From the IMG/VR virus record IMGVR_UViG_3300035670_000018, positions 103,364 to 167,363 of that record: 64,000 bases of DNA. One strand, given 5' to 3'. The notes beneath the pieces were generated by a model. The model was not told the origin of the DNA, did not search any database, and saw only the letters and a program-made list of their open reading frames with translations. Numbering within the stretch: the stretch's first letter is position 1; every line of letters begins with the position of its first letter. Made by a program: the position numbers and the translations under genes. Shown in pieces: positions 1 through 64,000 of this stretch. The stretch comes from a virus.

Positions 1-489
1 GCATACATCATTCTTCCTATGCTGAAACAGCTTAAGGCTACCAAGCACGGCAGCCCTTACATTGATAAGGAAGACCTGCCAGAGCATCTTCGTCTTTCTG
101 AAAGAGAAGAAGCTGTTTTCAATCACGGCTATTATGATAAGAGTCTAAATGCATCCGAAGAAGAACTTGAAGCAGCAAGCGAGAAGTTTCATTCACAGTG
201 GGTTTGGGTTCTTGATCATATGATCTGGAGCTTTGAACAGGAACTTGATGAGGACGAAGGTGATCATAACTTCTATGAACCCTATGCTCCTGATGAAGTT
301 ATCAAGCCACGCATGATCAGTGTCGTTAATAAAGATGGCACCACACTTGAAAAAGAATGGCCGAACTGGTCTGAAGATCGTGAGCGTGAGCGCGGCAAGT
401 TCAGCAAAGAAAAGTATGAGGCTTATCACAAGCGCAAGCAGCTTGGCTTTACTCTCTTCGGCAAATACTATCAGAGTTTGTGGGACTGA
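1..489 (+). CDS. Conserved T4-like phage protein, 5' truncated by window edge
   Basis: The frame is open from the first base, reading through a Met at position 19 that has no ribosome binding site, so the gene very probably starts upstream of the window. The visible part is acidic, with the motif PMLKQLKATKHGSP near the start. From memory, this motif recurs in uncharacterised proteins of T4-like phages and marine metagenomes, in which it sits well inside a longer protein. Function unknown; no transmembrane segment. It ends four bases before the next gene. Confidence 0.75.
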   Translation, partial: AYIILPMLKQLKATKHGSPYIDKEDLPEHLRLSEREEAVFNHGYYDKSLNASEEELEAASEKFHSQWVWVLDHMIWSFEQELDEDEGDHNFYEPYAPDEVIKPRMISVVNKDGTTLEKEWPNWSEDRERERGKFSKEKYEAYHKRKQLGFTLFGKYYQSLWD

Positions 490-492
490 CAA

Positions 493-753
493 ATGAAATG
501 TGAAACATGTAAGACCGAATACAAACCGATGCAAGGTCTTGAAGATACAGATCAAGCATCTGGTTGTGCTGCAACTCTGTATCTACATGGTGGTGTGCAT
601 TATATTCTTGCTCATTATGGTTCGCGGTTTGACATGCAACGATATGCTCTTAAACGCGGATCATTCTATGATACAGGCAACATATGTGACAACTGCATAA
701 ATAACCTTATCAATGAAGGCAAAGCAGGTCTCATTGAAGATGGAGTTTGGTAA
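493..753 (+). CDS. Small putative zinc-binding protein
   Basis: 86 residues beginning MKCETC; one CxxC pair at the N-terminus (C3, C6) and one near residue 65 (ICDNC) could bind a metal. Tight spacing to the upstream gene suggests one transcription unit. I do not recognise the family. Confidence 0.65.
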   Translation: MKCETCKTEYKPMQGLEDTDQASGCAATLYLHGGVHYILAHYGSRFDMQRYALKRGSFYDTGNICDNCINNLINEGKAGLIEDGVW

Positions 754-772
754 ACAACAGAAGGAATAGAAC

Positions 773-973
773 ATGGCATATCAGACTATTTCCGAAGAAA
801 TCCTAAAGCAAGCAGCAGAGATTATGGGACCAGACAGCAACTTTCACACAGCATTAAAATGGGGAGAAGAGTATAGACAAGCAGGGATGAACCCTGTATA
901 CTATACAGACGATACCGAGAAAATGGTATTCGTAACAACAGAAGAAAAGATGAGCGGCGTTAAGTTTAACTAA
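773..973 (+). CDS. Small hypothetical protein
   Basis: 66 residues with an AGAAGGAA ribosome binding site before the ATG. Soluble, mixed charge, no motif I recognise. Sits in the run of small genes leading into the DNA polymerase gene. Confidence 0.6.
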   Translation: MAYQTISEEILKQAAEIMGPDSNFHTALKWGEEYRQAGMNPVYYTDDTEKMVFVTTEEKMSGVKFN

Positions 974-986
974 TTTGGAGATTGTA

Positions 987-1169
987 ATGAATATTCTTGA
1001 AACACAGTGGAAGCAGCGGGCCTTTGATAGTAAGTGGGAAAAGCTTGCTAAGGTTATGGACTACGATAACAAGTATGTCTATAAGTCCGAGTCGGGTGGC
1101 AATCTGACTTACATTCCCACAAAGTGGGTCACTGTTGGTGTGTTTGACTATGTGGGGGAACTTGAATGA
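987..1169 (+). CDS. Small hypothetical protein
   Basis: 60 residues. I chose the ATG at 987 over an in-frame TTG at 975 because GGAG at 977-980 is placed 6 bases before it. Rich in W, K and Y; no recognisable domain. Overlaps the next gene by four bases (ATGA), indicating translational coupling. Confidence 0.6.
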   Translation: MNILETQWKQRAFDSKWEKLAKVMDYDNKYVYKSESGGNLTYIPTKWVTVGVFDYVGELE

Positions 1170-1465
1170 ATATTAAGATTATCAAGCTAATCAATGGTGA
1201 AGACCTGATTGCAAAGGTTCTTCCTTCATCTAGTGAAGTGGTAAAGGTAGAAAATCCTGTTCGCATTGTTGTGATGCCAAACAAGATTGATCCAAAGACA
1301 CCAAATGTTGGTCTTGCTCCTTGGGCAGAGTTCAGTGATGAGAAGGTCTTTCATCTTGACAAATCACATGTATTGTGTATAATGACGCCTGTAAAAGAGT
1401 TTGTCAATCAATACAATACCATCTTTGGTGGACTCGTATTACCTAACTCTGGATTGGTTACTTAA
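1166..1465 (+). CDS. Sm-like (LSM fold) phage protein
   Basis: 99 residues opening with IKLINGEDLIAKV and later VGLAPWAEF and a terminal NQYNTIFG. This pattern matches, from memory, a family of small Sm/LSM-like barrel proteins widespread in T4-like phages. Sm folds usually bind RNA or form rings, but no function is established for the phage members. Located directly before the DNA polymerase gene, ATGA-coupled to the previous ORF. Confidence 0.6.
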   Translation: MNIKIIKLINGEDLIAKVLPSSSEVVKVENPVRIVVMPNKIDPKTPNVGLAPWAEFSDEKVFHLDKSHVLCIMTPVKEFVNQYNTIFGGLVLPNSGLVT

Positions 1466-1476
1466 CAAGGAATATA

Positions 1477-4029
1477 ATGACCGACTTTTACACTAACGTT
1501 CAAGTGTATGGTTCCAGAATTCTTTATAGAGGTGTAGAAAACGGCAGGAAAGTAAGACGCAAGATCGATTACTTTCCTACTTTTTTTGTGCCTGCTAAGA
1601 GTAAGACTGACTGGACTACCATTCACGGTGAGTATGTATCAGAACTGAAGCCAGGTAACATTCGTGATGCGCGAGACTTCATCAAGCAATACGAAGATGT
1701 TGATGGCTTCAAGATTTATGGCAACAACAAGTATGAGTATGCGTTCATCGGAGATACATTTGCCGATGACATTGAGTGGGATCTATCTCATATCAACATT
1801 ACCAATATTGACATTGAGGTAGGCTCAGAGAATGGTTTTCCTGAGCCTGCAACTGCATCTGAACCTATCACCGCAATCACGTTCAAGAATAAGAATAAGT
1901 TTGTGGTGTTAGGTTGTGGTGCATTTGATAATCGTCGTGAAGATGTTTGGTACATTCAGTGTCGTGATGAAGCCGATTTGCTAAATAAGTTTCTTGATGA
2001 GTGGACATTCGATTATCCAGATATCATCACTGGTTGGAATGTCAAGTTCTTTGATATTCCCTATCTTGTTAATCGGATCACCAAGATCCTTGGTGAAGTA
2101 GATGCAAAACGTCTTTCGCCGTGGCTTAATCTTGATGAGCGCCGTGTAGTCATCATGGGTCGTGAACAGATTGCATTCGTGCCTTCTGGTATCTCGGTGC
2201 TTGACTACATTGAACTCTATAAGAAGTTTGCTCCTGGTGGTCAGTCTCAAGAGTCATATAAGCTTGATGCTATCTGTAATGTAGAACTTGGTGAGCGTAA
2301 GCTTTCATATGAAGAGTATGGTTCGCTCCATACTCTTTACAAGGACAACTATCAGAAGTTCATTGAGTATAACATTCGTGACGTGGAACTGGTTGGTAAG
2401 CTTGAAGATAAGTTGCGATTGATTGAACTTGCGCTCACTCTGGCTTATGATTCCAAGTCTAACTACGATGATGTGTTCACACAGGTGCGTATGTGGGATA
2501 ACATCATATATAATTATCTGAAGAAGAAGAACATGGTCGTTCCTCCGATCATTAGGCATTCTAAGGATGCAGCGTATGTTGGTGCGTTTGTGAAAGATCC
2601 ATTGATTGGTATTCACAAGTGGATTGCAAGCTTTGACTTGAATTCACTGTATCCACATTTGATTATGCAGTACAATATCAGCCCTGATACACTGATTGAA
2701 CCTGCAAACTATGATGGTACTATGAGAGAGTTTATCTCACGAAACAATGTGACGATTGATTCACTCTTGAACCAAGAATGTAAGACTAGCGTCCTTAAGG
2801 TTGCTAATGTGACATTGACACCGAATGGCCAGTTCTTCACGAAAGAGAAGCACGGGTTCTTACCTGAAATCATGGAGACAATGTACAATGATAGGTCTGC
2901 GTACAAGAAGAAAGCTATCGCAGCTAAACAAGAAGCTGAACGCGAAACAGATCCAGGAAGAAAAGTTGAAATTGAAAAAAGAATCGCTAGGTTCAACAAT
3001 CTTCAATTGGCTAAAAAAGTTTCTCTGAACTCGGCCTATGGTGCTTTGGGTAATGAGTTCTTCCGCTTCTTTGATGTAAGACAGGCTTCTGCTATCACAA
3101 CAGCAGGTCAGTTGTCTATTCGCTGGATTGAGAATAAGCTAAATGATTATATGAACAAGCTACTCAAAACGGAGAATGAAGACTATGTTATTGCATCGGA
3201 TACGGATAGCATCTATCTCTCTCTTGATAAACTGGTCAGCAAGACTATTGTTGAGCAGAACCCAGATGCTAGTACAAAGCAAATCATCAAGTTCATGGAT
3301 AAGGTTTGTGAAGATCGCATTCAACCGTTTATTGACAAAGCTTATGCTGAACTTGCTGAGTATATTAATGCCTACGAACAAAAGATGCAAATGAAGCGTG
3401 AGGCTCTTGCTGACAAGGGTATCTGGACAGCAAAGAAGCGTTACATCATGAACGTTTACAATAACGAAGGCGTTGAGTATGCGAAGCCGAAAGTAAAGGT
3501 GATGGGCTTGGAAGTAAAGAAATCTTCCACACCAGCATTCTTTCGAGATAAGATGGAAGAGTGTATTCATATCATGCTCAACTCCACAGAAGACAAGCTG
3601 ATTAGCTATGTTGAATCTGTGCGAGACGAAATGAAGAAAGCCTTGATTTCGGACATTGCATTTCCTCGTGGTGTCAATGGACTTGAGAAGTTTAGTGATG
3701 CTAAGATGATATATGGCAAAGGTTGTCCGATACATGTTAGAGGCGCTCTTGTTTACAATCATATGCTTTCGGCCAAGAAACTGAACAAAGTGTATCCACA
3801 AATCAATGAGGGTGAAAAAATCAAGTTCATCTACATGAAAGAGCCGAATCCTATTCGCAGTAATGTCATTGCCTTTCCAATGTCTCTGCCTAAAGAGTTT
3901 GGTATCGATTCATATGTTGACTATGAAACACAGTTTCTAAAGGCTTTCGTTGAACCAATCAAGATCATAACTGAAAGCATAGGATGGAAAACTGAAAGTG
4001 TATCCAGTTTAGAAGATTTTTTCTTGTAA
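1477..4029 (+). CDS. 43: Family B DNA polymerase (T4 gp43-like)
   Basis: 850 residues, close to T4 gp43 length. 3'-5' exonuclease motifs: ExoI D112/E114 (NIDIE), ExoII D193 (KFFDIPY), ExoIII D302 (NIRDVELV). Polymerase motif A contains D387 (FDLNSLYP), motif B K513-Y521 (KKVSLNSAYG), motif C D575/D577 (ASDTDSIYL). The C-terminal SSLEDFFL resembles the clamp-binding peptide at the end of RB69/T4 gp43. All catalytic residues are present, so it should be the active replicative polymerase. An AGGA site precedes the ATG. A GIY-YIG gene follows immediately. Confidence 0.97.
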   Translation: MTDFYTNVQVYGSRILYRGVENGRKVRRKIDYFPTFFVPAKSKTDWTTIHGEYVSELKPGNIRDARDFIKQYEDVDGFKIYGNNKYEYAFIGDTFADDIEWDLSHINITNIDIEVGSENGFPEPATASEPITAITFKNKNKFVVLGCGAFDNRREDVWYIQCRDEADLLNKFLDEWTFDYPDIITGWNVKFFDIPYLVNRITKILGEVDAKRLSPWLNLDERRVVIMGREQIAFVPSGISVLDYIELYKKFAPGGQSQESYKLDAICNVELGERKLSYEEYGSLHTLYKDNYQKFIEYNIRDVELVGKLEDKLRLIELALTLAYDSKSNYDDVFTQVRMWDNIIYNYLKKKNMVVPPIIRHSKDAAYVGAFVKDPLIGIHKWIASFDLNSLYPHLIMQYNISPDTLIEPANYDGTMREFISRNNVTIDSLLNQECKTSVLKVANVTLTPNGQFFTKEKHGFLPEIMETMYNDRSAYKKKAIAAKQEAERETDPGRKVEIEKRIARFNNLQLAKKVSLNSAYGALGNEFFRFFDVRQASAITTAGQLSIRWIENKLNDYMNKLLKTENEDYVIASDTDSIYLSLDKLVSKTIVEQNPDASTKQIIKFMDKVCEDRIQPFIDKAYAELAEYINAYEQKMQMKREALADKGIWTAKKRYIMNVYNNEGVEYAKPKVKVMGLEVKKSSTPAFFRDKMEECIHIMLNSTEDKLISYVESVRDEMKKALISDIAFPRGVNGLEKFSDAKMIYGKGCPIHVRGALVYNHMLSAKKLNKVYPQINEGEKIKFIYMKEPNPIRSNVIAFPMSLPKEFGIDSYVDYETQFLKAFVEPIKIITESIGWKTESVSSLEDFFL

Positions 4030-4036
4030 ACACTGA

Positions 4037-4084
4037 CTTGACTATCTCAAAATACTAAATAGAAGTGAAGAGGAGATAGTCAAG
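4037..4084 (+). promoter_or_regulatory. RBS-sequestering hairpin with late promoter in its loop
   Basis: Perfect 12-bp inverted repeat: CTTGACTATCTC at 4037-4048 and GAGATAGTCAAG at 4073-4084. The right arm covers most of the Shine-Dalgarno AGGAG (4071-4075) and the first base of the GTG start at 4084. A late-type box CTAAATA lies in the loop at 4055-4061, so a late transcript would start after the left arm and could not form the hairpin. T4 I-TevI is controlled by this arrangement. Confidence 0.8.
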
Positions 4085-4752
4085 TGAAATACAACTTCTA
4101 CAAAATCATCAATAAGGCAAACGATAAGTCATACATAGGTATGACGAAGCGCGACATTGAGACACGATATCAGGAACACATTAGATGTGCCCTAAGCAAT
4201 CACGATCTAAACAACGATTACATCATGCCATTATATAACGCAATAAGAAAGTATGGAATCGACTCGTTTCATATCGTAGAACTCGATTCTACAGAACTTT
4301 CATCTCACAGAGATGCAGAGATATATGAAGGTAAACTGATAACAGAGAATGCATCACTATTACACATGAATGGTTATAATCTTAATCACATGAACGAAAA
4401 TGGCACAAGAACATATGAAGCACACATCAAAACAAAGATCGTAGAAAACAATACTGGTAAAAACAATCCTTTCTTCGGCAAGAAACACAGTGATGAGACG
4501 CGAAAGAAGATGTCAGATAAGGCAAAGAAAAGACTGTCTGATCCTAAAAACAATCCGCGATATGGTTATCAATACACAGAAGAAGATAGAGCAAAACACA
4601 GAGAGTCGAAAAGAAAGTTCGGTAAACCTTTCATGGCCGAAGGCATTCGATATCAGACATTATGTGAAGCATCAATGAGGTATAATGTGACGAAACAGGC
4701 AATACAGTTTAGATTGAAATCTAACACATATGAAGATTGGTATTGGTTATGA
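4084..4752 (+). CDS. GIY-YIG homing endonuclease with NUMOD3-type repeats
   Basis: 222 residues, GTG start. N-terminal GIY-YIG nuclease: NFYKIINKANDKSYIGMTKR, with Y-x-I and YIG motifs in the first 25 residues. A repeat-rich DNA-binding region follows with NPFFGKKHSDETRKKMS (NUMOD3 type). A C-terminal segment with EGIRYQTLCEASMRYNVTKQ resembles NUMOD1/helix-turn-helix modules. Probably a free-standing Seg-type endonuclease that cuts near the polymerase locus of related phages and spreads by conversion. Its expression seems restricted to late infection by the upstream hairpin. Confidence 0.92.
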   Translation: MKYNFYKIINKANDKSYIGMTKRDIETRYQEHIRCALSNHDLNNDYIMPLYNAIRKYGIDSFHIVELDSTELSSHRDAEIYEGKLITENASLLHMNGYNLNHMNENGTRTYEAHIKTKIVENNTGKNNPFFGKKHSDETRKKMSDKAKKRLSDPKNNPRYGYQYTEEDRAKHRESKRKFGKPFMAEGIRYQTLCEASMRYNVTKQAIQFRLKSNTYEDWYWL

Positions 4753-5288
4753 GTCTGGAACAGTTCACAAGACTGGCTGGCTCAGGGAATCCTAATCGTG
4801 AGAAGGATGACTTCTACGCGACTCCAGATTGGGCTATCGACGCTCTTCTGGATCGCGAGAAGTTTGAAGGTGAAATCTGGGAACCTGCATGTGGTGATGG
4901 TGCTATCTGTAAAAGGTTACAGCAATATGGATACAATCACATCTACGCAACCGATCTGATTGACAGAGGATATGGTGATGCTCATTTTGATTTCATGAAT
5001 AGCAATCGAAAGACAGACAACATCATTACCAATCCTCCATTTAAGATTGGAACCAAGTTTACACTTCATGCTCTTAATCTAGCCAATGATAAGGTAGTCA
5101 TGTTCAATAAGCTTTCTTTTCTTGAAGGGAAAGAAAGAAGAGATAGACTTTACTCTTTGAATATGCTAGAATGCTGTTATGTTTTTGGTGAACGAGTTGG
5201 ATTTAATGGTGGAGGTGGTATGTTGGCCTTCGCATGGTTCGTGTTCAACAAAAAGTATAATGGTAAATCAAGATTGGAATGGATATGA
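4749..5288 (+). CDS. DNA N6-adenine methyltransferase-like protein
   Basis: 179 residues from the ATG at 4749, which overlaps the previous stop as ATGA. Contains the SAM-binding motif WEPACGDGAI and the catalytic motif TNPPF, typical of amino-methyltransferases acting on adenine. The N-terminal FYATPDWAIDALL is common in phage methyltransferases of this type. Likely protects phage DNA from host restriction. Compact, with no visible target-recognition insertion. Confidence 0.8.
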   Translation: MSLEQFTRLAGSGNPNREKDDFYATPDWAIDALLDREKFEGEIWEPACGDGAICKRLQQYGYNHIYATDLIDRGYGDAHFDFMNSNRKTDNIITNPPFKIGTKFTLHALNLANDKVVMFNKLSFLEGKERRDRLYSLNMLECCYVFGERVGFNGGGGMLAFAWFVFNKKYNGKSRLEWI

Positions 5289-5857
5289 GATGTAACTGTG
5301 ACGCATCATGTGGTGAGAATCGATATCACAACGTTGGTGATCGTGAATGTAGATTCCATACGGTAGAAGAATATGAAGCATATTGGGGCATTAAAAAGAC
5401 TATACTACCTGAACCAGAACGAAAGTTTTCAGACAAATATCGGGAAAAAATACAAGAGTTGAAAGACATGACAGATTATAGAGACTTTGATGAAATCATG
5501 GAACAGATTGCAGCGGAACGTAAGCAGCCTTATATTCAATCAATGAAGCGCCCTTGGGGTGAGTGGCATGTGCTTGATGTAGATCGCGGATACAAGGTCA
5601 AGCGTCTTGAGATTCTACCTGATCAGGCCATCTCGCTTCAGTATCACAATCATCGCAGTGAGCATTGGACGATTGTGCAGGGCAAAGGTAAGGTCATTGT
5701 TGATGGCAATATCTTTACCGTTGAAAAGGGAGAATCGTTTCATGTTCCTCGCATGGCTCTTCACAAGATCACGAATACTCACCTAACTGAAACTTTGATT
5801 GCTATTGAAGTGCAGATGGGTGAGATATGCAGCGAAGACGATATCGTTCGTTGCTAA
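5279..5857 (+). CDS. Mannose-6-phosphate isomerase-type cupin protein
   Basis: 192 residues. Residues about 88-190 match the C-terminal cupin of type II phosphomannose isomerases (ManC/AlgA): RPWGEWHVLD, QYHNHRSEHW with metal-ligand histidines, and FHVPRMALHKI. The first 40 residues are Cys/His-rich (CNCDASCG), an unusual extension. The nucleotidyltransferase half of ManC is absent. Could isomerise or bind a sugar phosphate, in line with the sugar cassette near 20 kb. Start at 5279 or the in-frame ATG at 5285. Confidence 0.8.
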   Translation: MDMRCNCDASCGENRYHNVGDRECRFHTVEEYEAYWGIKKTILPEPERKFSDKYREKIQELKDMTDYRDFDEIMEQIAAERKQPYIQSMKRPWGEWHVLDVDRGYKVKRLEILPDQAISLQYHNHRSEHWTIVQGKGKVIVDGNIFTVEKGESFHVPRMALHKITNTHLTETLIAIEVQMGEICSEDDIVRC

Positions 5858-5882
5858 ATAAAGCGTCACGGAGATACGTGAC
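5854..5882 (+). promoter_or_regulatory. Late-type promoter and leader hairpin before uvsX
   Basis: CTAAATA at 5854-5860 overlaps the stop codon of the upstream cupin gene. A small perfect hairpin follows (GTCACG 5865-5870, CGTGAC 5877-5882), then AAAGGAG before the uvsX ATG at 5911. Finding a late box before a recombination gene is unusual for a T4-like phage. Confidence 0.55.
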
Positions 5883-5910
5883 ATTAACATAGACATAAAG
5901 GAGATACGAT

Positions 5911-6963
5911 ATGTCAAATCTATTCAACTCTCTACTAAAGGAGATCGACAATGAGTATGCGGGAATTGCTGATGAAGGAGTGGAAGCTGGCGATGTTACT
6001 GGCTTTATTGGCACTGGTAGCTACAGTCTCAATGCCCTCCTTTCTGGCAGCATTTACGGAGGTCTTCCTGCCAATAAAGTCACAGCACTCGCTGGAGAAC
6101 CTTCTACAGGAAAGACCTTCTATGCAATCAACATTGTCAGGCAGTTCCTCAGAGACAACGACAACGGATTCGTTTTCTACTTTGAATCCGAATCTGCTAT
6201 ATCTAAACAAATGCTGGCAGATCGTGGAGTTGACACCAAGAGAGTTGCAGTTGTGCCAGTCGCAACTATCCAAGAGTTTAGAACTCAAGCAGTAAAGATC
6301 CTCGACAAGTACATTGCAGACAAGGAAAGCAAAGAGCGTCCTCCAATGCTGTTCGTTCTCGACTCACTTGGCAATCTTTCTACTGACAAAGAAATGGCCG
6401 ACATTGCTGACGGCAAAGACACACGCGACATGACACGCGCACAGCTTGTTCGTGGTGCATTCCGTGTTCTTACATTGAAGCTTGGTAAGGCAAAGGTGCC
6501 TCTCATCGTGACCAATCACGTTTATGATGTAGTTGGATCATATGTGCCGACCAAGAAGATGGGTGGTGGTTCTGGTCTAGAGTATGCTGCATCTACTATT
6601 CTGTTTCTCTCTAAGAAGAAAGACAAGGACAAGGACGGTGGTGTGTCTGGTGCTATCATCACAGCAAATCTAAAGAAGGCACGACTGACGATTGAGAACA
6701 AGAAAGTAGAGACGTTACTTGATTATGCAACCGGTCTTGATCCTTATTATGGACTTCTTGACCTTGCTGAGAAGTTTGGAATCATTAAGAAAGTCTCAAC
6801 AAGATACGAACTACCGGATGGCACTAAAGCTTTTGAATCAGTCATTCTGATGAACCCAGAAAAGTATTTCACAAAGGACATTCTTGACCAGATTGATGAA
6901 GCATGTAAGAATGAGTTTTTGTATGGCAAGTCTAGTGTCACTGATGTGGAGGATGCATCATGA
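5911..6963 (+). CDS. uvsX: RecA-like recombinase UvsX
   Basis: 350 residues. Walker A GEPSTGKT at residues 62-69 and a Walker B-like [11 protein letters not shown], followed by an [13 protein letters not shown] segment typical of UvsX. Length is slightly below T4 UvsX. Catalyses strand exchange for recombination-dependent replication and repair, partnered in T4 by UvsY and the gp41 helicase. ATGA overlap with the next gene shows coupling. Upstream AAAGGAG gives a strong ribosome binding site. Confidence 0.95.
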
Positions 6964-7316
6964 TTCTAGGAACAGATTTCAGATTCAGCAATGTCTATAA
7001 TACTGACACTTCTGCAATTGAACTATTGACAGAAGCATACAAGGGTGTTATATTTCGCTTTACGAATGTTGGTGTTCGTGAGAATGATGATGGAACAGCA
7101 ACTCTTAGATTCTCATATGAGATCCTTTCTCCTGGCAAGTTCAAGGAAGAGAAGCTTAGAGATGATCAATACTTTGAACAACATCTTGGACTGATCCTTA
7201 ATACCTTAATTCTAGACATTGTGGAGTTAGAGAGTGCAGATAGAGAAAGTTATACTGAAGAATCTGTTGATGAAAGAATCGTACACTCGGAAGACTCTAC
7301 CGTTTCTGAAAAGTGA
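6960..7316 (+). CDS. Conserved hypothetical protein between uvsX and gp41
   Basis: 118 residues starting [14 protein letters not shown], with an acidic, Ser/Glu-rich tail. Its last 83 bases overl ap the start of the helicase gene in another frame. Position between recombinase and helicase is the only functional hint. Confidence 0.65.
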
Positions 7317-8616
7317 ATACTTCACGAATGAGGTTGAACGTAACATATTCAACGAAATTCGTGACTTCACTATCAAGTATAACAATCTACCAACCGCAGA
7401 TGCATTGAAGATTGAGGTTGATTCGCTTCGTAATCTTACAGCGGATCAAGCAAGAGATGCTGCCAAGCTTATTGATGATTTACAAAACGACAATGTAGAT
7501 ACCAATATTGATTGGCTCATTGATAGCACTGAAAAGTTCTGTCAAGAAAAAGCAATCTACAATGCAATCATGCAGTCCATTGATATCATGAACAACAAGG
7601 GTGGCGCTCTCACAAAGGGCGCCATCCCTGATCTTCTGACACAAGCACTTGCTATCTCATTTGATCCTAATGTTGGTCACGACTATCTTGAAGACTTTGA
7701 AGAACGTTATGAGTATTACCATCGCGTAGAACACAAGATTCCTTTTGATCTTGATTTCTTCAACAAGATCACCAAGAATGGTTTCAGCAAGAAGACACTC
7801 AACATCTTTCTTGCTGGTACTGGTGTTGGTAAGTCTCTGACGATGTGTCATATCGCTGCTGCTGCACTCGCTCAAGGCAAGAATGTATTGTATATCACTC
7901 TTGAATTGGCCGAAGAAGAGGTTGCAAAACGTATTGACGCAAATCTGATGAACATCACCATTGATGATCTTCTACAGTTGCCGCAAGACTTGTATATGAA
8001 GAAAGCTGCTGTTCTCAAAAATAAGTCTCAAGGCAAGTTGATTGTGAAAGAGTATCCGACTGCATCTGCTTCTACACTGCATTTCAAAGCATTGTTGAAT
8101 GAGTTGCATTTGAAGAAATCGTTTCAGCCAGATATCATCTTTGTTGACTATCTCAACATCTGTGCTTCTGCAAGAATCAAACCTGGTGGTAATGTGAATA
8201 GTTATACATACATCAAGGCTATCGCAGAAGAGTTGCGTGGGCTTGCTGTTGAGTTTGAAGTTCCATTGGTATCTGCTACTCAGACAAACAGAACAGGCTT
8301 CACAAGCACCGATGTTGGTCTTGAAGATACATCTGAATCGTTTGGTCTACCTGCAACTGCTGACTTCATGGCTGCTCTAATCTCTACTGAACAGCTTCAA
8401 GAGTTGAACCAAATCATGGTAAAGCAGTTGAAGAATCGCTATGCTGATCCAGCAACAAACAAGAGATTTGTCATTGGAATCGACAGAGCAAAAATGAAGC
8501 TGTATGATGTAGAGCAATCTGCACAGGTAGATATTGTTGACAGTGGCCAAAAACAAGGAGCAGATGATAAGATGGTAAACCGTATGACAAACAAGTTCAA
8601 ATCTTTGAAGGTGTGA
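7234..8616 (+). CDS. 41: Replicative DNA helicase (DnaB-like, T4 gp41)
   Basis: 460 residues, GTG start with GGAG at 7223-7226. N-terminal helical domain, then a RecA-fold ATPase with Walker A GTGVGKS (residues 195-201), Walker B-like IIFVDYLNIC and the SATQTNR motif of DnaB-family sensors. It would unwind DNA ahead of the gp43 polymerase and interact with the gp61 primase encoded at 39 kb. The 83-base overlap with the preceding gene is longer than usual; the N-terminal [11 protein letters not shown] favours this start. Confidence 0.94.
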   Translation: MQIEKVILKNLLMKESYTRKTLPFLKSEYFTNEVERNIFNEIRDFTIKYNNLPTADALKIEVDSLRNLTADQARDAAKLIDDLQNDNVDTNIDWLIDSTEKFCQEKAIYNAIMQSIDIMNNKGGALTKGAIPDLLTQALAISFDPNVGHDYLEDFEERYEYYHRVEHKIPFDLDFFNKITKNGFSKKTLNIFLAGTGVGKSLTMCHIAAAALAQGKNVLYITLELAEEEVAKRIDANLMNITIDDLLQLPQDLYMKKAAVLKNKSQGKLIVKEYPTASASTLHFKALLNELHLKKSFQPDIIFVDYLNICASARIKPGGNVNSYTYIKAIAEELRGLAVEFEVPLVSATQTNRTGFTSTDVGLEDTSESFGLPATADFMAALISTEQLQELNQIMVKQLKNRYADPATNKRFVIGIDRAKMKLYDVEQSAQVDIVDSGQKQGADDKMVNRMTNKFKSLKV

Positions 8617-8617
8617 T

Positions 8618-8854
8618 ATGAATGATAAGATAGAACTCAGACAAAAGTTTGAAGATATAGACATATCAGATCCGTCAAAGCTAAAAGATGAAGACTTTGT
8701 TAAGATTTGGGTAAAAGACTGTTATCGCTGGCATGATAGACTACTGACCGGCAATTATCAGCACTACTGTCCAGACTGGGACTATCTACCGATTGATGAT
8801 ACATGTATGGAATTTGAAGCTTGCACTTGTAATAAGGAAACCAGCGATGAGTAA
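8618..8854 (+). CDS. Small hypothetical protein
   Basis: 78 acidic residues starting one base after the helicase stop. Ends in a short Cys-bearing tail (CTCN). No domain recognised; co-transcribed with the helicase. Confidence 0.6.
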   Translation: MNDKIELRQKFEDIDISDPSKLKDEDFVKIWVKDCYRWHDRLLTGNYQHYCPDWDYLPIDDTCMEFEACTCNKETSDE

Positions 8855-9086
8855 GTATTACGTTCTGCCTCTTGAAACTGACGAACATGATTTCATTTGG
8901 TGCGTCATGGAAAATCAAACCGAACAATTGATTCAAGCCTTTGGATTTGAGGAAGACGCATTAGAGTATGCTAATTTTCTAGAAGATGGTGGTGCATTTG
9001 CCGGTTTTACTCCTTCATTTGTTCTACGTGAGGTTGTAATCCAGAAAGACATGAACAAGGAATTTACTTCTTTCATATCTGAATAA
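8847..9086 (+). CDS. Small hypothetical protein
   Basis: 79 residues from ATG 8847, overlapping the previous gene by eight bases. Alternating hydrophobic and acidic segments (FLEDGGAFAGF). Last gene of the helicase run. Function unknown. Confidence 0.6.
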   Translation: MSKYYVLPLETDEHDFIWCVMENQTEQLIQAFGFEEDALEYANFLEDGGAFAGFTPSFVLREVVIQKDMNKEFTSFISE

Positions 9087-9100
9087 CAAGACACAGGAAA

Positions 9101-9169
9101 GCGGCTGGAGAGCGTTCCGGAAGACGGTTGCTACGGATCTATCAACCCCAGAACCCTCGCTCCAGCCGC
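9101..9169 (+). repeat. Long inverted repeat after the helicase operon
   Basis: GCGGCTGGAG (9101-9110) is perfectly complementary to CTCCAGCCGC (9160-9169), with flanking AA/TT extending the stem. A related right-arm sequence (CTCCAGCCGCTTCCTACC) reappears near 57700 without its partner. There is no T-run after it, so a Rho-independent terminator is not supported; it could be a transcript-stabilising structure. Confidence 0.55.
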
Positions 9170-9199
9170 TTCCTACCTCATTCCAAACGATCCCAATAA

Positions 9200-9239
9200 A
9201 ATCAATGACTTAGCCACCATATAAATCAATGACTTAGCC
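9200..9239 (+). repeat. Tandem 16-bp direct repeats, 24-bp period
   Basis: AATCAATGACTTAGCC occurs at 9200-9215 and again at 9224-9239. The same pair with the same 24-bp period is found at 57734-57773. In both places the second copy ends exactly 12 bp before the palindrome of the early promoter module, which suggests protein-binding sites. Confidence 0.75.
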
Positions 9240-9251
9240 TATGCGTCTGGT

Positions 9252-9306
9252 GCATATCTGCTATGCGGAGATAACCCTTGAAAATCGGGGTTGCCGACCC
9301 CATATC
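9252..9306 (+). promoter_or_regulatory. Early promoter module with upstream palindrome
   Basis: Palindrome GCATA-TCTGC-TATGC at 9252-9266, then 11 bp, then TTGAAA (9278-9283), 17 bp and CATATC (9301-9306). The same geometry recurs in several other early regions. Transcription would start near 9313, ahead of the GTG start at 9341. Confidence 0.7.
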
Positions 9307-9340
9307 TAGTATGTAACAAGAGAAGAGGTATTCCATGTGA

Positions 9341-9535
9341 GTGTTCGCGATGTTCGGTTCTATTCATTATGAGGGCGATGACTTGCTCGGCGTATACTCT
9401 ACCCTTGAAGCGGCCCGCGCTGCTCGGGACACGTATCAGTTGCAAGAACGTCAGTATGAGTATGACGAGTTTCGTATTCGCGCTCTGGATGTAGACGCTG
9501 CGGCTTATGCCGTGCCGTTCTTCACCTCGCTCTGA
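9341..9535 (+). CDS. Small early phage protein
   Basis: 64 residues from a GTG start; an in-frame ATG lies at 9350. AGAAGAGG at 9321-9328 is the likely ribosome site. Upstream at 9334 is an ATGTGA start-stop, probably fortuitous. Sequence has a small alpha/beta look (SIHYEGDDLLGVYSTLEAARAARD). Unknown function. Confidence 0.6.
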   Translation: MFAMFGSIHYEGDDLLGVYSTLEAARAARDTYQLQERQYEYDEFRIRALDVDAAAYAVPFFTSL

Positions 9536-9547
9536 TATGCGTTCCGC

Positions 9548-9602
9548 GCATATCAGACATGCGTTTGCTGCTCTTGATAATCTGATCGACCGACACTATC
9601 TT
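9548..9602 (+). promoter_or_regulatory. Early promoter module with upstream palindrome
   Basis: GCATA-TCAGA-CATGC at 9548-9562, 11 bp gap, TTGATA (9574-9579), 17 bp, TATCTT (9597-9602). A further near-palindrome TGATATGCG/CGCATATCA overlaps its left side. It would drive the gene at 9627. Confidence 0.7.
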
Positions 9603-9626
9603 ATGAGTATGACAAAGGAGAATAAC

Positions 9627-9791
9627 ATGACATATCGTTGGGGTGAATACATTCTTGTCATTACTGAGAATGAAAGTGGTAAGGTCGTCTATACTAAGCG
9701 GTATGAGAATATGTCTGGTACTGCTATGATGGATGAACAGAAGTTCTTTCGTCGGGACTACCCGATGCCCAAGTATCGTATTGAATGGTAA
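9627..9791 (+). CDS. Small early phage protein
   Basis: 54 residues, ATG preceded by AAAGGAG. Beta-rich (WGEYILVITENESGKVVYTKR), basic C-terminus. First gene after an early promoter module. Function unknown. Confidence 0.6.
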   Translation: MTYRWGEYILVITENESGKVVYTKRYENMSGTAMMDEQKFFRRDYPMPKYRIEW

Positions 9792-9802
9792 GGAAAATTG
9801 AA

Positions 9803-9967
9803 ATGGAAAAAGTCTACGTCCTCCTTGAGAAGAATCTTGATACGAAAAATGTTCGTATTGAGGGTGTCTATGAATCTCTCAAGAAGCTTGAAGATCAAAT
9901 GTGGTTTCTCATGAACTTCAATGAGGAACAAAAGTATTACATGATTGAGGAGATGGATGTGCAATGA
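9803..9967 (+). CDS. Small early phage protein
   Basis: 54 residues; ATG at 9803 chosen over 9785 because AAGGA lies 8 bases upstream. Begins MEKVYVLLEK; resembles a small alpha/beta fold with helical C-terminus. ATGA-coupled to the next gene. Confidence 0.6.
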   Translation: MEKVYVLLEKNLDTKNVRIEGVYESLKKLEDQMWFLMNFNEEQKYYMIEEMDVQ

Positions 9968-10140
9968 TTAGGCACTATGCAAACGAATATCAGATTCAGC
10001 TTCAAGCTGAGGCTCTGATGGACGCTCTGGATCACAAGTATATCAACACCGCAATGACGGAAATGGAATACGACATGCGTGTGGATGCAATCAACAAGTG
10101 GGAAAAAGCGCGACTCAAGGAGTTGAAGCAGTATGCTTAG
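9964..10140 (+). CDS. Small helical protein
   Basis: 58 residues, ATGA overlap with the previous stop. Predominantly helical and charged (QLQAEALMDAL, INKWEKARLKELKQY). Supported by coupling and uninterrupted gene order rather than homology. Confidence 0.5.
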   Translation: MIRHYANEYQIQLQAEALMDALDHKYINTAMTEMEYDMRVDAINKWEKARLKELKQYA

Positions 10141-10279
10141 GTTCCTGCTCGGTATGGTTGTCGGCGCTTCGGCCACAACTGGTTTCGGTTTTCAGATTGT
10201 GATGGGCGCAATCGGTCTCGGCTTCATGGCTTGGGGCTTCTATGCAATGTATATGAATGGTGAACTCAGTGAATATTGA
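10133..10279 (+). CDS. Small membrane protein
   Basis: 48 residues with one long glycine-rich hydrophobic segment (about residues 4-40). Overlaps both neighbours in other frames, as is common in this block. Function unknown; could act at the inner membrane. Confidence 0.45.
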   Translation: MLRFLLGMVVGASATTGFGFQIVMGAIGLGFMAWGFYAMYMNGELSEY

Positions 10280-10787
10280 TATCTATGGCAAGTCTAAGCA
10301 TATGTGCAAAGCGGAAATCAAGTTCGCTACTGCATTCTTTGCTCAGTATCTAATGGGTACCAGACTCGCAAAGAATCTTGACATTGAGATTCGGATTGAG
10401 GGTCAGGGTCGCGCAGAGGGGCATTGTAATCCTCTTGATGGTGAACGGCGCCCTCGGTCCTTTGAGATTGGTATCAGACCTGGAATGCAGCGGTACAAGA
10501 TGCTCCAGTGCCTCGCGCATGAGATGGTGCATTTGAAGCAGTATGCTAAGGGTGAGTTGTCCAATGAGTTGATCACTGCAAAGTGGCAGGGAAAGACTTA
10601 CAAGCTTACCAACTCAATGGAAGACTATTTCAACTGGCCTTGGGAAATTGAAGCTTATGGTCGTGATCGGTCGCTTTATCTGTTCTATCAGGTGATGTTG
10701 AACTCGGAAAAGATCAAGTTCAAGAATGGTAAGATGTATATGAAGGGTAAGCTTTTCAAGCTTGACAAGGCTAAGAATACCAAGTAA
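10257..10787 (+). CDS. Putative zincin metallopeptidase-like protein
   Basis: 176 residues. The HExxH motif occurs as CLAHEMVHLKQY, followed downstream by WPWEIEAYGR, whose Glu may be the third zinc ligand. This combination recurs in a phage/bacterial family of putative metallopeptidases. No signal peptide, so a cytoplasmic action is likely. Substrate unknown. A GTG at 10269 is an alternative start. Confidence 0.7.
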   Translation: MVNSVNIDIYGKSKHMCKAEIKFATAFFAQYLMGTRLAKNLDIEIRIEGQGRAEGHCNPLDGERRPRSFEIGIRPGMQRYKMLQCLAHEMVHLKQYAKGELSNELITAKWQGKTYKLTNSMEDYFNWPWEIEAYGRDRSLYLFYQVMLNSEKIKFKNGKMYMKGKLFKLDKAKNTK

Positions 10788-10796
10788 GATATACGC

Positions 10797-11024
10797 ATGA
10801 TCAAGACACAGTGGAAAATCAAGATTGGCGACATGATCCATGTTCGCACTCATTACAAGTATGGTGTGATGGATAATGTCCATATCAAGTCTGGAAAGGT
10901 AGTGCAAAGTGAGCGACATGATCCCGTTGGTACTTTTCGTTTGTATACAGGTAATCCTCAGTACCCCGTTTCTCTTATCGCAGATGAACGGGTCACTGGC
11001 ATTAAGCTTCGTGAGGTCGCGTAA
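10797..11024 (+). CDS. Small hypothetical protein
   Basis: 75 basic residues, beta-rich (KIKIGDMIHVRTHYKYGVM), possibly an SH3-like barrel, but no family is recognised. Ends at the ATG of the next gene. Confidence 0.55.
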   Translation: MIKTQWKIKIGDMIHVRTHYKYGVMDNVHIKSGKVVQSERHDPVGTFRLYTGNPQYPVSLIADERVTGIKLREVA

Positions 11025-11203
11025 TGGCTAGTATTCATGTACCGTCAGGTAAACTGACATGGGAAGAAAAGTTGGAGATCCGCAAACACGCGCTAGAGTG
11101 TGCCGCTAGGACGTATCAAGGACAAGGCGCATTTAATGCAGAAAACGTTACCAATCGTGCTGCAATCTTTGAAGACTACTTGATGGGGAAGAATGATGGT
11201 TAA
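11024..11203 (+). CDS. Small hypothetical protein
   Basis: 59 residues, start coupled to the previous stop (TAATG). Helical and soluble (LTWEEKLEIRKHALECAA). Function unknown. Confidence 0.5.
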   Translation: MASIHVPSGKLTWEEKLEIRKHALECAARTYQGQGAFNAENVTNRAAIFEDYLMGKNDG

Positions 11204-11384
11204 GTCTTATGATGTAAGTTTTCATCTTGACGAATCTCTTGCAGGATGGTATCTTTACTGCTTTGAGGACGATGATGTAGTCCATGAGCAGTTCTTCCGC
11301 GACCGCGATGATGCTCACGCTATGGGCCATCGCTTTCTTGATGGACTGTATGTCAAGGGTTTCCCGATTGAGGAACTGGCATGA
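11193..11384 (+). CDS. Small hypothetical protein
   Basis: 63 acidic residues with MMV start; overlaps the previous ORF by 11 bases. Contains CFEDDDVVHEQFFRDRDDA. No recognised domain. Confidence 0.55.
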   Translation: MMVKSYDVSFHLDESLAGWYLYCFEDDDVVHEQFFRDRDDAHAMGHRFLDGLYVKGFPIEELA

Positions 11385-11611
11385 GAAAGCAGAGTCTTTG
11401 GAATCGATTTCTTAACTGGTACAGTCCAGTTTGGGGTATGCTCGTTCCGCTTGTCATCGCAGTAGGCTTTCTTTTTGTTCTAGAATATAAAGCAGATGAA
11501 CAAAAGCTTGCATTTTCTAATGCCTGTGCTACAATGGGTGGTGTCGCATTGATTGGACGTAACGGAACAAAAGTTTGCTTCAAGCAGGATGTTGTCCTGT
11601 CTGTACACTAA
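11381..11611 (+). CDS. Small membrane protein
   Basis: 76 residues with one transmembrane helix (about residues 18-36, GMLVPLVIAVGFLFVL) and a short C-terminal domain with two cysteines. ATGA coupled to the previous gene. Its stop overlaps a CTAAATA box. Confidence 0.55.
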   Translation: MRKQSLWNRFLNWYSPVWGMLVPLVIAVGFLFVLEYKADEQKLAFSNACATMGGVALIGRNGTKVCFKQDVVLSVH

Positions 11612-11614
11612 ATA
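11608..11614 (+). promoter_or_regulatory. Late-type promoter box before the tRNA array
   Basis: CTAAATA overlapping the stop of the membrane protein gene. The following ATACAGTTTAA is also found after TATAAATA at 12385-12392, so this is a repeated motif, not only the 7-mer. It would transcribe the first tRNA. Confidence 0.5.
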
Positions 11615-11628
11615 AAATACAGTTTAAT

Positions 11629-11711
11629 GGCCACGTAACCGATGGCGGCTTCTACCCGCTTAACCGTAACTGGAGTTGAAAATGGGAGTTCGAATCTCTC
11701 CGTGGTCGCCA
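11629..11711 (+). tRNA. tRNA-Arg(TCT), D-arm missing
   Basis: Acceptor GGCCACG pairs with CGTGGTC, then G and CCA. T-arm GGGAG-TTCGAAT-CTCTC is canonical. The anticodon arm GGCGG-CTTCTAC-CCGCT reads TCT but starts only eight bases after the acceptor strand, leaving no room for a D-arm. A 23-base segment containing GTAACTGGAG follows the anticodon arm. tRNA-Arg(ACG) at 15448 has the same layout. Confidence 0.65.
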
Positions 11712-11733
11712 TTTCAAATTATGGAGAAAGTGA

Positions 11734-12000
11734 ATGTCTGCACCGAAGACCAAGACCAAGTACACTTCTAAGGGTGAGCGTGAAGCGAACCGTAGCTTGT
11801 CAAAGGCTATCAAGCGTGATCGCACAGTCATTGAGAAGTCTCAGATCAAGCAGAAGGCATGGTTGAAGGGACAGAACCCTTGGATCGTCGTGCCGAATGA
11901 GAATACAGCCGATACTAAGGCACGGTTTGTTCGCGTTCGTGCTGAGACTGAGTGGGGTGATCCGCGCAAGGGCTTCATGTTCGGCGCGATGAAGGACTAA
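11734..12000 (+). CDS. Small basic hypothetical protein
   Basis: 88 Lys/Arg-rich residues, ATG preceded by GGAG. N-terminus KTKTKYTSKGEREANRSLS may be disordered and nucleic-acid binding. Lies between tRNA genes. Unknown family. Confidence 0.6.
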   Translation: MSAPKTKTKYTSKGEREANRSLSKAIKRDRTVIEKSQIKQKAWLKGQNPWIVVPNENTADTKARFVRVRAETEWGDPRKGFMFGAMKD

Positions 12001-12007
12001 GATTAAC

Positions 12008-12084
12008 GCCCCCTTAGCCCAGCGGTAGGAGGCACCGGACTTAAAATCCGTACAGGGACAGTTCGAATCTGTCAGGGGGTACCA
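12008..12084 (+). tRNA. tRNA-Leu(TAA), short variable region
   Basis: Acceptor GCCCCCT/AGGGGGT, D-arm GCCC...GGC, anticodon loop CTTAAAA (TAA), T-arm GACAG-TTCGAAT-CTGTC, encoded CCA. The variable region is only about 5-6 bases, although bacterial leucine tRNAs normally carry a long variable arm. Confidence 0.85.
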
Positions 12085-12089
12085 AATTT

Positions 12090-12165
12090 GCATCTGTAGC
12101 ACAGCGGTTAGTGCTATCGGCTCATAACCGATTGGTCCTTGGTTCGAATCCAAGCGGATGCACCA
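12090..12165 (+). tRNA. tRNA-Met or tRNA-Ile2 (CAT)
   Basis: Acceptor GCATCTG/CGGATGC, anticodon arm ATCGG-CTCATAA-CCGAT, T-arm CTTGG-TTCGAAT-CCAAG, A73 and CCA. One of three CAT tRNAs; identity cannot be fixed by eye. Confidence 0.88.
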
Positions 12166-12170
12166 AATAA

Positions 12171-12260
12171 CGGAGTGAGACTAAGAGTCAGAGAGGACTT
12201 ATAAACCTTTTGCAGCCGATTACTGCCTTTGAGGTGGAGCGTTACCACCCACTCCGACCA
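12171..12260 (+). tRNA. tRNA-like, candidate Ile(TAT), aberrant loops
   Basis: Acceptor CGGAGTG/CACTCCG, discriminator A and encoded CCA. D-stem GACT/AGTC has a 3-base loop; the anticodon arm gives CTTATAA (TAT) inside a 9-base loop; the variable arm is GCAG-CCGATTA-CTGC. The T-arm GGTGG/CCACC has loop AGCGTTA instead of TTCGANT. All helices exist, but conserved D- and T-loop bases are missing. Confidence 0.55.
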
Positions 12261-12265
12261 ATATT

Positions 12266-12342
12266 GCCCTCGTAGCCCAACTGGCAGAGGCAGCAGATTC
12301 AAATCCTGCTCAGTGTAAGTTCGACTCTTACCGAGGGCACCA
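12266..12342 (+). tRNA. tRNA-Leu(CAA), short variable region
   Basis: Acceptor GCCCTCG/CGAGGGC, anticodon loop TTCAAAT (CAA), T-arm GTAAG-TTCGACT-CTTAC, A73-CCA. The variable region is about 5 bases, unusual for leucine. The innermost anticodon-stem pair is A-C. Confidence 0.82.
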
Positions 12343-12351
12343 AAAAAAAAG

Positions 12352-12392
12352 TTGACAAAAACATAAAATCCAGCTAGGATGTTGTATAAATA
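12352..12392 (+). promoter_or_regulatory. Sigma70-type promoter plus TATAAATA box
   Basis: TTGACA (12352-12357), 17 bp, TAGGAT (12375-12380) is a strong vegetative-type promoter. Just downstream, TATAAATA (12385-12392) matches the T4 late consensus. Both would transcribe the leader at 12417-12566. Confidence 0.7.
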
Positions 12393-12416
12393 GAATACAG
12401 TTTAAGAAAGACGGAA

Positions 12417-12503
12417 ATGAAACCCATTCTACCTCCATTTACAATTAATCAAGAAACATGCCAGCCATCATGGGCAGGTGTGATGAGGGGTTCTATGTAT
12501 TAA
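12417..12503 (+). CDS. Putative leader peptide (28 codons)
   Basis: ATG at 12417 opens MKPILPPFTINQ and ends at TAA 12501-12503. Only a weak ACGGA ribosome site. Its final codons run into the left arm of a hairpin (12487-12495) that competes with a terminator, the geometry of an attenuator leader. No run of a single amino acid is present, so a classic starvation sensor is not evident. Confidence 0.4.
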   Translation: MKPILPPFTINQETCQPSWAGVMRGSMY

Positions 12504-12566
12504 GTCTTAGTACAGACTTAGTTTCTTAGAACCCCGAAGCCAAAAGTTTCGGGGTTCTTCGTTTTT
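12487..12566 (+). terminator. Rho-independent terminator with competing upstream hairpin
   Basis: Terminator stem: AGAACCCCGAA (12528-12538) pairs with TTCGGGGTTCT (12548-12558), 11 bp, followed by TCGTTTTT. The left strand can instead pair with GGGGTTCTA (12487-12495) as TAGAACCCC (12527-12535). Between them AAGTCT/AGACTT forms an inner helix. The two structures are mutually exclusive, as in attenuators. Confidence 0.75.
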
Positions 12567-12581
12567 ATAGTTGCGTCCAGT

Positions 12582-12646
12582 GCATAGCAGATATGCGAAA
12601 AAAGAATAAGAAAAGACTTGAAATTGGCTGCGACAAGCACTATATT
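12582..12646 (+). promoter_or_regulatory. Early promoter module with palindrome (wider spacing)
   Basis: GCATA-GCAGA-TATGC at 12582-12596, then 21 bp instead of 11, TTGAAA (12618-12623), 17 bp, TATATT (12641-12646). The extra 10 bp is about one helical turn, keeping the palindrome on the same DNA face. Confidence 0.68.
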
Positions 12647-12652
12647 AGATAT

Positions 12653-12930
12653 GTAAGAGAGAAAAGAGTTTCCCAGCCGCGCGGGACAAGATGCGGTCGC
12701 TGTTTAACATTGTTAAGTTCCTATGAGTTACCCTTGCTCACTCAAGGGCGCACTGAGTAGCGAAATATCCAGTGAGGGACTGTGACTCAGCACAGCCTCA
12801 CATTCTATCTCTTCAGATATGCACCGGGCATTGTAGCTACTGCCTAGTGTGGCACAGTCGCGCTGCTTCGGTGGCGTTCAAGATGAACTGTTCGATTCAG
12901 TTGGTGCATATCTGAAGTGATAGAATACAT
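12653..12930 (+). ncRNA. Candidate structured non-coding RNA
   Basis: No plausible ORF. Helices readable by eye: TTAAC/GTTAA, CCCTTG/CAAGGG, CACTG/CAGTG, and GTGAGG-CTGTG with CACAG-CCTCAC. A 24-base closing stem with one mismatch pairs 12802-12825 with 12903-12926. Inside the stem is a canonical T-arm (AACTG-TTCGATT-CAGTT) and CGCTGC-TTCG-GTGGCG. Directly downstream of an early promoter module and upstream of tRNA-Asn. No known RNA family is recognised. Confidence 0.55.
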
Positions 12931-13007
12931 TCCTCTCAAGCCAACTAGGTGGAGGCAACTGACTGTTAATCAGTGTACGACAGGTTCGAATCCTGTGGGG
13001 GGAGCCA
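12931..13007 (+). tRNA. tRNA-Asn(GTT)
   Basis: Acceptor TCCTCTC pairs with GGGGGGA using G-T wobbles; anticodon arm ACTGA-CTGTTAA-TCAGT; T-arm ACAGG-TTCGAAT-CCTGT; G73-CCA. Confidence 0.9.
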
Positions 13008-13013
13008 ATTCAT

Positions 13014-13100
13014 GGACCAGTCGCCTAGTGGCTATGGCAGCAGACTCTTAATCTGTCGTGAGAAATCACATCGTGGGTTCGAGTCCCACTTGGTCCTCCA
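13014..13100 (+). tRNA. tRNA-Lys(CTT) with long variable arm
   Basis: Acceptor GGACCAG/TTGGTCC, D-arm GCC...GGC, anticodon arm GCAGA-CTCTTAA-TCTGT, T-arm GTGGG-TTCGAGT-CCCAC, T73-CCA. The 16-base variable arm contains GTGA-GAAA-TCAC, a class II feature not expected for lysine. Confidence 0.85.
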
Positions 13101-13105
13101 ATCAT

Positions 13106-13179
13106 GGCCTATTAGTGAATGGATATCACACCGCTCTGTCTAAGCGGAGAAGCGAGTTTGAGCCTCGCATAGGTCGCCA
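13106..13179 (+). tRNA. tRNA-Asp(GTC)
   Basis: Acceptor GGCCTAT/ATAGGTC, D-arm GTG...CAC, anticodon arm CCGCT-CTGTCTA-AGCGG, T-arm GCGAG-TTTGAGC-CTCGC, G73-CCA. Confidence 0.9.
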
Positions 13180-13250
13180 TTTAGTACGCCTGTCCCGCTT
13201 TGGGAAGTTGGGTAGGGTTGACGGCACCCTCGCAGTACGAAAGCCGTTAT

Positions 13251-13328
13251 CTGAGTGTACGAGAGTCTGGTTACATCCCATAGATTTGGAATCTATGAAC
13301 GCAGGTTCGAATCCTGCCACTCAGACCA
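13251..13328 (+). tRNA. tRNA-Pro(TGG)
   Basis: Acceptor CTGAGTG/CACTCAG, anticodon arm ATAGA-TTTGGAA-TCTAT, T-arm GCAGG-TTCGAAT-CCTGC, A73-CCA. The D-arm is weakly paired. The 71-base spacer before it (13180-13250) has no ORF; it contains a CCC/GGG hairpin only. Confidence 0.88.
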
Positions 13329-13333
13329 ATTAT

Positions 13334-13407
13334 ATCAGTGTAGTGTAACGGTAGCACGGCAGCCTCCAAAACTGCTTGTCAGGGTTCGAATCCTTGCACT
13401 GGTGCCA
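13334..13407 (+). tRNA. tRNA-Trp(CCA)
   Basis: Acceptor ATCAGTG/CACTGGT, D-arm GTGT...CAC, anticodon loop CTCCAAA, T-arm CAGGG-TTCGAAT-CCTTG, G73-CCA. Confidence 0.88.
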
Positions 13408-13410
13408 GTC

Positions 13411-13521
13411 AGAAAGAGCGGTAGTCGGAGTGCGAATCCGATGAGAACATGCCTGTGATCGCACACAGGCATTAAGTATCCTCACCATAGACTTCGGTCA
13501 ACATAGAGGAACGCTCTTTCT
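13411..13521 (+). ncRNA. Candidate multi-helix RNA with 10-bp closing stem
   Basis: AGAAAGAGCG (13411-13420) pairs perfectly with CGCTCTTTCT (13512-13521). Inside are TCGGA-GTGCGAA-TCCGA, ATGCCTGTG (13449-13457) with CACAGGCAT (13464-13472), CCTC/GAGG and GAC-TTCG-GTC. The 5' arm looks like a degenerate T-arm, but the order does not fit a tRNA. No T-run follows. Confidence 0.5.
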
Positions 13522-13523
13522 AC

Positions 13524-13552
13524 TTGACTTTACGTGATGCCTCGTCTATAAT
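13524..13552 (+). promoter_or_regulatory. Sigma70-type promoter
   Basis: TTGACT (13524-13529), 17 bp, TATAAT (13547-13552), directly upstream of the ORF at 13577 and the Ala/Thr tRNA genes. Confidence 0.8.
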
Positions 13553-13576
13553 AAGACAACAATCAACGAGGTAACT

Positions 13577-13792
13577 ATGGCAAAGATGACGATTAAGAAA
13601 GTGATGGAATTACAAGATCATTTCATCAAAGCTGGTATTATGAAAGACCCTAAGTCTTATACCGCAGATGAATTGAAGTATCTTAATCCTGCTATTCCAT
13701 CTGACTTCATTGATGATTATGTTGATGTTCGTGATGGTAAGAAGAAAGAAAGCGACTGGCAGCGTATTCCGCTGAAGATCGAAGATTTGTAA
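13577..13792 (+). CDS. Small hypothetical protein in tRNA array
   Basis: 71 residues, ATG preceded by GAGGTAAC. Helical N-terminus (MTIKKVMELQDHFIKAG), acidic centre. Has its own strong promoter. Function unknown. Confidence 0.65.
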   Translation: MAKMTIKKVMELQDHFIKAGIMKDPKSYTADELKYLNPAIPSDFIDDYVDVRDGKKKESDWQRIPLKIEDL

Positions 13793-13798
13793 TACAAT

Positions 13799-13873
13799 GG
13801 GCTTGTAGTATAATGGGTATTATCTCCCGCTTGCACCGGGAAGAACAGGGTTCGATTCCCTGCTTGTCCACCA
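13799..13873 (+). tRNA. tRNA-Ala(TGC)
   Basis: Acceptor GGGCTTG/CTTGTCC, anticodon arm TCCCG-CTTGCAC-CGGGA, T-arm CAGGG-TTCGATT-CCCTG, A73-CCA. Confidence 0.9.
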
Positions 13874-13881
13874 AGTTTAAC

Positions 13882-13955
13882 GCCTCTATAGTTCAATGGC
13901 AGAACGCCTGTTTTGTAATCAGGATATCAGGGTTCGATTCCTTGTCGAGGCACCA
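13882..13955 (+). tRNA. tRNA-Thr(TGT)
   Basis: Acceptor GCCTCTA/TCGAGGC, D-arm GTTC...GAAC, anticodon loop TTTGTAA, T-arm CAGGG-TTCGATT-CCTTG, A73-CCA. Confidence 0.88.
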
Positions 13956-13959
13956 GTTT

Positions 13960-14074
13960 AGCGTTGTAGGAGCAGAAGTGACCTTGTTGGGATGGTCTGC
14001 TGTATGCGGCTCACAGGCGAGTTGAGGGGTTTGATCACCCCAAGTCTGGCGAGGGTTCAATTCCCTCCAACGCT
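13960..14074 (+). ncRNA. 115-nt tRNA-like element
   Basis: Acceptor AGCGTTG/CAACGCT and a canonical T-arm GAGGG-TTCAATT-CCCTC flank a 79-base core that does not fold as D and anticodon arms. The core has AGCA/TGCT with GACC/GGTC and GGGG-TTTGATCA-CCCC. No CCA is encoded. Could be a degenerate tRNA or a tRNA-shaped regulatory RNA. Confidence 0.5.
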
Positions 14075-14110
14075 AATCTAATTTGATCTGGCTACGTAGC
14101 AGCAATGTGC

Positions 14111-14153
14111 GTCATGAATGTCAGACAGTCAACCAAATAACTGTGCGGTTGAC
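14111..14153 (+). ncRNA. Conserved inter-tRNA hairpin element, copy 1
   Basis: GTCAACC (14128-14134), loop AAATAACTGTGC, GGTTGAC (14147-14153). Preceded by GTCATGAATG. A second copy at 14293-14335 keeps the loop and upstream motif but has a different, still complementary stem. Precedes tRNA-Tyr. Confidence 0.5.
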
Positions 14154-14161
14154 ACCAGTTT

Positions 14162-14247
14162 GGGTGAGCGGCAACGACGGTGAGTTGCGGCGGACTGTAA
14201 ATCCCCTGTCTATGACTTAGAAGGTTCGAATCCTTTCTCACCCACCA
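14162..14247 (+). tRNA. tRNA-Tyr(GTA)
   Basis: Acceptor GGGTGAG/CTCACCC, anticodon loop CTGTAAA, long variable arm as usual for bacterial tyrosine, T-arm AAAGG-equivalent AGAAGG-TTCGAAT-CCTTT, A73-CCA. Confidence 0.88.
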
Positions 14248-14292
14248 AATTGATTTAGCTACTCACACAGTATGGTTACGCCATATCTTAGA

Positions 14293-14335
14293 GTCACGAA
14301 TGCTAAACAACCAGACTTAATACTGTGCTGTCTGG
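14293..14335 (+). ncRNA. Conserved inter-tRNA hairpin element, copy 2
   Basis: CCAGAC (14311-14316), loop TTAATACTGTGCT, GTCTGG (14330-14335), preceded by GTCACGAATG. Compared with copy 1, the stem has changed on both sides while the loop core CTGTGC is kept. CACAGTAT/ATACTGTG offers an alternative long-range pairing. Precedes tRNA-Ile(GAT). Confidence 0.5.
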
Positions 14336-14345
14336 ATTATTTTAT

Positions 14346-14431
14346 ACTACCTTATCCAAGTGGTTGAAGGAAGGCGGCCGATAACCGTCTGGCGAAAGCC
14401 CGCGTTTGTTCGAATCAAACAGGTAGTACCA
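14346..14431 (+). tRNA. tRNA-Ile(GAT), class II body, C33
   Basis: Acceptor ACTACCT/AGGTAGT, anticodon arm GGCGG-CCGATAA-CCGTC, T-arm GTTTG-TTCGAAT-CAAAC, A73-CCA. Two oddities: position 33 is C instead of the near-universal T, and a long variable arm (GGC-GAAA-GCC) is present, unlike normal isoleucine tRNAs. Confidence 0.75.
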
Positions 14432-14434
14432 TTT

Positions 14435-14507
14435 CCTGTGCTTGCAATCTCTCAGTTAAAAGCTGTTGCAAGATTAAGTGTTATGTCTAATATGACATAG
14501 ACACAGG
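14435..14507 (+). ncRNA. Three-helix structured spacer
   Basis: Closing stem CCTGTG (14435-14440) with CACAGG (14502-14507); inside CTTGCAA/TTGCAAG and TATGTC/GACATA. Lies between tRNA-Ile(GAT) and the end of the minus-strand collar gene, so it may separate convergent transcripts. Confidence 0.45.
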
Positions 14508-14509
14508 AT

Positions 14510-14794
14510 CTATTCTCTTGAAGGATAAAGACCTTCAACCACCATATGTGGTACAAGTTCGTCATCATGCCATTCGCGTCTGACTTTCTTGCCATAGTCT
14601 GGTCCAGAATCAACGAATGGTCTTAAGTCTGGTAGTGCGAAAGTGTGAATACCATCGCCACCCCAACGGGTGCCCAGTAGAGAGAACAAAGGTTCATGAT
14701 GTTGAATTTCTAATATCTGCCCGCGACATACCACAGTGTCTCTTGTGTTCCAAGTAAAAGGCAGATAAACAACTTGACTAATATAAGCTTCCAT
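14510..14794 (-). CDS. Phage tail collar domain protein
   Basis: 94 residues from MEAYI; chosen over an upstream ATG because GGAG sits 6-7 bases before it. Contains LFSLLGTRWGGDGIHTFALP, the signature of the tail collar domain found in tail fibres and microcystin-dependent-protein relatives. Much shorter than complete collar proteins, so possibly a small fibre-tip or decoration protein. Encoded against all surrounding genes, with its own late-type box upstream. Confidence 0.85.
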   Translation of the reverse strand: MEAYISQVVYLPFTWNTRDTVVCRGQILEIQHHEPLFSLLGTRWGGDGIHTFALPDLRPFVDSGPDYGKKVRREWHDDELVPHMVVEGLYPSRE

Positions 14795-14823
14795 GGTATA
14801 CTCCATTATATGAGTTGACATGG

Positions 14824-14830
14824 TATTTAG
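14824..14830 (-). promoter_or_regulatory. Minus-strand late promoter box
   Basis: TATTTAG on the plus strand is CTAAATA on the minus strand, about 30 bases upstream of the collar-gene ATG. A late promoter suits a virion gene. Confidence 0.65.
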
Positions 14831-14834
14831 TTAT

Positions 14835-14908
14835 TGGGAGATCATCTAAAGGTAGGATAGCGGTCTTTGAAACCGCCGATCTTGGTTCGATTCCAAGTCT
14901 CCCAGCCA
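14835..14908 (+). tRNA. tRNA-Gln(TTG)
   Basis: Acceptor TGGGAGA/TCTCCCA, anticodon arm GCGGT-CTTTGAA-ACCGC, T-arm CTTGG-TTCGATT-CCAAG, G73-CCA. Confidence 0.9.
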
Positions 14909-14960
14909 ATTCGTGCTTGCATAGCATATAGTCAATAGATGTAGCCGCACTACAATAGAC

Positions 14961-15044
14961 GGACTGGTTACCGTAGTGGCGAACGGCGCTGACTTTTAAT
15001 CAGCTATGCAAACACCGTGGGTTCGAGTCCCACCCAGTCCTCCA
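14961..15044 (+). tRNA. tRNA-Lys(TTT)
   Basis: Acceptor GGACTGG/CCAGTCC, anticodon arm GCTGA-CTTTTAA-TCAGC, about 12-base variable region, T-arm GTGGG-TTCGAGT-CCCAC, T73-CCA. Shares acceptor and T-arm features with tRNA-Lys(CTT). Confidence 0.88.
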
Positions 15045-15049
15045 ATTAT

Positions 15050-15124
15050 GGCGCATTAGTTTAGTGGTCAGAATACTGGGCTTTCAATCCGGGGAGAAGG
15101 GTTCAATTCCCTTATGCGCTGCCA
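15050..15124 (+). tRNA. tRNA-Glu(TTC)
   Basis: Acceptor GGCGCAT/ATGCGCT, anticodon loop CTTTCAA, T-arm AAGGG-TTCAATT-CCCTT, G73-CCA. Confidence 0.88.
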
Positions 15125-15129
15125 AATAT

Positions 15130-15207
15130 TGCGGGATAGAGCAGTCAGGTCAGCTTGCTAGGTTCATATCCTAGAGGTCGCAGGTTCGAATCCTGCTCCC
15201 GCTTCCA
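15130..15207 (+). tRNA. Initiator-like tRNA-fMet(CAT)
   Basis: Acceptor TGCGGGA/TCCCGCT leaves T1-T72 unpaired, the hallmark of a bacterial initiator. The D-arm region GAGCAGTCAGGTCAGCT resembles fMet. The anticodon arm CTAGG-TTCATAT-CCTAG lacks the three consecutive G-C pairs usual for initiators. T-arm GCAGG-TTCGAAT-CCTGC, T73-CCA. Confidence 0.78.
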
Positions 15208-15208
15208 T

Positions 15209-15283
15209 GCTGCATTAGTCTAGTGGTTAAGACGCAGGTCTGTGAAACCTGTTACGGCGGTTCGATTCCTCCATGCAGTACCA
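15209..15283 (+). tRNA. tRNA-His(GTG)
   Basis: Acceptor GCTGCAT/ATGCAGT, anticodon arm CAGGT-CTGTGAA-ACCTG, T-arm GGCGG-TTCGATT-CCTCC with one mismatch, A73-CCA. The 5' G opposite T72 may serve as the extra histidine G. Confidence 0.87.
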
Positions 15284-15288
15284 TTTAT

Positions 15289-15362
15289 TGCCCGGTCGTC
15301 TAACGGTAGGACGCCAGATTCTGACTCTGGCTATCGTGGTTCGAATCCATGCTGGGCAGCCA
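15289..15362 (+). tRNA. tRNA-Gln(CTG)
   Basis: Acceptor TGCCCGG/CTGGGCA, anticodon arm CCAGA-TTCTGAC-TCTGG, canonical T-loop TTCGAAT, G73-CCA. Second glutamine isoacceptor. Confidence 0.88.
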
Positions 15363-15366
15363 ATAT

Positions 15367-15441
15367 GGGGTAATGGTGAAATGGGAACACCGTGGTCTGC
15401 AAAACCATTATGAGTAGGTTCGATTCCTACTTACCCCTCCA
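15367..15441 (+). tRNA. tRNA-Cys(GCA)
   Basis: Acceptor GGGGTAA/TTACCCC, anticodon arm GTGGT-CTGCAAA-ACCAT, T-arm GTAGG-TTCGATT-CCTAC, T73-CCA. Confidence 0.9.
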
Positions 15442-15447
15442 AACTAT

Positions 15448-15541
15448 GCATCCGTATCCCCCTTGGCTACGAACCAAGAGTAAGGTAACTGGAGATGGTC
15501 AGAGATGACTAATGCAGGTTCGAATCCTGTCGGATGCTCCA
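15448..15541 (+). tRNA. tRNA-Arg(ACG), D-arm missing
   Basis: Acceptor GCATCCG/CGGATGC, T73-CCA, T-arm GCAGG-TTCGAAT-CCTGT. The anticodon arm CTTGG-CTACGAA-CCAAG follows the acceptor after only seven bases (TATCCCC). About 35 bases then separate it from the T-arm, including GGTAACTGGAG (shared with tRNA-Arg(TCT)) and a GTCA-GAGA-TGAC hairpin. Confidence 0.7.
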
Positions 15542-15557
15542 CTAAAGGAAAACAACA

Positions 15558-15920
15558 ATGAAACTATTAATAGCAGCCTTTGCTGCCCTATTTTTAATGA
15601 CAGCACCCAGTAATGCTACAACAATGGTAGCATCATGGTATGATTGTGTTAAGCCTGGTGAATGTAGTAAACATAAGATTACTGCAAGCGGGCAAAAATT
15701 CAATCCAAATGCTTTAACAGCAGCACACAAGACATTGCCTTTCGGCACAAGACTGAGAGTTACACACAAAGGAAGATCGGTAATAGTAGTAATTAATGAT
15801 AGGGGCCCGTTCATTAGAGGCAGACATTTAGACCTATCAAGAGCAGCAGCAAGAAAGATTGGCTGCGGTGGAGTTTGCACAGTCAAGGTTGAAATCTTAG
15901 GAAAGAAGAAGAAAAGATAG
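15558..15920 (+). CDS. RlpA-like double-psi beta-barrel protein, exported
   Basis: 120 residues. Signal peptide about residues 1-20 (LLIAAFAALFLMTAPSNA). Then an RlpA-type barrel: VASWYD, ASGQKFNPNALTAAHKTLP, FGTRLRV, VVINDRGPF and HLDLSRAAA. RlpA proteins bind or cleave denuded peptidoglycan in the periplasm. The C-terminus is basic (GKKKKR). AAAGGA precedes the ATG. Placed between tRNA genes, far from the lysis genes at 36 kb. Could modify the wall during infection. Confidence 0.85.
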   Translation: MKLLIAAFAALFLMTAPSNATTMVASWYDCVKPGECSKHKITASGQKFNPNALTAAHKTLPFGTRLRVTHKGRSVIVVINDRGPFIRGRHLDLSRAAARKIGCGGVCTVKVEILGKKKKR

Positions 15921-15922
15921 AC

Positions 15923-15951
15923 TTGACAACATGTGGGATTTAGTCTAATAT
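15923..15951 (+). promoter_or_regulatory. Sigma70-type promoter
   Basis: TTGACA (15923-15928), 17 bp, TAATAT (15946-15951). Transcribes the structured leader 15952-16081, tRNA-Ser(TGA) and following genes. Confidence 0.78.
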
Positions 15952-16081
15952 ATACATCGTGGCGGTAAGTAATGCGTTCCGTCATCCCGCAGCTAGAGGT
16001 TTGTGAGTGGACTGTTGACTGGAAACTCTCATTAACACAATAGTGGAGGCCGTAACCACTTTAAGAAATCGGAGCGAAATT
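15952..16081 (+). other. Non-coding structured leader of tRNA-Ser(TGA)
   Basis: 130 bases without an ORF. TTGTG/CACAA encloses an inner GAG/CTC helix, and AGTGG-AGGCCGTAA-CCACT forms a hairpin just before the tRNA. Possibly a processed leader. Confidence 0.4.
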
Positions 16082-16169
16082 GGATAGGTGGCAGAGTGGT
16101 CTATCGCATCGGTCTTGAAAACCGAAGTACCTTCGGGTACCGTAGGTTCGAATCCTACCCTATCCGCCA
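16082..16169 (+). tRNA. tRNA-Ser(TGA)
   Basis: Acceptor GGATAGG/CCTATCC, anticodon arm TCGGT-CTTGAAA-ACCGA, class II variable arm GTACC-TTCG-GGTAC, T-arm GTAGG-TTCGAAT-CCTAC, G73-CCA. Confidence 0.92.
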
Positions 16170-16186
16170 AACAAGAGGAAGATACA

Positions 16187-16333
16187 ATGAGTAAAGATTG
16201 TGGTTGTGGAAGAAGTCCGACTGGTAAGTGTATCGGTTGGCATGGGTTGACAAATGAACAATACTCTGCTAAACTACAAGAATACGAAAAGAAGAACTTG
16301 ACGGAATCAGCTCCTCAGTTGCTTCGTGATTGA
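16187..16333 (+). CDS. Small CxC..C..H protein, CDGSH-like
   Basis: 48 residues from ATG 16187 with GAGGAAGA upstream. CGCGRSPTGKCIGWH resembles the CDGSH iron-sulfur motif (CxC-x2-S...C-x2-x-H) but has one residue fewer between Ser and the third Cys. May bind a 2Fe-2S cluster or zinc. Similar mini-proteins occur in other phages, as far as I recall. Confidence 0.6.
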   Translation: MSKDCGCGRSPTGKCIGWHGLTNEQYSAKLQEYEKKNLTESAPQLLRD

Positions 16334-16339
16334 ATAAAC

Positions 16340-16415
16340 GCTGCCTTGGTATAGCTGGTGCGTACATGCGCCTGAAGAGCGTGGGGACTCTGTTCGATTC
16401 AGAGAGGCAGCACCA
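16340..16415 (+). tRNA. tRNA-Phe(GAA)
   Basis: Acceptor GCTGCCT/AGGCAGC, anticodon arm TGCGC-CTGAAGA-GCGTG, T-arm CTCTG-TTCGATT-CAGAG, A73-CCA. Position 37 is G rather than A. Confidence 0.85.
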
Positions 16416-16429
16416 TTTAGAGAGTTAAT

Positions 16430-16585
16430 ATGAAACTTAAAACTTGGTGGAAACATGCTGTGTTCCATTATGACATTCTAAAGGTGGATGATACTTGTGT
16501 TGATTACCTTAAGATGGTAACATTCTGGCATCCCGAATACAAAGAGTATCAGACAACAGTAAGTCATGTTTCAAACATAGAATAA
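16430..16585 (+). CDS. Small hypothetical protein
   Basis: 51 residues between tRNA-Phe and a homing endonuclease; GAG before the ATG is a weak ribosome site. Aromatic-rich (TWWKHAVFHYDIL). Unknown function. Confidence 0.5.
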   Translation: MKLKTWWKHAVFHYDILKVDDTCVDYLKMVTFWHPEYKEYQTTVSHVSNIE

Positions 16586-16628
16586 TGCGTCTTGGGAGGT
16601 GATGGTCACCTCACCGCTCTCTGAAATA

Positions 16629-16635
16629 CTAAATA
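16629..16635 (+). promoter_or_regulatory. Late box directly at a homing endonuclease start
   Basis: CTAAATA lies only five bases (GTAGT) before the ATG at 16641. A transcript from it would have essentially no leader. An upstream hairpin GAGGTGA-TGG-TCACCTC (16596-16612) precedes it. The same CTAAATAGTAG-N-ATG arrangement occurs at 61924. Confidence 0.55.
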
Positions 16636-16640
16636 GTAGT

Positions 16641-17213
16641 ATGAGATACACCATTTACAAAACGACTAATACAGTCAACGGCAAATACTACATTGGTAAA
16701 CATCAAACCATTGATCCAATGGATAACTATCTGGGTTCAGGTAAGGCTATTGCTAATGCCATAAAACTACACGGTAAAGATTCTTTTGTGAAAGAAGTTC
16801 TGTTTGATTTTGATACAGAAGAGGAAATGAACAGTAAAGAGCGTGAACTTATTACTGAAGATATCGTAAACGATCCGATGTCTTACAATTTAGGTGTCGG
16901 TGGAGAAGGCGGTCCTCACTTCAGTGGAAGAAAACATACAGACGAAACGCGAAAAAAACAGAAAAACGCAAATACAGGTCGTGTCTATGATTACGATAAG
17001 TATAGCGAAGAAAGAAAAAAGACCTTCTTTACTGAAGGCAATGAATACTGGAAGAAAAGAAAAAAGAACTTTCATACGGAAGAGAGCAAACAAAAGATTC
17101 GAGAAAAAAGGTTATTACAACCAACACCGAATTTAGGGCGCAAAATGTCTGAGGAACAAAAAGAAAAGATTCGTCAGACGCTTCTAAAGCGAAACAAGAA
17201 TATGCCTGTGTAG
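16641..17213 (+). CDS. GIY-YIG homing endonuclease
   Basis: 191 residues from ATG 16641. N-terminal RYTIYKTTNTVNGKYYIGKH carries the GIY-YIG core; GSGKAIANAIKLHG and ERELITEDIV continue the domain. NUMOD3-like repeats (FSGRKHTDETRKKQ, LGRKMSEEQKEKIRQT) form the DNA-binding tail. In-frame GTG/ATG at 16599/16602 would add a segment unlike the family. The last nine bases lie inside the next tRNA gene. Confidence 0.9.
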   Translation: MRYTIYKTTNTVNGKYYIGKHQTIDPMDNYLGSGKAIANAIKLHGKDSFVKEVLFDFDTEEEMNSKERELITEDIVNDPMSYNLGVGGEGGPHFSGRKHTDETRKKQKNANTGRVYDYDKYSEERKKTFFTEGNEYWKKRKKNFHTEESKQKIREKRLLQPTPNLGRKMSEEQKEKIRQTLLKRNKNMPV

Positions 17214-17278
17214 TTCATTGATAGAACATGCGTCTCATAAGCGCAATGTAGGTGGTTTGATTCCACCCACAGGCACCA
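17205..17278 (+). tRNA. tRNA-Met or tRNA-Ile2 (CAT)
   Basis: Acceptor GCCTGTG/CACAGGC, D-arm GTTC...GAAC, anticodon arm TGCGT-CTCATAA-GCGCA, T-arm GGTGG-TTTGATT-CCACC, A73-CCA. The 5' end overlaps the stop codon of the homing endonuclease. Third CAT tRNA, so one may be the AUA-reading Ile form. Confidence 0.87.
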
Positions 17279-17502
17279 AATAAATAGAATGCTAACTCCG
17301 ACGGGAGTTGGCCGAGTGCAAGGAAATGACTGCTCACCAGGAGCGGTTAACTTGGCTAGATGGTGTGGTGCCCGTGCGCGACTGACGAGAGTCAGAGGCG
17401 TATCGTCTCCGACCAAGAGAATCTAGGCTGACACGTGGCAGATACAAGGTATCTTGGTCGTGTCTTGTGGGTGTACCCCAGTCCCACCTCACCTTATTAA
17501 AT
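17279..17502 (+). other. Non-coding structured region with late-type box
   Basis: AATAAATA at 17279-17286, then AACTCC-GACG-GGAGTT, CTGAC-GAGA-GTCAG and GATAC-AAG-GTATC hairpins. Contains a Ser-like D-arm string (GGCCGAGTG) but no T-arm, so no tRNA is called. No ORF is supported. Confidence 0.4.
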
Positions 17503-17576
17503 GCGGGTTTGTTGTAGTGGTAGCGAACTACCTTGCCATGGTAGAAGCGCGGGTTCGATTCCCGCATCCCGCTCCA
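17503..17576 (+). tRNA. tRNA-Gly(GCC)
   Basis: Acceptor GCGGGTT/ATCCCGC with one T-T mismatch, anticodon arm CTACC-TTGCCAT-GGTAG, T-arm GCGGG-TTCGATT-CCCGC, T73-CCA. Confidence 0.87.
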
Positions 17577-17591
17577 ATCATAAATACCAAT

Positions 17592-17768
17592 ATGCTAACT
17601 ATTCTATTTGTATTTTTGTTGTTGGGAACAGAAGTTCTTGCTTTCCTTATCATGATAGTGGTGTTAACATATGAAAAGATGTTTCCTAAAGAAGAACAGA
17701 AAAACAATATATTCTATGATGATAAGATGATAAATATTGATGACCAATCAAGGTCAAACACGAGGTAA
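17592..17768 (+). CDS. Small membrane protein
   Basis: 58 residues; one hydrophobic helix (about residues 2-28, LFVFLLLGTEVLAFLIMIVV) and an acidic cytoplasmic tail. CATAAATA (17579-17586) just upstream may be a late promoter. No clear ribosome site. Confidence 0.5.
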   Translation: MLTILFVFLLLGTEVLAFLIMIVVLTYEKMFPKEEQKNNIFYDDKMINIDDQSRSNTR

Positions 17769-17772
17769 GAAT

Positions 17773-17946
17773 ATGTTGAACACAGTTGTTGTTTTGGTTC
17801 TTGTTGCTGTTGTACTATGGGTCGGTTGGACTCTTTGGCAGAACGGCTGGGATGTAAAGAAGGCAGGTGCTGCTCTTGTAGCTGCGGCCGCTGCTGCTTG
17901 GCTCTGGATATCAGATTCGATTACATCTCTAACCGCAGGCATGTAA
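17773..17946 (+). CDS. Small membrane protein
   Basis: 57 residues, GAGGTAAG before the ATG. Two hydrophobic segments (VVVLVLVAVVLWVGW and an Ala-rich one near residues 33-45). Follows another small membrane protein; a holin-like or exclusion role is conceivable but unsupported. Confidence 0.55.
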   Translation: MLNTVVVLVLVAVVLWVGWTLWQNGWDVKKAGAALVAAAAAAWLWISDSITSLTAGM

Positions 17947-18057
17947 TCTAGAAACCGCTCTTGGCCCGTAGCGGTATAGAAGTCTTCTGGGTAAGTCGTG
18001 CAAATGCTAATTCCAAATTATCAGGTTGCAGGACAAGCTAACGGGCTTCCAATTCAA
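17947..18057 (+). other. Non-coding spacer with long-range pairing
   Basis: ACCGCT/AGCGGT hairpin; GGCCCGTAGC can alternatively pair with GCTAACGGGC (18037-18046) with one bulge. No ORF. Precedes tRNA-Val. Confidence 0.35.
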
Positions 18058-18132
18058 GCTTCTTTCGCCAAATGGGAAGGCATCGGTTTTACACACCGAC
18101 ATGACAAGGTTCGATTCCTTGAAGAAGCACCA
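18058..18132 (+). tRNA. tRNA-Val(TAC)
   Basis: Acceptor GCTTCTT/AAGAAGC, D-arm GCC...GGC, anticodon arm TCGGT-TTTACAC-ACCGA, T-arm CAAGG-TTCGATT-CCTTG, A73-CCA. Confidence 0.9.
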
Positions 18133-18137
18133 TTAAT

Positions 18138-18219
18138 GCGAGTATGGTGAAATGGCAGACACACTTGCCTTAGAAGCAAGCGCGAAAGCATGGGGGTTCA
18201 AGTCCCTCTACTCGCACCA
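18138..18219 (+). tRNA. tRNA-Leu(TAG)
   Basis: Acceptor GCGAGTA/TACTCGC, anticodon arm CTTGC-CTTAGAA-GCAAG, variable arm with GC-GAAA-GC, T-loop TTCAAGT, A73-CCA. Unlike the other two leucine tRNAs here, it has a longer variable region. Confidence 0.88.
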
Positions 18220-18225
18220 ATCACT

Positions 18226-18299
18226 GCCTCTATAGTTCAAAGGCAGAACACGGCTTTGGTAAAGCCGAAACACAGGATCGTTACCTGTTAGAGGCACCA
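18226..18299 (+). tRNA. tRNA-Thr(GGT) with exchanged T-loop bases
   Basis: Acceptor GCCTCTA/TAGAGGC, anticodon arm CGGCT-TTGGTAA-AGCCG, A73-CCA. The T-stem ACAGG/CCTGT is intact but the loop is ATCGTTA instead of TTCGATT: T54 is A and A58 is T, as in the tRNA-like gene at 12171. Confidence 0.82.
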
Positions 18300-18314
18300 T
18301 TTAGGAACTTAACA

Positions 18315-18812
18315 ATGATCAGAAAGAATATGGATTTAGACGAAGTTCGTGCATTCATCCAAGCACAATCTCCCGAAACAAAGATTTATCTAGGTGGCGA
18401 CTCTGAACGCTTTCAGTTGAATGGTGTATGGATGGCTGACTACATCAACGTTGTCGTTGTTCATAAGAACGGCAAGAACGGTTGTCGTGTGTTCGGTTCT
18501 GTTGTGCGTGAGCGTGACTATGACCAGCAGAAGGACAAGCCACGTATGCGTCTCATGAATGAAGTAATGAAGACTGCACAGCTTTACCTTGATCTGGAAG
18601 AAGCTATCGGTGAACGTGACTTTGAAATTCATCTGGACATCAATCCTGACTTGAAACACGGCTCATCTTGTGTTATAAATGAAGCTGTTGGTTACATTCG
18701 TGGTATGTGTAATGTGGTACCGCTAGTGAAGCCAAATGCTTGGGCAGCATCTTACTGTGCTGACAGGTACAAGGACGCTATTCAACATATTCCACAAGTG
18801 AAGGTAGGATAA
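18315..18812 (+). CDS. RNase H-like fold protein (YkuK/DUF458 type)
   Basis: 165 residues. IYLGGDSERF gives the first acidic residue; HLDINPDLKHGSSCVINEA gives the second and the conserved NEAVGYIRG; CADRYKD near the end could be the last. The pattern fits the YkuK-like RNase H-fold family, known in bacteria and T4-like phages. Nuclease activity is plausible but undemonstrated. Its place between tRNA genes allows a role in RNA processing (inference). Confidence 0.72.
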   Translation: MIRKNMDLDEVRAFIQAQSPETKIYLGGDSERFQLNGVWMADYINVVVVHKNGKNGCRVFGSVVRERDYDQQKDKPRMRLMNEVMKTAQLYLDLEEAIGERDFEIHLDINPDLKHGSSCVINEAVGYIRGMCNVVPLVKPNAWAASYCADRYKDAIQHIPQVKVG

Positions 18813-18816
18813 AATT

Positions 18817-19266
18817 ATGACTAAGTTTTTTGTTATGTTGGCAGTGATGGCTGCTGCAATCTTTATGCTTGCTACTGGCACTAGAGCAGGAGTTGAACCT
18901 CTTGGTGAGCATGAAGTGATTATTAGGATTGACAAGTCCGATCAGAAGATGTACGTAGAAACGCCTACTGATTATTTTGAGTGGGATGTTTCTACTGGTC
19001 GTAAGGGTTATCGTACTCCTGTTGGCGTGTTTCAGCCCTATCTTTTGAGACCGATGCATTACTCAAGCAAGTATAATAACGCGCCGATGCCTCATTCAAT
19101 TTTCTTTCATGGTGGTTATGCAATTCATGCGACAACAGAAGTAAAGAAGCTTGGTCAACCCGCATCACATGGATGTATTCGTCTTAGCCCTCAGAATGCT
19201 CGTTGGTTGTATCGCATCGTAAACGAGTACGGCAAGTATAATACATATATAGAGATTACAGAATAA
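18817..19266 (+). CDS. L,D-transpeptidase (YkuD domain), exported
   Basis: 149 residues with a signal peptide (about residues 1-24, ending GTRAG). YkuD domain: RTPVGVFQPY, FFHGGYAIHA and catalytic SHGCIRLSP with Cys120. Such enzymes make 3-3 peptidoglycan cross-links or attach proteins to the wall in the periplasm. A phage-encoded copy might strengthen or alter the wall against superinfection or early lysis. Nearly complete relative to single-domain family members. Confidence 0.9.
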   Translation: MTKFFVMLAVMAAAIFMLATGTRAGVEPLGEHEVIIRIDKSDQKMYVETPTDYFEWDVSTGRKGYRTPVGVFQPYLLRPMHYSSKYNNAPMPHSIFFHGGYAIHATTEVKKLGQPASHGCIRLSPQNARWLYRIVNEYGKYNTYIEITE

Positions 19267-19270
19267 TATA

Positions 19271-19361
19271 GGAAGGATGGCCGAGAGGCCGAAGGCACCT
19301 CACTGCTAACGAGGCGTACCCTAATCAGGTACCGTGGGTTCGAATCCCACTCCTTCCGCCA
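19271..19361 (+). tRNA. tRNA-Ser(GCT)
   Basis: Acceptor GGAAGGA/TCCTTCC, anticodon loop CTGCTAA, class II variable arm GGTACC-type (GTACC/GGTAC), T-arm GTGGG-TTCGAAT-CCCAC, G73-CCA. Last tRNA of the array. Confidence 0.92.
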
Positions 19362-19376
19362 AATTATGGATTAGTT

Positions 19377-20066
19377 ATGGAATACGATGGCATTTTCTTT
19401 ATCAATCATGCGCTGAAGGTAAATCAACTATCAGTGTATTCAAATCAGGAGCGTTTCGAGCAAACACTTGAAACGCTCTCTTCTATTAACAAGTATTGTC
19501 CCAATAACAAAGTGTTCATCTTTGATTCGTCTCCTGAAAGACCTGATGTAGAATATTTTGAGGAACTTAGCAACAGAGGCTCAATCGTTTTCTACTCTGG
19601 TGAAGAACCGGATGTAAAACGATTTTCTCAACACGGACAACGAAGTATTGCCGAATGCATCTCATTCATATACTTTCTAAGCTGGTTTCAAAAACAAGAC
19701 TTTAAGGCCAAGCGCATCTATAAGCTGTCTGGTAGATACAGACTGAATGACAATTTCATTGTTGATGATGATCGGTATAAGGATGCATTTGTCTTTGCTA
19801 ATGCTCTAGACTCATGGATGCCAAAGCACATGCAAGAGAGTATTGGAATTGATAAACTATTCAGACTTAGACTCTGGCATATGGACTACAATCTGTTAGG
19901 ACTATTCTATATACAGCTTTCAAAAATCCTTCAAGACTGTGCCAAATATCACATAGATGTTGAGCATAGCTATTATAAAAACTTGCATACATATAAGACA
20001 ATTGAACTTGACAAAATTGGTGTATGTGGTAATATAGCACCAAGTGGAGAATATATTGATGAGTAA
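19377..20066 (+). CDS. Putative glycosyltransferase-like protein
   Basis: 229 residues. KRIYKLSGRYRLNDNF is a motif I associate with a phage/viral family annotated as glycosyltransferase-like. No membrane segment. Starts a sugar and methyltransferase cassette. Exact donor and acceptor unknown; the assignment rests on one motif and context. Confidence 0.5.
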   Translation: MEYDGIFFINHALKVNQLSVYSNQERFEQTLETLSSINKYCPNNKVFIFDSSPERPDVEYFEELSNRGSIVFYSGEEPDVKRFSQHGQRSIAECISFIYFLSWFQKQDFKAKRIYKLSGRYRLNDNFIVDDDRYKDAFVFANALDSWMPKHMQESIGIDKLFRLRLWHMDYNLLGLFYIQLSKILQDCAKYHIDVEHSYYKNLHTYKTIELDKIGVCGNIAPSGEYIDE

Positions 20067-21084
20067 AACGGTATTGATTACAGGCGGTGCAGGCTTTATT
20101 GCACATCATGTTGTAGATTGCTTCCTTAAAAACACCGACTGGCATATTGTCACATTGGATAGATTGGACTATTCAGGCAATCTCAATCGTCTACATGAAG
20201 TCCTAGAAACATATCCTCATGAAACAAGAAAGCGCGTTCGGACAGTCTTTCATGATCTGAAGGCTGAACTGAATCCTCTTGTACAGAATTTCATTGGTGA
20301 TCCAGATATCATTCTACATCTGGCCGCAGCATCACACGTTGATAGGTCTATCACACATCCTCTAGAATTCATTACCGACAACATCATGGGTACAGCCAAT
20401 CTTCTTGAGTATGCAAGACGACTGAACAATCTTGAAATGTTCCTATACTTCAGCACAGATGAAATCTTTGGTGTTGCACCTCCAGGCGTTGCGTATAAGG
20501 AACGTGATCGCTACAACTCAACTAATCCATACTCTGCATCAAAGGCTGGTGCAGAAGAACTATGCGTTGCATATGAGAATACATACAAGATGCCTATGAT
20601 GGTCACTCACACAATGAATGTGTTCGGTGAGCGTCAGACTCCAGAGAAGTTTATTCCGCTCTGTATCAAGAAGGTCATGCGCGATGAGACTGTGACCATT
20701 CATGCAGATGCAACAAAGACAAAGGCTGGTTCACGGTTCTATGTTCATGCTAAGGACGTGGCCGATGCGCTACTATTCTTGCTTCAGAACAATCCTCAGA
20801 TTGAACCAGATTATGGTCTTGCAAAGTGTCGTAAGTTTAATATCGTTGGCAAAGAAGAAGTGGACAATCTATCTCTAGCTAAGATGATTGCAGCCGCTCA
20901 AGGCAAGGAACTAAAATATGAAATGGTCGACTTCCATACGTCTAGGCCTGGGCATGATTTGCGTTATGCTCTTAGTGGTGATCTTATGCGAAGCCTTGGT
21001 TGGGAACCTCGCGTGGCTCTAAGTGATCGCATTAAGGAAGTATCTGATTGGTACGTTAACAATACAAAATGGTTAGGACTGTAA
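20059..21084 (+). CDS. dTDP-glucose 4,6-dehydratase / SDR sugar epimerase family
   Basis: 341 residues from ATG 20059 (GGAG at 20046-20049); the GTG at 20044 is less likely. Rossmann motif GGAGFIAHH at the N-terminus, STDEIFG, and catalytic YSASKAGAEEL (YxxxK). These match NAD-dependent extended SDRs of the RmlB type acting on nucleotide sugars. Overlaps the previous gene by eight bases. Probably provides a deoxysugar intermediate for the methyltransferases downstream. Confidence 0.88.
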   Translation: MSKTVLITGGAGFIAHHVVDCFLKNTDWHIVTLDRLDYSGNLNRLHEVLETYPHETRKRVRTVFHDLKAELNPLVQNFIGDPDIILHLAAASHVDRSITHPLEFITDNIMGTANLLEYARRLNNLEMFLYFSTDEIFGVAPPGVAYKERDRYNSTNPYSASKAGAEELCVAYENTYKMPMMVTHTMNVFGERQTPEKFIPLCIKKVMRDETVTIHADATKTKAGSRFYVHAKDVADALLFLLQNNPQIEPDYGLAKCRKFNIVGKEEVDNLSLAKMIAAAQGKELKYEMVDFHTSRPGHDLRYALSGDLMRSLGWEPRVALSDRIKEVSDWYVNNTKWLGL

Positions 21085-21085
21085 T

Positions 21086-22306
21086 ATGAATCAATGTGAA
21101 GAAATCAAAGAGTGTATCGCTTGTGGTAACACAAACTTAGAGCCATTGCTTGATCTTGGTTCTCAGCCACTAGCTAACTCATTCTTGAAGCATGAGAACG
21201 AACCTGAGAATTTCTATCCACTTGCAACAAACTATTGCAAAGATTGCTTTCATGTTCAGTTGACACACAAAGTCAATCCTGATCTTCTATTCAAGAACTA
21301 TCTGTATGTGTCTGGCACTGCAAAGACACAGCTTGAATACTTTGAATGGTTTGCTAAGTTTGTGTATGAGAGATGTGGTAATTTCAGAAGTGTAAAGGTT
21401 CTTGACATTGGTTGCAATGATGGATCACAGCTAGATGAATTAAAGTCTTATGGCGCTCATACCTTTGGTATTGATCCAGCTGAAAATCTTCATAAGCTAA
21501 GTTCCAAGAATCACGTTGTTCACTGTGCATATTTTGATGGTACACAGTTTGCACCAAATGAATTTGCCGCTGTGATCTGTCAAAATGCATTTGCACACAA
21601 CTACAATCAGCTTGAGTTTCTCAGCAACATGAAGAAGGTTGTTGATCCTGAAGGATATATCTATATCACAACATCACAAGCTGACATGATCTTGAATTGT
21701 GAGTTTGATACAATCTATCATGAACACCTCTCGTTCTATAACATCAAGTCTATGAATGAACTGTGTAAGAGAGCCGGATTGTATATCCATGAAGTTGTGA
21801 AGCATCCAATTCATGGTACAAGCTTCATATTTGTTCTGACAAAGAACTCAGCTAAAAATCGTTCAGCATATGTTGAATTGCTTATTGAAGCTGAGAAGCG
21901 TATGGACTTACACAATCCAGAACTATATCAGAACTATGTTGAAGAGTGTAAATACATCATTGAAAGCTTTGCCGAAACAGTAGCGCAAATGAAGAGTCAG
22001 TATAAGATTATTGGTTATGGTGCACCAGCTAAGGGTAATACATTACTCAATGCTGCTAAGGTAAAGCTAGACTTTATCGTGGACGACAATCCATTGAAGC
22101 AAGGAACATTTACACCTGGTATACATATTCCTGTTTATGGTTCAGATAAGCTGAAGGAATATAAAAACGATGATGTTGTCTTTGTTCCTCTTGCATGGAA
22201 CTTCTTTGATGAAATCAAGAAGAAGATTACTGAAATGAGACCTAATCGTCTCGACATGTTTTTGAAAACTTATCCCCTAGTATATTTGGAATCAGCTAAT
22301 GAATAG
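21086..22306 (+). CDS. Sugar C-methyltransferase (TylCIII/NovU type)
   Basis: 406 residues. N-terminal zinc-binding segment with CIACGN and YCKDCFHVQL, central SAM fold with VLDIGCNDGSQL, and a C-terminal domain with IGYGAPAKGNTLLN. This three-part order is typical of NDP-sugar C-methyltransferases. Likely acts on the product of the upstream SDR enzyme. Two bases after the previous stop, so operonic. Confidence 0.88.
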   Translation: MNQCEEIKECIACGNTNLEPLLDLGSQPLANSFLKHENEPENFYPLATNYCKDCFHVQLTHKVNPDLLFKNYLYVSGTAKTQLEYFEWFAKFVYERCGNFRSVKVLDIGCNDGSQLDELKSYGAHTFGIDPAENLHKLSSKNHVVHCAYFDGTQFAPNEFAAVICQNAFAHNYNQLEFLSNMKKVVDPEGYIYITTSQADMILNCEFDTIYHEHLSFYNIKSMNELCKRAGLYIHEVVKHPIHGTSFIFVLTKNSAKNRSAYVELLIEAEKRMDLHNPELYQNYVEECKYIIESFAETVAQMKSQYKIIGYGAPAKGNTLLNAAKVKLDFIVDDNPLKQGTFTPGIHIPVYGSDKLKEYKNDDVVFVPLAWNFFDEIKKKITEMRPNRLDMFLKTYPLVYLESANE

Positions 22307-22967
22307 AATTGAAGAACTGTTTGAAACAACTGAAAAGCCCTCTACAAAGTGGTCTGGATACTTTGATGTATACGAGAGACACCTATCAAAGTTTGTAGGC
22401 AAAGCACCAAAGATCCTTGAGATTGGTGTGCTTGGCGGCGGCTCAATTGAACTGTGGCTAAAGTATTTTGGTGCAGACACTAAGGTTATAGGTATTGACA
22501 TTGATGAAAGATGCTTGAAATATACCTATGATGGTGATGCAACTGTCATAATGGGTGATCAGAATTCTACTGAGTTCTGGCAAAAGTTCCTGCAAGATAA
22601 TACAGACTTTGATATCATCATTGACGATGGTAGTCATATCATGGAACACCAGATAACTACTCTGCAACAAACATTTCCTCATCTACGTGAAGGCGGTGTT
22701 TATATTTGTGAAGATACACATACAAGCTACTGGCCAAGATGGAACGGCGAGTATGACAAGAAGGACACGTTCCTTTCATACTCAAAGTATGTCAGCGATA
22801 TCATGAACCAGCAGCACTACAAGAATAAGATAGATGAAAATACACTGAAGACGTTTCATAATCTGTATGGTGTATCATTCTATAACAGCATGGTCGTATT
22901 TGAAAAAGAGCATTTGAAGCCTTTTGAAATCAGAGACAACACCAAGCTTACAATTGGCATACGCTAA
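22299..22967 (+). CDS. SAM-dependent methyltransferase (macrocin O-methyltransferase-like)
   Basis: 222 residues. YFDVYERHLSKFVGK, ILEIGVLGGGSIELW, VIGIDIDERC, FDIIIDDGSH and GGVYICEDTHTSYW fit the class I methyltransferases near CmcI/TylF/MycE. Possibly an O-methylation of the same sugar. Overlaps the preceding gene by eight bases. Confidence 0.83.
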   Translation: MNRIEELFETTEKPSTKWSGYFDVYERHLSKFVGKAPKILEIGVLGGGSIELWLKYFGADTKVIGIDIDERCLKYTYDGDATVIMGDQNSTEFWQKFLQDNTDFDIIIDDGSHIMEHQITTLQQTFPHLREGGVYICEDTHTSYWPRWNGEYDKKDTFLSYSKYVSDIMNQQHYKNKIDENTLKTFHNLYGVSFYNSMVVFEKEHLKPFEIRDNTKLTIGIR

Positions 22968-22970
22968 ATA
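22964..22970 (+). promoter_or_regulatory. Late-type promoter box before dps
   Basis: CTAAATA overlapping the TAA stop of the methyltransferase gene, 24 bases before the Dps ATG. Confidence 0.6.
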
Positions 22971-22993
22971 CTGTGATGCAACAGGAGAAAATT

Positions 22994-23437
22994 ATGGAAG
23001 AAGTTCATAGCACACTAAAGATTGTTTTGGCTGATACATTTACAATGTACATGAAGACACATTCATTTCACTGGAACGTAATTGGTCCAAACTTTTCAGA
23101 GTATCATGCATTCTTTGGCACGTTGTATGAGGAACTTCATGCTGCAATTGATTTGATAGCAGAACAGATTCGTGCAGCAAACTCTTTTGCTCCTAGTTCT
23201 CTTGACCGTATCAAAGAACTAACACGTATTGAGGAATCTGATACAATTCCAGCTGCTGATAGAATGTTTCAGATTCTCATCAACGATAACAACATTGTTC
23301 TAGATGCACTCAAGCAAGCATATGATGCTGCTGACAAGGCAGAGGAGTTAGGTCTTGCCAACTTTCTACAAGACCGTATGGACATTCATAAGAAGCACGG
23401 ATGGATGCTTCGCTCTACAGCAGGCATGAAGTCTTAA
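22994..23437 (+). CDS. dps: Dps/ferritin-like DNA-protection protein
   Basis: 147 residues from ATG 22994 (AGGAG upstream; the ATG at 22978 lacks one). Dps signature KTHSFHWNVIGPNF and EYHAFFGTLYEELHAAIDLIAE. By alignment to E. coli Dps, ferroxidase residues H26, H38, D53 and E57 are kept, while the position of D67 is Gly42. Would oxidise and store iron and may shield DNA. Preceded by a late promoter, so it may act late or be packaged. Its 3' end meets the minus-strand gene head-on with a four-base overlap. Confidence 0.88.
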   Translation: MEEVHSTLKIVLADTFTMYMKTHSFHWNVIGPNFSEYHAFFGTLYEELHAAIDLIAEQIRAANSFAPSSLDRIKELTRIEESDTIPAADRMFQILINDNNIVLDALKQAYDAADKAEELGLANFLQDRMDIHKKHGWMLRSTAGMKS

Positions 23438-24693
23438 ACTCTAGGAAGTGGTCCTGATACCATTTCACACCAACCAGTCTCTCTATCATAAGGCCACACG
23501 ATCCACTTGTGTGGCCTTATTGTTGTCTCAAACTCTCTCCATATGTTGTAGAAGTTTCCTTCTACTTTCTTCAAGTCTGCAATTTCTTCTGGTGATAGAT
23601 CGTATCTGTCTATGTCTTCACCCTGCTCATCCTGAAATATGACTGCCCAAAATTCATGGTCTTTATCTTCAATTGATTCTTTCCATACATCTATGCAATG
23701 CCTAAACACATTCTTGTATGATGCATCGTATGCTTCCTGTGTTCTGTAGATAGGATTAGGAGGATCAAACTTCATCAATGTGTATTTCTGTACGGCTCTA
23801 TCTTTAAATGAAATGCCCGCATATTCTTCATAGTCTTCAAGTGTTCGTACTGTGCCAAATCCATATTGTTCAAAATCATAATCAGCTTTATCATCATCTA
23901 CACCAAGAAGCTGCTTCACTCTCTTCAATGACTTGATGTTCAGTTCTTCCCACTTTTTGTTTTCATCCCAGTGCCTTACACGGTTCTTTCTAGTATACTC
24001 ATGCCAGCATACAATCTCATTGGGTATGAATAGATCATAACCTGCTGTATATGCTCTCACGGCCATGGATATCTCTTCGCCATGAAAATACAGATTTGGG
24101 TCGTATGGTACTTCTTCAATGAACTTACCAAACGTGAATGCAAAATGTGCAGAGAAGAATCTGGTAGGTATTGGCATCTTGCGTGTCTCAATATTCTGAA
24201 CAGATTCAGGCAACATGAATATTACACCCTCAGGAGTAAATCTATCAAATGTCAGTTTCCATACTTCTTTTGTTCTACCAGCTGGATCATTATCTGGATC
24301 ATAAGAAGGAACATATGCTGTCAGCAGAGGCTTTTCATATCCAGATTCAATGAGTTTGTCTATCATTGCTTTACACTTGGTATCCCAGCCTCTTACGAAC
24401 CTGTGATGACTATCAAGCTGAAGAGTATACTTTTCGCCAGAGTAATGCTGATTGAGAATGCTTCTGGCCCAGCAAGTGCCTAGACCATCTTTGTAGTCAA
24501 TGTCTATGATCTTGAATCTAGGGTCATCTTTATATGCATCAAGATTGTCCCACTCATCTTCTTTTGACCTCTGCCAAGCTATGGCAAATACCAAGTCTTC
24601 CGGATTGTCTGCTCGTTTGATGCAATTGCGTATTGTTGGAATCAGTTCAGGATCACGATAGGCTGCGATTTGAATGTAAATCTTGTCGGACAT
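23434..24693 (-). CDS. GlcNAc-transferase-like glycosyltransferase
   Basis: 419 residues from MSDKIY; chosen over an upstream ATG because GGAG lies seven bases before it. IYIQIAAYRDPELIPTI at the N-terminus and LQLDSHHRFVRGWD (D-x-H) match the Skp1 GlcNAc-transferase-like family. FHGEEISMAVRAYTAGYD is another conserved segment. Probably a cytoplasmic enzyme that decorates virion or host glycans. The only long gene on the minus strand in this window. Confidence 0.83.
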   Translation of the reverse strand: MSDKIYIQIAAYRDPELIPTIRNCIKRADNPEDLVFAIAWQRSKEDEWDNLDAYKDDPRFKIIDIDYKDGLGTCWARSILNQHYSGEKYTLQLDSHHRFVRGWDTKCKAMIDKLIESGYEKPLLTAYVPSYDPDNDPAGRTKEVWKLTFDRFTPEGVIFMLPESVQNIETRKMPIPTRFFSAHFAFTFGKFIEEVPYDPNLYFHGEEISMAVRAYTAGYDLFIPNEIVCWHEYTRKNRVRHWDENKKWEELNIKSLKRVKQLLGVDDDKADYDFEQYGFGTVRTLEDYEEYAGISFKDRAVQKYTLMKFDPPNPIYRTQEAYDASYKNVFRHCIDVWKESIEDKDHEFWAVIFQDEQGEDIDRYDLSPEEIADLKKVEGNFYNIWREFETTIRPHKWIVWPYDRETGWCEMVSGPLPRV

Positions 24694-24744
24694 AATATAC
24701 TCCATGATGACACATAAGTATATATGACGAAATAGGAGATTGCT

Positions 24745-24945
24745 ATGTTTAACTTTTTTAGGGACAGATTCAAGATATCAGAACAGAGGTTGCAAATCTG
24801 TAGGCAGTGTGATAAGTTCAATCATGTAAACTCTCAATGCGCTGAATGTGGTTGTTTCATGGACTACAAGACACTTCTTCCTTATGTCTCTTGTCCGTTA
24901 GATAAGTGGAAAGCCATTGAATCTGAGGAAGAGATAAATAAGTAA
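24745..24945 (+). CDS. Small zinc-ribbon protein
   Basis: 66 residues. Two CxxC knuckles: ICRQCDKF and CAECGCFMDYK, followed by VSCPLDKW. This spacing is common in T4-like phage zinc-ribbon proteins. Start of the late gene run. Confidence 0.75.
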   Translation: MFNFFRDRFKISEQRLQICRQCDKFNHVNSQCAECGCFMDYKTLLPYVSCPLDKWKAIESEEEINK

Positions 24946-24957
24946 AAGGAGTTTGAC

Positions 24958-25677
24958 ATGGCAGGTAAAGATAAAGAAAGACAAGAGAGAGGGTTTTTAC
25001 AAGCTGTTAAAAATGCAGTAAAAAAGAACAAAAATGGTCCTATAACTATTTTAGCAGGAAATACAAAATTAGCAAACATAATAGATGCTAAAAAGTTTAC
25101 CACATCTACGTATGATAAAGAACCATATACGGATGTTGCGCTGAAAACTAAAAATTCAAAAAGCATAAATTTATCTTTAAAAGGGGATTCAGCACCTTCT
25201 CTAGCCGGTGGTGGTATGAGAGGTCTTGAAGTCATTATTCCAGGTATTGCCGGCAAGTTCATGAAAGCAGCACATAAGAAATTGATCAGTATGGGTGTCA
25301 AAGCTGGTGATAAAGTACCTGACGTTTATGGCAAAATATCAAAAGTCAATAAGGAAAAGATTGTCATAGGAACAAAAGCGATGGGTGGACCAATTGACTA
25401 TATGTACATTGGGCCTATGGATGTAAAATCTTCCTATGATCCTAAGAATAATACACTAACTCTGAACGGTAATCTTACAGAGTCTAAAATATATGCCAAA
25501 ACACATGATTTGTATTTCAGATTGAGAGCCAGAAGAGAAGACCAGACATTTGATCCAGATGCACAACAAGGTGGTGTACCAAAGATATATGGTAGATCGC
25601 CATCTAGAGGCGATAGTGCAGGAAGAATTGTTATAACAGACAGTGTACCAAAAAATGCAGTAATAGTAGAAGTGTAA
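24958..25677 (+). CDS. Hypothetical protein
   Basis: 239 residues, A-rich coding sequence in its first half, basic N-terminus. INLSLKGDSAPSLAGGGM contains an SLKG-type string reminiscent of PD-(D/E)XK nuclease cores, but I cannot establish the acidic partners. Stop and start of the next gene overlap (TAATGA). Likely co-expressed with the packaged-type proteins downstream. Confidence 0.6.
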   Translation: MAGKDKERQERGFLQAVKNAVKKNKNGPITILAGNTKLANIIDAKKFTTSTYDKEPYTDVALKTKNSKSINLSLKGDSAPSLAGGGMRGLEVIIPGIAGKFMKAAHKKLISMGVKAGDKVPDVYGKISKVNKEKIVIGTKAMGGPIDYMYIGPMDVKSSYDPKNNTLTLNGNLTESKIYAKTHDLYFRLRARREDQTFDPDAQQGGVPKIYGRSPSRGDSAGRIVITDSVPKNAVIVEV

Positions 25678-26909
25678 TGATAACATATCAAGACTACCTA
25701 ACAGAATCAAAAGAAGGTAAGAACCTTCACTTAGAACACCTAGAAGACGAGGTACTCAATGGCGGCGTTTCTGGCACAAGAGGCGCAATATCCTTTCTAC
25801 AGTCTCTTCGTGATATGCTTGCTGGTCATAGTAAGTCTAGAATTAATGTAACAACAAAATGGGATGGTGCACCAGCTATATTTGCTGGTGTCAATCCAGA
25901 GAACGGCAAGTTCTTTGTTGGTACTAAAGGTGTGTTTGCTCAGAACGCAAAGCTGAACTATACTAATGAAGACATTGACAAGAATCATCCTGGCGAAGGC
26001 CTAAACGTCAAACTCAAGATCGCGCTCAAGTATCTACAGGAACTTGGCATTGATGGTGTGCTACAGGGTGACATGATGTTTACGAAAGCTGATCTTAAGT
26101 CTGAGAATATTGATGGCAAACCTCACATTACATTTCAGCCAAACACAATTGTATATGCTGTACCAGAAGATTCTAATCTAGCCAAAACAATTAAAAGCGC
26201 AAAGATGGGCATTGTATGGCACACAACATACAGTGGTAAAACAATGGCAGATATGAAAGCATCTTTTGGTGCTGATATATCCAATCTTAAAGCATCACGT
26301 AATGTATGGTATAGAGATGCATCATATGTTGACGCATCAGGCACAGCAAACTTTACAGCCGAAGAAACAAAAGAACTTACCAATATTCTCAGTCAGGCTG
26401 GATCATTGTTCAGAACAATATCACCTAGAACATTGAATGAGATTGCAACGAACGACACATACAAGATTACCATCAAAGCATGGAACAATCTAAAAGTCCG
26501 TGAAGGAAAAGAGATAACAAATACATCCACACATGTCGCAGGACTCATTGCAAATGTGGAAGAAAAGCTGAACAAGTCCATTTTGGAAGCAAAGAAGGCT
26601 GATACAAAACAAAAGCGCCAGATGGAAAAAACAATCATCATGAACTTCTATAAGAACAACAGGAACGAGTTAAAGAAGATTTTTGACTTGCAAAATCTCC
26701 TGGTTCGTGCTAAAAATATGATTGTGAGAAAGCTGCAAACAGCCAGAGACACAGTGGAAACATATCTACGTACCGATGAAAAAGGTCTAAAGATTACCAA
26801 TGCGGAAGGTTTCGTGGCTATAGATCATATTGGCCGTGCAGTCAAACTGGTAGACAGATTGGAATTTTCACAAGCCAACTTCAATGCGACAAAGAACTGG
26901 TCCAAATGA
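25677..26909 (+). CDS. Nucleotidyltransferase/ligase-like protein (DUF6267 type)
   Basis: 410 residues. Motif I KWDGAP (K61, D63, G64), a central GVLQGDMMF, and C-terminal EGFVAI (377-382) with K390 resemble motifs I, IV and V of covalent nucleotidyltransferases such as polynucleotide ligases. The distance between motifs I and IV is larger than in typical ligases. The N-terminus MITYQDYLTESKEG resembles T4 internal-protein targeting sequences. T4-like phages carry relatives of unknown function. Confidence 0.65.
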   Translation: MITYQDYLTESKEGKNLHLEHLEDEVLNGGVSGTRGAISFLQSLRDMLAGHSKSRINVTTKWDGAPAIFAGVNPENGKFFVGTKGVFAQNAKLNYTNEDIDKNHPGEGLNVKLKIALKYLQELGIDGVLQGDMMFTKADLKSENIDGKPHITFQPNTIVYAVPEDSNLAKTIKSAKMGIVWHTTYSGKTMADMKASFGADISNLKASRNVWYRDASYVDASGTANFTAEETKELTNILSQAGSLFRTISPRTLNEIATNDTYKITIKAWNNLKVREGKEITNTSTHVAGLIANVEEKLNKSILEAKKADTKQKRQMEKTIIMNFYKNNRNELKKIFDLQNLLVRAKNMIVRKLQTARDTVETYLRTDEKGLKITNAEGFVAIDHIGRAVKLVDRLEFSQANFNATKNWSK

Positions 26910-27592
26910 AATATAAGACATACCAAAAGAAACACAAGAATGAAGTTCGTACATTGAATGTATGGGACATTGATGATACTCTAGGTAAAACGTCAGCCAG
27001 AGTGAACGTGATGAAAGACGGTAAAATCATCAAAGTTTTAGAACCAGGTGAGTTCAATTCATACAAGCTAAAAGCTGGTGAAGAGTTTGAGTTCTCGCAG
27101 TTTCGTTCTGGCAAAGTGTTTCGTGATACATTCAAGCCTATCAGCACTGTTCTAGATCGCGCGCGTGATATTGTAATGAATCAGTCTGAGAACTCAGATT
27201 CTATTATTCTGACAGCCAGAGCAGACTTTGAAGATCACAAAGAGTTTCTACAGACATGGCGTGATCATGGATTTCCAATTGACCATGTATACGTTGAACG
27301 TTCTGGTAATCTGGCCAAACTCAAAGCAGACTCACCAGCACACATTAATAAAGGTGTTGTTCTCAAGAGATATCTAAAGACAGGCAAGTATGATCGTGTA
27401 CGCATGTGGGATGATCATGAGAAGAATCTTGATATCCTATACAAAGTTGCAGCTATGTTTCCTAACGTTGAAGCTATAGGCTATCTTGTTAAAGACGGTC
27501 GTGTCATCAAGTACACACCAAAGTCTATATCCAAAACAATTAACTCAGTCATAAAAGAGAGTGTCAGATATGCAAAATACGAAGAAGTCTGA
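26906..27592 (+). CDS. HAD-superfamily phosphatase-like protein
   Basis: 228 residues. LNVWDIDDTLGKT is motif I (DxDxT); IILTARADF supplies motif II (T) and RMWDDHEKN motif IV. ATGA overlap with the ligase-like gene suggests they act together, perhaps as an end-healing phosphatase paired with a nucleotidyltransferase (inference). N-terminus is Lys-rich. Confidence 0.75.
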   Translation: MKYKTYQKKHKNEVRTLNVWDIDDTLGKTSARVNVMKDGKIIKVLEPGEFNSYKLKAGEEFEFSQFRSGKVFRDTFKPISTVLDRARDIVMNQSENSDSIILTARADFEDHKEFLQTWRDHGFPIDHVYVERSGNLAKLKADSPAHINKGVVLKRYLKTGKYDRVRMWDDHEKNLDILYKVAAMFPNVEAIGYLVKDGRVIKYTPKSISKTINSVIKESVRYAKYEEV

Positions 27593-27728
27593 GGAATGGG
27601 AACGAAAGACTGCTGACGATATATGGGTCAAACTCAAGGGTAAGCACGTACCCAACGACTATACCATAGAAGAGTGTCGTGATATTCTCAAGAGATACTG
27701 GCACAAGGCTATGGAGTCAGAACAATAA
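27570..27728 (+). CDS. Small charged protein
   Basis: 52 residues overlapping the HAD gene end. Highly charged, helical (SEEWERKTADDIWVKL). Ends six bases before a late promoter box. Unknown function. Confidence 0.5.
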   Translation: MQNTKKSEEWERKTADDIWVKLKGKHVPNDYTIEECRDILKRYWHKAMESEQ

Positions 27729-27733
27729 AAACA

Positions 27734-27740
27734 CTAAATA
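27734..27740 (+). promoter_or_regulatory. Late promoter box
   Basis: CTAAATA, 31 bases before the ATG of the 1309-residue gene, with AGAGGGA as its ribosome site. Typical late-gene layout. Confidence 0.7.
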
Positions 27741-27771
27741 CTCTATAGGATAACATTCCTGTAGAGGGAAA

Positions 27772-30700
27772 ATGAAAATATTAGCAGTTTATCCTGGGCG
27801 ATTTCAACCATTTCATAAGGGTCACGCTCAGGTTTATCAGTGGTTAAAAAACAAGTTTGGCGATGCAGTCATTGCCACTTCAGATAAAGTAGAAGCACCA
27901 AAGAGTCCATTCAACTTCGCTGAGAAGAAACGAATGATGATGTTAGCTGGTGTGCCATCTAGTGATATTCAACAAGTCACAAATCCCTACATAGCCAGAG
28001 AAATACTCAGACAGTACGATCCCAAGACGACGGTTTTAGTCTTCGCTGTGTCGCAAAAAGACATGGAAGAAGACCCTAGATTTTCATTCAAGCCGACCAA
28101 AACTGGCAAGCCCGGCTATCTCCAACCATACAAAGGCAACGAAAAGAAGCTAAAGCCATTTGGCGATACAATGATGCCAAAAGGTTATGTCATTGTCACA
28201 CCTACCTTTACGTTTGATGTATTAGGCAAGCCTGCAACATCGGCCTCAGAACTACGTAAGCAGTTTGTTTCCTTGAATGATGAAAAACAAAAAGCTTTCA
28301 TTAAGGACTTGTTTGGCAAGTATAATGCATCTGTTCACAAGCTAATGAATGATAAGATTGGTGCAATGCTCAAGAAGCCTAAAACAGTAAAGCAGTTAAA
28401 AGAATCACTGAATATTGGTCTAACCTTTGCACGTAAGGAGATGCCTCAGATTGGTGCTGCATCTTCGTTCATGAAGTATCTCAGAGATAACGAGATTGGT
28501 TCTAAGCGTGAAAAAGTTGATCCAAGTGAATTACGTTCATCTCAAATGGAATTTGATAGAGATAAAGTTGATTCCATTCGTATGAATCCAAGCAAAAATC
28601 CAATCATCGTTTCAAACGACGGCCATGTAATGGATGGTCATCATCGCTGGCTAGCAGATAAAGAAGAAAACAGAGAATGTGATGCTATCGTATGTGACTT
28701 ACCTATTCTTGATTTACTCTATCATGCAAAGAACTATTCTCAGCAGCTAAAAGAAGAAGTGACTCGCAAAGAACTAGCACCTATGCTAGACACATTCGTA
28801 TCATTTGCATCTGACAAACTTGGTTTAAAGTCTATGCCTAGCATTAGATACAAGACAGATGATGATGACTATAATTCATTTGCTGCATACAATCCATCAT
28901 CAAACGAACTTTCCATCAGCACAATCAATCGTCATCCAATGGATATATTTCGTTCTGTTGCACATGAACTTGTGCATCACAAACAGAATGAAGATGGTCG
29001 TCTTGGTAAAGATATAGCCAAAGAAGGTGAGACTGGTTCTGATATAGAAAACGAAGCAAATGCAGAAGCAGGAAAAATCATGCGTTGGTTTGCAAAAGCT
29101 AATCCAGATATGTTTGGTAGAAGTTATGTTGTAGAATCAACAAACACTGCTGCTATGGCACCAGTTGGAGGCATTCGTGGTCTGGGCAATGTCACTGGTG
29201 AAGTATCACCTACTGTAACTTCACAATATGTAATCCACAATCAGACAGAAACCCAGAAGATGCAGGGTAATCAATTGGCTGGTTTATGGTACGATGATGG
29301 TATTGATAGTTTTTGGCTTGATGCAAAGGGTAAAAACGATTATCAGAAAAAAGCTATGAAAAGCTTCAAGAATCTTAGAGAAAATCTAAACGAAGGCATT
29401 AATGATCCTGGTAAACTTAAGGCCATCTTCTTAGCAGGTGGACCAGGTTCAGGCAAAGAATATGTAATGAATGCTACTCTTGCTGGTGAAGGATTGAAAG
29501 AAATTAACTCTGACGTTGCATTTGAATATCTTATGCAGAAGAACGGCCTTGATCTTGAAATGCCAGATGAAGAAAGAGTTGAGCGTGATATTGTTCGTGG
29601 TCGTGCAAAGAACATTACCAAAGAACAAGAACGTCTAGCACTGTCTGGTCGTCTTGGTCTGATCATCAATGGCACAGCAGATGACCTAGAAAAGATCAAG
29701 ACAATCAAGAGCCAGTTGGAAGCTGACGGTTACGAAACGATGATGGTATTCGTAAACACTTCTAATGAAGTATCGCGTGAACGCAATGTTGAACGTGGTA
29801 AGATGGGTAAGCGTAAAGTTCCAGATGGTACTGACAAGCAAGGTAATCCAGACAACTCACCTAACATTCGTCAAGAGAAGTGGGATCTAGCACAAAAGAA
29901 CATCGGTGAACTACAAAAGATATTTGGTAATGAACGTTTTGCTGTTCTAGACAATACTGCTGACATTCGTAAAGTTGGACCAGAAGAGAAAGAAAAGGTT
30001 CTGGTTAACTTCAATCGTGTCCGTCGTATGGCTCAACAGTTTGTTCGTGCTGACAACAAAAATCCAGCCGCTGCAAAGTGGATTGAGCGTGAAGCTGAGA
30101 AGCGTGGCATCACATATCAAGAGCCAAAGAGAAACAAGACGCTTACACAGATTCGTCAGGACGTTCCAAAAGTTGTTCATAAACCAGATAATGATCTAAT
30201 GCTACAGGCTAGAAGACTTGGTTTGTCTTACTATGGCTTTGGTCGTTTTGGTCGTAAAGTTGGTGGTGTAAACAAAGTATTATTCCATAGCAAAGGTGGT
30301 AAACTAATGAGAGTTCAGACAGTCAATGAAGATTTGCGCCAGTGGTTTAGTAAGACACATCCAAAAGGTAATTGGAAAAGAGTAGATACAAAAGGTAATA
30401 TTAAAGGTGATTGTGCGAGAGAACCAGGAGAGGGTAAACCAAAGTGTATGCCTGCATCTAAAGCATATTCAATGAGTAAAGAAGATCGTGCTAAGTCAGC
30501 AAAAAGAAAAAGAAGAGAGGATCCCGTGGCAGATAGGTCAGGAAAAGGCAATAAGCCTGTAATGGTAAAAACAGAGTCAGTTCAAAAAGCAATTGACAAG
30601 ATCAATCGTGATAGAATGTCAGAAGAAATTCTGTCAGAAAAGAATCAACCAACAAACCCATCTTTATGGTCAAAGGCTAAATCACTGGCCAGATCAAAGT

Positions 30701-31701
30701 TTGATGTATATCCTTCAGCATACGCGAACGGATGGGCAGCAAAGTGGTACAAGTCAAAAGGTGGTGGTTGGAAATCTGTTAATGAAGAAAAGGGTACATG
30801 CTGGGACGGTTATGTACAAAAAGGTATGAAGAAGAAAGGCAATCGCATGGTACCAAATTGCGTACCAGCAAATGAAGCATTTGAACAATTCTTAGAGACA
30901 AATGGTAACAAACCAGATAAAAAGAAAAAGAAACTAAGCCAAGAGGCAATGGATGCATCTGTACAGGGCGGATATGCTTTTGGTGCTGATGGCATTGGAC
31001 CAACATTTGCTGTCCCTCGCGCAGGCACACCATACGGATTTGGATATGGTTCTGCATACTCTGCTGGTTTATCCGAAAGTATTGTATCTTGGATGCAGTC
31101 TGAAAGAACACAACAAAAGTTTGCAACCAAGTACGGCGATCTTTGGGAAGATAAACTGGTTGAAGCTGCACTAAGACTTGAAGAAGCTGGTTGTGGTTGC
31201 AGTCATAGTGAAAAGAAGTCTATCAAGAAGCTACGTGAAGGTATGGAAGGTGGCGTCAACAATATGAGTATGATTCCAACTCAAAGAAAGAATGATGATG
31301 TAAATGAAAAGACATTAACTCCAGCTGAAATGAGTAAGCGTGAAGATATTGTAATGGCTCTGAAGCGTAAAGGCATGTCAAAAGATAAAGCTTTTCCAAT
31401 TGCTACAGCAAGAGCAAAGCAAGTTGCAGAAGAACAGCTTAATGAACGTGGTGCAGATTCAAAGGGTCTTTACAGACCAACTGAAAAGGGTGCAGGTTTA
31501 ACAAGAAAAGGTGCAAAGCACTATGGTGTAAAGACTGCTGTTACTACACCGCCTTCTAAGCTGGATCCAAAAGGTAAAGCTGCAAAGCGCCGTAAGTCAT
31601 TTTGTGCAAGAATGGGTGGCATGAAAGGCCCAATGAAAGATGAAAAGGGCAGACCAACACGTAAAGCTATGTCGCTTAGACGTTGGAATTGCGAAGAATA
31701 G
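27772..31701 (+). CDS. 1309-residue mosaic virion-type protein with several enzyme-like domains
   Basis: Domains in order. Residues 1-190: nucleotidylyltransferase fold with H15-x-G-H18 (FQPFHKGHA) and a later TSASELRKQF. About 235-320: ParB-like segment (DGHVMDGHHRW, 283-293). About 330-450: zincin-like HELVH at 398-402. About 548-740: P-loop kinase with GGPGSGK at 556-562. From about 870 to the end: small modules rich in basic and Cys residues, including KFDVYPSAYANGWAAKWYK (DUF5872-like), CWDGYVQKGMKKKGNRMVP, LTPAEMSKREDIV and KSFCARMGGMKGPM. Such C-terminal modules occur in proteins of T4-like marine phages and giant viruses. Late promoter upstream. Could be a capsid-packaged polyprotein; biochemical role unknown. 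Confidence 0.75.
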   Translation: MKILAVYPGRFQPFHKGHAQVYQWLKNKFGDAVIATSDKVEAPKSPFNFAEKKRMMMLAGVPSSDIQQVTNPYIAREILRQYDPKTTVLVFAVSQKDMEEDPRFSFKPTKTGKPGYLQPYKGNEKKLKPFGDTMMPKGYVIVTPTFTFDVLGKPATSASELRKQFVSLNDEKQKAFIKDLFGKYNASVHKLMNDKIGAMLKKPKTVKQLKESLNIGLTFARKEMPQIGAASSFMKYLRDNEIGSKREKVDPSELRSSQMEFDRDKVDSIRMNPSKNPIIVSNDGHVMDGHHRWLADKEENRECDAIVCDLPILDLLYHAKNYSQQLKEEVTRKELAPMLDTFVSFASDKLGLKSMPSIRYKTDDDDYNSFAAYNPSSNELSISTINRHPMDIFRSVAHELVHHKQNEDGRLGKDIAKEGETGSDIENEANAEAGKIMRWFAKANPDMFGRSYVVESTNTAAMAPVGGIRGLGNVTGEVSPTVTSQYVIHNQTETQKMQGNQLAGLWYDDGIDSFWLDAKGKNDYQKKAMKSFKNLRENLNEGINDPGKLKAIFLAGGPGSGKEYVMNATLAGEGLKEINSDVAFEYLMQKNGLDLEMPDEERVERDIVRGRAKNITKEQERLALSGRLGLIINGTADDLEKIKTIKSQLEADGYETMMVFVNTSNEVSRERNVERGKMGKRKVPDGTDKQGNPDNSPNIRQEKWDLAQKNIGELQKIFGNERFAVLDNTADIRKVGPEEKEKVLVNFNRVRRMAQQFVRADNKNPAAAKWIEREAEKRGITYQEPKRNKTLTQIRQDVPKVVHKPDNDLMLQARRLGLSYYGFGRFGRKVGGVNKVLFHSKGGKLMRVQTVNEDLRQWFSKTHPKGNWKRVDTKGNIKGDCAREPGEGKPKCMPASKAYSMSKEDRAKSAKRKRREDPVADRSGKGNKPVMVKTESVQKAIDKINRDRMSEEILSEKNQPTNPSLWSKAKSLARSKFDVYPSAYANGWAAKWYKSKGGGWKSVNEEKGTCWDGYVQKGMKKKGNRMVPNCVPANEAFEQFLETNGNKPDKKKKKLSQEAMDASVQGGYAFGADGIGPTFAVPRAGTPYGFGYGSAYSAGLSESIVSWMQSERTQQKFATKYGDLWEDKLVEAALRLEEAGCGCSHSEKKSIKKLREGMEGGVNNMSMIPTQRKNDDVNEKTLTPAEMSKREDIVMALKRKGMSKDKAFPIATARAKQVAEEQLNERGADSKGLYRPTEKGAGLTRKGAKHYGVKTAVTTPPSKLDPKGKAAKRRKSFCARMGGMKGPMKDEKGRPTRKAMSLRRWNCEE

Positions 31702-31707
31702 GAATTC

Positions 31708-31715
31708 AATAAATA
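31708..31715 (+). promoter_or_regulatory. Late-type promoter box
   Basis: AATAAATA in the 42-base gap before the next gene, about 29 bases from its ATG; AGAGGA is the ribosome site. Confidence 0.5.
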
Positions 31716-31743
31716 TAAGTAAAATCCATAGAGGACAAATAAA

Positions 31744-33150
31744 ATGCTTAACAAAAACGATCCATTAATCAGCGCAGTTCAGGAAGTAATGAAGAAAAAT
31801 CATACTGAACGTGAAGCTGTAAAATTAGTAAACGAGAAATTTGGTGTGCATGACCGTAAGGCTCTGCCACATGAGCGTCAACATGAATGGGATGCTGCAT
31901 ACAAGACTGTATTGACAGAAGGTGTAAAAGCACTTGATGAAAAACTTGTAGGCAATCAACATAAGATTGACGCAAATAAGAATGGCAGAGTTGACGGTGG
32001 TGATTTTCCGCTTCTTAAGAAGGGTGTTCGTCCCGTAGCAGAGGAAGAAGTATCTGAAGAGTCTGACAAGAAGTCTAAGTTTTTGGAAATGATTAAGAAG
32101 GCCAAAGAAAAGAAAAAGGTAAACGAGGGTTTTAATAGCCGCCACAGTTTGAGCGAGAAAGCTTCTGCTGAAAAGCAGGCTGTGGCGGCATTGAATGAAG
32201 ATGATATTGATTCATACGAAAACAGAATGACTGCTGGTCTTGGTCAGCAGTATACTCCATATGGTGGTGGTCGTTTTGGTGGTGGTGCTGCAAAGACAGG
32301 TTCAATACGTCCACGTCCAGTCCGTATTGATAATCCAAGACTAAAAAACACAAGAACCGGTGAAGTATCTACTGGAACAAGCGGACCAAAAACAAGAAAG
32401 CGTCTTGTTCGTAAGCAACAGCAACCATCAGCAGCACAACAAGGTACAATGCAAGGTCAAATCGCAAAGATGAGACAGCAGAGTGGAGATGTTGCGCCAG
32501 TTAGAATGGGTATGAATGCTGCTGATAAAGCAAAGCTGCGTATTGATCAGGCTAAGAGAAACTATCGTACAACAGTACAGAATAGACCTCCAAGTCAGAC
32601 ACCAAGTCAAAATATTCCTAAGCCAAATCCACAAGGCCAAGGAAGTGCTTTACCTCCACCAAAAACAACTTCTCCTGTTATCAGAAGAGGTGGTATGAGT
32701 ACATCACGTATTATTAAAAATGTAGCAGGAAGTGCTGCTGCGGGTGCTGCTGTAGGCGGTGCAGGTATTGCAGCGATGAGTTATTTAAATGATTTAGGCA
32801 ATAAGCCACCTCCAGCAGAAGCTAAACCTAAAGGAAAAATCTATACAGACAGAGTTCCTGAAGAGAAACCAAAAGCACAAGAAATTCCACAAAGAAAGTT
32901 GGATACACCTACACGTAAAGTTACAGATACAGAAATTATGAATGCACCACAATACAAACAAGCTGTAAAAGCTGTTGGTGGTGAAGCGAGTGCTAGAAAA
33001 ATACAACCAGGAACTAATGTGTCTGGTGTTGGCACAGTTGCTAAAGGTGAAACAATTTGGTCTAAAGTAAAGTCTCAACTTGAAAAACAACCTGCACCAG
33101 CACCTAAGGGTTTTGAAAGAGGCAACACAAAGGGTGGAGCAGGAAGATAA
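31744..33150 (+). CDS. Disordered virion-type protein with EF-hand-like loop
   Basis: 468 residues, mostly low-complexity (Gly, Pro, Gln, Arg). Residues 76-87 (DANKNGRVDGGD) fit a 12-residue calcium-binding EF/dockerin loop. About residues 318-345 are a Gly/Ala-rich hydrophobic stretch that could insert in a membrane. The C-terminal VAKGETIWSKVKSQL resembles the start of a LysM motif. A structural or ejected protein seems likely. Confidence 0.6.
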   Translation: MLNKNDPLISAVQEVMKKNHTEREAVKLVNEKFGVHDRKALPHERQHEWDAAYKTVLTEGVKALDEKLVGNQHKIDANKNGRVDGGDFPLLKKGVRPVAEEEVSEESDKKSKFLEMIKKAKEKKKVNEGFNSRHSLSEKASAEKQAVAALNEDDIDSYENRMTAGLGQQYTPYGGGRFGGGAAKTGSIRPRPVRIDNPRLKNTRTGEVSTGTSGPKTRKRLVRKQQQPSAAQQGTMQGQIAKMRQQSGDVAPVRMGMNAADKAKLRIDQAKRNYRTTVQNRPPSQTPSQNIPKPNPQGQGSALPPPKTTSPVIRRGGMSTSRIIKNVAGSAAAGAAVGGAGIAAMSYLNDLGNKPPPAEAKPKGKIYTDRVPEEKPKAQEIPQRKLDTPTRKVTDTEIMNAPQYKQAVKAVGGEASARKIQPGTNVSGVGTVAKGETIWSKVKSQLEKQPAPAPKGFERGNTKGGAGR

Positions 33151-33506
33151 TGAACAAGAAAAAACTTGCTGATATGGTCAAGACTATACGCAAAGAAAAA
33201 ATGGAAATGATGGACATGAATACATCTTCAAATGTAAAAAGTCCATCACGCGATGTTACGGAAGAGATACTGAAAGAGTATCAGGCTAGATCAGCCAAGA
33301 CTCACACTCTTGTTGGAACAAAAACACCTAGTGGAAGAAGAGGCTATCATAAGAAAGTTAGTATGCCTAAAGGCGGCTCAAAGACAAAAGACAGATATAA
33401 ACTGAGCATCCAGCTGGCCGAGAAAAAAGAAGCATCTTCTAATTCCAAGACAACAATAATAAATACTACACCAGAACAAGATTCAACTATGGTAGGCACT
33501 CAATAA
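33150..33506 (+). CDS. Small basic hypothetical protein
   Basis: 118 residues, Lys/Ser/Thr-rich, starting exactly at the last base of the previous stop. Helical N-terminus (KKLADMVKTIRKEKMEMM). Possibly a packaged DNA-binding protein. A late box lies within its 3' end. Confidence 0.55.
   Translation: MNKKKLADMVKTIRKEKMEMMDMNTSSNVKSPSRDVTEEILKEYQARSAKTHTLVGTKTPSGRRGYHKKVSMPKGGSKTKDRYKLSIQLAEKKEASSNSKTTIINTTPEQDSTMVGTQ
33458..33465 (+). promoter_or_regulatory. Late-type promoter box inside upstream gene
   Basis: AATAAATA, 52 bases before the ATG at 33518, whose ribosome site is AAGGAG. Gives the structural protein gene its own late transcript. Confidence 0.45.
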
Positions 33507-33517
33507 GGAGAAAGTAA

Positions 33518-34111
33518 ATGTCACTTTGGACTAATCTAGATGGCGCAAAAGGCAATGGTAAGCCAGTTTTTGCCAACACAACATATAGAGTATCAAACTC
33601 TACAATTAACGCAGACAAAGCCAATACTGCAAAGTATTATGGCGCAGTTTATGGCGTATCTGCAACAGAAGCAGCAAACACACTTGCTGACGGTAAGAAA
33701 GTTGCACACGCTGGTTGGGTATCACAGAAGATTGGCACAGGTCCAATCAAGTCTGTAACAATCGTAAACGGCGGTCAAAACTATAACTCTGCTGGATACA
33801 TCGTTGTATCGGGTGGTGGTGACGGCACAGTGAACTTGGCTTATACAATTGCCAACTCACTCAATACGTTACAAACATACTCTTCTAACTCATACTTGAA
33901 CACAATTGCAACAGTCGCAATTGTTAATGGTGGTGCAGGATTTAACGTTGCTCCAACTCTTGTAGCAAACGGACCAAACAGCGCCAACTTTGCTACGTTC
34001 TCAGTAACACTAGGTGGTCGTGCTGGCCGTGTTCAGTATGAAACACTAGTTGCTATGGGATCTATTACAGGTGATGATCCAGCCGACGACAAGTATTTCC
34101 CAGGCGCTTAA
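33518..34111 (+). CDS. Putative capsid decoration or structural protein
   Basis: 197 residues, low charge, Asn/Gly/Thr-rich with repeated TIVNGGQNYNSAGYI and AIVNGGAGFNVAPT segments, a beta-rich pattern. VAHAGWV is a motif I associate with T4-like marine phage virion proteins. Strong ribosome site. Probably an abundant virion surface protein. Confidence 0.6.
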   Translation: MSLWTNLDGAKGNGKPVFANTTYRVSNSTINADKANTAKYYGAVYGVSATEAANTLADGKKVAHAGWVSQKIGTGPIKSVTIVNGGQNYNSAGYIVVSGGGDGTVNLAYTIANSLNTLQTYSSNSYLNTIATVAIVNGGAGFNVAPTLVANGPNSANFATFSVTLGGRAGRVQYETLVAMGSITGDDPADDKYFPGA

Positions 34112-34133
34112 TAAGAAAGAATGGCGGTAACCA

Positions 34134-35126
34134 ATGAAGAGATTTACTGAATATCTAAACGAAGATTTTGATCCTGCAATTTATAATAGTGATGGCGCTA
34201 TATCAATCAACGATCCTACCGTCGTTGATGCGATGAACGCTAATCTGGATGCTTCTACTAGTTCATCTTTTAGAACACCGTATAATGCGCTGGAAGAAGT
34301 TAGAAAGGTATTAGCCTACTACAAAATCTTTCTCCCTAAGAGTATCTTTCTAGATCAAAATCACGGCAACGATGTTTTTGAAATCTCTCAGTTTGGTGAA
34401 AAGATGGGAATGAATAATGATGGAGAAGTCGTAGCCGCCAGCGACTCTTCATTGTTCCTTTACTTTGAATGGTCAATGGACGAAAAAGGCATGTATGATG
34501 TATTTGCTTCCATTGTCAATAGTGAAGAATTAGAAGAAATCATGGCCGACTTTGATGCAGAAGTTGAAGATGATGATAGTGAACTAAATGAGTCTATTGC
34601 TGAAAAGACAAAGATGTTATACAAGCTTGTCAACAAGATGAATGCTGAAAAGCAGATGAACGAAATGCCTATGCCTGATCTAAAGAAAAAGATGGATGCA
34701 AAGAAAGCCTCTCTTCCTAACATGATGAAGGAAGATGATATGGACAAGTTTGATGATGATGACAAGCCTAAGAAGCCAAAGAAGGCTATGAAGTATCGTC
34801 ATGAAACTTCTGGTAAAGAAATCATGCACACAGGCACACCACCAAAAGGTTATAAGCTTGTAAAAGAATCAGAACAACTTGATGAACTTTCAAAAAAGAC
34901 ACTTGGTAATTATATCAAGAAAGCATCTCATGATGTAGCAACAAAGTCTGCTGCAACTGGCCGCTATGCTGATCGTGCAAATAAAGCAAGAGATGAAATG
35001 AAGAAAGGCGACTATAAGAACTGGCCACAAGGCAAGAAAGATGATGAGTTCGCAGACAAGATGTTCAAGAAATCTTGGAAGCGCAGAAAAGGCATTGCTA
35101 AGGCAGTAGATAAAATAACAAAATAA
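34134..35126 (+). CDS. Acidic packaged-type protein with C-terminal basic module
   Basis: 330 residues. N-terminus MKRFTEYLNEDFD resembles T4 capsid-targeting sequences. Central part is strongly acidic. The C-terminal LDELSKKTLGNYIKKASHD followed by FKKSWKRRKGIAKAVDKI is a recurring module in T4-like phage proteins of unknown function. Late-gene context suggests a head protein. Confidence 0.6.
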   Translation: MKRFTEYLNEDFDPAIYNSDGAISINDPTVVDAMNANLDASTSSSFRTPYNALEEVRKVLAYYKIFLPKSIFLDQNHGNDVFEISQFGEKMGMNNDGEVVAASDSSLFLYFEWSMDEKGMYDVFASIVNSEELEEIMADFDAEVEDDDSELNESIAEKTKMLYKLVNKMNAEKQMNEMPMPDLKKKMDAKKASLPNMMKEDDMDKFDDDDKPKKPKKAMKYRHETSGKEIMHTGTPPKGYKLVKESEQLDELSKKTLGNYIKKASHDVATKSAATGRYADRANKARDEMKKGDYKNWPQGKKDDEFADKMFKKSWKRRKGIAKAVDKITK

Positions 35127-35512
35127 TGTTTGACAATTTGAATGATGATAACTTCCTACTTTATGCGATGAAATGCTACGATTCTCCAAATGCTATCATG
35201 AGTGAGTTTGAAGAGGATCTAAAACGAATAAAGTATGTGAAGAGATTGATAAAGAGATACAGGGCCACTGGAGAGTTAAAAGAAAGATTGATACTCAATC
35301 ATCTTATCATTCTGTCAAATGTATTTGGAACTAAGAACTCTGTGAGAATGTTGTTCTATAAAGTAGACAAGGAAGACTACGATATACTAAAGACATTCTT
35401 ACTTTTTTTACACTACATGCCAGACACAGTGTTAGGCATCAAAGGAAAGAACATCTACAGTTCGGATATCACTGTAGATGTATTTGTTGGTAAGAGACTT
35501 AGAGATATCTAA
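35126..35512 (+). CDS. Conserved T4-like phage protein
   Basis: 128 residues. RIKYVKRLIKRYRATGELKE followed by RLILNHLIILSNVFG is a strongly conserved signature in T4-like phages. Helical, soluble. Function unknown. Starts at the last base of the previous stop. Confidence 0.7.
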   Translation: MFDNLNDDNFLLYAMKCYDSPNAIMSEFEEDLKRIKYVKRLIKRYRATGELKERLILNHLIILSNVFGTKNSVRMLFYKVDKEDYDILKTFLLFLHYMPDTVLGIKGKNIYSSDITVDVFVGKRLRDI

Positions 35513-35576
35513 AGGTATTCATATCATCGCTGGCATAGCCAATATAACACTCTGTCAATAGGTTGTCAATAGAAAA

Positions 35577-36044
35577 ATGAAGTATATTAAAGAGAATTTA
35601 GCAGGAGCAGGAACATCGGCTGATGGCGGCATGTCTGCTCCTTTTTCTGCGATGGGACAGGAAATAGACGCGAGAAGAAAAGAAAAGCCAAAAGCATTGT
35701 CTAAGGTTTCATTTGTTGACGAAGAGAATGTGGTAGGAAGTGGAGCAGTAGCAGGACTTGGTGTTGGTCCACAAGGAGAACCAGGTCGTCCTCCTCAACT
35801 CATGCCGATGGCTCGTCGTGGTAAAAAGTTTATGGGTGTAGAAACATTCATTGTTCCTTCTAAGACATTCAATACAATTAGAGATGCAAAGCGTAAAGGT
35901 AAACACTGGCGTAAGTATCTTGATGAAGATGAAGCATTTCATCACATTCGGATAGAAGCAAAGAAGAACAAGAAGAAAGCAATTATTATAGAAGATGAAA
36001 ATACAGGAGCATTATGCTTCGCAAGATATGGAAAAAATGTATGA
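35577..36044 (+). CDS. Hypothetical protein with packaged-type N-terminus
   Basis: 155 residues. N-terminus MKYIKENLAGAGTSADGG, Gly-rich middle, and a conserved-looking VPSKTFNTIRDAKRKGKHWR. Basic C-terminal half. ATGA overlap with the endolysin gene. Confidence 0.55.
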   Translation: MKYIKENLAGAGTSADGGMSAPFSAMGQEIDARRKEKPKALSKVSFVDEENVVGSGAVAGLGVGPQGEPGRPPQLMPMARRGKKFMGVETFIVPSKTFNTIRDAKRKGKHWRKYLDEDEAFHHIRIEAKKNKKKAIIIEDENTGALCFARYGKNV

Positions 36045-36817
36045 TTACCAGAGATATGTTAAAGCGTATAGCGCCAAATTCAAAAGAAGAGATAATTGCG
36101 CCTCTTGTTCAGTTTCTTAATCAACATATGCCTAGATATGAGGTAAATAATTATTTGCGTGTTTGTCATTTTCTTTCACAGGCCGCACATGAGTCTGCTT
36201 CTTTTAGAACATTAGAAGAATATGCATCGGGTGCAGCATATGAAGGTCGTAGAGATTTAGGTAATACACAAAGAGGTGATGGTGTACGATACAAAGGTCG
36301 TGGCATATTTCAATTGACAGGTCGCGCAAACTATCGCACTATTGGAGCTAAAATAGGTAAAGATTTAGAAAACAATCCTACTCTTGCTGCGACACATGAA
36401 GTATCTGTTTTGACAGCACTTGAATATTGGAATTCCAGAAATCTTAGCAGATGGGCAGATGCAGATAATGTTGAACGCATTACAAGGCTTATCAATGGCG
36501 GTCTGAATGGTTTTGATGATCGTAAGAAGTATCTTGCAAGATGTAAACAAATCATACCAAAAAACTTTTCTTTTGTACCACCGCCGCCTCCGCCAACTAA
36601 TCCTCTTGTGCCACCTATTGTTGTTGCAAAGCGCGGCGACAAATCTCCTTATATAAAAGACTTACAAGAGATGCTAATTCGCAAAGGTGCAAAAATATCA
36701 GCAGATGGAGATTTTGGACCAAGAACAGAACAAGCAGTTAAAGATTTCCAACAAGATAATAATCTTAAAGTAACAGGTCAGATTGATACTGACACATTAA
36801 ACAGGTTGATGGTATGA
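36041..36817 (+). CDS. Endolysin: GH19 chitinase-like domain plus peptidoglycan-binding domain
   Basis: 258 residues from ATG 36041 (ATGA overlap); the upstream in-frame Met adds residues unlike the family. GH19 domain: catalytic Glu51 in AAHESASF, RYKGRGIFQLTGRANY and the terminal LINGGLNGFDDR. A Pro-rich linker (PPPPPP near residue 182) leads to a PG-binding_1 domain with ISADGDFGPRTEQAVKDFQ. No signal peptide, so it needs the holin-like proteins that follow. Cleaves peptidoglycan glycan strands at lysis. Confidence 0.92.
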   Translation: MITRDMLKRIAPNSKEEIIAPLVQFLNQHMPRYEVNNYLRVCHFLSQAAHESASFRTLEEYASGAAYEGRRDLGNTQRGDGVRYKGRGIFQLTGRANYRTIGAKIGKDLENNPTLAATHEVSVLTALEYWNSRNLSRWADADNVERITRLINGGLNGFDDRKKYLARCKQIIPKNFSFVPPPPPPTNPLVPPIVVAKRGDKSPYIKDLQEMLIRKGAKISADGDFGPRTEQAVKDFQQDNNLKVTGQIDTDTLNRLMV

Positions 36818-37122
36818 AAGAATACAAAGAAGATTCTTGGCTAAAACAATACTGGAGACCAGCTGTTGCTTGGCAATACTTTATTGTATGTTTGTTTGAT
36901 TTCATTGTTTTTCCAGCAGCATCTATGGCGCTGCATAATCAACCATGGGATCCACTCACACTAAAAGAATCTGGATTTTATCATCTATCCATGTCTGCGA
37001 TTATAGGTGTTGCTGCTTGGACAAGAGGACAAGAAAAGATCAAAAGACTGTTTTTAGGTGATAGTACAGAAGAAGAAGTGGTTGTAGAAACAACTACACA
37101 AAAACCAACGAGAAACAAATGA
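36814..37122 (+). CDS. Holin-like small membrane protein
   Basis: 102 residues with two or three hydrophobic segments (VAWQYFIVCLFDFIVFPAA and HLSMSAIIGVAAW) and a charged Thr-rich tail. ATGA overlap with the endolysin gene supports a lysis role. Classification by context and topology. Confidence 0.65.
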   Translation: MKEYKEDSWLKQYWRPAVAWQYFIVCLFDFIVFPAASMALHNQPWDPLTLKESGFYHLSMSAIIGVAAWTRGQEKIKRLFLGDSTEEEVVVETTTQKPTRNK

Positions 37123-37730
37123 AAACATTTAAACAATACCTCAATGAAATGAATCGTATTTTTCCCGATGTGGCTCCAAAAAAACAGTTTGGTGATGATA
37201 CAAAGATGAAATTGCTTTCTAAGGGTATGGTTCCACCTGAACAAAATCCAAACAAGCCTGTAGATACAACTGGAGCAAACTCTCCTTTTGCAGACAAAGC
37301 AGTCAAGTCATATAATGTAACTTCAGATAAACCGATGATAGGAAAAGATGATGCTGTAAAGAAAGCACTAGCAGCCAAAGGATATGGTCCTACAGGTGAG
37401 AAAATGAGAGCAACATCTTATCCTAATGTTCGTTCAGCAAGAGCAGGAATGGCAACAGATACCAAATTCAAGATTGCAGACGTAACAAAGAAGATCAATA
37501 CTCCTTCAGTAACACAAAAAGAACCTGTTATAAAACCAAAAGTTGGTTCTCTTGTAGCTTCACAATCTGGTTATCCAGCAGCAAAGAAGACACAAGCTCC
37601 TATTCCAAAAGCGAAGCCCGCAAATCTTACGCCTGAGAAAGAAACATTCAAACAGATTTTTGCAAGAACACCAGAGGGTCAAAAGTTTACTTGGAACGGT
37701 AAGACATATCTAAGAAAAACAAAGAAATAA
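37119..37730 (+). CDS. Disordered packaged-type protein
   Basis: 203 residues, Lys/Pro/Thr-rich and probably disordered. N-terminus MKTFKQYLNEMNRIF closely resembles the T4 internal-protein capsid-targeting sequence. The C-terminal FKQIFARTPEGQKFTWNGKT looks folded. ATGA coupling to the holin-like gene. Confidence 0.6.
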   Translation: MKTFKQYLNEMNRIFPDVAPKKQFGDDTKMKLLSKGMVPPEQNPNKPVDTTGANSPFADKAVKSYNVTSDKPMIGKDDAVKKALAAKGYGPTGEKMRATSYPNVRSARAGMATDTKFKIADVTKKINTPSVTQKEPVIKPKVGSLVASQSGYPAAKKTQAPIPKAKPANLTPEKETFKQIFARTPEGQKFTWNGKTYLRKTKK

Positions 37731-37740
37731 GAGGTAAACC

Positions 37741-38247
37741 ATGTTAGCACTACTATCACCGCTATTTGGTATTTTAGGAAGTCTATTGCCTTCCATTGTG
37801 AGAATTTTTGAGCGTAAGCAGGAGATTAAGTATGAGATTGAACTTACAAAGATCAAGTTGGATGCGGCCGAACGACAGGCCGATCTCACTTACAGTATTG
37901 AAATGGTTAAGAGTGACAGTCAGCTTCGACAATCTGCTCTTGATCATGATAAGTCTCTTGATGGTGGAAAGTTTATTAACGCACTACGCGCTTCTATCCG
38001 CCCTGTTATAACCTATACATTCTTCCTTCTATTCGTTGGTGTAAAGGTTGCAGCCGCATATGTTATGTTGTCAACTGGTCAATCTGTACCAGAGATGTTA
38101 AAAGCAGTATGGGATGTAGAAACAATGTCGCTGTTCTCTACCATTGTCGCATTCTGGTTTGGTAGCCGTGTAATGGAAAAGAGAGACGCTTTACCGCAAG
38201 TAAAGCCTCAAGTTACAGTAACAACAACAAAGAAGACCACTAAATAA
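37741..38247 (+). CDS. Holin of the 3TM gene-transfer-agent type
   Basis: 168 residues. An N-terminal hydrophobic segment, a charged helix (KQEIKYEIELTKIKLDAAE), then ASIRPVITYTFFLLFVGVKV and LFSTIVAFWFGSR as further membrane segments. This fits the GTA_holin_3TM family, including the conserved RP before the second segment. Works with the endolysin at 36 kb. Confidence 0.75.
   Translation: MLALLSPLFGILGSLLPSIVRIFERKQEIKYEIELTKIKLDAAERQADLTYSIEMVKSDSQLRQSALDHDKSLDGGKFINALRASIRPVITYTFFLLFVGVKVAAAYVMLSTGQSVPEMLKAVWDVETMSLFSTIVAFWFGSRVMEKRDALPQVKPQVTVTTTKKTTK
38240..38246 (+). promoter_or_regulatory. Late-type promoter box
   Basis: CTAAATA overlapping the holin stop codon, 20 bases before the GTG start of the next gene. 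Confidence 0.6.
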
Positions 38248-38265
38248 ACAAAAGGGTTAATCGTC

Positions 38266-38742
38266 GTGGCTTTAGAACAAGACAATCGAATTGAAATAGA
38301 ACTACTCAAAAAAGACATAACAACAATGGCAGCATTGTTGGAAAAATTTGACACGACGATTGACAAAATGCAAGAGATTGCATCGAGTCTGTCACGAATG
38401 GTATCTTTGCAAGAGCAGAGACTTGAAACACAGGAAAAGATAACCAGGGAAGTGCAGGAATTGCTAGAAATGCGAAGACAAGAGCATAACAATAACATAA
38501 AAGATGTGTATAATCGCATTAACACTGTAAACAAAGAACTGACAGACAAGATTGAGAACACTGAAAGAACCATTCTTGGTGAAATAAAGAACCTAAGAGA
38601 TGAGTTGTCAAAGAACAAAGAAGGTATCGGTGATAGACTTGGCAAGATTGAAACTTGGAAGTATGGTGTTGGTATTGTCATTGTTGTTCTTGCTTGGCTT
38701 GCTGGGCAGACAAACGTTTTAGAAAATCTGATAGGAAAATAA
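38266..38742 (+). CDS. Coiled-coil protein with C-terminal membrane anchor
   Basis: 158 residues, GTG start. Residues 10-130 are a long heptad-rich coiled coil; residues 133-150 (GVGIVIVVLAWLAG) form a transmembrane helix near the C-terminus. Topology and position after the holin suggest a lysis accessory or spanin-related role, but the anchor is at the opposite end from an inner-membrane spanin. Confidence 0.6.
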   Translation: MALEQDNRIEIELLKKDITTMAALLEKFDTTIDKMQEIASSLSRMVSLQEQRLETQEKITREVQELLEMRRQEHNNNIKDVYNRINTVNKELTDKIENTERTILGEIKNLRDELSKNKEGIGDRLGKIETWKYGVGIVIVVLAWLAGQTNVLENLIGK

Positions 38743-38743
38743 A

Positions 38744-38977
38744 ATGAACATCAAAGAAAAGTTTTATGCTAAGTTAGAACAGCTAAATGAACTTCGTGGT
38801 AAAGGTACAGTTGATAAGAAAGAAATGCAAAAGCATATTCGTCGCAAGCACGATGATGCATGGGAAAAGACACAGCGCATCCGTAAGGAAAAGAAGTCAG
38901 CTGGTCCTGCTGATACCAAAGATATGGACAAATACAGAAATCGTCTGGCAAGAATGCATAATAAACTAGACAAGTAA
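38744..38977 (+). CDS. Small basic helical protein
   Basis: 77 residues, Lys/Arg-rich, helical (FYAKLEQLNELRGKG). Directly follows the coiled-coil gene. No recognised family. End of the late block. Confidence 0.55.
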   Translation: MNIKEKFYAKLEQLNELRGKGTVDKKEMQKHIRRKHDDAWEKTQRIRKEKKSAGPADTKDMDKYRNRLARMHNKLDK

Positions 38978-38980
38978 CCG

Positions 38981-39008
38981 TTGACTTTCTAGCACCATCT
39001 GTTATAAT
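38981..39008 (+). promoter_or_regulatory. Sigma70-type promoter before primase
   Basis: TTGACT (38981-38986), 16 bp, TATAAT (39003-39008). Marks the switch from late to early genes. Confidence 0.82.
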
Positions 39009-39035
39009 GCCATCTAAGTACAACTAGGTGGCATT

Positions 39036-40040
39036 ATGTCTTTATACATTGACAAGAAGTTCGTTTCCTTAGTTTCTCCTAAACTGGAACGTTTCAAGCA
39101 AAAATCGGAATACTTGTGGAACTGTCGCTGCAAACTTTGCGGTGATTCCAGTAAGAACAAAGGTAAGGCTCGCGGCTATTTCTATCGTCGCAAGTCAGAC
39201 CTGTTCTATACTTGCCATAACTGTGGAACAAGTCTTTCTCTTGGCAACTTCCTCAAGGTTGTTGATCCATCACTGTATCGTGAGTATCAGATGGAACGTT
39301 TCAAGAATGAGTCATCTGGTAATGTAGCAAAACCTGACTTTGCAATCGCTAAAGCAAAGCCAGTGTTCAAGAAGCGCATTGACTTGCCGACTATTGCATT
39401 GTTGCCTTCTGGACACTATGCAAAAGAGTATCTGAAGGATCGCAAGATACCAAGCGAAAAACTCAATGATATATACTATGCTGAGAACTTCAAAGCGTTC
39501 GTCATGGAAATGCTTCCTGACTATGAGAAGACACTGTACGATGAACCACGCATTGTGTTTCCTTTCTATGATGAAGAAAAGAATCTGCTTGGTGTACAAG
39601 GTCGTGCTTTGAATAATTCCAAAATCAAGTACATCACAATCAAGCTTGATGATGATAACAGAAAGGTATTTGGCCTTGATCGCGTAGATTTCAACAAAAG
39701 AATCTATGTTGTAGAAGGTCCAATTGATTCTCTGTTCTTGCAGAATTCACTTGCAACTATGGATGCTTCGCTTTCAAACATCGTTACACTCTTAGGTAAT
39801 CACGATTATGTTTTCGTACATGATAACGAATGTCGCAATTCTGCTATTGTAAACCAGATGGAAAAGACTATAGCCAAAAATAAAAATATTTTTATTTGGC
39901 CCCAAGATGTAGTTGCAAAAGATATAAACGACTGGATCCTGACAGGAACGACATCTGCTGAAATTCAAAGTCTTATAGATAGAAATACGTTCAACTCGCT
40001 CCGAGCGAAACTTGAGTTTGAAAGATGGCGGAAAGTTTAG
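39036..40040 (+). CDS. 61: DNA primase (T4 gp61-like)
   Basis: 334 residues. Zinc ribbon C32-x2-C35 and C60-x2-C63; [11 protein letters not shown] is the first Toprim acidic motif and [11 protein letters not shown] the second. Synthesises RNA primers with the gp41 helicase. Preceded by a strong early promoter. The stop lies inside the next GIY-YIG gene. Confidence 0.9.
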
Positions 40041-40657
40041 ACTTTTATGTGTATGCTTACGTTCGTGAAAATGGATCACCATACTACATTGGTAAAGGCC
40101 GAGCGCATCGCGCGTACAAGAAACATGGAAAAGTTCCTGTTCCTAAAGATCCGAATAGAATAGTTTTTCTTGAATCCAATCTTACTAACATTGGTGCATG
40201 TGCATTAGAACGTAGATACATTAGATGGTTTGGACGGAAAGACCAGAAAACAGGTATACTTCTGAATCGAACAGAAGGTGGTGAAGGTGTTCCTGGATAT
40301 ACTCATACATATGAGACGCGACAAAAACTAAGCACAACCACAAAACAATCAATGACTACTGAACGATTAGAACATATGCGTAGAGTGTATACAGGCAACT
40401 CATATAACAAAGGTAACAAATGGTCTGACATCCAGAAACAAAAAATGAGTGACTTGAAGAGAAGTCAAGGTAGTAACTGGACAGATGACCTTAGATTGAA
40501 AATGAGCATTTTGAGACGCGGTAAAAAGATAGAAAACTATCCTAAGAATAGAAAGTTGCATGATGTTGTTATTTGTCCTCATTGTGATAAGTCAGGCAAA
40601 TCAAACATAATGTATAGATGGCATTTTGATAGATGTAAGATGAAGGAAATAGCATGA
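40025..40657 (+). CDS. GIY-YIG homing endonuclease
   Basis: 210 residues, overlapping the primase gene by 16 bases. [20 protein letters not shown] carries the GIY-YIG core; [14 protein letters not shown] and [10 protein letters not shown] continue the nuclease domain. NUMOD3-like repeats follow. The C-terminal [21 protein letters not shown] is a zinc-finger-like motif. Likely targets the primase region of related phages. Confidence 0.9.
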
Positions 40658-40914
40658 AAGGTGTAAGACAGTTTAGAAAACGTCCAGTCGTTATAGAAGC
40701 AATGCAGTTAACAGATGCAACGTCTGTACTGGACATTGAAGAGTGGATAAACAGCCCTACAACTGGTTATCAAACTAATCCACCGACAATCTGGATCGAT
40801 ACATTAGAAGGTCGCATGACAGCAAATGCAGGTGACTGGATTATCAAGGGTGTGAACGGTGAGTTCTACCCATGCAAAGACGAAATCTTTATCAAGACAT
40901 ATCAGGAAGTATAA
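40654..40914 (+). CDS. Conserved small phage protein
   Basis: 86 residues; [12 protein letters not shown] at the start and [21 protein letters not shown] at the end form a pattern seen in many unrelated tailed phages. Function unknown. ATGA overlap with the endonuclease gene. Confidence 0.75.
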
Positions 40915-40915
40915 T

Positions 40916-41611
40916 ATGAATAGTGTGAAGTTAGTTGGAATTACAAATCCGCAAATCCGTATACCTGTTGAAGATGCTGAACCTGGAACGTTCATGCTTC
41001 TTAGCCCAGAAAGCTTTATTGCATACTGTGCAAGAGTTAGTAATCCTTCAAATCAAAACAATACTGAAACGGCTGAAAAGCTGCTCAAGTATCTTGTGAA
41101 GCACAAGCATTGGAGCCCCCTAGAAATGGTCAATATAGTGTTAGAGATAACCACTACTAGGGACATTGCGAGACAAATTCTTCGTCATAGGTCATTCAGC
41201 TTTCAGGAGTTTTCACAAAGATACGCTGCCGTGACAGAAATGAGCGTGCCCCGCGAAGCCCGTTGGCAAGACACAAAGAATCGCCAGAACAGCATTGAGA
41301 TTTTTAATGATGAAACGGGCATAACTGATACATGGCACGATATGCAAAAAGCATTGATTGAACATGCACAAGAAAACTATGAATGGGCCATCAATAACGG
41401 CATCGCAAAGGAAGTTGCTCGTTCTGTTCTTCCTGAAGGTCTTACTATGAGTTGCATGTACGTCAATGGTAACCTTCGGAGCTGGGTGCATTATTGCCAG
41501 TTGCGTATGGACCCATCAACTCAAAAAGAACACCGTGAGATTGCTACACAATGTTGGAACATCATCACTGAGCAATTTCCCTCGCTCAAGAATGTACTAG
41601 ACAATCAATAA
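40916..41611 (+). CDS. thyX: Flavin-dependent thymidylate synthase ThyX
   Basis: 231 residues from ATG 40916 (AGGAAG upstream). ThyX signature RHRSFSFQEFSQRY at residues 90-103, plus HWSPLEM upstream and a C-terminal RSWVHYCQLR. Converts dUMP to dTMP with folate and FAD, replacing T4 Td. Followed directly by the ribonucleotide reductase gene. Confidence 0.96.
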   Translation: MNSVKLVGITNPQIRIPVEDAEPGTFMLLSPESFIAYCARVSNPSNQNNTETAEKLLKYLVKHKHWSPLEMVNIVLEITTTRDIARQILRHRSFSFQEFSQRYAAVTEMSVPREARWQDTKNRQNSIEIFNDETGITDTWHDMQKALIEHAQENYEWAINNGIAKEVARSVLPEGLTMSCMYVNGNLRSWVHYCQLRMDPSTQKEHREIATQCWNIITEQFPSLKNVLDNQ

Positions 41612-41632
41612 AAACAATTTAGGAGTATTCGT

Positions 41633-43564
41633 ATGTCAGGCAGTAATATGTTACCGTCACTCTATCAGGAATTCATTCACAAATCAAGATACGCAAGATG
41701 GCTGTGGGATGAGAACCGTAGAGAGAACTGGGATGAAACAGTCGCTAGGTATTTCAACTTCTTTGATGAGCATATCAAGGAAGTTACTGGTTACACAGTT
41801 ACACCAGAAGAGCGTAAGCAGCTAGAAGAAGCTGTACTCAATCTTGAAATTATGCCGTCAATGCGTTGCTTGATGACTGCTGGTGAAGCACTCAAGCGTG
41901 AGAATGTTGCTGGCTATAACTGTTCGTATGTTGCTGTTGATAGCCCTCGTTCGTTTGATGAAATCCTTTACATTCTTATGAATGGTACTGGTGTTGGATT
42001 TTCTGTTGAGTCTAAGTATGTGGATCAACTGCCTGTGATCCCTGATGAACTATATCCAACTGACACAACTATTCAGGTTGCAGACTCAAAGCTTGGTTGG
42101 GCAAAGGCTCTCAAGGAACTGGTGCATCTTCTGTATGCTGGCCAGATTCCAAGTTGGGACGTTACTAAGGTTCGTCCTGCTGGTGCACCTCTCAAGACAT
42201 TTGGTGGTCGTGCATCTGGGCCGCAGCCGCTGACTGATCTATTCAAGTTCACTATTGCAACATTCAAGAAGGCTGCTGGTCGTCGTTTGACTACATTGGA
42301 GGCACATGATATCGTTTGTAAGATCGCTGAGATTGTGGTTGTCGGTGGCGTTCGTAGATCGGCGCTTATTTCTCTATCTGACCTTAGCGATGATAGAATG
42401 CGTGTTGCTAAGTCTGGCGACTGGTGGAAAGAGAATGTCCAACGCGCTCTTGCTAACAACTCTTTCGTTGCGAAGGAAAAGCCTGATGTTGGCCTCTTCA
42501 TGCGTGAGTGGCTTTCCCTCTATGAGTCGCGCTCTGGCGAACGCGGCATTTTTAGTAGAACTGCGTCTAAGAAGCAGGCTGAGAAGTTCGGACGCCGAGA
42601 CGCTGATCACGATTTCGGCACCAATCCATGTTCTGAAATCATTCTACGTTCCAGAGAGTTCTGTAATCTCACAGAGGTTGTCGTTCGTGGAGATGACACT
42701 CCCGAGTCCCTCAAGCGCAAGGTCAAACTCGCGACCATTCTTGGTACATTCCAATCCACACTTACCAACTTCAAATACCTAAGCAAGAAGTGGAAAGAGA
42801 ACTGTGAGGAAGAGCGTTTGCTTGGTGTGTCATTGACTGGTATCATGGACAATGAATTCACAAATGGTAAGGTCGCAGGTGTTGCTCATCTTGGACCAAT
42901 GTTGGAGGGACTACGAAATGAAGCTGTTGAGACTAATAAGATATGGGCTGCTAAACTTGGTATTCCTGTCTCCGCTGCTATTACTTGCGTTAAACCTAGT
43001 GGAACTGTTTCTGCCCTTGTAGACTCTGCAAGTGGTATTCACGCAAGACACGCTCCTTATTACATTCGTACCGTAAGAGCAGATAAGAAGGATCCTCTTG
43101 CAAAGATGATGAAAGATATGGGCTTCCCATGTGAAGATGATGTAATGAAGCCAGACCACACTTATGTTTTCTCATTCCCAATGAAGTCGCCAGATCATGC
43201 AGTATTTCGTAAGGATCTTTCTGCCATTGATCAACTTGAAATCTGGCTCACATATCAGCGCCATTGGGCAGAGCATAAGCCTTCTATTACTGTTTCCGTA
43301 AAAGAAGATGAATGGCCTGAAGTTGGTGCTTGGGTATATAAGAACTTTGATGAACTTTCCGGCGTTTCATTTTTGCCATTCAGTGATACAACGTATAAGC
43401 AAATGCCTTATCAAGATTGCTCTAAGGAAGAATATGAAGAACTACTCGCAAAGATGCCGAAGAGTATTGAATGGTCTGATTTGGCAAAATATGAAAAGTC
43501 AGATACCACCACAGGAAGTCAGGAACTTGCTTGCAATGCTGCCGGCGGAGGATGCGAGATATAG
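41633..43564 (+). CDS. nrdJ: Class II (adenosylcobalamin-dependent) ribonucleotide reductase
   Basis: 643 residues, single chain like the monomeric Lactobacillus-type enzyme. NPCSEIILRSREFCNLTEVV contains the catalytic Cys (C333) and the second redox region; LLGVSLTGIMDNEF and CVKPSGTVSALVDSASGIH are typical. The C-terminal CNAAGGGCEI supplies the redox-active pair. Makes deoxynucleotides without oxygen but needs host B12. No NrdA/NrdB in the window; the glutaredoxin at 52 kb may reduce it. Its last 46 bases overlap the opposite-strand nuclease gene. Confidence 0.94.
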   Translation: MSGSNMLPSLYQEFIHKSRYARWLWDENRRENWDETVARYFNFFDEHIKEVTGYTVTPEERKQLEEAVLNLEIMPSMRCLMTAGEALKRENVAGYNCSYVAVDSPRSFDEILYILMNGTGVGFSVESKYVDQLPVIPDELYPTDTTIQVADSKLGWAKALKELVHLLYAGQIPSWDVTKVRPAGAPLKTFGGRASGPQPLTDLFKFTIATFKKAAGRRLTTLEAHDIVCKIAEIVVVGGVRRSALISLSDLSDDRMRVAKSGDWWKENVQRALANNSFVAKEKPDVGLFMREWLSLYESRSGERGIFSRTASKKQAEKFGRRDADHDFGTNPCSEIILRSREFCNLTEVVVRGDDTPESLKRKVKLATILGTFQSTLTNFKYLSKKWKENCEEERLLGVSLTGIMDNEFTNGKVAGVAHLGPMLEGLRNEAVETNKIWAAKLGIPVSAAITCVKPSGTVSALVDSASGIHARHAPYYIRTVRADKKDPLAKMMKDMGFPCEDDVMKPDHTYVFSFPMKSPDHAVFRKDLSAIDQLEIWLTYQRHWAEHKPSITVSVKEDEWPEVGAWVYKNFDELSGVSFLPFSDTTYKQMPYQDCSKEEYEELLAKMPKSIEWSDLAKYEKSDTTTGSQELACNAAGGGCEI

Positions 43565-44094
43565 CATTCAGTATGTCCTCCAAACTTGATTTGGGGCATA
43601 TACAAACAGGACTTGTATGTTTGTTTATACTCTTGTTCTTTAAGATAAGCAGCATACAAGTCCATCTTTTCTTCTAATATAACATCATACGAATATGGAA
43701 GTCTACCTCTGTGTCGTTCTCTTGCAGTTGATGTTGTAATGCCAAACTTGAAAAAAGACTCATTATCGTTATAAACATGAAGAACATAAAATGTTCCTGA
43801 AATGGTTTTGAGTTCAGGCTTCTTCTTGAACAGTTTTTCGCTATAATGTCCTTCTCTCTTTGTGGTAACAGTGTTTCTTAGGGCAAGTTCTATCTGTTGC
43901 TTCTTGGTTTTTTTGACGCCAAAAGTAACACACCACTTATCAACGGTGCCTTTAGAAACACCATAGTGAATAGCAAGTTTTTTGCGGGATTTGTTTTGAA
44001 CTTCGTAGAGATTGATAAACTCATCCTGATTGGGTAAAGGGATCTTACCGTCAGGTTGTCCAAAACGAAGAGGTTGAGTTCTATATATAGTCAT
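43519..44094 (-). CDS. T5orf172/GIY-YIG-type putative homing nuclease
   Basis: 191 residues on the minus strand with AAGGAG before the ATG. The N-terminal half has a helix-turn-helix (KKLAIHYGVSKGTVDKWCV). The C-terminal half has TFYVLHVYNDNESFFKFGIT, the shortened GIY-YIG core of the T5orf172/MUG113 group, with a downstream R-x-R. Overlaps the 3' end of nrdJ tail to tail, as mobile endonucleases often do. Confidence 0.72.
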   Translation of the reverse strand: MTIYRTQPLRFGQPDGKIPLPNQDEFINLYEVQNKSRKKLAIHYGVSKGTVDKWCVTFGVKKTKKQQIELALRNTVTTKREGHYSEKLFKKKPELKTISGTFYVLHVYNDNESFFKFGITTSTARERHRGRLPYSYDVILEEKMDLYAAYLKEQEYKQTYKSCLYMPQIKFGGHTECYISHPPPAALQASS

Positions 44095-44154
44095 AGCTGA
44101 TGCTCCTTGTAAGCGTTAGAGTAGATGGGTGCTTCCAACACCGCGATCTACATA

Positions 44155-44161
44155 TATTTAG
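44155..44161 (-). promoter_or_regulatory. Minus-strand late promoter box
   Basis: TATTTAG on the plus strand (CTAAATA on the minus), 61 bases from the nuclease ATG. The leader contains GTAGAT/ATCTAC and GGTG/CACC helices. Confidence 0.5.
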
Positions 44162-44177
44162 TAAACAGGAATTGCAT

Positions 44178-44342
44178 ATGAGCAAAGAAGTTGAGAAAAA
44201 AACATGTGGCTATTGTGAATCCACATACAAGATATTATATGACTACGAAGAAACCACAGGATCACCAAGATATTGCCCATATTGCGGTGAGGAATGCTAT
44301 AATGAAGATGAAGTGAACTTAGAGGAAAATGAAGATGAGTAA
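44178..44342 (+). CDS. Small zinc-ribbon protein
   Basis: 54 residues; CGYCES and CPYCGEEC knuckles, acidic tail. The ATG at 44178 is preceded by ACAGGA. Overlaps the next ORF by eight bases. Confidence 0.65.
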   Translation: MSKEVEKKTCGYCESTYKILYDYEETTGSPRYCPYCGEECYNEDEVNLEENEDE

Positions 44343-44493
44343 GATTTGGAACTGGTTTCTTACACCGTATGATGAAGATCAGTTTTCATCATATCTACAC
44401 AGTGGAGTTGGTTATGGTGGTATGATCTATGCACCATATGAGGTCGCAAGAAAGAAACATCATGGTGTAGGTCATGGAGGTGTCTATGACTGA
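44335..44493 (+). CDS. Small Gly/Tyr-rich protein
   Basis: 52 residues starting MSKIWNWF, with YLHSGVGYGGMIYAPYE and a His-rich end. Coupled to both neighbours by overlaps. Unknown function. Confidence 0.5.
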   Translation: MSKIWNWFLTPYDEDQFSSYLHSGVGYGGMIYAPYEVARKKHHGVGHGGVYD

Positions 44494-44812
44494 CCGTGTA
44501 CCTGATTATGCAAAAGGTTTCAAAGACGGTTTTGCTGCTGGTCTTGAAGAAGGTAAGAAGCTTGCACCAAAAGAGCAAAAGTATAATCCATGGATTGACA
44601 CTGGTCCATATGTTGGTGAAGTGAAAGAAAGCTGCCCCAAGTGTGGTATCAAGATTAGCGGTGTAATGAACTATGTTTGCGCTTCACCAAACTGTCCAAC
44701 ATTTCCACAAATAACATGCGGCACACCAATGACAGGTCAAACAACATGGGAAAATGTTGGTACAGTAGGTTCTGCATACAAGTATGATGCCAGAGGATGG
44801 AGAATAGAGTAA
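44486..44812 (+). CDS. Zinc-ribbon-like protein
   Basis: 108 residues from ATG 44486 with GGAGG five bases upstream. N-terminal YAKGFKDGFAAGLEEGKK is typical of small phage proteins; CPKCGIKISG and CASPNCP may form a zinc site. Function unknown. Confidence 0.6.
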   Translation: MTDRVPDYAKGFKDGFAAGLEEGKKLAPKEQKYNPWIDTGPYVGEVKESCPKCGIKISGVMNYVCASPNCPTFPQITCGTPMTGQTTWENVGTVGSAYKYDARGWRIE

Positions 44813-44816
44813 CATA

Positions 44817-44836
44817 CATACTCCATAGGGAGTATG
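44817..44836 (+). promoter_or_regulatory. Hairpin covering the RBS of a SegE-like gene
   Basis: CATACTCC (44817-44824), loop ATAG, GGAGTATG (44829-44836): a perfect 8-bp hairpin whose right arm holds the Shine-Dalgarno GGAG used by the ATG at 44840. Should reduce translation unless melted. Confidence 0.65.
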
Positions 44837-44839
44837 ATC

Positions 44840-45244
44840 ATGTGGCTATACAACGACAAAGAGATTGGTGATGATGATATTGAAGGTTATGCTTCATTCG
44901 TGTACATGATCACCAATCTTGAAACTGGTAAGAGGTATCTTGGTAAAAAAATCTTCAAGTCGATCCAAAGAAAGAAAGTCAAAGGAAAGACACGAAAGAA
45001 AAAAGTCACAAAAGATAGTGACTGGAAATCCTACTACGGATCTAACAAACTACTACAAGAAGATGTTAAGAGATTGGGATCAGATCGATTCAAAAGAGAA
45101 ATCCTAAAACTCTGTAAGACACGCGGCACAGCTTCTTATTGGGAAGCAAAGTATCAGATGCAGCATGAGGTGCTGGAAAATCCTGATCTTTGGTATAATG
45201 ATTGGATCATGTGTAAGGTTCACCGCTCACATATCAAAGACTGA
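44840..45244 (+). CDS. SegE-like GIY-YIG endonuclease
   Basis: 134 residues from ATG 44840, chosen because GGAG is seven bases upstream. FVYMITNLETGKRYLGKKIF carries the GIY-YIG core of the SegE-type family; SYYGSNKLLQEDVKRLG and YWEAKYQM are further conserved parts. Short and without NUMOD repeats. Likely a homing or resolvase-type nuclease. Confidence 0.8.
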   Translation: MWLYNDKEIGDDDIEGYASFVYMITNLETGKRYLGKKIFKSIQRKKVKGKTRKKKVTKDSDWKSYYGSNKLLQEDVKRLGSDRFKREILKLCKTRGTASYWEAKYQMQHEVLENPDLWYNDWIMCKVHRSHIKD

Positions 45245-45262
45245 CTGCGACACTCTGTCATG

Positions 45263-45291
45263 TTGCAATGCACAACGAGAAATACTATATA
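45263..45291 (+). promoter_or_regulatory. Sigma70-type promoter
   Basis: TTGCAA (45263-45268), 17 bp, TATATA (45286-45291), ahead of the ORF at 45328. Confidence 0.6.
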
Positions 45292-45327
45292 CTAGTGTAT
45301 CACAACATGACTGAAAGGAGTCCTACC

Positions 45328-45510
45328 ATGATTGCATGGGGAAGAGCATTTATCGCGGCCATGAACGGTTTTCGTTCAACAAGTGAAACGAGTCTAACAA
45401 GAATGTTTCGCGTGGAATACAATAGAGAGTACCAACATCTGAAAAAGTTTGGATGTGAAATAAATGATAGTTTCGTGAAACAATTCTTAGCAGACAGAAA
45501 ACAATCATAA
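45328..45510 (+). CDS. Small basic protein
   Basis: 60 residues from ATG 45328 (AAGGAG upstream). MIAWGRAFIAAMNGF may be amphipathic; the rest is basic. Function unknown. Confidence 0.55.
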   Translation: MIAWGRAFIAAMNGFRSTSETSLTRMFRVEYNREYQHLKKFGCEINDSFVKQFLADRKQS

Positions 45511-45556
45511 TCTACCTATAGTAGCATTTACTACCAAAACCAGCTATGCATTCCAT

Positions 45557-45611
45557 GTATGGCTGGTATTCTATTTCCAACGTTGAAATTCCTGGGTTCC
45601 GACCCCATATC
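45557..45611 (+). promoter_or_regulatory. Early promoter module, degenerate palindrome
   Basis: GTATG-GCTGG-TATTC at 45557-45571 stands at the usual place, 11 bp before TTGAAA (45583-45588); 17 bp later CATATC (45606-45611). Three palindrome positions deviate from the consensus. Confidence 0.55.
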
Positions 45612-45691
45612 TAGTACATGATGATGAGAAAGATCCCCCTGTTCCGCACCCTCTACCGCTTCTTCATTGGCCCGCTTCCTATGCGTCCCGC

Positions 45692-45746
45692 GCATAGCTG
45701 ATATGCGTTCGGAAGACTTGAAATTCTGACTTGCCGATCTTATATA
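45692..45746 (+). promoter_or_regulatory. Early promoter module with palindrome
   Basis: GCATA-GCTGA-TATGC (45692-45706), 11 bp, TTGAAA (45718-45723), 17 bp, TATATA (45741-45746). Drives the gene at 45774. Two modules stand in tandem here, 135 bp apart. Confidence 0.75.
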
Positions 45747-45773
45747 TTGTATATGACAGACAGAAAGGTTCCC

Positions 45774-46064
45774 ATGTCCTACGTTGTTTTTCAGACTGCC
45801 AACACCCGCTACGCTGGGAAAAAGGCTAAGTATGACGACCCGATCTTTGAGTCGCTTGCTGCGGCCAAGTCTCATATGTCGCGCTTGATCAAGTCTGGGA
45901 AGTTTACCGCTGATCAACTTGCTGTTGCTGAAGCTGACTACTATCACGACCACATTGAAGCGATTGTGCAGCGCACTAATCTCATGAGCGGAAAGCCGTT
46001 CTTTGAGCGTATCAATACGCCGCACTATTGTTCGTCGTCTTCTGAAACTTACTGGAGCATGTAA
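45774..46064 (+). CDS. Early phage protein
   Basis: 96 residues from ATG 45774 (GAAAGG upstream). Begins MSYVVFQTANTRYAGKKAKY; helical, charged centre. The codons are more GC-rich than in the late block. Unknown function. Confidence 0.6.
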   Translation: MSYVVFQTANTRYAGKKAKYDDPIFESLAAAKSHMSRLIKSGKFTADQLAVAEADYYHDHIEAIVQRTNLMSGKPFFERINTPHYCSSSSETYWSM

Positions 46065-46207
46065 TGTCTAGAATGTCCGCGTCTGAAATCCGTGAAATGT
46101 TTGACATGAACCCCAACATGACAGTGGCTCAGCTTGCGCGAATAGCAGGCATCACTGTCGATCAAGTCAAGCGTATTCTGATGCAATCTGTAACCTGCCC
46201 CTTCTAA
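46064..46207 (+). CDS. Small helix-turn-helix protein
   Basis: 47 residues, start coupled to the previous stop. MTVAQLARIAGITVDQVKRIL reads as a helix-turn-helix. A phage regulator is possible; it lies in an operon driven by the palindrome module, so it may bind such sites (inference). Confidence 0.55.
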   Translation: MSRMSASEIREMFDMNPNMTVAQLARIAGITVDQVKRILMQSVTCPF

Positions 46208-46219
46208 GGAGAAAAACTA

Positions 46220-46492
46220 ATGAATCGTCGTGAATATAATGGTTGGACGAACTATGAAACTTGGCTCGTCAACATGTGGTACGGTGATGTTTTCAACGAT
46301 ATGGCCGAGAACGGCGAGACTGTTGATGCGGAATACATTCAGTCATTCGTTGAAGAGATGCTGGAATCTGACGGCGACCTGCCGCAGTATGGCTTTGCCG
46401 CTGATATCATGAACGCGGCCCTGCGCGAGGTTGACTGGGATGATCTGGCTGATCACTATCGCGTGGAAGAAGAGGAAGAGGTTGATGCGTAA
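46220..46492 (+). CDS. Conserved small protein (YNGWTNYETW family)
   Basis: 90 residues. YNGWTNYETWLVNMWYGD is a signature found in many phage and bacterial proteins of unknown function. Acidic C-terminus. AAGGAG precedes the ATG. Confidence 0.72.
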   Translation: MNRREYNGWTNYETWLVNMWYGDVFNDMAENGETVDAEYIQSFVEEMLESDGDLPQYGFAADIMNAALREVDWDDLADHYRVEEEEEVDA

Positions 46493-46598
46493 TCATGTAG
46501 CAAAGGCTCTGTGGGCGCCGCGATATAAACAACTTGTAATCAAGAACAAAAAGGTGTATACTCGTAAGGTAAAGCACAAGAGTAAGGAAGATGCGTAA
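46485..46598 (+). CDS. Very small basic protein
   Basis: 37 residues, strongly basic, overlapping both neighbours. May bind nucleic acid or ribosomes. Support is gene order only. Confidence 0.4.
   Translation: MRNHVAKALWAPRYKQLVIKNKKVYTRKVKHKSKEDA
46534..46562 (+). promoter_or_regulatory. Possible internal sigma70-type promoter
   Basis: TTGTAA (46534-46539), 17 bp, TATACT (46557-46562), within the mini-ORF, ahead of the gene at 46591. Confidence 0.4.
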
Positions 46599-46773
46599 GC
46601 ACTATCAGACATATGCCGAGATTCCGCCTTTGGTTTCAGATTACATCTTGACTGTTGCGAATCGTAAGCATATAATGAGCATTCCGTTGGACGATATCAA
46701 CTCGTTCCTTGACGGGCTCCATGAGTATCACAAGACTAAGCAGGAAGAGTATTCAGAAGGATGGGTGGAATGA
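46591..46773 (+). CDS. Small hypothetical protein
   Basis: 60 residues, overlapping the previous mini-ORF by eight bases. Helical C-terminus (LDGLHEYHKTKQEEY). Unknown function. Confidence 0.55.
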   Translation: MRKHYQTYAEIPPLVSDYILTVANRKHIMSIPLDDINSFLDGLHEYHKTKQEEYSEGWVE

Positions 46774-46934
46774 AAGAGAAGATCACACTAAAGTATCGTG
46801 GCTCAGGTTATATCGTACAGGCTCTTGAGAACCGCATTCGTCCGGGTGTCGGTGTTACTCTATCGCCTGGTCAAGTTGAAGACCTGTTGCTTGAAGCAAA
46901 GCGCAACCATAACCTCACTGTGAAGATTACTTGA
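46770..46934 (+). CDS. Small hypothetical protein
   Basis: 54 residues, ATGA overlap. KITLKYRGSGYIVQALENRI and VTLSPGQVEDLL suggest a small beta-plus-helix fold. Unknown function. Confidence 0.5.
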   Translation: MKEKITLKYRGSGYIVQALENRIRPGVGVTLSPGQVEDLLLEAKRNHNLTVKIT

Positions 46935-47296
46935 TGGCACTAGTCTATACTAAAACATCGTCTGGTCGCAAAAAGCCGTCCAAGAAGACGCTGCGGTTGC
47001 GTGAAGAACGTAAGGCATACTTCAAGTCTATTCTCAAGGACTCTACCAAAGAGCGGCCGATCAATATGCCTGAGCCATATCAAGCCAAGAATGCAATACC
47101 TCTGTCCAACTCTGTCGGTAATGGCTTCAAGCGGTCTGTTGATGACTACAAGTGGAAGCGCGACCGTGAAGAGTCCGCTGCTACCATCAAAGAGATTGAG
47201 AAGAAGAAGGCGCGGGTTGCTCCTGCTTACAATAAGGGTGCTGTCCAATACTTGACTGATGGCACTGATCCTGCTACAATAGGACGTAAGATATAG
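46934..47296 (+). CDS. Basic hypothetical protein
   Basis: 120 residues, TGATG coupling. Lys/Arg-rich (SGRKKPSKKTLRLREERK), probably partly disordered. The ending DGTDPATIGRKI looks conserved in style. Unknown function. Confidence 0.58.
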   Translation: MALVYTKTSSGRKKPSKKTLRLREERKAYFKSILKDSTKERPINMPEPYQAKNAIPLSNSVGNGFKRSVDDYKWKRDREESAATIKEIEKKKARVAPAYNKGAVQYLTDGTDPATIGRKI

Positions 47297-47308
47297 AAAG
47301 GACAGGAA

Positions 47309-47491
47309 ATGAAGTATCGGATCTTTCTCGTTGAATCGGAACGTGGTTGGGGCCAAGATTACTGGCATGAAGATTACGATACTTACAGCGCCGCGAAAGA
47401 ACGTATTCGTTCTGTTAATGCAAAGAATACTGCTTCACGTGCCCCCGATTGGTATATGCAAGCTGAAGATAGGATTGAGTGTGTAGAATGA
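47309..47491 (+). CDS. Small hypothetical protein
   Basis: 60 residues, ATG preceded by AGGACAGGA. Acidic and aromatic-rich. ATGA overlap with the phosphatase gene. Confidence 0.55.
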   Translation: MKYRIFLVESERGWGQDYWHEDYDTYSAAKERIRSVNAKNTASRAPDWYMQAEDRIECVE

Positions 47492-47934
47492 ACAAGGTAA
47501 TCGTTTTTGACATTGATGGCACTCTTGCGAACATTGAGCATCGGCGTGCCTTTGTCGCTACGAAGCCAAAGAACTGGAAGGCATTCAATGCCGGTATCGT
47601 CAATGATACTCCGCATGAGGACATTGTTGATTTGCTGAATATGTTCAGGAGTCATCCAGATTATCATCGAATCATTCTTTGTTCTGGACGCGGTGAGGAG
47701 CATCGTAAGGAAACTGAGGATCAGATGTGGAAGTTTGGTGTGAAGTATGCCCAACTCTACATGCGGCCTGCGAAGGATCATCGACCTGATTACATTGTGA
47801 AGGTCGAACTGCTTCAGCAGATCCGCAAGGAACATGGTGAACCCAAGTTCTGGTTCGATGATCGCAAGCAGGTTGTTGATGCAATCCGTGCTGAAGGTGT
47901 TCGTGTTCTTCAAGTGGCTCCGGGAGATTTCTGA
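47488..47934 (+). CDS. HAD phosphatase, polynucleotide 3'-phosphatase-like
   Basis: 148 residues from ATG 47488. VIVFDIDGTLANIEHRR supplies D8 and D10; IILCSGRGEEHR, YMRPAKDHRPDYIVK and FWFDDRKQVVDA are the later HAD motifs. This matches the phosphatase half of T4 polynucleotide kinase/phosphatase. The kinase half is encoded separately at 49716, with the RNA ligase between them. Confidence 0.82.
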   Translation: MNKVIVFDIDGTLANIEHRRAFVATKPKNWKAFNAGIVNDTPHEDIVDLLNMFRSHPDYHRIILCSGRGEEHRKETEDQMWKFGVKYAQLYMRPAKDHRPDYIVKVELLQQIRKEHGEPKFWFDDRKQVVDAIRAEGVRVLQVAPGDF

Positions 47935-48011
47935 TGACGTTCCTGTTAGTGATCGTCATCATTCTCCAGTGTGTCATTCTTGACAAGTTAGAAAGGCTGA
48001 TACGCAAATGA
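47934..48011 (+). CDS. 25-residue membrane mini-protein
   Basis: Start coupled to the previous stop. One hydrophobic helix (TFLLVIVIILQCVIL) and a basic end. Supported only by seamless coupling on both sides. Confidence 0.35.
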   Translation: MTFLLVIVIILQCVILDKLERLIRK

Positions 48012-48187
48012 AGTACAAGGGCGGAGAGAAGGCTGCATACCCTGATGTACAGGTGATTGTCGAAAGCTTACATAAGATGAATCAAGTTCTTGGTTCAGTG
48101 CATATCGATGCAGCAATCCTCAAGTTGATTGAGGCATCATACATGATCAAGGATCTTCGCGCTCTCGTTGAGCGGCAAAAGGAATAG
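48008..48187 (+). CDS. Small helical protein
   Basis: 59 residues, ATGA overlap. Largely helical (VIVESLHKMNQVLG, LKLIEASYMIKDLRALVE). Unknown function; sits before the RNA ligase gene. Confidence 0.5.
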   Translation: MKYKGGEKAAYPDVQVIVESLHKMNQVLGSVHIDAAILKLIEASYMIKDLRALVERQKE

Positions 48188-48191
48188 TGAA

Positions 48192-48773
48192 ATGAACTAC
48201 GAATTTCCAAACATATCACATATAGATGACGTTCTGTGGGCAATCAAGGACTCTCCTGAGTTTATTGTTGCTGAGAAGGAAGGATATACTGTTCTAAACT
48301 ATGTCGTGGCAACTCACGATACTTTTCCTGCTGGTGATATTCATCGGCGTGAGTGTCGTGGACTAATCTTCGATTCTGAAACTGGAAAGATCACTCGTAG
48401 ACCTCTTCACAAGTTTCATAACATTGGAGAAAAAGAAGAGACTGCTGTTGAGAACTTAGACTTTTCTAAGTCACACAAGATTTTTGAAAAGTTGGATGGC
48501 AGCATGATTGCTCCGTTTGAGATAGGCATAGGTTCTGGTGTTATTCGTTTCGGCACCAAGATGGGCGTCACTGATGTTTCCATGCAGGCCGAAGTGTTTG
48601 TTGCCGAGAATCCACGCTACATGGATTTTTCTAAGTGGTGTATCTCTAATGAGATTACTCCTATCTTTGAGTGGGTAAGTAATCAGCAGCGTATTGTTCT
48701 TGACTATCCTGAGGATAATCTCATATTGATTGCTGCCCGTCATATGATAACAGGTGAGTATATTCGCCTATAG
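48192..48773 (+). CDS. RNA ligase 1 (Rnl1-like), N-terminal part
   Basis: 193 residues from ATG 48192 (AAGGA upstream). Covalent nucleotidyltransferase motif I is FEKLDGS with Lys100, matching T4 Rnl1 Lys99. IFEWVSNQQRIVLDYPEDNL corresponds to motif III/IIIa. The frame ends at TAG 48771 after ITGEYIRL, before motifs IV and V, which lie in the next ORF in another frame. Confidence 0.82.
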   Translation: MNYEFPNISHIDDVLWAIKDSPEFIVAEKEGYTVLNYVVATHDTFPAGDIHRRECRGLIFDSETGKITRRPLHKFHNIGEKEETAVENLDFSKSHKIFEKLDGSMIAPFEIGIGSGVIRFGTKMGVTDVSMQAEVFVAENPRYMDFSKWCISNEITPIFEWVSNQQRIVLDYPEDNLILIAARHMITGEYIRL

Positions 48774-48783
48774 GAATAAGAAT

Positions 48784-49377
48784 ATGGAAAACACTGATTT
48801 TTTTGATATGTTGAAGCACCACAACATTCCTGTTGTGAATGCTTACGACATTAATTCATCCAAGCATCCGTCTTACATAGTGGATATCGTTCGTCAAGCG
48901 GAAGACTTTGAGGGTGTTGTAATCTGCTGGGAAGATGGTTATCGCGTAAAATGTAAGTCGGATTGGTATGTGCGTATTCACAAGGTCAAGTCTCTGCTTG
49001 GGCAGGAGCGTGACGTTACCGCTTTGATCCTCAACAATGAACTGGACGACTTGCTTCCTGTTCTTCCTAAGGAAGACGTTGAGCGAGTGGAAAAGTTCCG
49101 TGATAAGTTAGAGGAAAAAATTGAAACGAATGCGAGAATGTGGAGTGTGACTATTCAGCATCTTCGCAACAAGATGGATAGGAAGACATTTGCTATCAAC
49201 AATGCTCATGCTTGGCATCCATTGATTCGTGGTATGATCTTTTCCTTCTGGGACAAGGAAGTCAACGAACACTTGACTTATCAGGCCATTGTTGCTATGA
49301 TACTCAAGCATTGTGGTAACAACGGTTCCTACGCAAAGGTCAAGGAAGCGTTTCTAAAGGATGTTGATTATGTCTAA
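48784..49377 (+). CDS. RNA ligase 1 (Rnl1-like), C-terminal part
   Basis: 197 residues from ATG 48784 with AGGA eight bases upstream. FEGVVICWEDGYRVKCKSDWY holds motifs IV (EGVV) and V (K-x-K) missing from the upstream ORF. The rest fits the Rnl1-specific helical C-terminal domain. The open frame extends back to a GTG at 48754, overlapping the N-terminal ORF. Either a separately translated subunit, a frameshift product or a mutation. Confidence 0.78.
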   Translation: MENTDFFDMLKHHNIPVVNAYDINSSKHPSYIVDIVRQAEDFEGVVICWEDGYRVKCKSDWYVRIHKVKSLLGQERDVTALILNNELDDLLPVLPKEDVERVEKFRDKLEEKIETNARMWSVTIQHLRNKMDRKTFAINNAHAWHPLIRGMIFSFWDKEVNEHLTYQAIVAMILKHCGNNGSYAKVKEAFLKDVDYV

Positions 49378-49726
49378 CTATCATGAAAACTTCTCTAACT
49401 GGGAAGATGTTCAGCGTGAGTTCCAAATGAACGAACAGGAACCTGAGGAAGTATTGTTCGCAATGTATGATACTCCCGACTATGAGGGATATGCAGAGGT
49501 TGTTTATCGTAATGGTAACAAGTTCTACTGGGTATCTGGATCTCATTGTTCCTGCTACGGCTTGGAAGATCAATGGGAACCTGAACAGTATGATGCGAAC
49601 ACTTTCTTGAAGGTGTTTGATCGCAATCATCGTTGGACTGTTGGCAGATACTTTGATGAGGCAACTCAACTTCGTATCAGATCGCGTGTCCAAGACTTTG
49701 TGGAGAACCCTTACAATGGCGCATAA
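49370..49726 (+). CDS. Hypothetical protein
   Basis: 118 residues from ATG 49370, overlapping the ligase end by eight bases. Acidic, with SGSHCSCYGLEDQWEPEQYD as a distinctive segment common to small phage proteins. Function unknown. Confidence 0.62.
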   Translation: MSNYHENFSNWEDVQREFQMNEQEPEEVLFAMYDTPDYEGYAEVVYRNGNKFYWVSGSHCSCYGLEDQWEPEQYDANTFLKVFDRNHRWTVGRYFDEATQLRIRSRVQDFVENPYNGA

Positions 49727-50192
49727 GCCTACACTCTACATGCTTGTCGGAGTCCCTGGCTCCGGCAAGTCTACTTGGATCGCCGAGAACTTTCCTGATC
49801 TGACTGGTTGTTATGTTGCGTCTACGGATCGCTTGATTGAAATCTATGCTATCATGCGTGGCGCAACTTATGATGATATGTTCAAGGACAACATCAAGTA
49901 TGCTGAGAAGGCAATGCTTACGCATGTCAAGGATGCTGTAATGTATGGATATAACATCATCTGGGATCAGACCAATCTCAATCGCAAGTCTCGCGCACGA
50001 AAGCTTGCTGCGGTACCTAACACTTATCGCAAGATTGGTATATTCTTTCCAACTCCTGAAACTGGAGAACTGTATCGTCGGCTTGGTTCTCGTCCTGGCA
50101 AGACCATTCCTCCATACATCATTGATGGAATGGTTGAGATGGTTGAACAGCCTAAGATTGTTGAAGGCTTTGATGAGGTTCGTGTTGTCTAG
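49716..50192 (+). CDS. P-loop kinase, polynucleotide 5'-kinase-like
   Basis: 158 residues from ATG 49716. Walker A GVPGSGKS at residues 12-19, then DRLIEIYA and IIWDQTNLNRKSRARKL, typical of the T4 Pnk kinase/AAA_33 family. With the HAD phosphatase and Rnl1 it would heal and seal cleaved RNA ends, as in T4 defence against tRNA-cutting anticodon nucleases. Confidence 0.82.
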   Translation: MAHKPTLYMLVGVPGSGKSTWIAENFPDLTGCYVASTDRLIEIYAIMRGATYDDMFKDNIKYAEKAMLTHVKDAVMYGYNIIWDQTNLNRKSRARKLAAVPNTYRKIGIFFPTPETGELYRRLGSRPGKTIPPYIIDGMVEMVEQPKIVEGFDEVRVV

Positions 50193-50487
50193 TTGGGGAA
50201 GTGAAGTTGAGGTTGAGCGGCGCAATCGCATCCGCTTGACCTTGGCTGCTTATGCTTATGAGTATGATGATAATCCCATCATGTCTGATGCCGAGTTTGA
50301 TGAACTATCACAAGCTATTCGTCCTGAGATTAAAACTGGACATAAGCAACATGACAAGTTCTTCCGTGAAAAGTTTGATCCAAACACAGGGATGTGGATT
50401 CGTCAGCATCCGTTTCTTCGCAAAGTAGAACGCACATATCGTTGGAATCTAAGTAAAGGATATTACAAAAATGAAAACGCTGAGTGA
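50173..50487 (+). CDS. Hypothetical phage protein
   Basis: 104 residues if starting at ATG 50173; a downstream GTG is possible. AYEYDDNPIMSDAEFDELSQ recalls the start of NAD-dependent ligases (NPxxSDAEYD), but the rest (FDPNTGMWIRQHPFL) is a separate conserved phage pattern. Function unknown. Confidence 0.58.
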   Translation: MRFVLSSWGSEVEVERRNRIRLTLAAYAYEYDDNPIMSDAEFDELSQAIRPEIKTGHKQHDKFFREKFDPNTGMWIRQHPFLRKVERTYRWNLSKGYYKNENAE

Positions 50488-50671
50488 ATATAACGCTGAG
50501 TGGTCTGAGAAGTATAAGAAACTCGGTCGTCATGAAAAGTGGATTGACATTGCATGTGATCATTGTGGTCATGAACTGGCAGGCGAGAATAGTTTGCTAA
50601 TGTCTTTTCCTCCACAACAGAACATTTATTGTCCGAGTTGTGGTTGGCAGGGTAGGAGATTTGTATACTAA
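50471..50671 (+). CDS. Small zinc-ribbon protein
   Basis: 66 residues; ACDHCGHEL and YCPSCGWQGR form two CxxC knuckles. Overlaps the previous gene by 17 bases and ends on the ATG of the next. Confidence 0.68.
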   Translation: MKTLSEYNAEWSEKYKKLGRHEKWIDIACDHCGHELAGENSLLMSFPPQQNIYCPSCGWQGRRFVY

Positions 50672-51354
50672 TGAAGTTCGGCATCTTTTCTGATCTACAC
50701 ATGGAGTTTGAACCGTGGTTCTTTGAACCCGATCCTGATGTGTTCTATCTAAATGCGGGTGATACTCATCCGCACTGGATGACTCGTGATTATTTCCATT
50801 CTTTGTTCAAAGGTAAAGTCTTTGCAGTGAAGGGAAATCACGATTACTATGGTGATTCATTCTGTGATGCTGATTTGGATTTTCCTGAGTCTATCTGGGT
50901 AGAGAAATCCGACGGCAGTGTTCTTAAGATTGCTGGTGCTACTCTTTGGACTGAAATCTCACCTGTTCGTTGGTGGGACTTCAAAGAGTATATGATGGAC
51001 GCAAAACACATCAAGGGTATGAACTATGATCGGTATATGAAGGCTCATGATAATCACAAGCATTATCTGTTCAATGTAGCTAATGCTGATATCTGGGTGA
51101 TCCATCACTTGCCGTCTTATCTGTCGGTACATGAGGACTATCGTAGTTCTAATGGCAATGACTTTTTTGCTACCGAACTGTCGCACCAGATTCTTGATAT
51201 GAAGAATCCGCCGAAGCTTATCGTTCACGGACATACTCACAAGCAGTGTGACTACATGATCGGTGAGACTAGGGTTGTCTGTCATCCGCGCGGATATCCC
51301 GGCGAAAACGACTGGTATCGAAACTATGCACCGAAGATTGTGGAGATTGAATAA
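50671..51354 (+). CDS. Calcineurin-like metallophosphoesterase
   Basis: 227 residues. Metal-binding motifs in order: FSDLHMEF, LNAGDTH, VKGNHDYY, IHHLPS and HGHTHKQ. Soluble. Such phage enzymes may hydrolyse nucleotides or cyclic signals; substrate not inferable. Single-base overlaps with both neighbours. Confidence 0.88.
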   Translation: MKFGIFSDLHMEFEPWFFEPDPDVFYLNAGDTHPHWMTRDYFHSLFKGKVFAVKGNHDYYGDSFCDADLDFPESIWVEKSDGSVLKIAGATLWTEISPVRWWDFKEYMMDAKHIKGMNYDRYMKAHDNHKHYLFNVANADIWVIHHLPSYLSVHEDYRSSNGNDFFATELSHQILDMKNPPKLIVHGHTHKQCDYMIGETRVVCHPRGYPGENDWYRNYAPKIVEIE

Positions 51355-51560
51355 TGCTTGAGGGATTGTTTCTTATACAGAAGCAGGTTATCATCGATGT
51401 TCCCAAACTTTTGTCGGAACTAGATAATTCTGCAAAGTATCCCTATGCTGAGTGGTTGATCAACAATCAAGATCGGTATGAAACGCTCAGTCTTGGTGCA
51501 TGGAGTAAACTGCAACAAGGCCTGAACGTTGAGATGGCCAAGAAGATATTGGAGACATGA
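51354..51560 (+). CDS. Small hypothetical protein
   Basis: 68 residues; helical (IIDVPKLLSELDNSA). ATGA overlap with the next gene. Unknown function. Confidence 0.55.
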   Translation: MLEGLFLIQKQVIIDVPKLLSELDNSAKYPYAEWLINNQDRYETLSLGAWSKLQQGLNVEMAKKILET

Positions 51561-51772
51561 TGACTATACAAGATATCATTGCTTACTTCCTGCTTCTTCC
51601 GATTGGTGGCCTGCTATTGGCCGCCATGCTTCATAACATCTATGAGATGCGGAAGATCAGAGCTGAAAGTAAGATCGCTGCGGCGGAACACAAGAAGAAT
51701 ATGGATGAGCTTAACGAGAGGATCAGAAAGCGTAGAGAACGAGAAAAATTGTGGAGATTGACTAATGATTGA
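51557..51772 (+). CDS. Membrane-anchored coiled-coil protein
   Basis: 71 residues: N-terminal transmembrane helix (IIAYFLLLPIGGLLLAAML) and a charged C-terminal coiled coil (KKNMDELNERIRKRRERE). Topology resembles small inner-membrane spanins, but the context is early. Function unknown. Confidence 0.55.
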   Translation: MMTIQDIIAYFLLLPIGGLLLAAMLHNIYEMRKIRAESKIAAAEHKKNMDELNERIRKRREREKLWRLTND

Positions 51773-51923
51773 TAAGATTCTAAATGTATTTCTATTCGTA
51801 TTTTTCATCATCTCATTGTTCTATTCCAATGTGTTCAAGTGGAATGGTGATGTTCAGAACGCCACATACTTTCTAATCAACGCTGTACTATTGGCAGTTG
51901 TTTATCAGGGAAACAAGAAATGA
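51765..51923 (+). CDS. Small membrane protein
   Basis: 52 residues with two hydrophobic helices (FLFVFFIISLFY, FLINAVLLAVVY). Overlaps the previous gene by eight bases. Unknown function. Confidence 0.48.
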   Translation: MIDKILNVFLFVFFIISLFYSNVFKWNGDVQNATYFLINAVLLAVVYQGNKK

Positions 51924-51951
51924 TTACCATCTCATCCTATGAGGAAATGCA

Positions 51952-52107
51952 ATGATGAAACTCGCCTGGATTTGCTATGACTATGTTGAAGATGGTGAAG
52001 ACTTGCCGGAGCCAGTGATCCTGTTCACTGAGCCGGATCTTTATAGATTTCGGATTATCATTCCTATTGTCTATGCTAAGATCGAAAGTGGAAAGATGGC
52101 GCCATGA
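51952..52107 (+). CDS. Small hypothetical protein
   Basis: 51 residues, MMK start with TGAGGA upstream. WICYDYVEDGEDLPEPVILF suggests a small alpha/beta fold. ATGA overlap with the glutaredoxin gene. Confidence 0.48.
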   Translation: MMKLAWICYDYVEDGEDLPEPVILFTEPDLYRFRIIIPIVYAKIESGKMAP

Positions 52108-52358
52108 TTACCATCTATACCAAGGACAACTGTTCCTGGTGTGTTCGTTCGAAGGAACTTATGAACCACTTAGGCATGAAGTATGAGGAAAAGAAACTCG
52201 GGTTAGACTTCACCCGTGAGGAACTCAAGGCATTGCTTCCAGAGCATTTACCCTTGACAGTCCCTCAGATTTTCGTGTATAATAAGCATATTGGTGGTTA
52301 CGATGACTTTGTTGAGTATTGTGATAGTCACGGAATAACAGGAGAACATAATGATTAA
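52104..52358 (+). CDS. Glutaredoxin
   Basis: 84 residues. Active site C10-S-W-C13 after ITIYTKDN; TVPQIFVYNKHIGGYDDF contains the cis-Pro and GG glutathione site. Analogous to T4 NrdC; may supply electrons to the NrdJ reductase. Contains an internal promoter. Confidence 0.92.
   Translation: MITIYTKDNCSWCVRSKELMNHLGMKYEEKKLGLDFTREELKALLPEHLPLTVPQIFVYNKHIGGYDDFVEYCDSHGITGEHND
52254..52283 (+). promoter_or_regulatory. Internal sigma70-type promoter
   Basis: TTGACA (52254-52259), 18 bp, TATAAT (52278-52283), inside the glutaredoxin gene and ahead of the gene at 52351. Confidence 0.65.
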
Positions 52359-52623
52359 GTTGAAGCGTACCAGAGAGATTGAGATTGATATTGAGGAAGC
52401 ACAGAATCTTGTAGCACAGGTTTTGAAGGAAGACTTTGATTTTCTCTCAAAGGAAATCAATGAAATGAAGTATAATTTGGGAACTATGAATGGCATCCAG
52501 GTTCAAGACTGGAACAACAGCATGGAAGTGCGTGATGCAATGAAGACACTCATGCGCTACTACATGACACGAAACGACTACAACGAGTTTATGGAACTTC
52601 AGAGGATATATGGCAATGTTTGA
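52351..52623 (+). CDS. Small helical protein
   Basis: 90 residues, acidic helical N-terminus (REIEIDIEEAQNLVAQVLK). Overlaps the glutaredoxin gene by eight bases. Unknown function. Confidence 0.58.
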   Translation: MIKLKRTREIEIDIEEAQNLVAQVLKEDFDFLSKEINEMKYNLGTMNGIQVQDWNNSMEVRDAMKTLMRYYMTRNDYNEFMELQRIYGNV

Positions 52624-52864
52624 TAAGGCTGAACTGAAAGAAAATCTGTCAAAGTGTGTAGCAGAGGTCAAGTTCACTAAAGCTGATGGTAGTGAACGCA
52701 AGATGCTTTGCACACTCATAGACAAGTATCTGCCTGAAGTCAGCCCTAGACCGCTTGAGGAAGCACGAAAGGAAAACAATTCTGTTCTGGCTGTCTGGGA
52801 TATTGAAAAGGAAGCTTGGCGTTCTTTTCGTCTCGATTCAATAACTAAGATTAACTATATATGA
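52616..52864 (+). CDS. WYL_2-type Sm-like barrel protein
   Basis: 82 residues from ATG 52616 (AGAGGA nine bases upstream). VKFTKADGSERKMLCTLI and LAVWDIEKEAWRSFRLDSI match the phage family described as WYL_2, Sm-like SH3 beta-barrel. Possibly nucleic-acid binding. ATGA overlap with the next mini-ORF. Confidence 0.72.
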   Translation: MFDKAELKENLSKCVAEVKFTKADGSERKMLCTLIDKYLPEVSPRPLEEARKENNSVLAVWDIEKEAWRSFRLDSITKINYI

Positions 52865-52971
52865 GCAGAGAGTGTATAATGCCACATCCAGCTAAGAATA
52901 GACCGCGAACTGGTCGCCGTAAGATTGGATCTAAAAAGCGAAAGAAGGCTGCCAGAAACCGAAAGAGGTAA
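52861..52971 (+). CDS. 36-residue Arg/Lys-rich mini-protein
   Basis: ATGA overlap. About half the residues after position 10 are Arg or Lys (GSKKRKKAARNRKR). Likely binds nucleic acid. No family. Confidence 0.45.
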   Translation: MSRECIMPHPAKNRPRTGRRKIGSKKRKKAARNRKR

Positions 52972-52974
52972 AAC

Positions 52975-53091
52975 ATGAGCAAGAGCAGGGCTGAACGTCG
53001 GCATCATCATGAGAGGATGCTAAACAAGGTCAAGAAATTCTTTTGGTATAAGAACTGGTTCTCAGGCGAAGAGCATAAGGATCAGCACTAA
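52975..53091 (+). CDS. 38-residue basic mini-protein
   Basis: Begins MSKSRAERRHHHERML; contains FFWYKNWFSG. Close spacing to both neighbours. Its style is common among phage mini-proteins; function unknown. Confidence 0.45.
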   Translation: MSKSRAERRHHHERMLNKVKKFFWYKNWFSGEEHKDQH

Positions 53092-53097
53092 AGAAGA

Positions 53098-53211
53098 ATG
53101 GCCGAGACGCGAAAGCCCTGCTCTTGCCATATGTGTGGTAATCCACGCAAACATCATAAAGATAAACTGACTATGCAAGAAAAGAGATTTGATGAGTATG
53201 AGATTGAGTAA
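53098..53211 (+). CDS. 37-residue zinc-site mini-protein
   Basis: KPCSCHMCGNPRKHHKDKLTMQ is a short Cys/His motif I have seen in small phage and bacterial proteins (CSCxxCxNPR...QE). Stop overlaps the next start. Probably binds zinc. Confidence 0.55.
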   Translation: MAETRKPCSCHMCGNPRKHHKDKLTMQEKRFDEYEIE

Positions 53212-53534
53212 TGTCCGCAGATAATGGAGTCTACATCCTACACACGGAAGGTCCTGAATACCGAGTTGCCTATCATCAGGCTATAGATAATATCTATGGG
53301 AACTTTTCCGATGCATCATTCCAGTGGCAAGGTGATCCGGAAATGATACTGGAATATTTCGGAAATGCACCCATATTTTCCAGTCTTGAAGAAGCACTTG
53401 ACAAAGCGGCTGATATAGCGTATGATTATGAATATCTTGAAAATGGAATTTGTGTCATCAACGATTTCCACGATTGGGACTTCAACTCGCTAAAGGAAAA
53501 CTATGGCAAAGAAGCAGAAAGCAATCCGCGGTAA
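53211..53534 (+). CDS. Conserved small phage protein (SADNGVYIL type)
   Basis: 107 acidic residues starting MSADNGVYIL, a recurrent phage pattern. Aromatic-rich centre, acidic end. Overlaps the next gene by 32 bases. Function unknown. Confidence 0.65.
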   Translation: MSADNGVYILHTEGPEYRVAYHQAIDNIYGNFSDASFQWQGDPEMILEYFGNAPIFSSLEEALDKAADIAYDYEYLENGICVINDFHDWDFNSLKENYGKEAESNPR

Positions 53535-54663
53535 GTTCGCAGATGAAAAGTATCTCGGACAAGAACCTGACCTTCGCGGCAATGTGTCTAACGCCCAAAT
53601 TATTCAAGCATATAACTGGTATAACTATTTTTACGACTCAGCGCAAGCAAAGGCCTGGGTCATTGAGTATTTGAAGGAATTTCACAAACATGATAAGGAG
53701 TTAATCAAAAATGCCAACAGAATTGCTGATAGTAGCCTTAATAATTGCGGCTGGAACTGCCGTATACTTCTACTTGGAGGCACGCTCCCAGAAGACATTA
53801 AGAGAAGAAGCTTTGAAAGAATCACTAGACTTGCAGCTGGAAGTGGCGACACTGAAGCATCAGTTGGGCGTGACTCAGATGGAGTTGGAAGCGGAGAAGG
53901 CAGTGAAGAAGTCAAGCCGCAAGAAGACGCCAAGCGCGTAATCTCTATTCAAGAACGTGTAGCTAATCGCGCTAATGATCTGATTGCTGGTATTGAAGAA
54001 CAGATTGATTTGTTCTATCGTGAAGGCACTCAGTTCAAAGCGTCCGATTGGCTATCACAGCATGATGTAAAGCCTGCTATTGCACAGCGCATTGCAGACT
54101 ATTACAAGCCTCTGTACTCTGAACTCTTTGATGCTCTGTCTGGTAAGATGCCTGAGTTGCGTGAAGCATATTCTCATTACACCAAACCGAAACTGAAGGC
54201 TTATGTTGAGTTTATCAAGTCTATTGTTTCTGCGGCCGAGACCCGTGCTGTAGTTGTCAAGGCTGCTCGGAAGCCTCGCAAGAAGAAGGAAAAGCCGGTC
54301 TCTGTTATTGTCTCTAAACTCAAGTTCAAGGAAAAAGATGATACCTACAATGTCGTTTCAATTGATCCGAAGCAGATTGTCGGAGCTAATCAGCTATGGG
54401 TATTCAATACCAAATATCGAACTCTGGCTGTTTATAATGCTATGGGCCCTGCTGGGCTTAACGTCAAAGGTAGCACTCTGACTGGATGGGATGAAAAAAC
54501 ATCCATAGTGAAAACTTTGCGTAAGCCGACTGAACAACTGAACAAGTTGAAAGACGGTGGTAAGGTCGTCCTTCGGAAGTTCATGGATGAAATCAAGTGC
54601 AAGTCTAAGACTGCTACTGGTCGCATAAATAAAGATGTAGTGCTTGTAAGGATCATTAAATGA
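53503..54663 (+). CDS. Conserved T4-like phage protein
   Basis: 386 residues. AIRGKFADEKYLGQEPDL, AYNWYNYF and NNCGWNCRILLLGGTLP form a conserved N-terminal domain; residues 100-145 are an acidic linker; VANRANDLIAGIEEQID starts the second domain, and a basic KAARKPRKKKEKP precedes a beta-rich C-terminal part. T4-like phages carry relatives of unknown function. A separate gene is nested in the linker region. Confidence 0.72.
   Translation: MAKKQKAIRGKFADEKYLGQEPDLRGNVSNAQIIQAYNWYNYFYDSAQAKAWVIEYLKEFHKHDKELIKNANRIADSSLNNCGWNCRILLLGGTLPEDIKRRSFERITRLAAGSGDTEASVGRDSDGVGSGEGSEEVKPQEDAKRVISIQERVANRANDLIAGIEEQIDLFYREGTQFKASDWLSQHDVKPAIAQRIADYYKPLYSELFDALSGKMPELREAYSHYTKPKLKAYVEFIKSIVSAAETRAVVVKAARKPRKKKEKPVSVIVSKLKFKEKDDTYNVVSIDPKQIVGANQLWVFNTKYRTLAVYNAMGPAGLNVKGSTLTGWDEKTSIVKTLRKPTEQLNKLKDGGKVVLRKFMDEIKCKSKTATGRINKDVVLVRIIK
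53711..53941 (+). CDS. Nested membrane-anchored coiled-coil protein
   Basis: 76 residues in the +1 frame inside the preceding gene. AAGGAG ten bases before the ATG. Transmembrane helix at residues 4-22 (ELLIVALIIAAGTAVYFYL), then a regular coiled coil (LREEALKESLDLQLEVATL) and a basic end. Composition is that of a real protein rather than a chance shadow. It overlaps the variable acidic linker of the host frame. Confidence 0.55.
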   Translation: MPTELLIVALIIAAGTAVYFYLEARSQKTLREEALKESLDLQLEVATLKHQLGVTQMELEAEKAVKKSSRKKTPSA

Positions 54664-55022
54664 CAAATGTATTCAAGTTTCCTGAGAACAAGATTGTAAG
54701 AGAAGTCCAGCCGTCTGTTGAAGAGATTGAGAAAGTCAAAGAAAAAGGCAAGATCAAATATGCTGATGCTATGATTGCAGAAATCTCTTTGAGTCTATGT
54801 GATGAACTTGAGAACTATGGAATAGACCTGAGTGATGATAGTGGTGAAATGTCCAAAGACTTTATATTTCTAACTGACGTTTTGAAAAGTATTGTATACA
54901 GAAATATGGGCATTGAACACTCTCTTCACAAGTTCATTGATGAAAACGTGGCTGTCTTTACCAATGAAAAAGAATACCGAGAGTATCTTGAAAAAGCTGA
55001 AACTGATAGCGGCGAAAACTAA
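54660..55022 (+). CDS. Conserved hypothetical protein
   Basis: 120 residues. NVFKFPENKIVRE at the start and a helical acidic remainder; such proteins occur in T4-like phages next to RNase H. ATGA overlap. Unknown function. Confidence 0.62.
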   Translation: MTNVFKFPENKIVREVQPSVEEIEKVKEKGKIKYADAMIAEISLSLCDELENYGIDLSDDSGEMSKDFIFLTDVLKSIVYRNMGIEHSLHKFIDENVAVFTNEKEYREYLEKAETDSGEN

Positions 55023-55034
55023 TAAAGGTGTAAT

Positions 55035-55889
55035 GTGGCTGTTTTGATTGACCTGAACCAGGTCCTGATTTCCAATCTGATGCAACAGATAAATTCTAAT
55101 CCCAAAGTCAAGCTTGATGAAAATCTAATTCGGCACATGGTGTTGAACAGTCTTCGGTCTTATGTCAAGCAATTCAAAGAAAAGTATGGCGACATTATCA
55201 TTTGCTGTGACAGTAAGAAATACTGGCGCAGGGATGTGTTTCCGTTCTACAAGTCTAATCGCAAGAAGGCTAGAGATGAGTCCGGCTTTGACTGGACGCT
55301 GATCTTTGAAACGCTGAACAAGATCCGCGACGAACTCAAAGAGAACTTTCCATATAAGGTGATTGATGTTGAAGGCGCAGAGGCCGATGACGTTATTGGT
55401 GTTCTCTCTGCACGACTTTCCTCGTCAGAGGACATTCTGATCCTATCTTCAGATAAGGATTTTGTCCAGCTTCAAAAGTATTCTAACGTCACTCAGTATT
55501 CACCTATTCTCAAGCGGTTTGTCAAGGTCGACAATCCACATCTTTATGTCAAGGAACATATCATCAAGGGCGACCGCGGTGACGGCATTCCAAACTTTCT
55601 GTCTGCTGACAATGTGTTTGCTCTTGGTGAACGCCAAAAAACGATAAATAGTAAGAAGCTTGAGGAGTGGCTGAAACTGAAGCCTGAAGAGTTTTGTGTA
55701 AACGAGAATATGCTTCGTGGATACAAGCGCAATCAGATGCTTGTGGATCTAGACTATATTCCTGATCACATCTCAGCACAAATTGTTGAAGCATACGAAA
55801 ATGTAAAGCCTGGAACCAGACAAAAGATGTTCAACTACTTCGTTGAGAAGCGTTTGAAGAATCTAATGGAAGTGATTCAGGAGTTTTGA
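55035..55889 (+). CDS. rnh: RNase H / 5'-3' flap exonuclease (T4 Rnh-like)
   Basis: 284 residues, GTG start. FEN-family acidic motifs: VLIDLNQ, CCDSKKYWRRDVFP, EGAEADDVIG, SSDKDFVQLQ and GDRGDGIPN. In T4 it removes RNA primers from Okazaki fragments. All metal-binding acids appear intact. Confidence 0.93.
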   Translation: MAVLIDLNQVLISNLMQQINSNPKVKLDENLIRHMVLNSLRSYVKQFKEKYGDIIICCDSKKYWRRDVFPFYKSNRKKARDESGFDWTLIFETLNKIRDELKENFPYKVIDVEGAEADDVIGVLSARLSSSEDILILSSDKDFVQLQKYSNVTQYSPILKRFVKVDNPHLYVKEHIIKGDRGDGIPNFLSADNVFALGERQKTINSKKLEEWLKLKPEEFCVNENMLRGYKRNQMLVDLDYIPDHISAQIVEAYENVKPGTRQKMFNYFVEKRLKNLMEVIQEF

Positions 55890-55896
55890 GGAAATA

Positions 55897-56325
55897 ATGA
55901 CAAAAAATATCCATGAAGTTTTTGAAGAGTTAGAAGCTGCACCACACAAAGAAGCAGCCAAAGCAATTCTATTCTATAATATGACACCAGGAATGCGCGC
56001 AGTCCTTCGTGCAAATTTTCATCCTGGTATCAAGTTTGTGATAGACGAAATTCCAGCATACAAAGAAAATGACGCACCCCTTGGTCTTGGTGATACATCC
56101 ATTCACAAAGAAATCAATCGCATTTATATCTTTGAACAGAACAATCCAAGAGTTGATTCTAATCTAACGTTGAAAAGAAAGAAGCAGATTCTTGTTCAAA
56201 TTCTAGAGGGACTGGAAGCGAAAGAGGCCAAGATTTTTGCTGATATGCTGATGAAGCGTATCAAGGTTAAGCATTTGACTAAGAAGATGGTTGAGGAAGT
56301 ATTTCCGGATATCTTTTCATACTGA
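55897..56325 (+). CDS. DUF6433-type T4-like phage protein
   Basis: 142 residues. IHEVFEELEAAPHKEAAK, FHPGIKFVIDEIPAYK and DAPLGLGDTSIHKEINRIYI match a conserved protein of T4-like phages classed, as I recall, as DUF6433. Helical. Function unknown. Confidence 0.75.
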   Translation: MTKNIHEVFEELEAAPHKEAAKAILFYNMTPGMRAVLRANFHPGIKFVIDEIPAYKENDAPLGLGDTSIHKEINRIYIFEQNNPRVDSNLTLKRKKQILVQILEGLEAKEAKIFADMLMKRIKVKHLTKKMVEEVFPDIFSY

Positions 56326-56367
56326 TTGAAGTGCCTTATATCATGATCAAACTAAAAAGGTACGGTC

Positions 56368-56757
56368 ATGTCAAGGAAATCAAAACTAGCAAAGCTGTTA
56401 GAGGCAAATGAACAATACGAATACAATACCACGGTTGAGGATTGCCAGAGATGGTTCAACATTCTCAACCGTGAACTTTTTGATAACTCCCTTCCACCTG
56501 TTGATGAGATCGATATACGCTGGCGCCGCGGCGCATACGCATACTATGACTACGACGAAAGAAAGCCAGCTGGTATCTGTAAGCTGCTCATGAACAAACG
56601 ATACAAATCCAAACAATTCTTTGTTGAAGTGCTTGCACATGAAATGGTGCACCACTATCAATACATGAATAACGAAGAGATGGGTCACGGCTCTTCGTTT
56701 ATGAAATGGCGTGACAAGTTCAATAAGAAAGGTTTGAACCTCGTTAGGGATTATTAG
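56368..56757 (+). CDS. SprT-like zinc metallopeptidase
   Basis: 129 residues. VEDCQRWFNILNRELFDNSL starts the SprT-like domain; HExxH is AHEMVHHYQ, followed by MGHGSSFMKWRDKFN. SprT/Spartan proteins can act on DNA-protein crosslinks; the phage substrate is unknown. Second HExxH protein of the window with DNA-metabolism neighbours. Confidence 0.78.
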   Translation: MSRKSKLAKLLEANEQYEYNTTVEDCQRWFNILNRELFDNSLPPVDEIDIRWRRGAYAYYDYDERKPAGICKLLMNKRYKSKQFFVEVLAHEMVHHYQYMNNEEMGHGSSFMKWRDKFNKKGLNLVRDY

Positions 56758-56758
56758 C

Positions 56759-56938
56759 ATGAAGTATAAAAAGAACTATTACGGCACTCATGAAGATTAT
56801 GATGATGACGAATATGCTGAACTAAGAGCAGGGCAAAAGAGACGCCCGATTCGCAATTGGAAGAAAGCATACTCAGAAAATGAAAATGAGGCTGACACAA
56901 TAGACGATTTTTATAGTAATCGAAAAAGTTACAGATAA
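56759..56938 (+). CDS. Small acidic-basic protein
   Basis: 59 residues starting two bases after the previous stop. Tyr/Asp-rich N-terminus (KNYYGTHEDYDDDEYAE), basic middle. Unknown function. Confidence 0.48.
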   Translation: MKYKKNYYGTHEDYDDDEYAELRAGQKRRPIRNWKKAYSENENEADTIDDFYSNRKSYR

Positions 56939-56965
56939 CGTAGCGTAAGCTGGTATGCGGTGGAT

Positions 56966-57020
56966 GCATACCAGCTATGCGTTTGATAGTCTTGAATATT
57001 CGACTTGCCGACACTATCTT
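56966..57020 (+). promoter_or_regulatory. Early promoter module with palindrome
   Basis: GCATA-CCAGC-TATGC (56966-56980), 11 bp, TTGAAT (56992-56997), 17 bp, TATCTT (57015-57020). An overlapping perfect repeat AGCTGGTATGC/GCATACCAGCT adds a second dyad. Drives the gene at 57050. Confidence 0.75.
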
Positions 57021-57049
57021 ATGTGTATCGCAACAATGGAGACTACCAC

Positions 57050-57685
57050 ATGGCTATCGCTTGGAAAGAGAATCAGCACGGCTTTGAAGGCACCCAGACC
57101 GACTGGTCGGGCTATGTGCTTGAAAAGATTGTAGATCACAGCTATCGGATCATGTCCGATATTTGGGGTACTGCGGACTGGGCTCTTGTCTGGGACGAAA
57201 AGTCTAACGCTCCCAAGCGTTTGCTTGTCAATGTCTATGACATGAATCCCTCGGGCTGGTCGCCGTCTGAAATCGTAGTTGACGCTACGGAAGAGGTCAA
57301 GGCCAAGTATCGGGACTTTCAGGTCAAGCGGTTGTACGAACAGCTTCTTGGTAGCGCGGAGATTGCAGCCCGTCAGATTGAGAAGGGCTGTATCGCAAAG
57401 GTTGTCAAGGGCAAGAACGGCAAGGGTACTGTCGGGAAGGTTGTTGTCATGATGGATGCAACCTACGGTATGGGCTGGCGCTCTTCCGTAGAGAAGAAGC
57501 TGGCGATTGCCACCTCTGACGTTAAGGTCAAGAAGGCCTTACGCTCGGGTAAGGTTGCTGAGGTCTATCAGGATGTCGTGTGGGTTTGGGCTCGTAATGT
57601 CGAGCGGGTAGATATCGCTGAAATCAACCAGCATATGCTCTGGCTTGAAGCGGAGAAGCGGGTGGTACGTCCCATCGCGGCCTGA
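57050..57685 (+). CDS. Early phage protein
   Basis: 211 residues from ATG 57050 (GGAG upstream). Trp-rich N-terminal half (WSGYVLEKI, WALVWDEKSN); residues 115-150 (GCIAKVVKGKNGKGTVGKVV) look like a KOW/SH3-type loop that could contact RNA or polymerase. GC-rich codons. First gene of its operon. Function unknown. Confidence 0.6.
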   Translation: MAIAWKENQHGFEGTQTDWSGYVLEKIVDHSYRIMSDIWGTADWALVWDEKSNAPKRLLVNVYDMNPSGWSPSEIVVDATEEVKAKYRDFQVKRLYEQLLGSAEIAARQIEKGCIAKVVKGKNGKGTVGKVVVMMDATYGMGWRSSVEKKLAIATSDVKVKKALRSGKVAEVYQDVVWVWARNVERVDIAEINQHMLWLEAEKRVVRPIAA

Positions 57686-57733
57686 GCCTCCCGCTCCAGC
57701 CGCTTCCTACCGCGTCCAAAACGAAGTCAACAA

Positions 57734-57773
57734 AATCAATCACTTAGCCGAACGACAAATCAATGACTTAGCC
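57734..57773 (+). repeat. Tandem 16-bp direct repeats, 24-bp period
   Basis: AATCAATCACTTAGCC (57734-57749) and AATCAATGACTTAGCC (57758-57773), matching the pair at 9200-9239 in sequence, period and distance to the palindrome. Confidence 0.75.
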
Positions 57774-57785
57774 CATGCTCTGGCC

Positions 57786-57840
57786 GCATAGCAGGTATGC
57801 AAGGTCCGACGTTGAAATTCCGACGGTCGGACCCCATATC
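57786..57840 (+). promoter_or_regulatory. Early promoter module with palindrome
   Basis: GCATA-GCAGG-TATGC (57786-57800), 11 bp, TTGAAA (57812-57817), 17 bp, CATATC (57835-57840). Drives the operon from 57865. Confidence 0.75.
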
Positions 57841-57864
57841 TATAGAGTAACAAGAGAGGTTCCA

Positions 57865-58062
57865 ATGTCCCGTAAGATCAAGCTTCCTGACACGGTTCTC
57901 CATCATGAAAATGTGAGTGTTCGTCTGGCTGTGCAGAACCTCATGCGGGCTGTACAAGCCGCTAAGTCTGGTGATGTAGACGACATGGCCACTTTCATCC
58001 GTCTGGCTCATATGTTTGAGCAGGACATTCCTTCTGAAATCCGTTTCGCAAAGGGTCGCTAA
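57865..58062 (+). CDS. Small early protein
   Basis: 65 residues from ATG 57865 after AAGAGAGG. Helical (VRLAVQNLMRAVQAAK). First gene after an early module. Unknown function. Confidence 0.58.
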   Translation: MSRKIKLPDTVLHHENVSVRLAVQNLMRAVQAAKSGDVDDMATFIRLAHMFEQDIPSEIRFAKGR

Positions 58063-58355
58063 TGGTTAAGGCTAAAGAAAAGAAGACAGTTCCGATTGAT
58101 GCTCTTATTGAGTATGCTAATGGCTATCTCGCAGCCGACTTTCCAAACGGCGACTCGCCGCAAGCTATCGCTCGGCGCACGGGCTTGATTGATATGCTGG
58201 AGCAGGCTCTGGCTACGGCCCAGCGATATCGCGGATACTCTTATCTTGACCAGCGCGGCTTTGTTCACTGCAAGCCTGGTATTAGGTGGGTTGAGGGTCA
58301 AGAGCCTAAACACTCTTTCTATGAAACTGATCCCACTCGTCGGAGGTATGCATAA
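58062..58355 (+). CDS. Small early protein
   Basis: 97 residues, one-base overlap with both neighbours. IDALIEYANGYLAADFP and a Tyr-rich C-terminus. Unknown function. Confidence 0.57.
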   Translation: MVKAKEKKTVPIDALIEYANGYLAADFPNGDSPQAIARRTGLIDMLEQALATAQRYRGYSYLDQRGFVHCKPGIRWVEGQEPKHSFYETDPTRRRYA

Positions 58356-58546
58356 TGGCTAAGATAAAGGACTTTCTCATCGGCGTGGAAGAGTTGGTCT
58401 GGTCGGCCCTTGAGAAGGGAATGACTGACGAGGAAAATATCTACTCCTACGTGTATATGCACGAACCGCGTGTAGATAGGGATACAGTCAAGAATATGCT
58501 TGACAGTATGCTCGGTTCCGAGTATTATATGCAGGTAAATCAGTAA
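58355..58546 (+). CDS. Small early protein
   Basis: 63 acidic residues (EELVWSALEKGMTDEENIYS), apparently helical; possibly a small winged-helix-like fold. Unknown function. Confidence 0.55.
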   Translation: MAKIKDFLIGVEELVWSALEKGMTDEENIYSYVYMHEPRVDRDTVKNMLDSMLGSEYYMQVNQ

Positions 58547-58565
58547 CAAACACAGGAAAACACAC

Positions 58566-59072
58566 ATGTCTAAGATGGCTGCTCAATTTGTCGCTCTTGA
58601 ATTCCTTAAGCAGAAGGGTTCTGCTACTCCCGCAGAAATCAATGCCCACGTCGGCAATGGTAACTATGCCGCAAAGTATATCTGCTATCTCAAGCTTTAC
58701 GGCTATGAGATTGAGACTGTAAAGGACGGTCGTACCGTTACCGAATACAAGTTCATCTCGGACGGCGATTCTGCCACTCGCAATTTCAAGTGGGTGCCGC
58801 CTGCTGAACGTGGCAAAGCCAAGACGCCGAAGGCTAAGGCTGTCAAGCAGCCGAAGGCTAAGGCTGTCAAGGTGCGTCAGTCCAAGCAGACTGCGGCGCC
58901 TGTCAAGAAGGCCGCGCGGAATGCGCTCAAGGATCGTGCTGACAAGGAAGCGGATGCTCTGCTCCGTGAAATCGGCATGAAGAATGCTGGTGAGTACGCT
59001 GGTGGTACCTACTCTGTTGATCCCGACTGGGACAGCATGGACGGTATTGACGTTGCAAACTTCCTCAAGTAA
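58566..59072 (+). CDS. Winged-helix plus histone-H1-like tail protein
   Basis: 168 residues. Residues 1-75 look like a winged helix (LEFLKQKGSATPAEINAHVG). Residues about 85-120 are a Lys/Ala/Pro tail with the repeat PKAKAVK, like histone H1 or bacterial nucleoid proteins. The C-terminus is acidic. Probably binds DNA. Confidence 0.62.
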   Translation: MSKMAAQFVALEFLKQKGSATPAEINAHVGNGNYAAKYICYLKLYGYEIETVKDGRTVTEYKFISDGDSATRNFKWVPPAERGKAKTPKAKAVKQPKAKAVKVRQSKQTAAPVKKAARNALKDRADKEADALLREIGMKNAGEYAGGTYSVDPDWDSMDGIDVANFLK

Positions 59073-59082
59073 GGAGATATGA

Positions 59083-59298
59083 ATGAATAAGCGATGGCTT
59101 TTGGCAGGGTTAGCAGCCCTGCCTTTTATCGGTGTAGCTAATGCTGCACTCAACCGCAACTCTGCTACTTGGCGAGTGCCGCCTGGTATCAAAAAGATCC
59201 GTGTTCGGTCATGGAATCCAAATGGTAAGGCCAATCTTGATCGGACACTGAACGTCAAGCCTGGTGAGTTTTTTCGTATTGACGCAATTGAGAACTAG
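59083..59298 (+). CDS. Small exported protein
   Basis: 71 residues with a signal peptide (about residues 1-21, LLAGLAALPFIGVANA). The mature part is basic and beta-like (WRVPPGIKKIRVRSWN). Likely periplasmic. Unknown function. Confidence 0.6.
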   Translation: MNKRWLLAGLAALPFIGVANAALNRNSATWRVPPGIKKIRVRSWNPNGKANLDRTLNVKPGEFFRIDAIEN

Positions 59299-59299
59299 C

Positions 59300-59497
59300 A
59301 TGATGAAATACTTCTATGGATTTCTACGGGCTCTCGGATTTGCCACTATAATCTGTTTGATTTTGATTATCGTAGCAGCGCCGTTCTTTCTGATCGGCAC
59401 GTACCTGTCTCATACAACAATCGGTCTGTATCTCATGTTGGGATGGCTTGTTGTTGTTTTTTCTGCTATCTTCTCTCCACTCTTTGTGAAGGACTAA
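59300..59497 (+). CDS. Small membrane protein
   Basis: 65 residues from ATG 59300 with two transmembrane helices (ATIICLILIIVAAPFFLIG and LYLMLGWLVVVFSAIF). Holin-like size, but far from the lysis genes. Unknown function. Confidence 0.55.
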   Translation: MMKYFYGFLRALGFATIICLILIIVAAPFFLIGTYLSHTTIGLYLMLGWLVVVFSAIFSPLFVKD

Positions 59498-59501
59498 TGA
59501 A

Positions 59502-59888
59502 ATGATGAAGCGTATTCTTTCTGCTGTTGGTATTGTTGGTGTTGCTCTCGGTCTCGGTGCATGTACCGATGCTCAGATGGCATCACAGAACTTGTCCAAG
59601 GCCGCTGACTATTTTGAAATTCAGCGCCGTATCGTGTTCTATAACGGTATCACCGATTCGTATATGTTGACGATTGAGGGTCTTTGTTCTATTAAAAAAG
59701 ACAATCAGGACGTTCAGCTTGAAGTGACTTGTAAGACTGGACCGAGCGAGTACAAGAAGCATTTTCTTGGCATCTCGGACAACGTGACATATTTCGTTGA
59801 ACAGTTGCAGAATGCTAATGTGAGTGCGTACCACTATCGCGTGGTGTTCAAGCCTGCTGCTATTATTCCTGACATTGAGGTGAGGTAA
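59502..59888 (+). CDS. Putative lipoprotein
   Basis: 128 residues; signal sequence with lipobox LGAC at Cys21. The mature part is beta-rich. Phage lipoproteins can block receptors (superinfection exclusion); this is only a possibility here. Preceded and followed by membrane or exported mini-genes. Confidence 0.68.
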   Translation: MMKRILSAVGIVGVALGLGACTDAQMASQNLSKAADYFEIQRRIVFYNGITDSYMLTIEGLCSIKKDNQDVQLEVTCKTGPSEYKKHFLGISDNVTYFVEQLQNANVSAYHYRVVFKPAAIIPDIEVR

Positions 59889-60064
59889 TGGGTAAATTTC
59901 CTGCTGCATTAGCTGCTCTTGTAATCGTTGGTGGTAGCATTATGATCGGTATAGTTGGTTTCGGATTGGGCAAAGAAGATTTGCGCGGCCGATATCATCT
60001 GTGTATTGAACTTGGTGCGCCTCAACAAAACTGCATTGACGAGTTTTTGGGGAAACGCAAATGA
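59888..60064 (+). CDS. Small exported or membrane protein
   Basis: 58 residues; hydrophobic N-terminal helix (LAALVIVGGSIMIGIVGFG) and a short soluble end with two Cys. Start overlaps the previous stop; ATGA with the next. Confidence 0.5.
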   Translation: MGKFPAALAALVIVGGSIMIGIVGFGLGKEDLRGRYHLCIELGAPQQNCIDEFLGKRK

Positions 60065-60267
60065 ACGAACAGTTATACAAAGATACCGATGTGAGAGTCA
60101 TTGACCAGCGTATTGGTATGGGTATTGGTGGTCTTGATACAGTGCTTCGCCTGTATCATAAGCCCACTGGTATTCTTATTGAAATGCCTCGTATCAACAG
60201 AAATCAGTACCAAGATAAGGTACTGGCTTTTGAGATGTTAGAATACGCACTTGCAGGAGTGAAGTAA
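60061..60267 (+). CDS. Release-factor-domain-like mini-protein
   Basis: 68 residues. GIGGLDTVLRLYHKPTGILI resembles the GGQ domain of peptide release factors (GGQ...V..THxPTGI), with the following Q..D....A...L helix also kept. Gln of GGQ is Leu here, so hydrolysis of peptidyl-tRNA would not be expected. May bind ribosomes or tRNA. Confidence 0.5.
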   Translation: MNEQLYKDTDVRVIDQRIGMGIGGLDTVLRLYHKPTGILIEMPRINRNQYQDKVLAFEMLEYALAGVK

Positions 60268-60279
60268 AGATGATATAAT
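60251..60279 (+). promoter_or_regulatory. Sigma70-type promoter
   Basis: TTGCAG (60251-60256), 17 bp, TATAAT (60274-60279), 40 bases before the ATG at 60319. Confidence 0.65.
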
Positions 60280-60318
60280 GATTCTACAAAACGCAATAAG
60301 GTATTTGGAAAACAATCA

Positions 60319-60849
60319 ATGAACATCTTCCAGATTGACAATGATCCTAAGCAAGCGGCTGAGTGGATGGTGGACAAGCATGTGGTAAAAATGGTACTTG
60401 AAACCGCACAGTTATTGTCTACCGCCCATCGGCTGCTTGATGGTGTTCAGTATGTTGATAAGACAAAGACTGGCCGCAATGTCAAGCGTTGGCGTCTGTC
60501 TGATGAACGTGAGCAAGTGCTGTATTCAGCCACACATATCAATCATCCTTCCGCTGTGTGGTGTCGTGAGAATCTTCATAACTATAACTGGCTGTATGAT
60601 CATTTCGTAGCGTTGCTTCACGAATATACATATCGTTATGGTAAGGTGCATAAGTGTGCACCGATGGCATTGACTTTACGTTTCACACCGCAGCGCATAC
60701 CGCTTGGTAATCTAACGCCAGTAACGCCTGCAATGCCTGATGAATACAAAGTGCCTGGTGATAGTGTAGAATCATATCGCAACTATTATCGTGTGGCCAA
60801 AGAAAGAATGCATTCATGGAAGAACAGAGAGGTACCACCGTGGATATGA
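60319..60849 (+). CDS. Conserved phage protein (MNIFxxDxDPxxAA type)
   Basis: 176 residues. MNIFQIDNDPKQAAEWMVDK, HVVKMVLETAQLLSTAHR and THINHPSAVWCREN form a pattern I know from many phages. His/Trp-rich and helical. No reliable enzymatic assignment. Has its own promoter. Confidence 0.72.
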   Translation: MNIFQIDNDPKQAAEWMVDKHVVKMVLETAQLLSTAHRLLDGVQYVDKTKTGRNVKRWRLSDEREQVLYSATHINHPSAVWCRENLHNYNWLYDHFVALLHEYTYRYGKVHKCAPMALTLRFTPQRIPLGNLTPVTPAMPDEYKVPGDSVESYRNYYRVAKERMHSWKNREVPPWI

Positions 60850-61004
60850 CGCCCGACAAAGATGAAATCATTGCTGCTCTGAACGAAGTCATCCGCGAAC
60901 AGCAAGATACGATTGAGAGACTTAATCTGTCGATATTGTACCGTGAGATTGAGTATCAGAAACTATCAGAACGATACGCAAAGGAAACACATCATGAATC
61001 ATGA
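60840..61004 (+). CDS. Small coiled-coil protein
   Basis: 54 residues if starting at GTG 60840 (GAGAGG seven bases upstream); ATG 60846 is an alternative. Helical and charged (LNEVIREQQDTIERLNLS). Unknown function. Confidence 0.5.
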   Translation: MDMTPDKDEIIAALNEVIREQQDTIERLNLSILYREIEYQKLSERYAKETHHES

Positions 61005-61338
61005 TGAACTACAGAATCTAATTGGTCGTCTTCGCTCGGCGTGTAATGATAAAGATAACTTTCCACGAATGGATTCGGAACTGTGCGTGAACGCCAAGAC
61101 TGCAAAGGAAGCGGCCGATGAACTAGAAGAGATTCTAAAGCTGCTTGAGAAGCAACAGAAGATCATTCGGCGTATCTATGTTGACCATTTCCCTGATACA
61201 TACTTTGTGTGTGGTGAAAGTGGCAGCAAAGATCAGAATGGACTGCCTGATCGCATTGAAGTCTGCCCTGCATATGGTGTAGACTGGTCGCAGATTTATG
61301 AGCGAACTGATAGACAGATTGGTGGAATGGGATCGTAA
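60994..61338 (+). CDS. Hypothetical protein
   Basis: 114 residues from ATG 60994 (AAGGA upstream). Helical LKLLEKQQKIIRRIYVDHFP, then a Cys-bearing C-terminal part. Unknown function. Confidence 0.57.
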   Translation: MNHDELQNLIGRLRSACNDKDNFPRMDSELCVNAKTAKEAADELEEILKLLEKQQKIIRRIYVDHFPDTYFVCGESGSKDQNGLPDRIEVCPAYGVDWSQIYERTDRQIGGMGS

Positions 61339-61742
61339 TGGCTAAATCACAATATCATTTTCATAATCATAACGTCAGGGCCGAAACGCATGTGACTGAG
61401 AGAAGGGCACCGACCGATGAGTCTGTGCGTCTTCTCAAGGAGATGGAGTTTGAAGCCAAGCAGAAGATCGTTGAGTCGATCACTGTCAACAACACCACGT
61501 TTGAGTGTAGCATTCAGATGAACATTGATCCAATCAATGATAAATCGGTGTATTGGATTGTATATAAGCTGAACGGCAAACAGGGAAAACTTGAAGTTGG
61601 TATTCCTAACTACAGAAATTTGACAGACATTGAAAAGGTTATTCATGTTCGTGATGAACTGGCCAAAGACATTGCTGCAAACATGATTGATGACCTACTC
61701 AGAACCGAACGCACACGAAATCTGTTTCTGCGCGGATACTGA
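61338..61742 (+). CDS. Hypothetical protein
   Basis: 134 residues, His-rich N-terminus, central beta-rich segment (FECSIQMNIDPINDKSVYWI) and helical end. Start coupled to the previous stop. Unknown function. Confidence 0.57.
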   Translation: MAKSQYHFHNHNVRAETHVTERRAPTDESVRLLKEMEFEAKQKIVESITVNNTTFECSIQMNIDPINDKSVYWIVYKLNGKQGKLEVGIPNYRNLTDIEKVIHVRDELAKDIAANMIDDLLRTERTRNLFLRGY

Positions 61743-61743
61743 G

Positions 61744-61917
61744 ATGCACGAACACATTGACAAGGCGGCCGAAGCTGCAATAGATAAGCATGAGAGGCTT
61801 CTTCATCTGAAAACGATGGAGTTGCTTCTCGGCTCTATGGTTGCACGACAAGGCGTCAAAGAGACGCGCAAGCTTTTGTTGCAGTATGCAAGGCATCTGA
61901 GAGAGTTTCACACATAG
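61744..61917 (+). CDS. Small helical protein
   Basis: 57 residues from ATG 61744, nearly all helix (LLHLKTMELLLGSMVARQG). Ends just before a late box. Unknown function. Confidence 0.5.
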   Translation: MHEHIDKAAEAAIDKHERLLHLKTMELLLGSMVARQGVKETRKLLLQYARHLREFHT

Positions 61918-61923
61918 GAGATA

Positions 61924-61930
61924 CTAAATA
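61924..61930 (+). promoter_or_regulatory. Late box directly at a start codon
   Basis: CTAAATA followed by GTAGC and ATG 61936. The spacing and flanking bases equal those at 16629-16641. AGGAG at 61916-61920 is too far upstream and would not be in a transcript begun here. Confidence 0.55.
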
Positions 61931-61935
61931 GTAGC

Positions 61936-62190
61936 ATGATATATTCATTTATTGACACAGAAACCGAAGAAGAGTTTGAACTTGAGATGACATATGATCA
62001 ACTCAAGGCGTTCTTAGAAGCAAATCCACGCTTCAATCAAACATTCAAAATGAATCTTTGTGATCCCGTTCGCATGGGAGTGACAAGACCACCTACTGAT
62101 TTCTCAAAATATGTTTTAGGTAGAGTGAAAGAAACAAATCCATTAGGTGGTGCAGTAGAGAGAAGATACACAATACCCAAAGAAGTATGA
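61936..62190 (+). CDS. Conserved T4-like phage protein
   Basis: 84 residues. MIYSFIDTETEEEFELEM and FLEANPRFNQ followed by DPVRMGVTRPPTDFSKYVLGR form a pattern shared by T4-like phages (sometimes labelled FmdB-like, though no zinc ribbon is seen here). Unknown function. Followed by a terminator. Confidence 0.65.
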   Translation: MIYSFIDTETEEEFELEMTYDQLKAFLEANPRFNQTFKMNLCDPVRMGVTRPPTDFSKYVLGRVKETNPLGGAVERRYTIPKEV

Positions 62191-62218
62191 GTATCAAACA
62201 CAAAAGAAGACGAGTTTC

Positions 62219-62262
62219 AAAAGGAGATGGTCACGCAGGTGATTCGTCTCCTTTTGCTTTTA
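62219..62262 (+). terminator. Rho-independent terminator before phoH
   Basis: AAAAGGAGA (62219-62227) pairs with TCTCCTTTT (62247-62255); inside, TCAC-GCAG-GTGA forms a second helix (62231-62242). A T-rich run follows (TTTTGCTTTT). Its presence argues against the longer in-frame phoH start at 62187. Confidence 0.68.
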
Positions 62263-62273
62263 AAGGAGCCAAA

Positions 62274-62984
62274 ATGTCTAAGAAACCAAAGAACAAGACT
62301 AGACAACCAGAAGCACAAAAGCAGGCTGCTCATTTTGAGTTAAGACACATCAAGCCGCTTACACCAAATCAGGAGAAAGCATTCAATGCGTATCGACAAG
62401 GTTACCACCTCATGCTCCACGGTTTTGCTGGAACAGGCAAAACATTCTGTGCCCTCTATCTTGCTCTAAATGAAATCTTGACAGGCAACTCAATATACAA
62501 TAAAATAATCATTGTGCGTTCAGTTGTACCTTCCAGAGACATGGGATTTCTTCCTGGTTCTATGAAAGAAAAAGCTGCTGTGTATGAAGAACCATACCGC
62601 GAGATTTGTGATAGTCTCTTTGGGCGTGGCGATGGATATGATATACTGAAGATGAAAGGTATTGTTCAGTTTACGACAACATCATTCTTGCGTGGTATCA
62701 CATTCAATAACGCAATCGTGATACTGGATGAAAGTCAGAACTTGTCATTCCAAGAAGCAGACACAGTAATGACTCGTATGGGTGATGAGAGCCGCATCAT
62801 TGTATGTGGTGACTTCAGACAGACAGACTTGGTAAAGCCACATGAGCGTGAAGGCATCACTCAGCTTATGGCAATCACCAAGCGAATAAATACTTTTCAT
62901 CATGTAGATTTCCAGAAAGAGGACATTGTGCGTTCTGGTCTGGTCAAGTCATACATCATCCAAAAGGACGCAATGGGGCTATGA
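62274..62984 (+). CDS. phoH: PhoH-like ATPase
   Basis: 236 residues from ATG 62274 with AAAGGAG upstream. Walker A GFAGTGKT at 50-57, then IIIVRSVVPSRDMGFLPG, TTSFLRGITFNNAIVILDES (Walker B) and MTRMGDESRIIVCGDFRQTDL. Typical phage PhoH; proposed roles in RNA metabolism or phosphate stress are unproven. The longer ORF from 62187 crosses a terminator. Confidence 0.9.
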   Translation: MSKKPKNKTRQPEAQKQAAHFELRHIKPLTPNQEKAFNAYRQGYHLMLHGFAGTGKTFCALYLALNEILTGNSIYNKIIIVRSVVPSRDMGFLPGSMKEKAAVYEEPYREICDSLFGRGDGYDILKMKGIVQFTTTSFLRGITFNNAIVILDESQNLSFQEADTVMTRMGDESRIIVCGDFRQTDLVKPHEREGITQLMAITKRINTFHHVDFQKEDIVRSGLVKSYIIQKDAMGL

Positions 62985-63814
62985 AGACATTCAAACAATA
63001 TCTAGAAGAGCAGTTATGGTCTGCTATCAAACTACCAGACGGTACAATCAAGAGAGGAAAGTTCCCTCATTCATCTCATGAAGAGATCCGCGATAAGCAT
63101 GGACTTGAGATTACAAAAGATCACAAGATGGGGTTTGTTATGGTCAAGGACGGCAAGAAGACATTCATGGATCGTTCTGAAGCTGCAAAGCATATCGGTC
63201 GACAAACTGACAGAGCAGACAGCACACACTTGAAACCACGCGACCAGATCAATCGTGATGATGATCCTTTTGCAGGAAGTTATGCATCGCCCGACCAGAT
63301 CAAATCAAATGTTTTAGCGATGAGAAAGTTTGGCACAATCCTCAAAGAAGGTAATCCTCTCTCGCGTATGAGAAGTCTTGAAAAAGAAGGTAGACACTTC
63401 ATTGCCATCTCAACTGAAAGACCAGGCTTGTCAAAGAAAGAAGTCTCGGCAAGAAATCAGAAACTTGTTTCTATGGCAAGAGAAGCTGGCTTTGGTGTTC
63501 GTAAGGCTGAAGGACGATACGAAGGTAGCAAAGAATCCTCACATATCATTCATGCTAAAGAACCTGGTCGTGAAGCTGGTGCAGAACTTGTAGCTTTTGG
63601 TCGTAAAGCAGGCAAACACTTTGATCAAGATTCTGTCTTGCATCATAATGGTAAAACTGCTAGACTAATAGGTACAAACACAACCGGTTTTCCGGGAATG
63701 GATAAGTCAGAAAAAGTTGGTGGTAAACTCAAATACAACAACCCTGAGTCGCCATTTCAAACTGAACTCAGACCTTCAAAGAAAAGATCACCAGCAAGAT
63801 TTACTACGGAGTGA
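62981..63814 (+). CDS. Packaged-type protein with DUF3293-like segment
   Basis: 277 residues. N-terminus MKTFKQYLEEQLWSAIKL resembles T4 capsid-targeting sequences. FIAISTERPGLSKKEVSARN, followed by a Gly-containing strand, ESSHIIHAKE and FDQDSVLHHN, has the look of DUF3293-type domains. Basic C-terminus. ATGA overlap with phoH. Confidence 0.6.
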   Translation: MKTFKQYLEEQLWSAIKLPDGTIKRGKFPHSSHEEIRDKHGLEITKDHKMGFVMVKDGKKTFMDRSEAAKHIGRQTDRADSTHLKPRDQINRDDDPFAGSYASPDQIKSNVLAMRKFGTILKEGNPLSRMRSLEKEGRHFIAISTERPGLSKKEVSARNQKLVSMAREAGFGVRKAEGRYEGSKESSHIIHAKEPGREAGAELVAFGRKAGKHFDQDSVLHHNGKTARLIGTNTTGFPGMDKSEKVGGKLKYNNPESPFQTELRPSKKRSPARFTTE

Positions 63815-63816
63815 GT

Positions 63817-63957
63817 ATGAGTTACAGTAAAGAGTGTTTAGATTACATAAAAGAATGTTTAGTCAAAGAAGATCGTAAGCCTATTGGCATGTATGGAACG
63901 TGGGCATATTATGCTGCAAAGAAAAAAGAGCACGAGAAAAACAAATGCCAAGATTAG
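63817..63957 (+). CDS. Small hypothetical protein
   Basis: 46 residues, Lys/Tyr-rich (WAYYAAKKKEHEKNK), two Cys in repeated DYIKECL-like segments. Overlaps the next gene by 13 bases. Unknown function. Confidence 0.48.
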   Translation: MSYSKECLDYIKECLVKEDRKPIGMYGTWAYYAAKKKEHEKNKCQD

Positions 63958-64000
63958 TTCTCATTACAGGTGGATTTGATCCAGTACATTCAGGTCACAT
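63945..64000 (+). CDS. Nucleotidylyltransferase, 3' truncated by window edge
   Basis: Only 18 codons are visible. LVLITGGFDPVHSGH is the HxGH motif of cytidylyl/adenylyl transferases (RfaE/CoaD/glycerol-3-phosphate type). It may make an ADP- or CDP-activated precursor for the sugar genes. Confidence 0.75.
   Translation, partial: MPRLVLITGGFDPVHSGH

What the first reader, a model, noticed from the sequence alone, without database searches (positions are those of the whole stretch)
48192..49377. RNA ligase 1 split between its catalytic motifs
Motifs I (Lys100) and III are in one ORF; motifs IV and V and the C-terminal domain are in the next, in the +1 frame. All motifs look intact and the second ORF has its own AGGA and ATG, so decay is not obvious. 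Either the two halves assemble into a split ligase, or ribosomes shift near CGC CTA TAG, or it is a sequencing or recent mutation. A split nucleotidyltransferase domain would be novel for Rnl1.
Basis: partly seen in the sequence, partly recalled or inferred. Interest (0 to 1): 0.7.

Follow-up and report, generated by a model that had tools for sequence, protein, structure and literature searches.

The report
Split RNA ligase, homing-endonuclease scar
This phage makes its RNA-repair ligase as two separate proteins, most likely because a selfish gene-cutting element once landed inside the ligase gene and was later lost; the same break has happened repeatedly in related phages, and both halves still look functional.

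Summary
The split is real. Rnl1 motifs I and III lie in 48192-48773; motifs IV, V and the C-terminal domain lie in 48784-49377, with its own AGGA and ATG, +1 frame, 10-nt gap. It is not a sequencing error. An independent contig (IMGVR 3300019776_000139, L019) has the same two proteins with the same ends (..TGEYIRL*, MENTDFF..), separated by about 745 bp carrying an antisense GIY-YIG homing endonuclease. Sixteen distinct contigs, the window included, are split at this site, needing about 9 state changes on the ligase tree (8 forced). Thirteen carry antisense inserts (GIY-YIG or HNH; one unclear). Two are clean endonuclease-free splits (window, L110); one insert has decayed (L168). All nucleotidyltransferase motifs are intact in all 16, and the window record holds no other Rnl1 or Rnl2. 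Window and L019 are about 95% identical only around the split and 66-74% in neighbouring genes, like a co-conversion tract. Best reading: a homing endonuclease split rnl1, spread by recombination and was lost, leaving a two-polypeptide ligase that probably assembles non-covalently. The kind is known (Aeh1 nrdA, T4 39/60, phage 25 gp43); the site in Rnl1, its recurrence and its persistence without the endonuclease appear new.

The parts
48192..48773 (+). Rnl1 N-half, 193 aa: motifs I (K100), Ia and III; ends TGEYIRL*
48784..49377 (+). Rnl1 C-half, 197 aa: motifs IV and V and the C-terminal domain; starts MENTDFF
48774..48783 (+). 10-nt intercistronic gap; in L019 about 745 bp with an antisense GIY-YIG endonuclease sits here
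48772..48775 (+). AGGA, probable Shine-Dalgarno of the C-half, 8 nt before ATG 48784 (overlaps the N-half stop)
   Evidence: function inferred
48249..49068 (.). tract nearly identical to L019 on both sides of the split (about 95-97% in its centre) against 66-74% nucleotide identity in flanking genes; read as a co-conversion tract
48721..48765 (-). antisense frame reading EYTHLLSYDGQQSI*, matching the end of the L019 endonuclease (EYTHLLSYDEQQSI*), whose gene overlaps the N-half 3' end
   Evidence: not independent evidence, because the same DNA encodes the N-half
47485..47934 (+). PNKP-type 3'-phosphatase, separate ORF, same RNA-repair cluster
49716..50192 (+). P-loop kinase-like ORF (AAA_33; PHROG polynucleotide kinase), separate ORF, same cluster

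Best explanation
The two ORFs are the halves of a T4 Rnl1-type RNA ligase gene split by a homing-endonuclease insertion just after the codons for the conserved TGEY motif. Step 1 (inferred from the relatives): an antisense endonuclease cassette entered this site and gave the 3' part its own start codon and, in most cases, its own sigma70-like promoter. Step 2 (supported by the mosaic): the split allele passed between phage lineages by recombination, as homing does, carrying its flanks along. Step 3 (inferred): in the window lineage the endonuclease was lost, leaving a compact two-cistron ligase with a 10-nt gap. Step 4 (inferred from selection, conservation and precedent, not shown): the two polypeptides are co-translated and assemble non-covalently into a working ligase, because the break lies in a loop between a beta strand and a helix and no core segment is missing. 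Its likely job, with the adjacent PNKP phosphatase and kinase ORFs, is repair of broken tRNA during infection.
For: (1) Sister contig L019 has the identical split, with an antisense GIY-YIG endonuclease between the halves. (2) Sixteen distinct contigs are split at the same site. Thirteen have an antisense ORF in the gap: GIY-YIG or HNH types in twelve, less clear in L109. Eleven were checked for overlap, and in all eleven the antisense ORF ends inside the N-half 3' end. (3) Intact and split genes interleave on the tree: 9 changes, 8 forced. (4) Split without endonuclease in the window and L110; decayed insert of about 400 nt in L168/L169. (5) Mosaic: third-position identity 0.86 (N) and 0.94 (start of C) against 0.43-0.59 in neighbouring genes. 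(6) Purifying selection since the shared split: N-half 25 synonymous versus 3 non-synonymous changes, omega 0.03. (7) Motifs I, Ia, III, IV and V intact in 16 of 16. (8) No other Rnl1 or Rnl2 in the 167-kb record. (9) In the model of an intact relative (L020, pLDDT 92.8) the split falls in the loop between strand 176-184 and helix 193-203. (10) No intron RNA at gathering threshold. (11) Precedent: split Aeh1 NrdA is active and phage 25 43A/43B co-purify (PMC2988022).
Against: No biochemistry or proteomics. The C-terminal domain evolves faster between window and L019 (omega 0.38; intact pairs 0.03-0.31), so some relaxation there is possible. T4 rnlA is dispensable in ordinary hosts (general knowledge), so a weakly active ligase might be tolerated. 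The order 'insertion, then loss of the endonuclease' is inferred; a split that preceded endonuclease entry is not excluded.
Confidence: 0.77

Rival explanations
1. Programmed +1 frameshifting near CGC CTA TAG fuses the halves into one protein.
For: The C-half frame is open back to 48751, so the frames overlap by about 20 nt.
Against: In L019 the C-half frame opens only at 1923, far beyond the N-half stop at 1195, with an antisense gene between, yet the same halves are conserved. The C-half has its own ATG and Shine-Dalgarno sequence in both.
Confidence: 0.03
2. Sequencing or assembly error, or a recent inactivating mutation in one genome.
For: A 1-nt shift could look like this, and some metagenomic contigs do show isolated frame breaks elsewhere in Rnl1 (L125, L137, L194, L230).
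Against: The same split with conserved ends occurs in an independent contig at 95% local identity, and at the same site in 14 further distinct contigs.
Confidence: 0.02
3. Decaying pseudogene: the insertion killed the ligase and the halves are relics.
For: Faster change in the C-terminal domain (omega 0.38); Rnl1 can be dispensable (general knowledge).
Against: omega 0.03 in the N-half and 0.12 in the first 72 codons of the C-half since the shared split. Motifs intact in 16 of 16. One split-only clade (L043, L092, L109, L110, L168) has diverged to about 56-62% identity between some members with open frames.
Confidence: 0.12
4. The genes were split first by another event, and endonucleases later settled in the ready-made gap.
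For: Endonucleases also occupy intergenic sites; for gp43 of phage 25 the same ambiguity is noted in PMC2988022.
Against: Thirteen of 16 splits carry an insert at the site, one carries a decayed one, and the insert supplies a promoter-like site for the C-half in nine. Both clean splits have an endonuclease-bearing split gene as nearest relative.
Confidence: 0.15
5. A split intein or group I/II intron joins the halves at protein or RNA level.
For: Fractured genes with split inteins occur in the same gene elsewhere: L214 has one in Rnl1 motif I.
Against: The N-half ends only a few residues after TGEY with no intein sequence; no intron RNA at gathering threshold in the inserts; the window gap is 10 nt.
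Confidence: 0.02

Closest known systems
Aeromonas phage Aeh1 nrdA split by HNH endonuclease mobE (PMC2988022)
   Same: Free-standing homing endonuclease splits an enzyme gene with no intron or intein; two polypeptides give a functional enzyme
   Different: Different enzyme; here the endonucleases of the relatives are antisense, the split recurs in many lineages, and the window has lost the endonuclease
T4 topoisomerase 39/60 (mobA) and Aeromonas phage 25 DNA polymerase 43A/43B (PMC2988022)
   Same: Phage enzyme made as two polypeptides at a seg/mob insertion; split forms seen with and without a neighbouring endonuclease
   Different: Different genes; recurrence at one site across lineages with different nuclease classes was not described in the passages read
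Acinetobacter phage 133 rnlA-A/rnlA-B (HM114315)
   Same: Rnl1 split around a hypothetical ORF with a weak homing-endonuclease match
   Different: Split near residue 87-92, before motif I, with the ORF on the sense strand; the whole motif I-V set stays in one half
Fractured genes with split inteins (Dassa et al. 2009, seen here only as a citation in PMC10448857)
   Same: Host gene in two ORFs around an endonuclease ORF
   Different: No intein here; the halves cannot be spliced into one chain
T4 RNA ligase 1 (2c5u, 5tt6, 9do4)
   Same: Same motifs and best-matching fold
   Different: Single chain in T4

Membership tests
T4 Rnl1 (RnlA) RNA ligase | Nucleotidyltransferase motifs I, Ia, III, IV and V | tested here: met
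   all present across the two ORFs and in all 16 split contigs
T4 Rnl1 (RnlA) RNA ligase | Rnl1-specific C-terminal domain | tested here: met
   PHROG 562 positions 209-368 at 1.6e-28; PF20819 only 22.1 bits, below its cut-off of 27; phmmer to 2c5u residues 206-324
T4 Rnl1 (RnlA) RNA ligase | One polypeptide | tested here: not met
   two ORFs, +1 frame, 10-nt gap
T4 Rnl1 (RnlA) RNA ligase | RNA ligase activity | not testable with these tools
   needs a ligation assay
Homing-endonuclease-split phage genes (Aeh1 nrdA type) | Endonuclease gene between the halves | tested here: not met
   absent in the window (10-nt gap); present in sister contig L019 and 12 other contigs as an antisense ORF. So the window is filed as a derivative, not a full member
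Homing-endonuclease-split phage genes (Aeh1 nrdA type) | Intact alleles in relatives at the same site | tested here: met
   L033, L020, L096 and many others intact
Homing-endonuclease-split phage genes (Aeh1 nrdA type) | Co-conversion tract around the site | tested here: met
   window versus L019
Homing-endonuclease-split phage genes (Aeh1 nrdA type) | Endonuclease cuts the intact allele | not testable with these tools
   needs a cleavage assay
Fractured gene with split intein | N- and C-intein at the break | tested here: not met
   N-half ends RL* after TGEYI; C-half starts in Rnl1 sequence
Group I/II intron-interrupted gene | Intron RNA between the exons | tested here: not met
   10-nt gap in the window; no Rfam gathering-threshold hit in 16 related loci

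The most novel reading that the evidence does not exclude
The TGEY codons of phage rnl1 are a fission hot spot. Different antisense endonucleases (GIY-YIG and HNH, some sharing a C-terminal tail that may read the target site) repeatedly convert Rnl1 into a two-subunit enzyme, partly by supplying a new promoter for the second half. The two-subunit state is stable enough to outlive the endonuclease, which would make this a natural, repeatedly tested permissive split site inside a nucleotidyltransferase domain.
Probability: 0.55. Interest if true: 0.68.

Novelty: new variant of a known kind. Interest (0 to 1): 0.57.

Why it matters
It shows one enzyme being split in the same loop many times over, with stages from loaded (endonuclease present) through decayed to clean. 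That gives a natural series for asking how selfish insertions become permanent two-subunit enzymes. It also points to a ready-made split site in Rnl1, a widely used reagent, and perhaps in covalent nucleotidyltransferases in general.

Tried and rejected
Frameshift fusion: rejected because the halves are about 745 bp apart in L019. Sequencing error: rejected for the same reason plus 14 further contigs. Intron: no Rfam hit. Intein at this site: no intein sequence. A second intact ligase as backup: none found in the record. Search of cultured phages with a joined N+C query (an artificial query made of the L043 N-half and the L006 C-half, for search only): all 60 listed records matched in one piece; 1618 further records were not listed, so this is not exhaustive. 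Endonuclease remnant inside the L168 gap: only chance-level matches, so calling that insert 'decayed' rests on position and size. L125, L137, L194 and L230 show breaks elsewhere that look like isolated frame errors and were not counted; L256 was not followed. Exact TATAAATA late-promoter sites are not enriched in the window.

Full report
Observation. The window carries an Rnl1 RNA ligase in two ORFs, 48192-48773 and 48784-49377, +1 frame, with a 10-nt gap. Family searches put the N-terminal part of the family in the first and the rest in the second. Against T4 Rnl1 the first half matches residues 29-191 and the second 206-324, so no core segment is lost. The record is a 167-kb T4-like phage with a gp23-type capsid gene and has no other Rnl1- or Rnl2-type ligase.

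The decisive comparison. A scan of viral contigs with each half found the same contig, IMGVR_UViG_3300019776_000139 (L005/L019), with N-half 94% and C-half 80% identical. There the N-half ends at the same ..TGEYIRL*, written with different codons and a different stop. The C-half starts at the same MENTDFF. Between them lie about 745 bp with an antisense GIY-YIG endonuclease (PHROG homing endonuclease, 3e-41; SegE-type GIY-YIG). This disposes of sequencing error and of frameshifting.

The split is recurrent. A scan with an alignment of N-halves and scans with three further N-halves, checked with a full-length Rnl1 profile, gave 16 distinct contigs split at the same place: window, L019, L006, L025, L026, L029, L035, L039, L042, L043, L052, L092, L109, L110, L168 and L216. 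Duplicate records of the same sequences are not counted. Many relatives are intact, including the nearest ones, L033, L020 and L096. On a tree of 118 ligases, split versus intact needs 9 changes, 8 of them forced by well supported branches. The quick tree method and gene-internal recombination make the exact number soft.

The inserts. Thirteen contigs have an antisense ORF of roughly 200-330 residues in the gap. In the eleven checked for overlap, it ends inside the last codons of the N-half. GIY-YIG types (L019, L035, L039, L042, L052, L216, and L026 by sequence) and HNH types (L006, L025, L043, L092, and L029 by sequence similarity) occur. The L109 insert has no clear nuclease hit. A C-terminal tail is shared by six GIY-YIG proteins and also matches the HNH protein of L025 (28 bits); I infer that it may read the target site, but this is untested. 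In nine of the longer cassettes a sigma70-like promoter precedes the C-half, against about one expected by chance. A TAAATA box, resembling a T4 late promoter, lies on the opposite strand in the same nine. Related cassettes are not independent, so this is suggestive.

Loss of the endonuclease. The window and L110 have no insert. In L110 the C-half ATG overlaps the N-half stop, and a GGAG in the TGEY codons can serve as its Shine-Dalgarno sequence. L168/L169 have about 400 nt between the halves without an endonuclease ORF. L110 and L168 belong to a clade of five split genes (with L043, L092 and L109), some pairs of which are only about 56-62% identical, so the split state is old there and outlives its likely cause.

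Horizontal spread. Window and L019 share 95-97% identity over most of about 250 codons around the split, but only 66-74% in the phosphatase, kinase and metallophosphatase genes. Third-position identity is 0.86 and 0.94 next to the split and 0.43-0.59 in those genes. Low synonymous divergence restricted to the flanks of the insertion site is what homing with co-conversion predicts.

Function. Since the shared split the N-half shows 25 synonymous and 3 non-synonymous changes (omega 0.03), and the first 72 codons of the C-half omega 0.12. The C-terminal domain is looser (0.38; intact pairs 0.03-0.31). All motifs are intact in all 16 split contigs. In a confident model of intact L020 (pLDDT 92.8; best solved matches T4 Rnl1 2c5u, 5tt6 and 9do4) the break lies in the loop between strand 176-184 and helix 193-203. 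The published precedents, Aeh1 NrdA and phage 25 gp43, work as two polypeptides (PMC2988022). I therefore read the pair as a working two-subunit ligase. Assembly and activity are inferred, not shown.

What is known and what is new. Endonuclease-split phage genes are a known kind, and a split rnlA is annotated in Acinetobacter phage 133, at another site. I found no paper on an Rnl1 split at this site among those searched, and no such split among the 60 best cultured-phage records listed. The new points are the site between motifs III and IV, its recurrence with different endonucleases, and its persistence without them.

Noticed in passing
L214:2845-5449 (IMGVR_UViG_3300003375_000053): Rnl1 interrupted inside motif I (KLDG|S) by intein-like sequence in two pieces, with an antisense 303-aa ORF (DUF7487) between: apparently a fractured gene with a split intein at a second Rnl1 site.
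   Followed up: partly
L006:3466-4149: IMPDH/GMP-reductase C-part that begins with a C-intein-like stretch (..NINGVIVHN|S), on the same contig as a split Rnl1.
   Followed up: no
window 12008-19361: 27 tRNA genes, with a GIY-YIG endonuclease ORF (16599-17213, 46% identical over 109 residues to the L019 endonuclease) inside the cluster, like T4 segB.
   Followed up: partly
G000:C1:64041-64307, just after the gp23-like gene (62817-63926): A GIY-YIG ORF directly downstream of the capsid gene, a position like that of T4 segD; another GIY-YIG lies at window about 4090-4380.
   Followed up: no
window 47485-47934 and 49716-50192: PNKP phosphatase and P-loop kinase-like domains are separate ORFs on either side of the split ligase, unlike the single T4 PseT protein; separate ORFs also seem present in DSS3P8.
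   Followed up: partly
window 49361-49726: 121-aa ORF (PHROG 8792) sits between the C-half and the kinase; in L019 the kinase ORF starts at the equivalent ATG, so this gene is an insertion or deletion difference between the two phages.
   Followed up: no
L019:1862-1875 and L006:6403-6416: GGGA-loop-TCCC hairpins that are reverse complements of each other (GGGATTGCCGTCCC, GGGACGGCAATCCC) between endonuclease and C-half; possible endonuclease leader hairpin.
   Followed up: no
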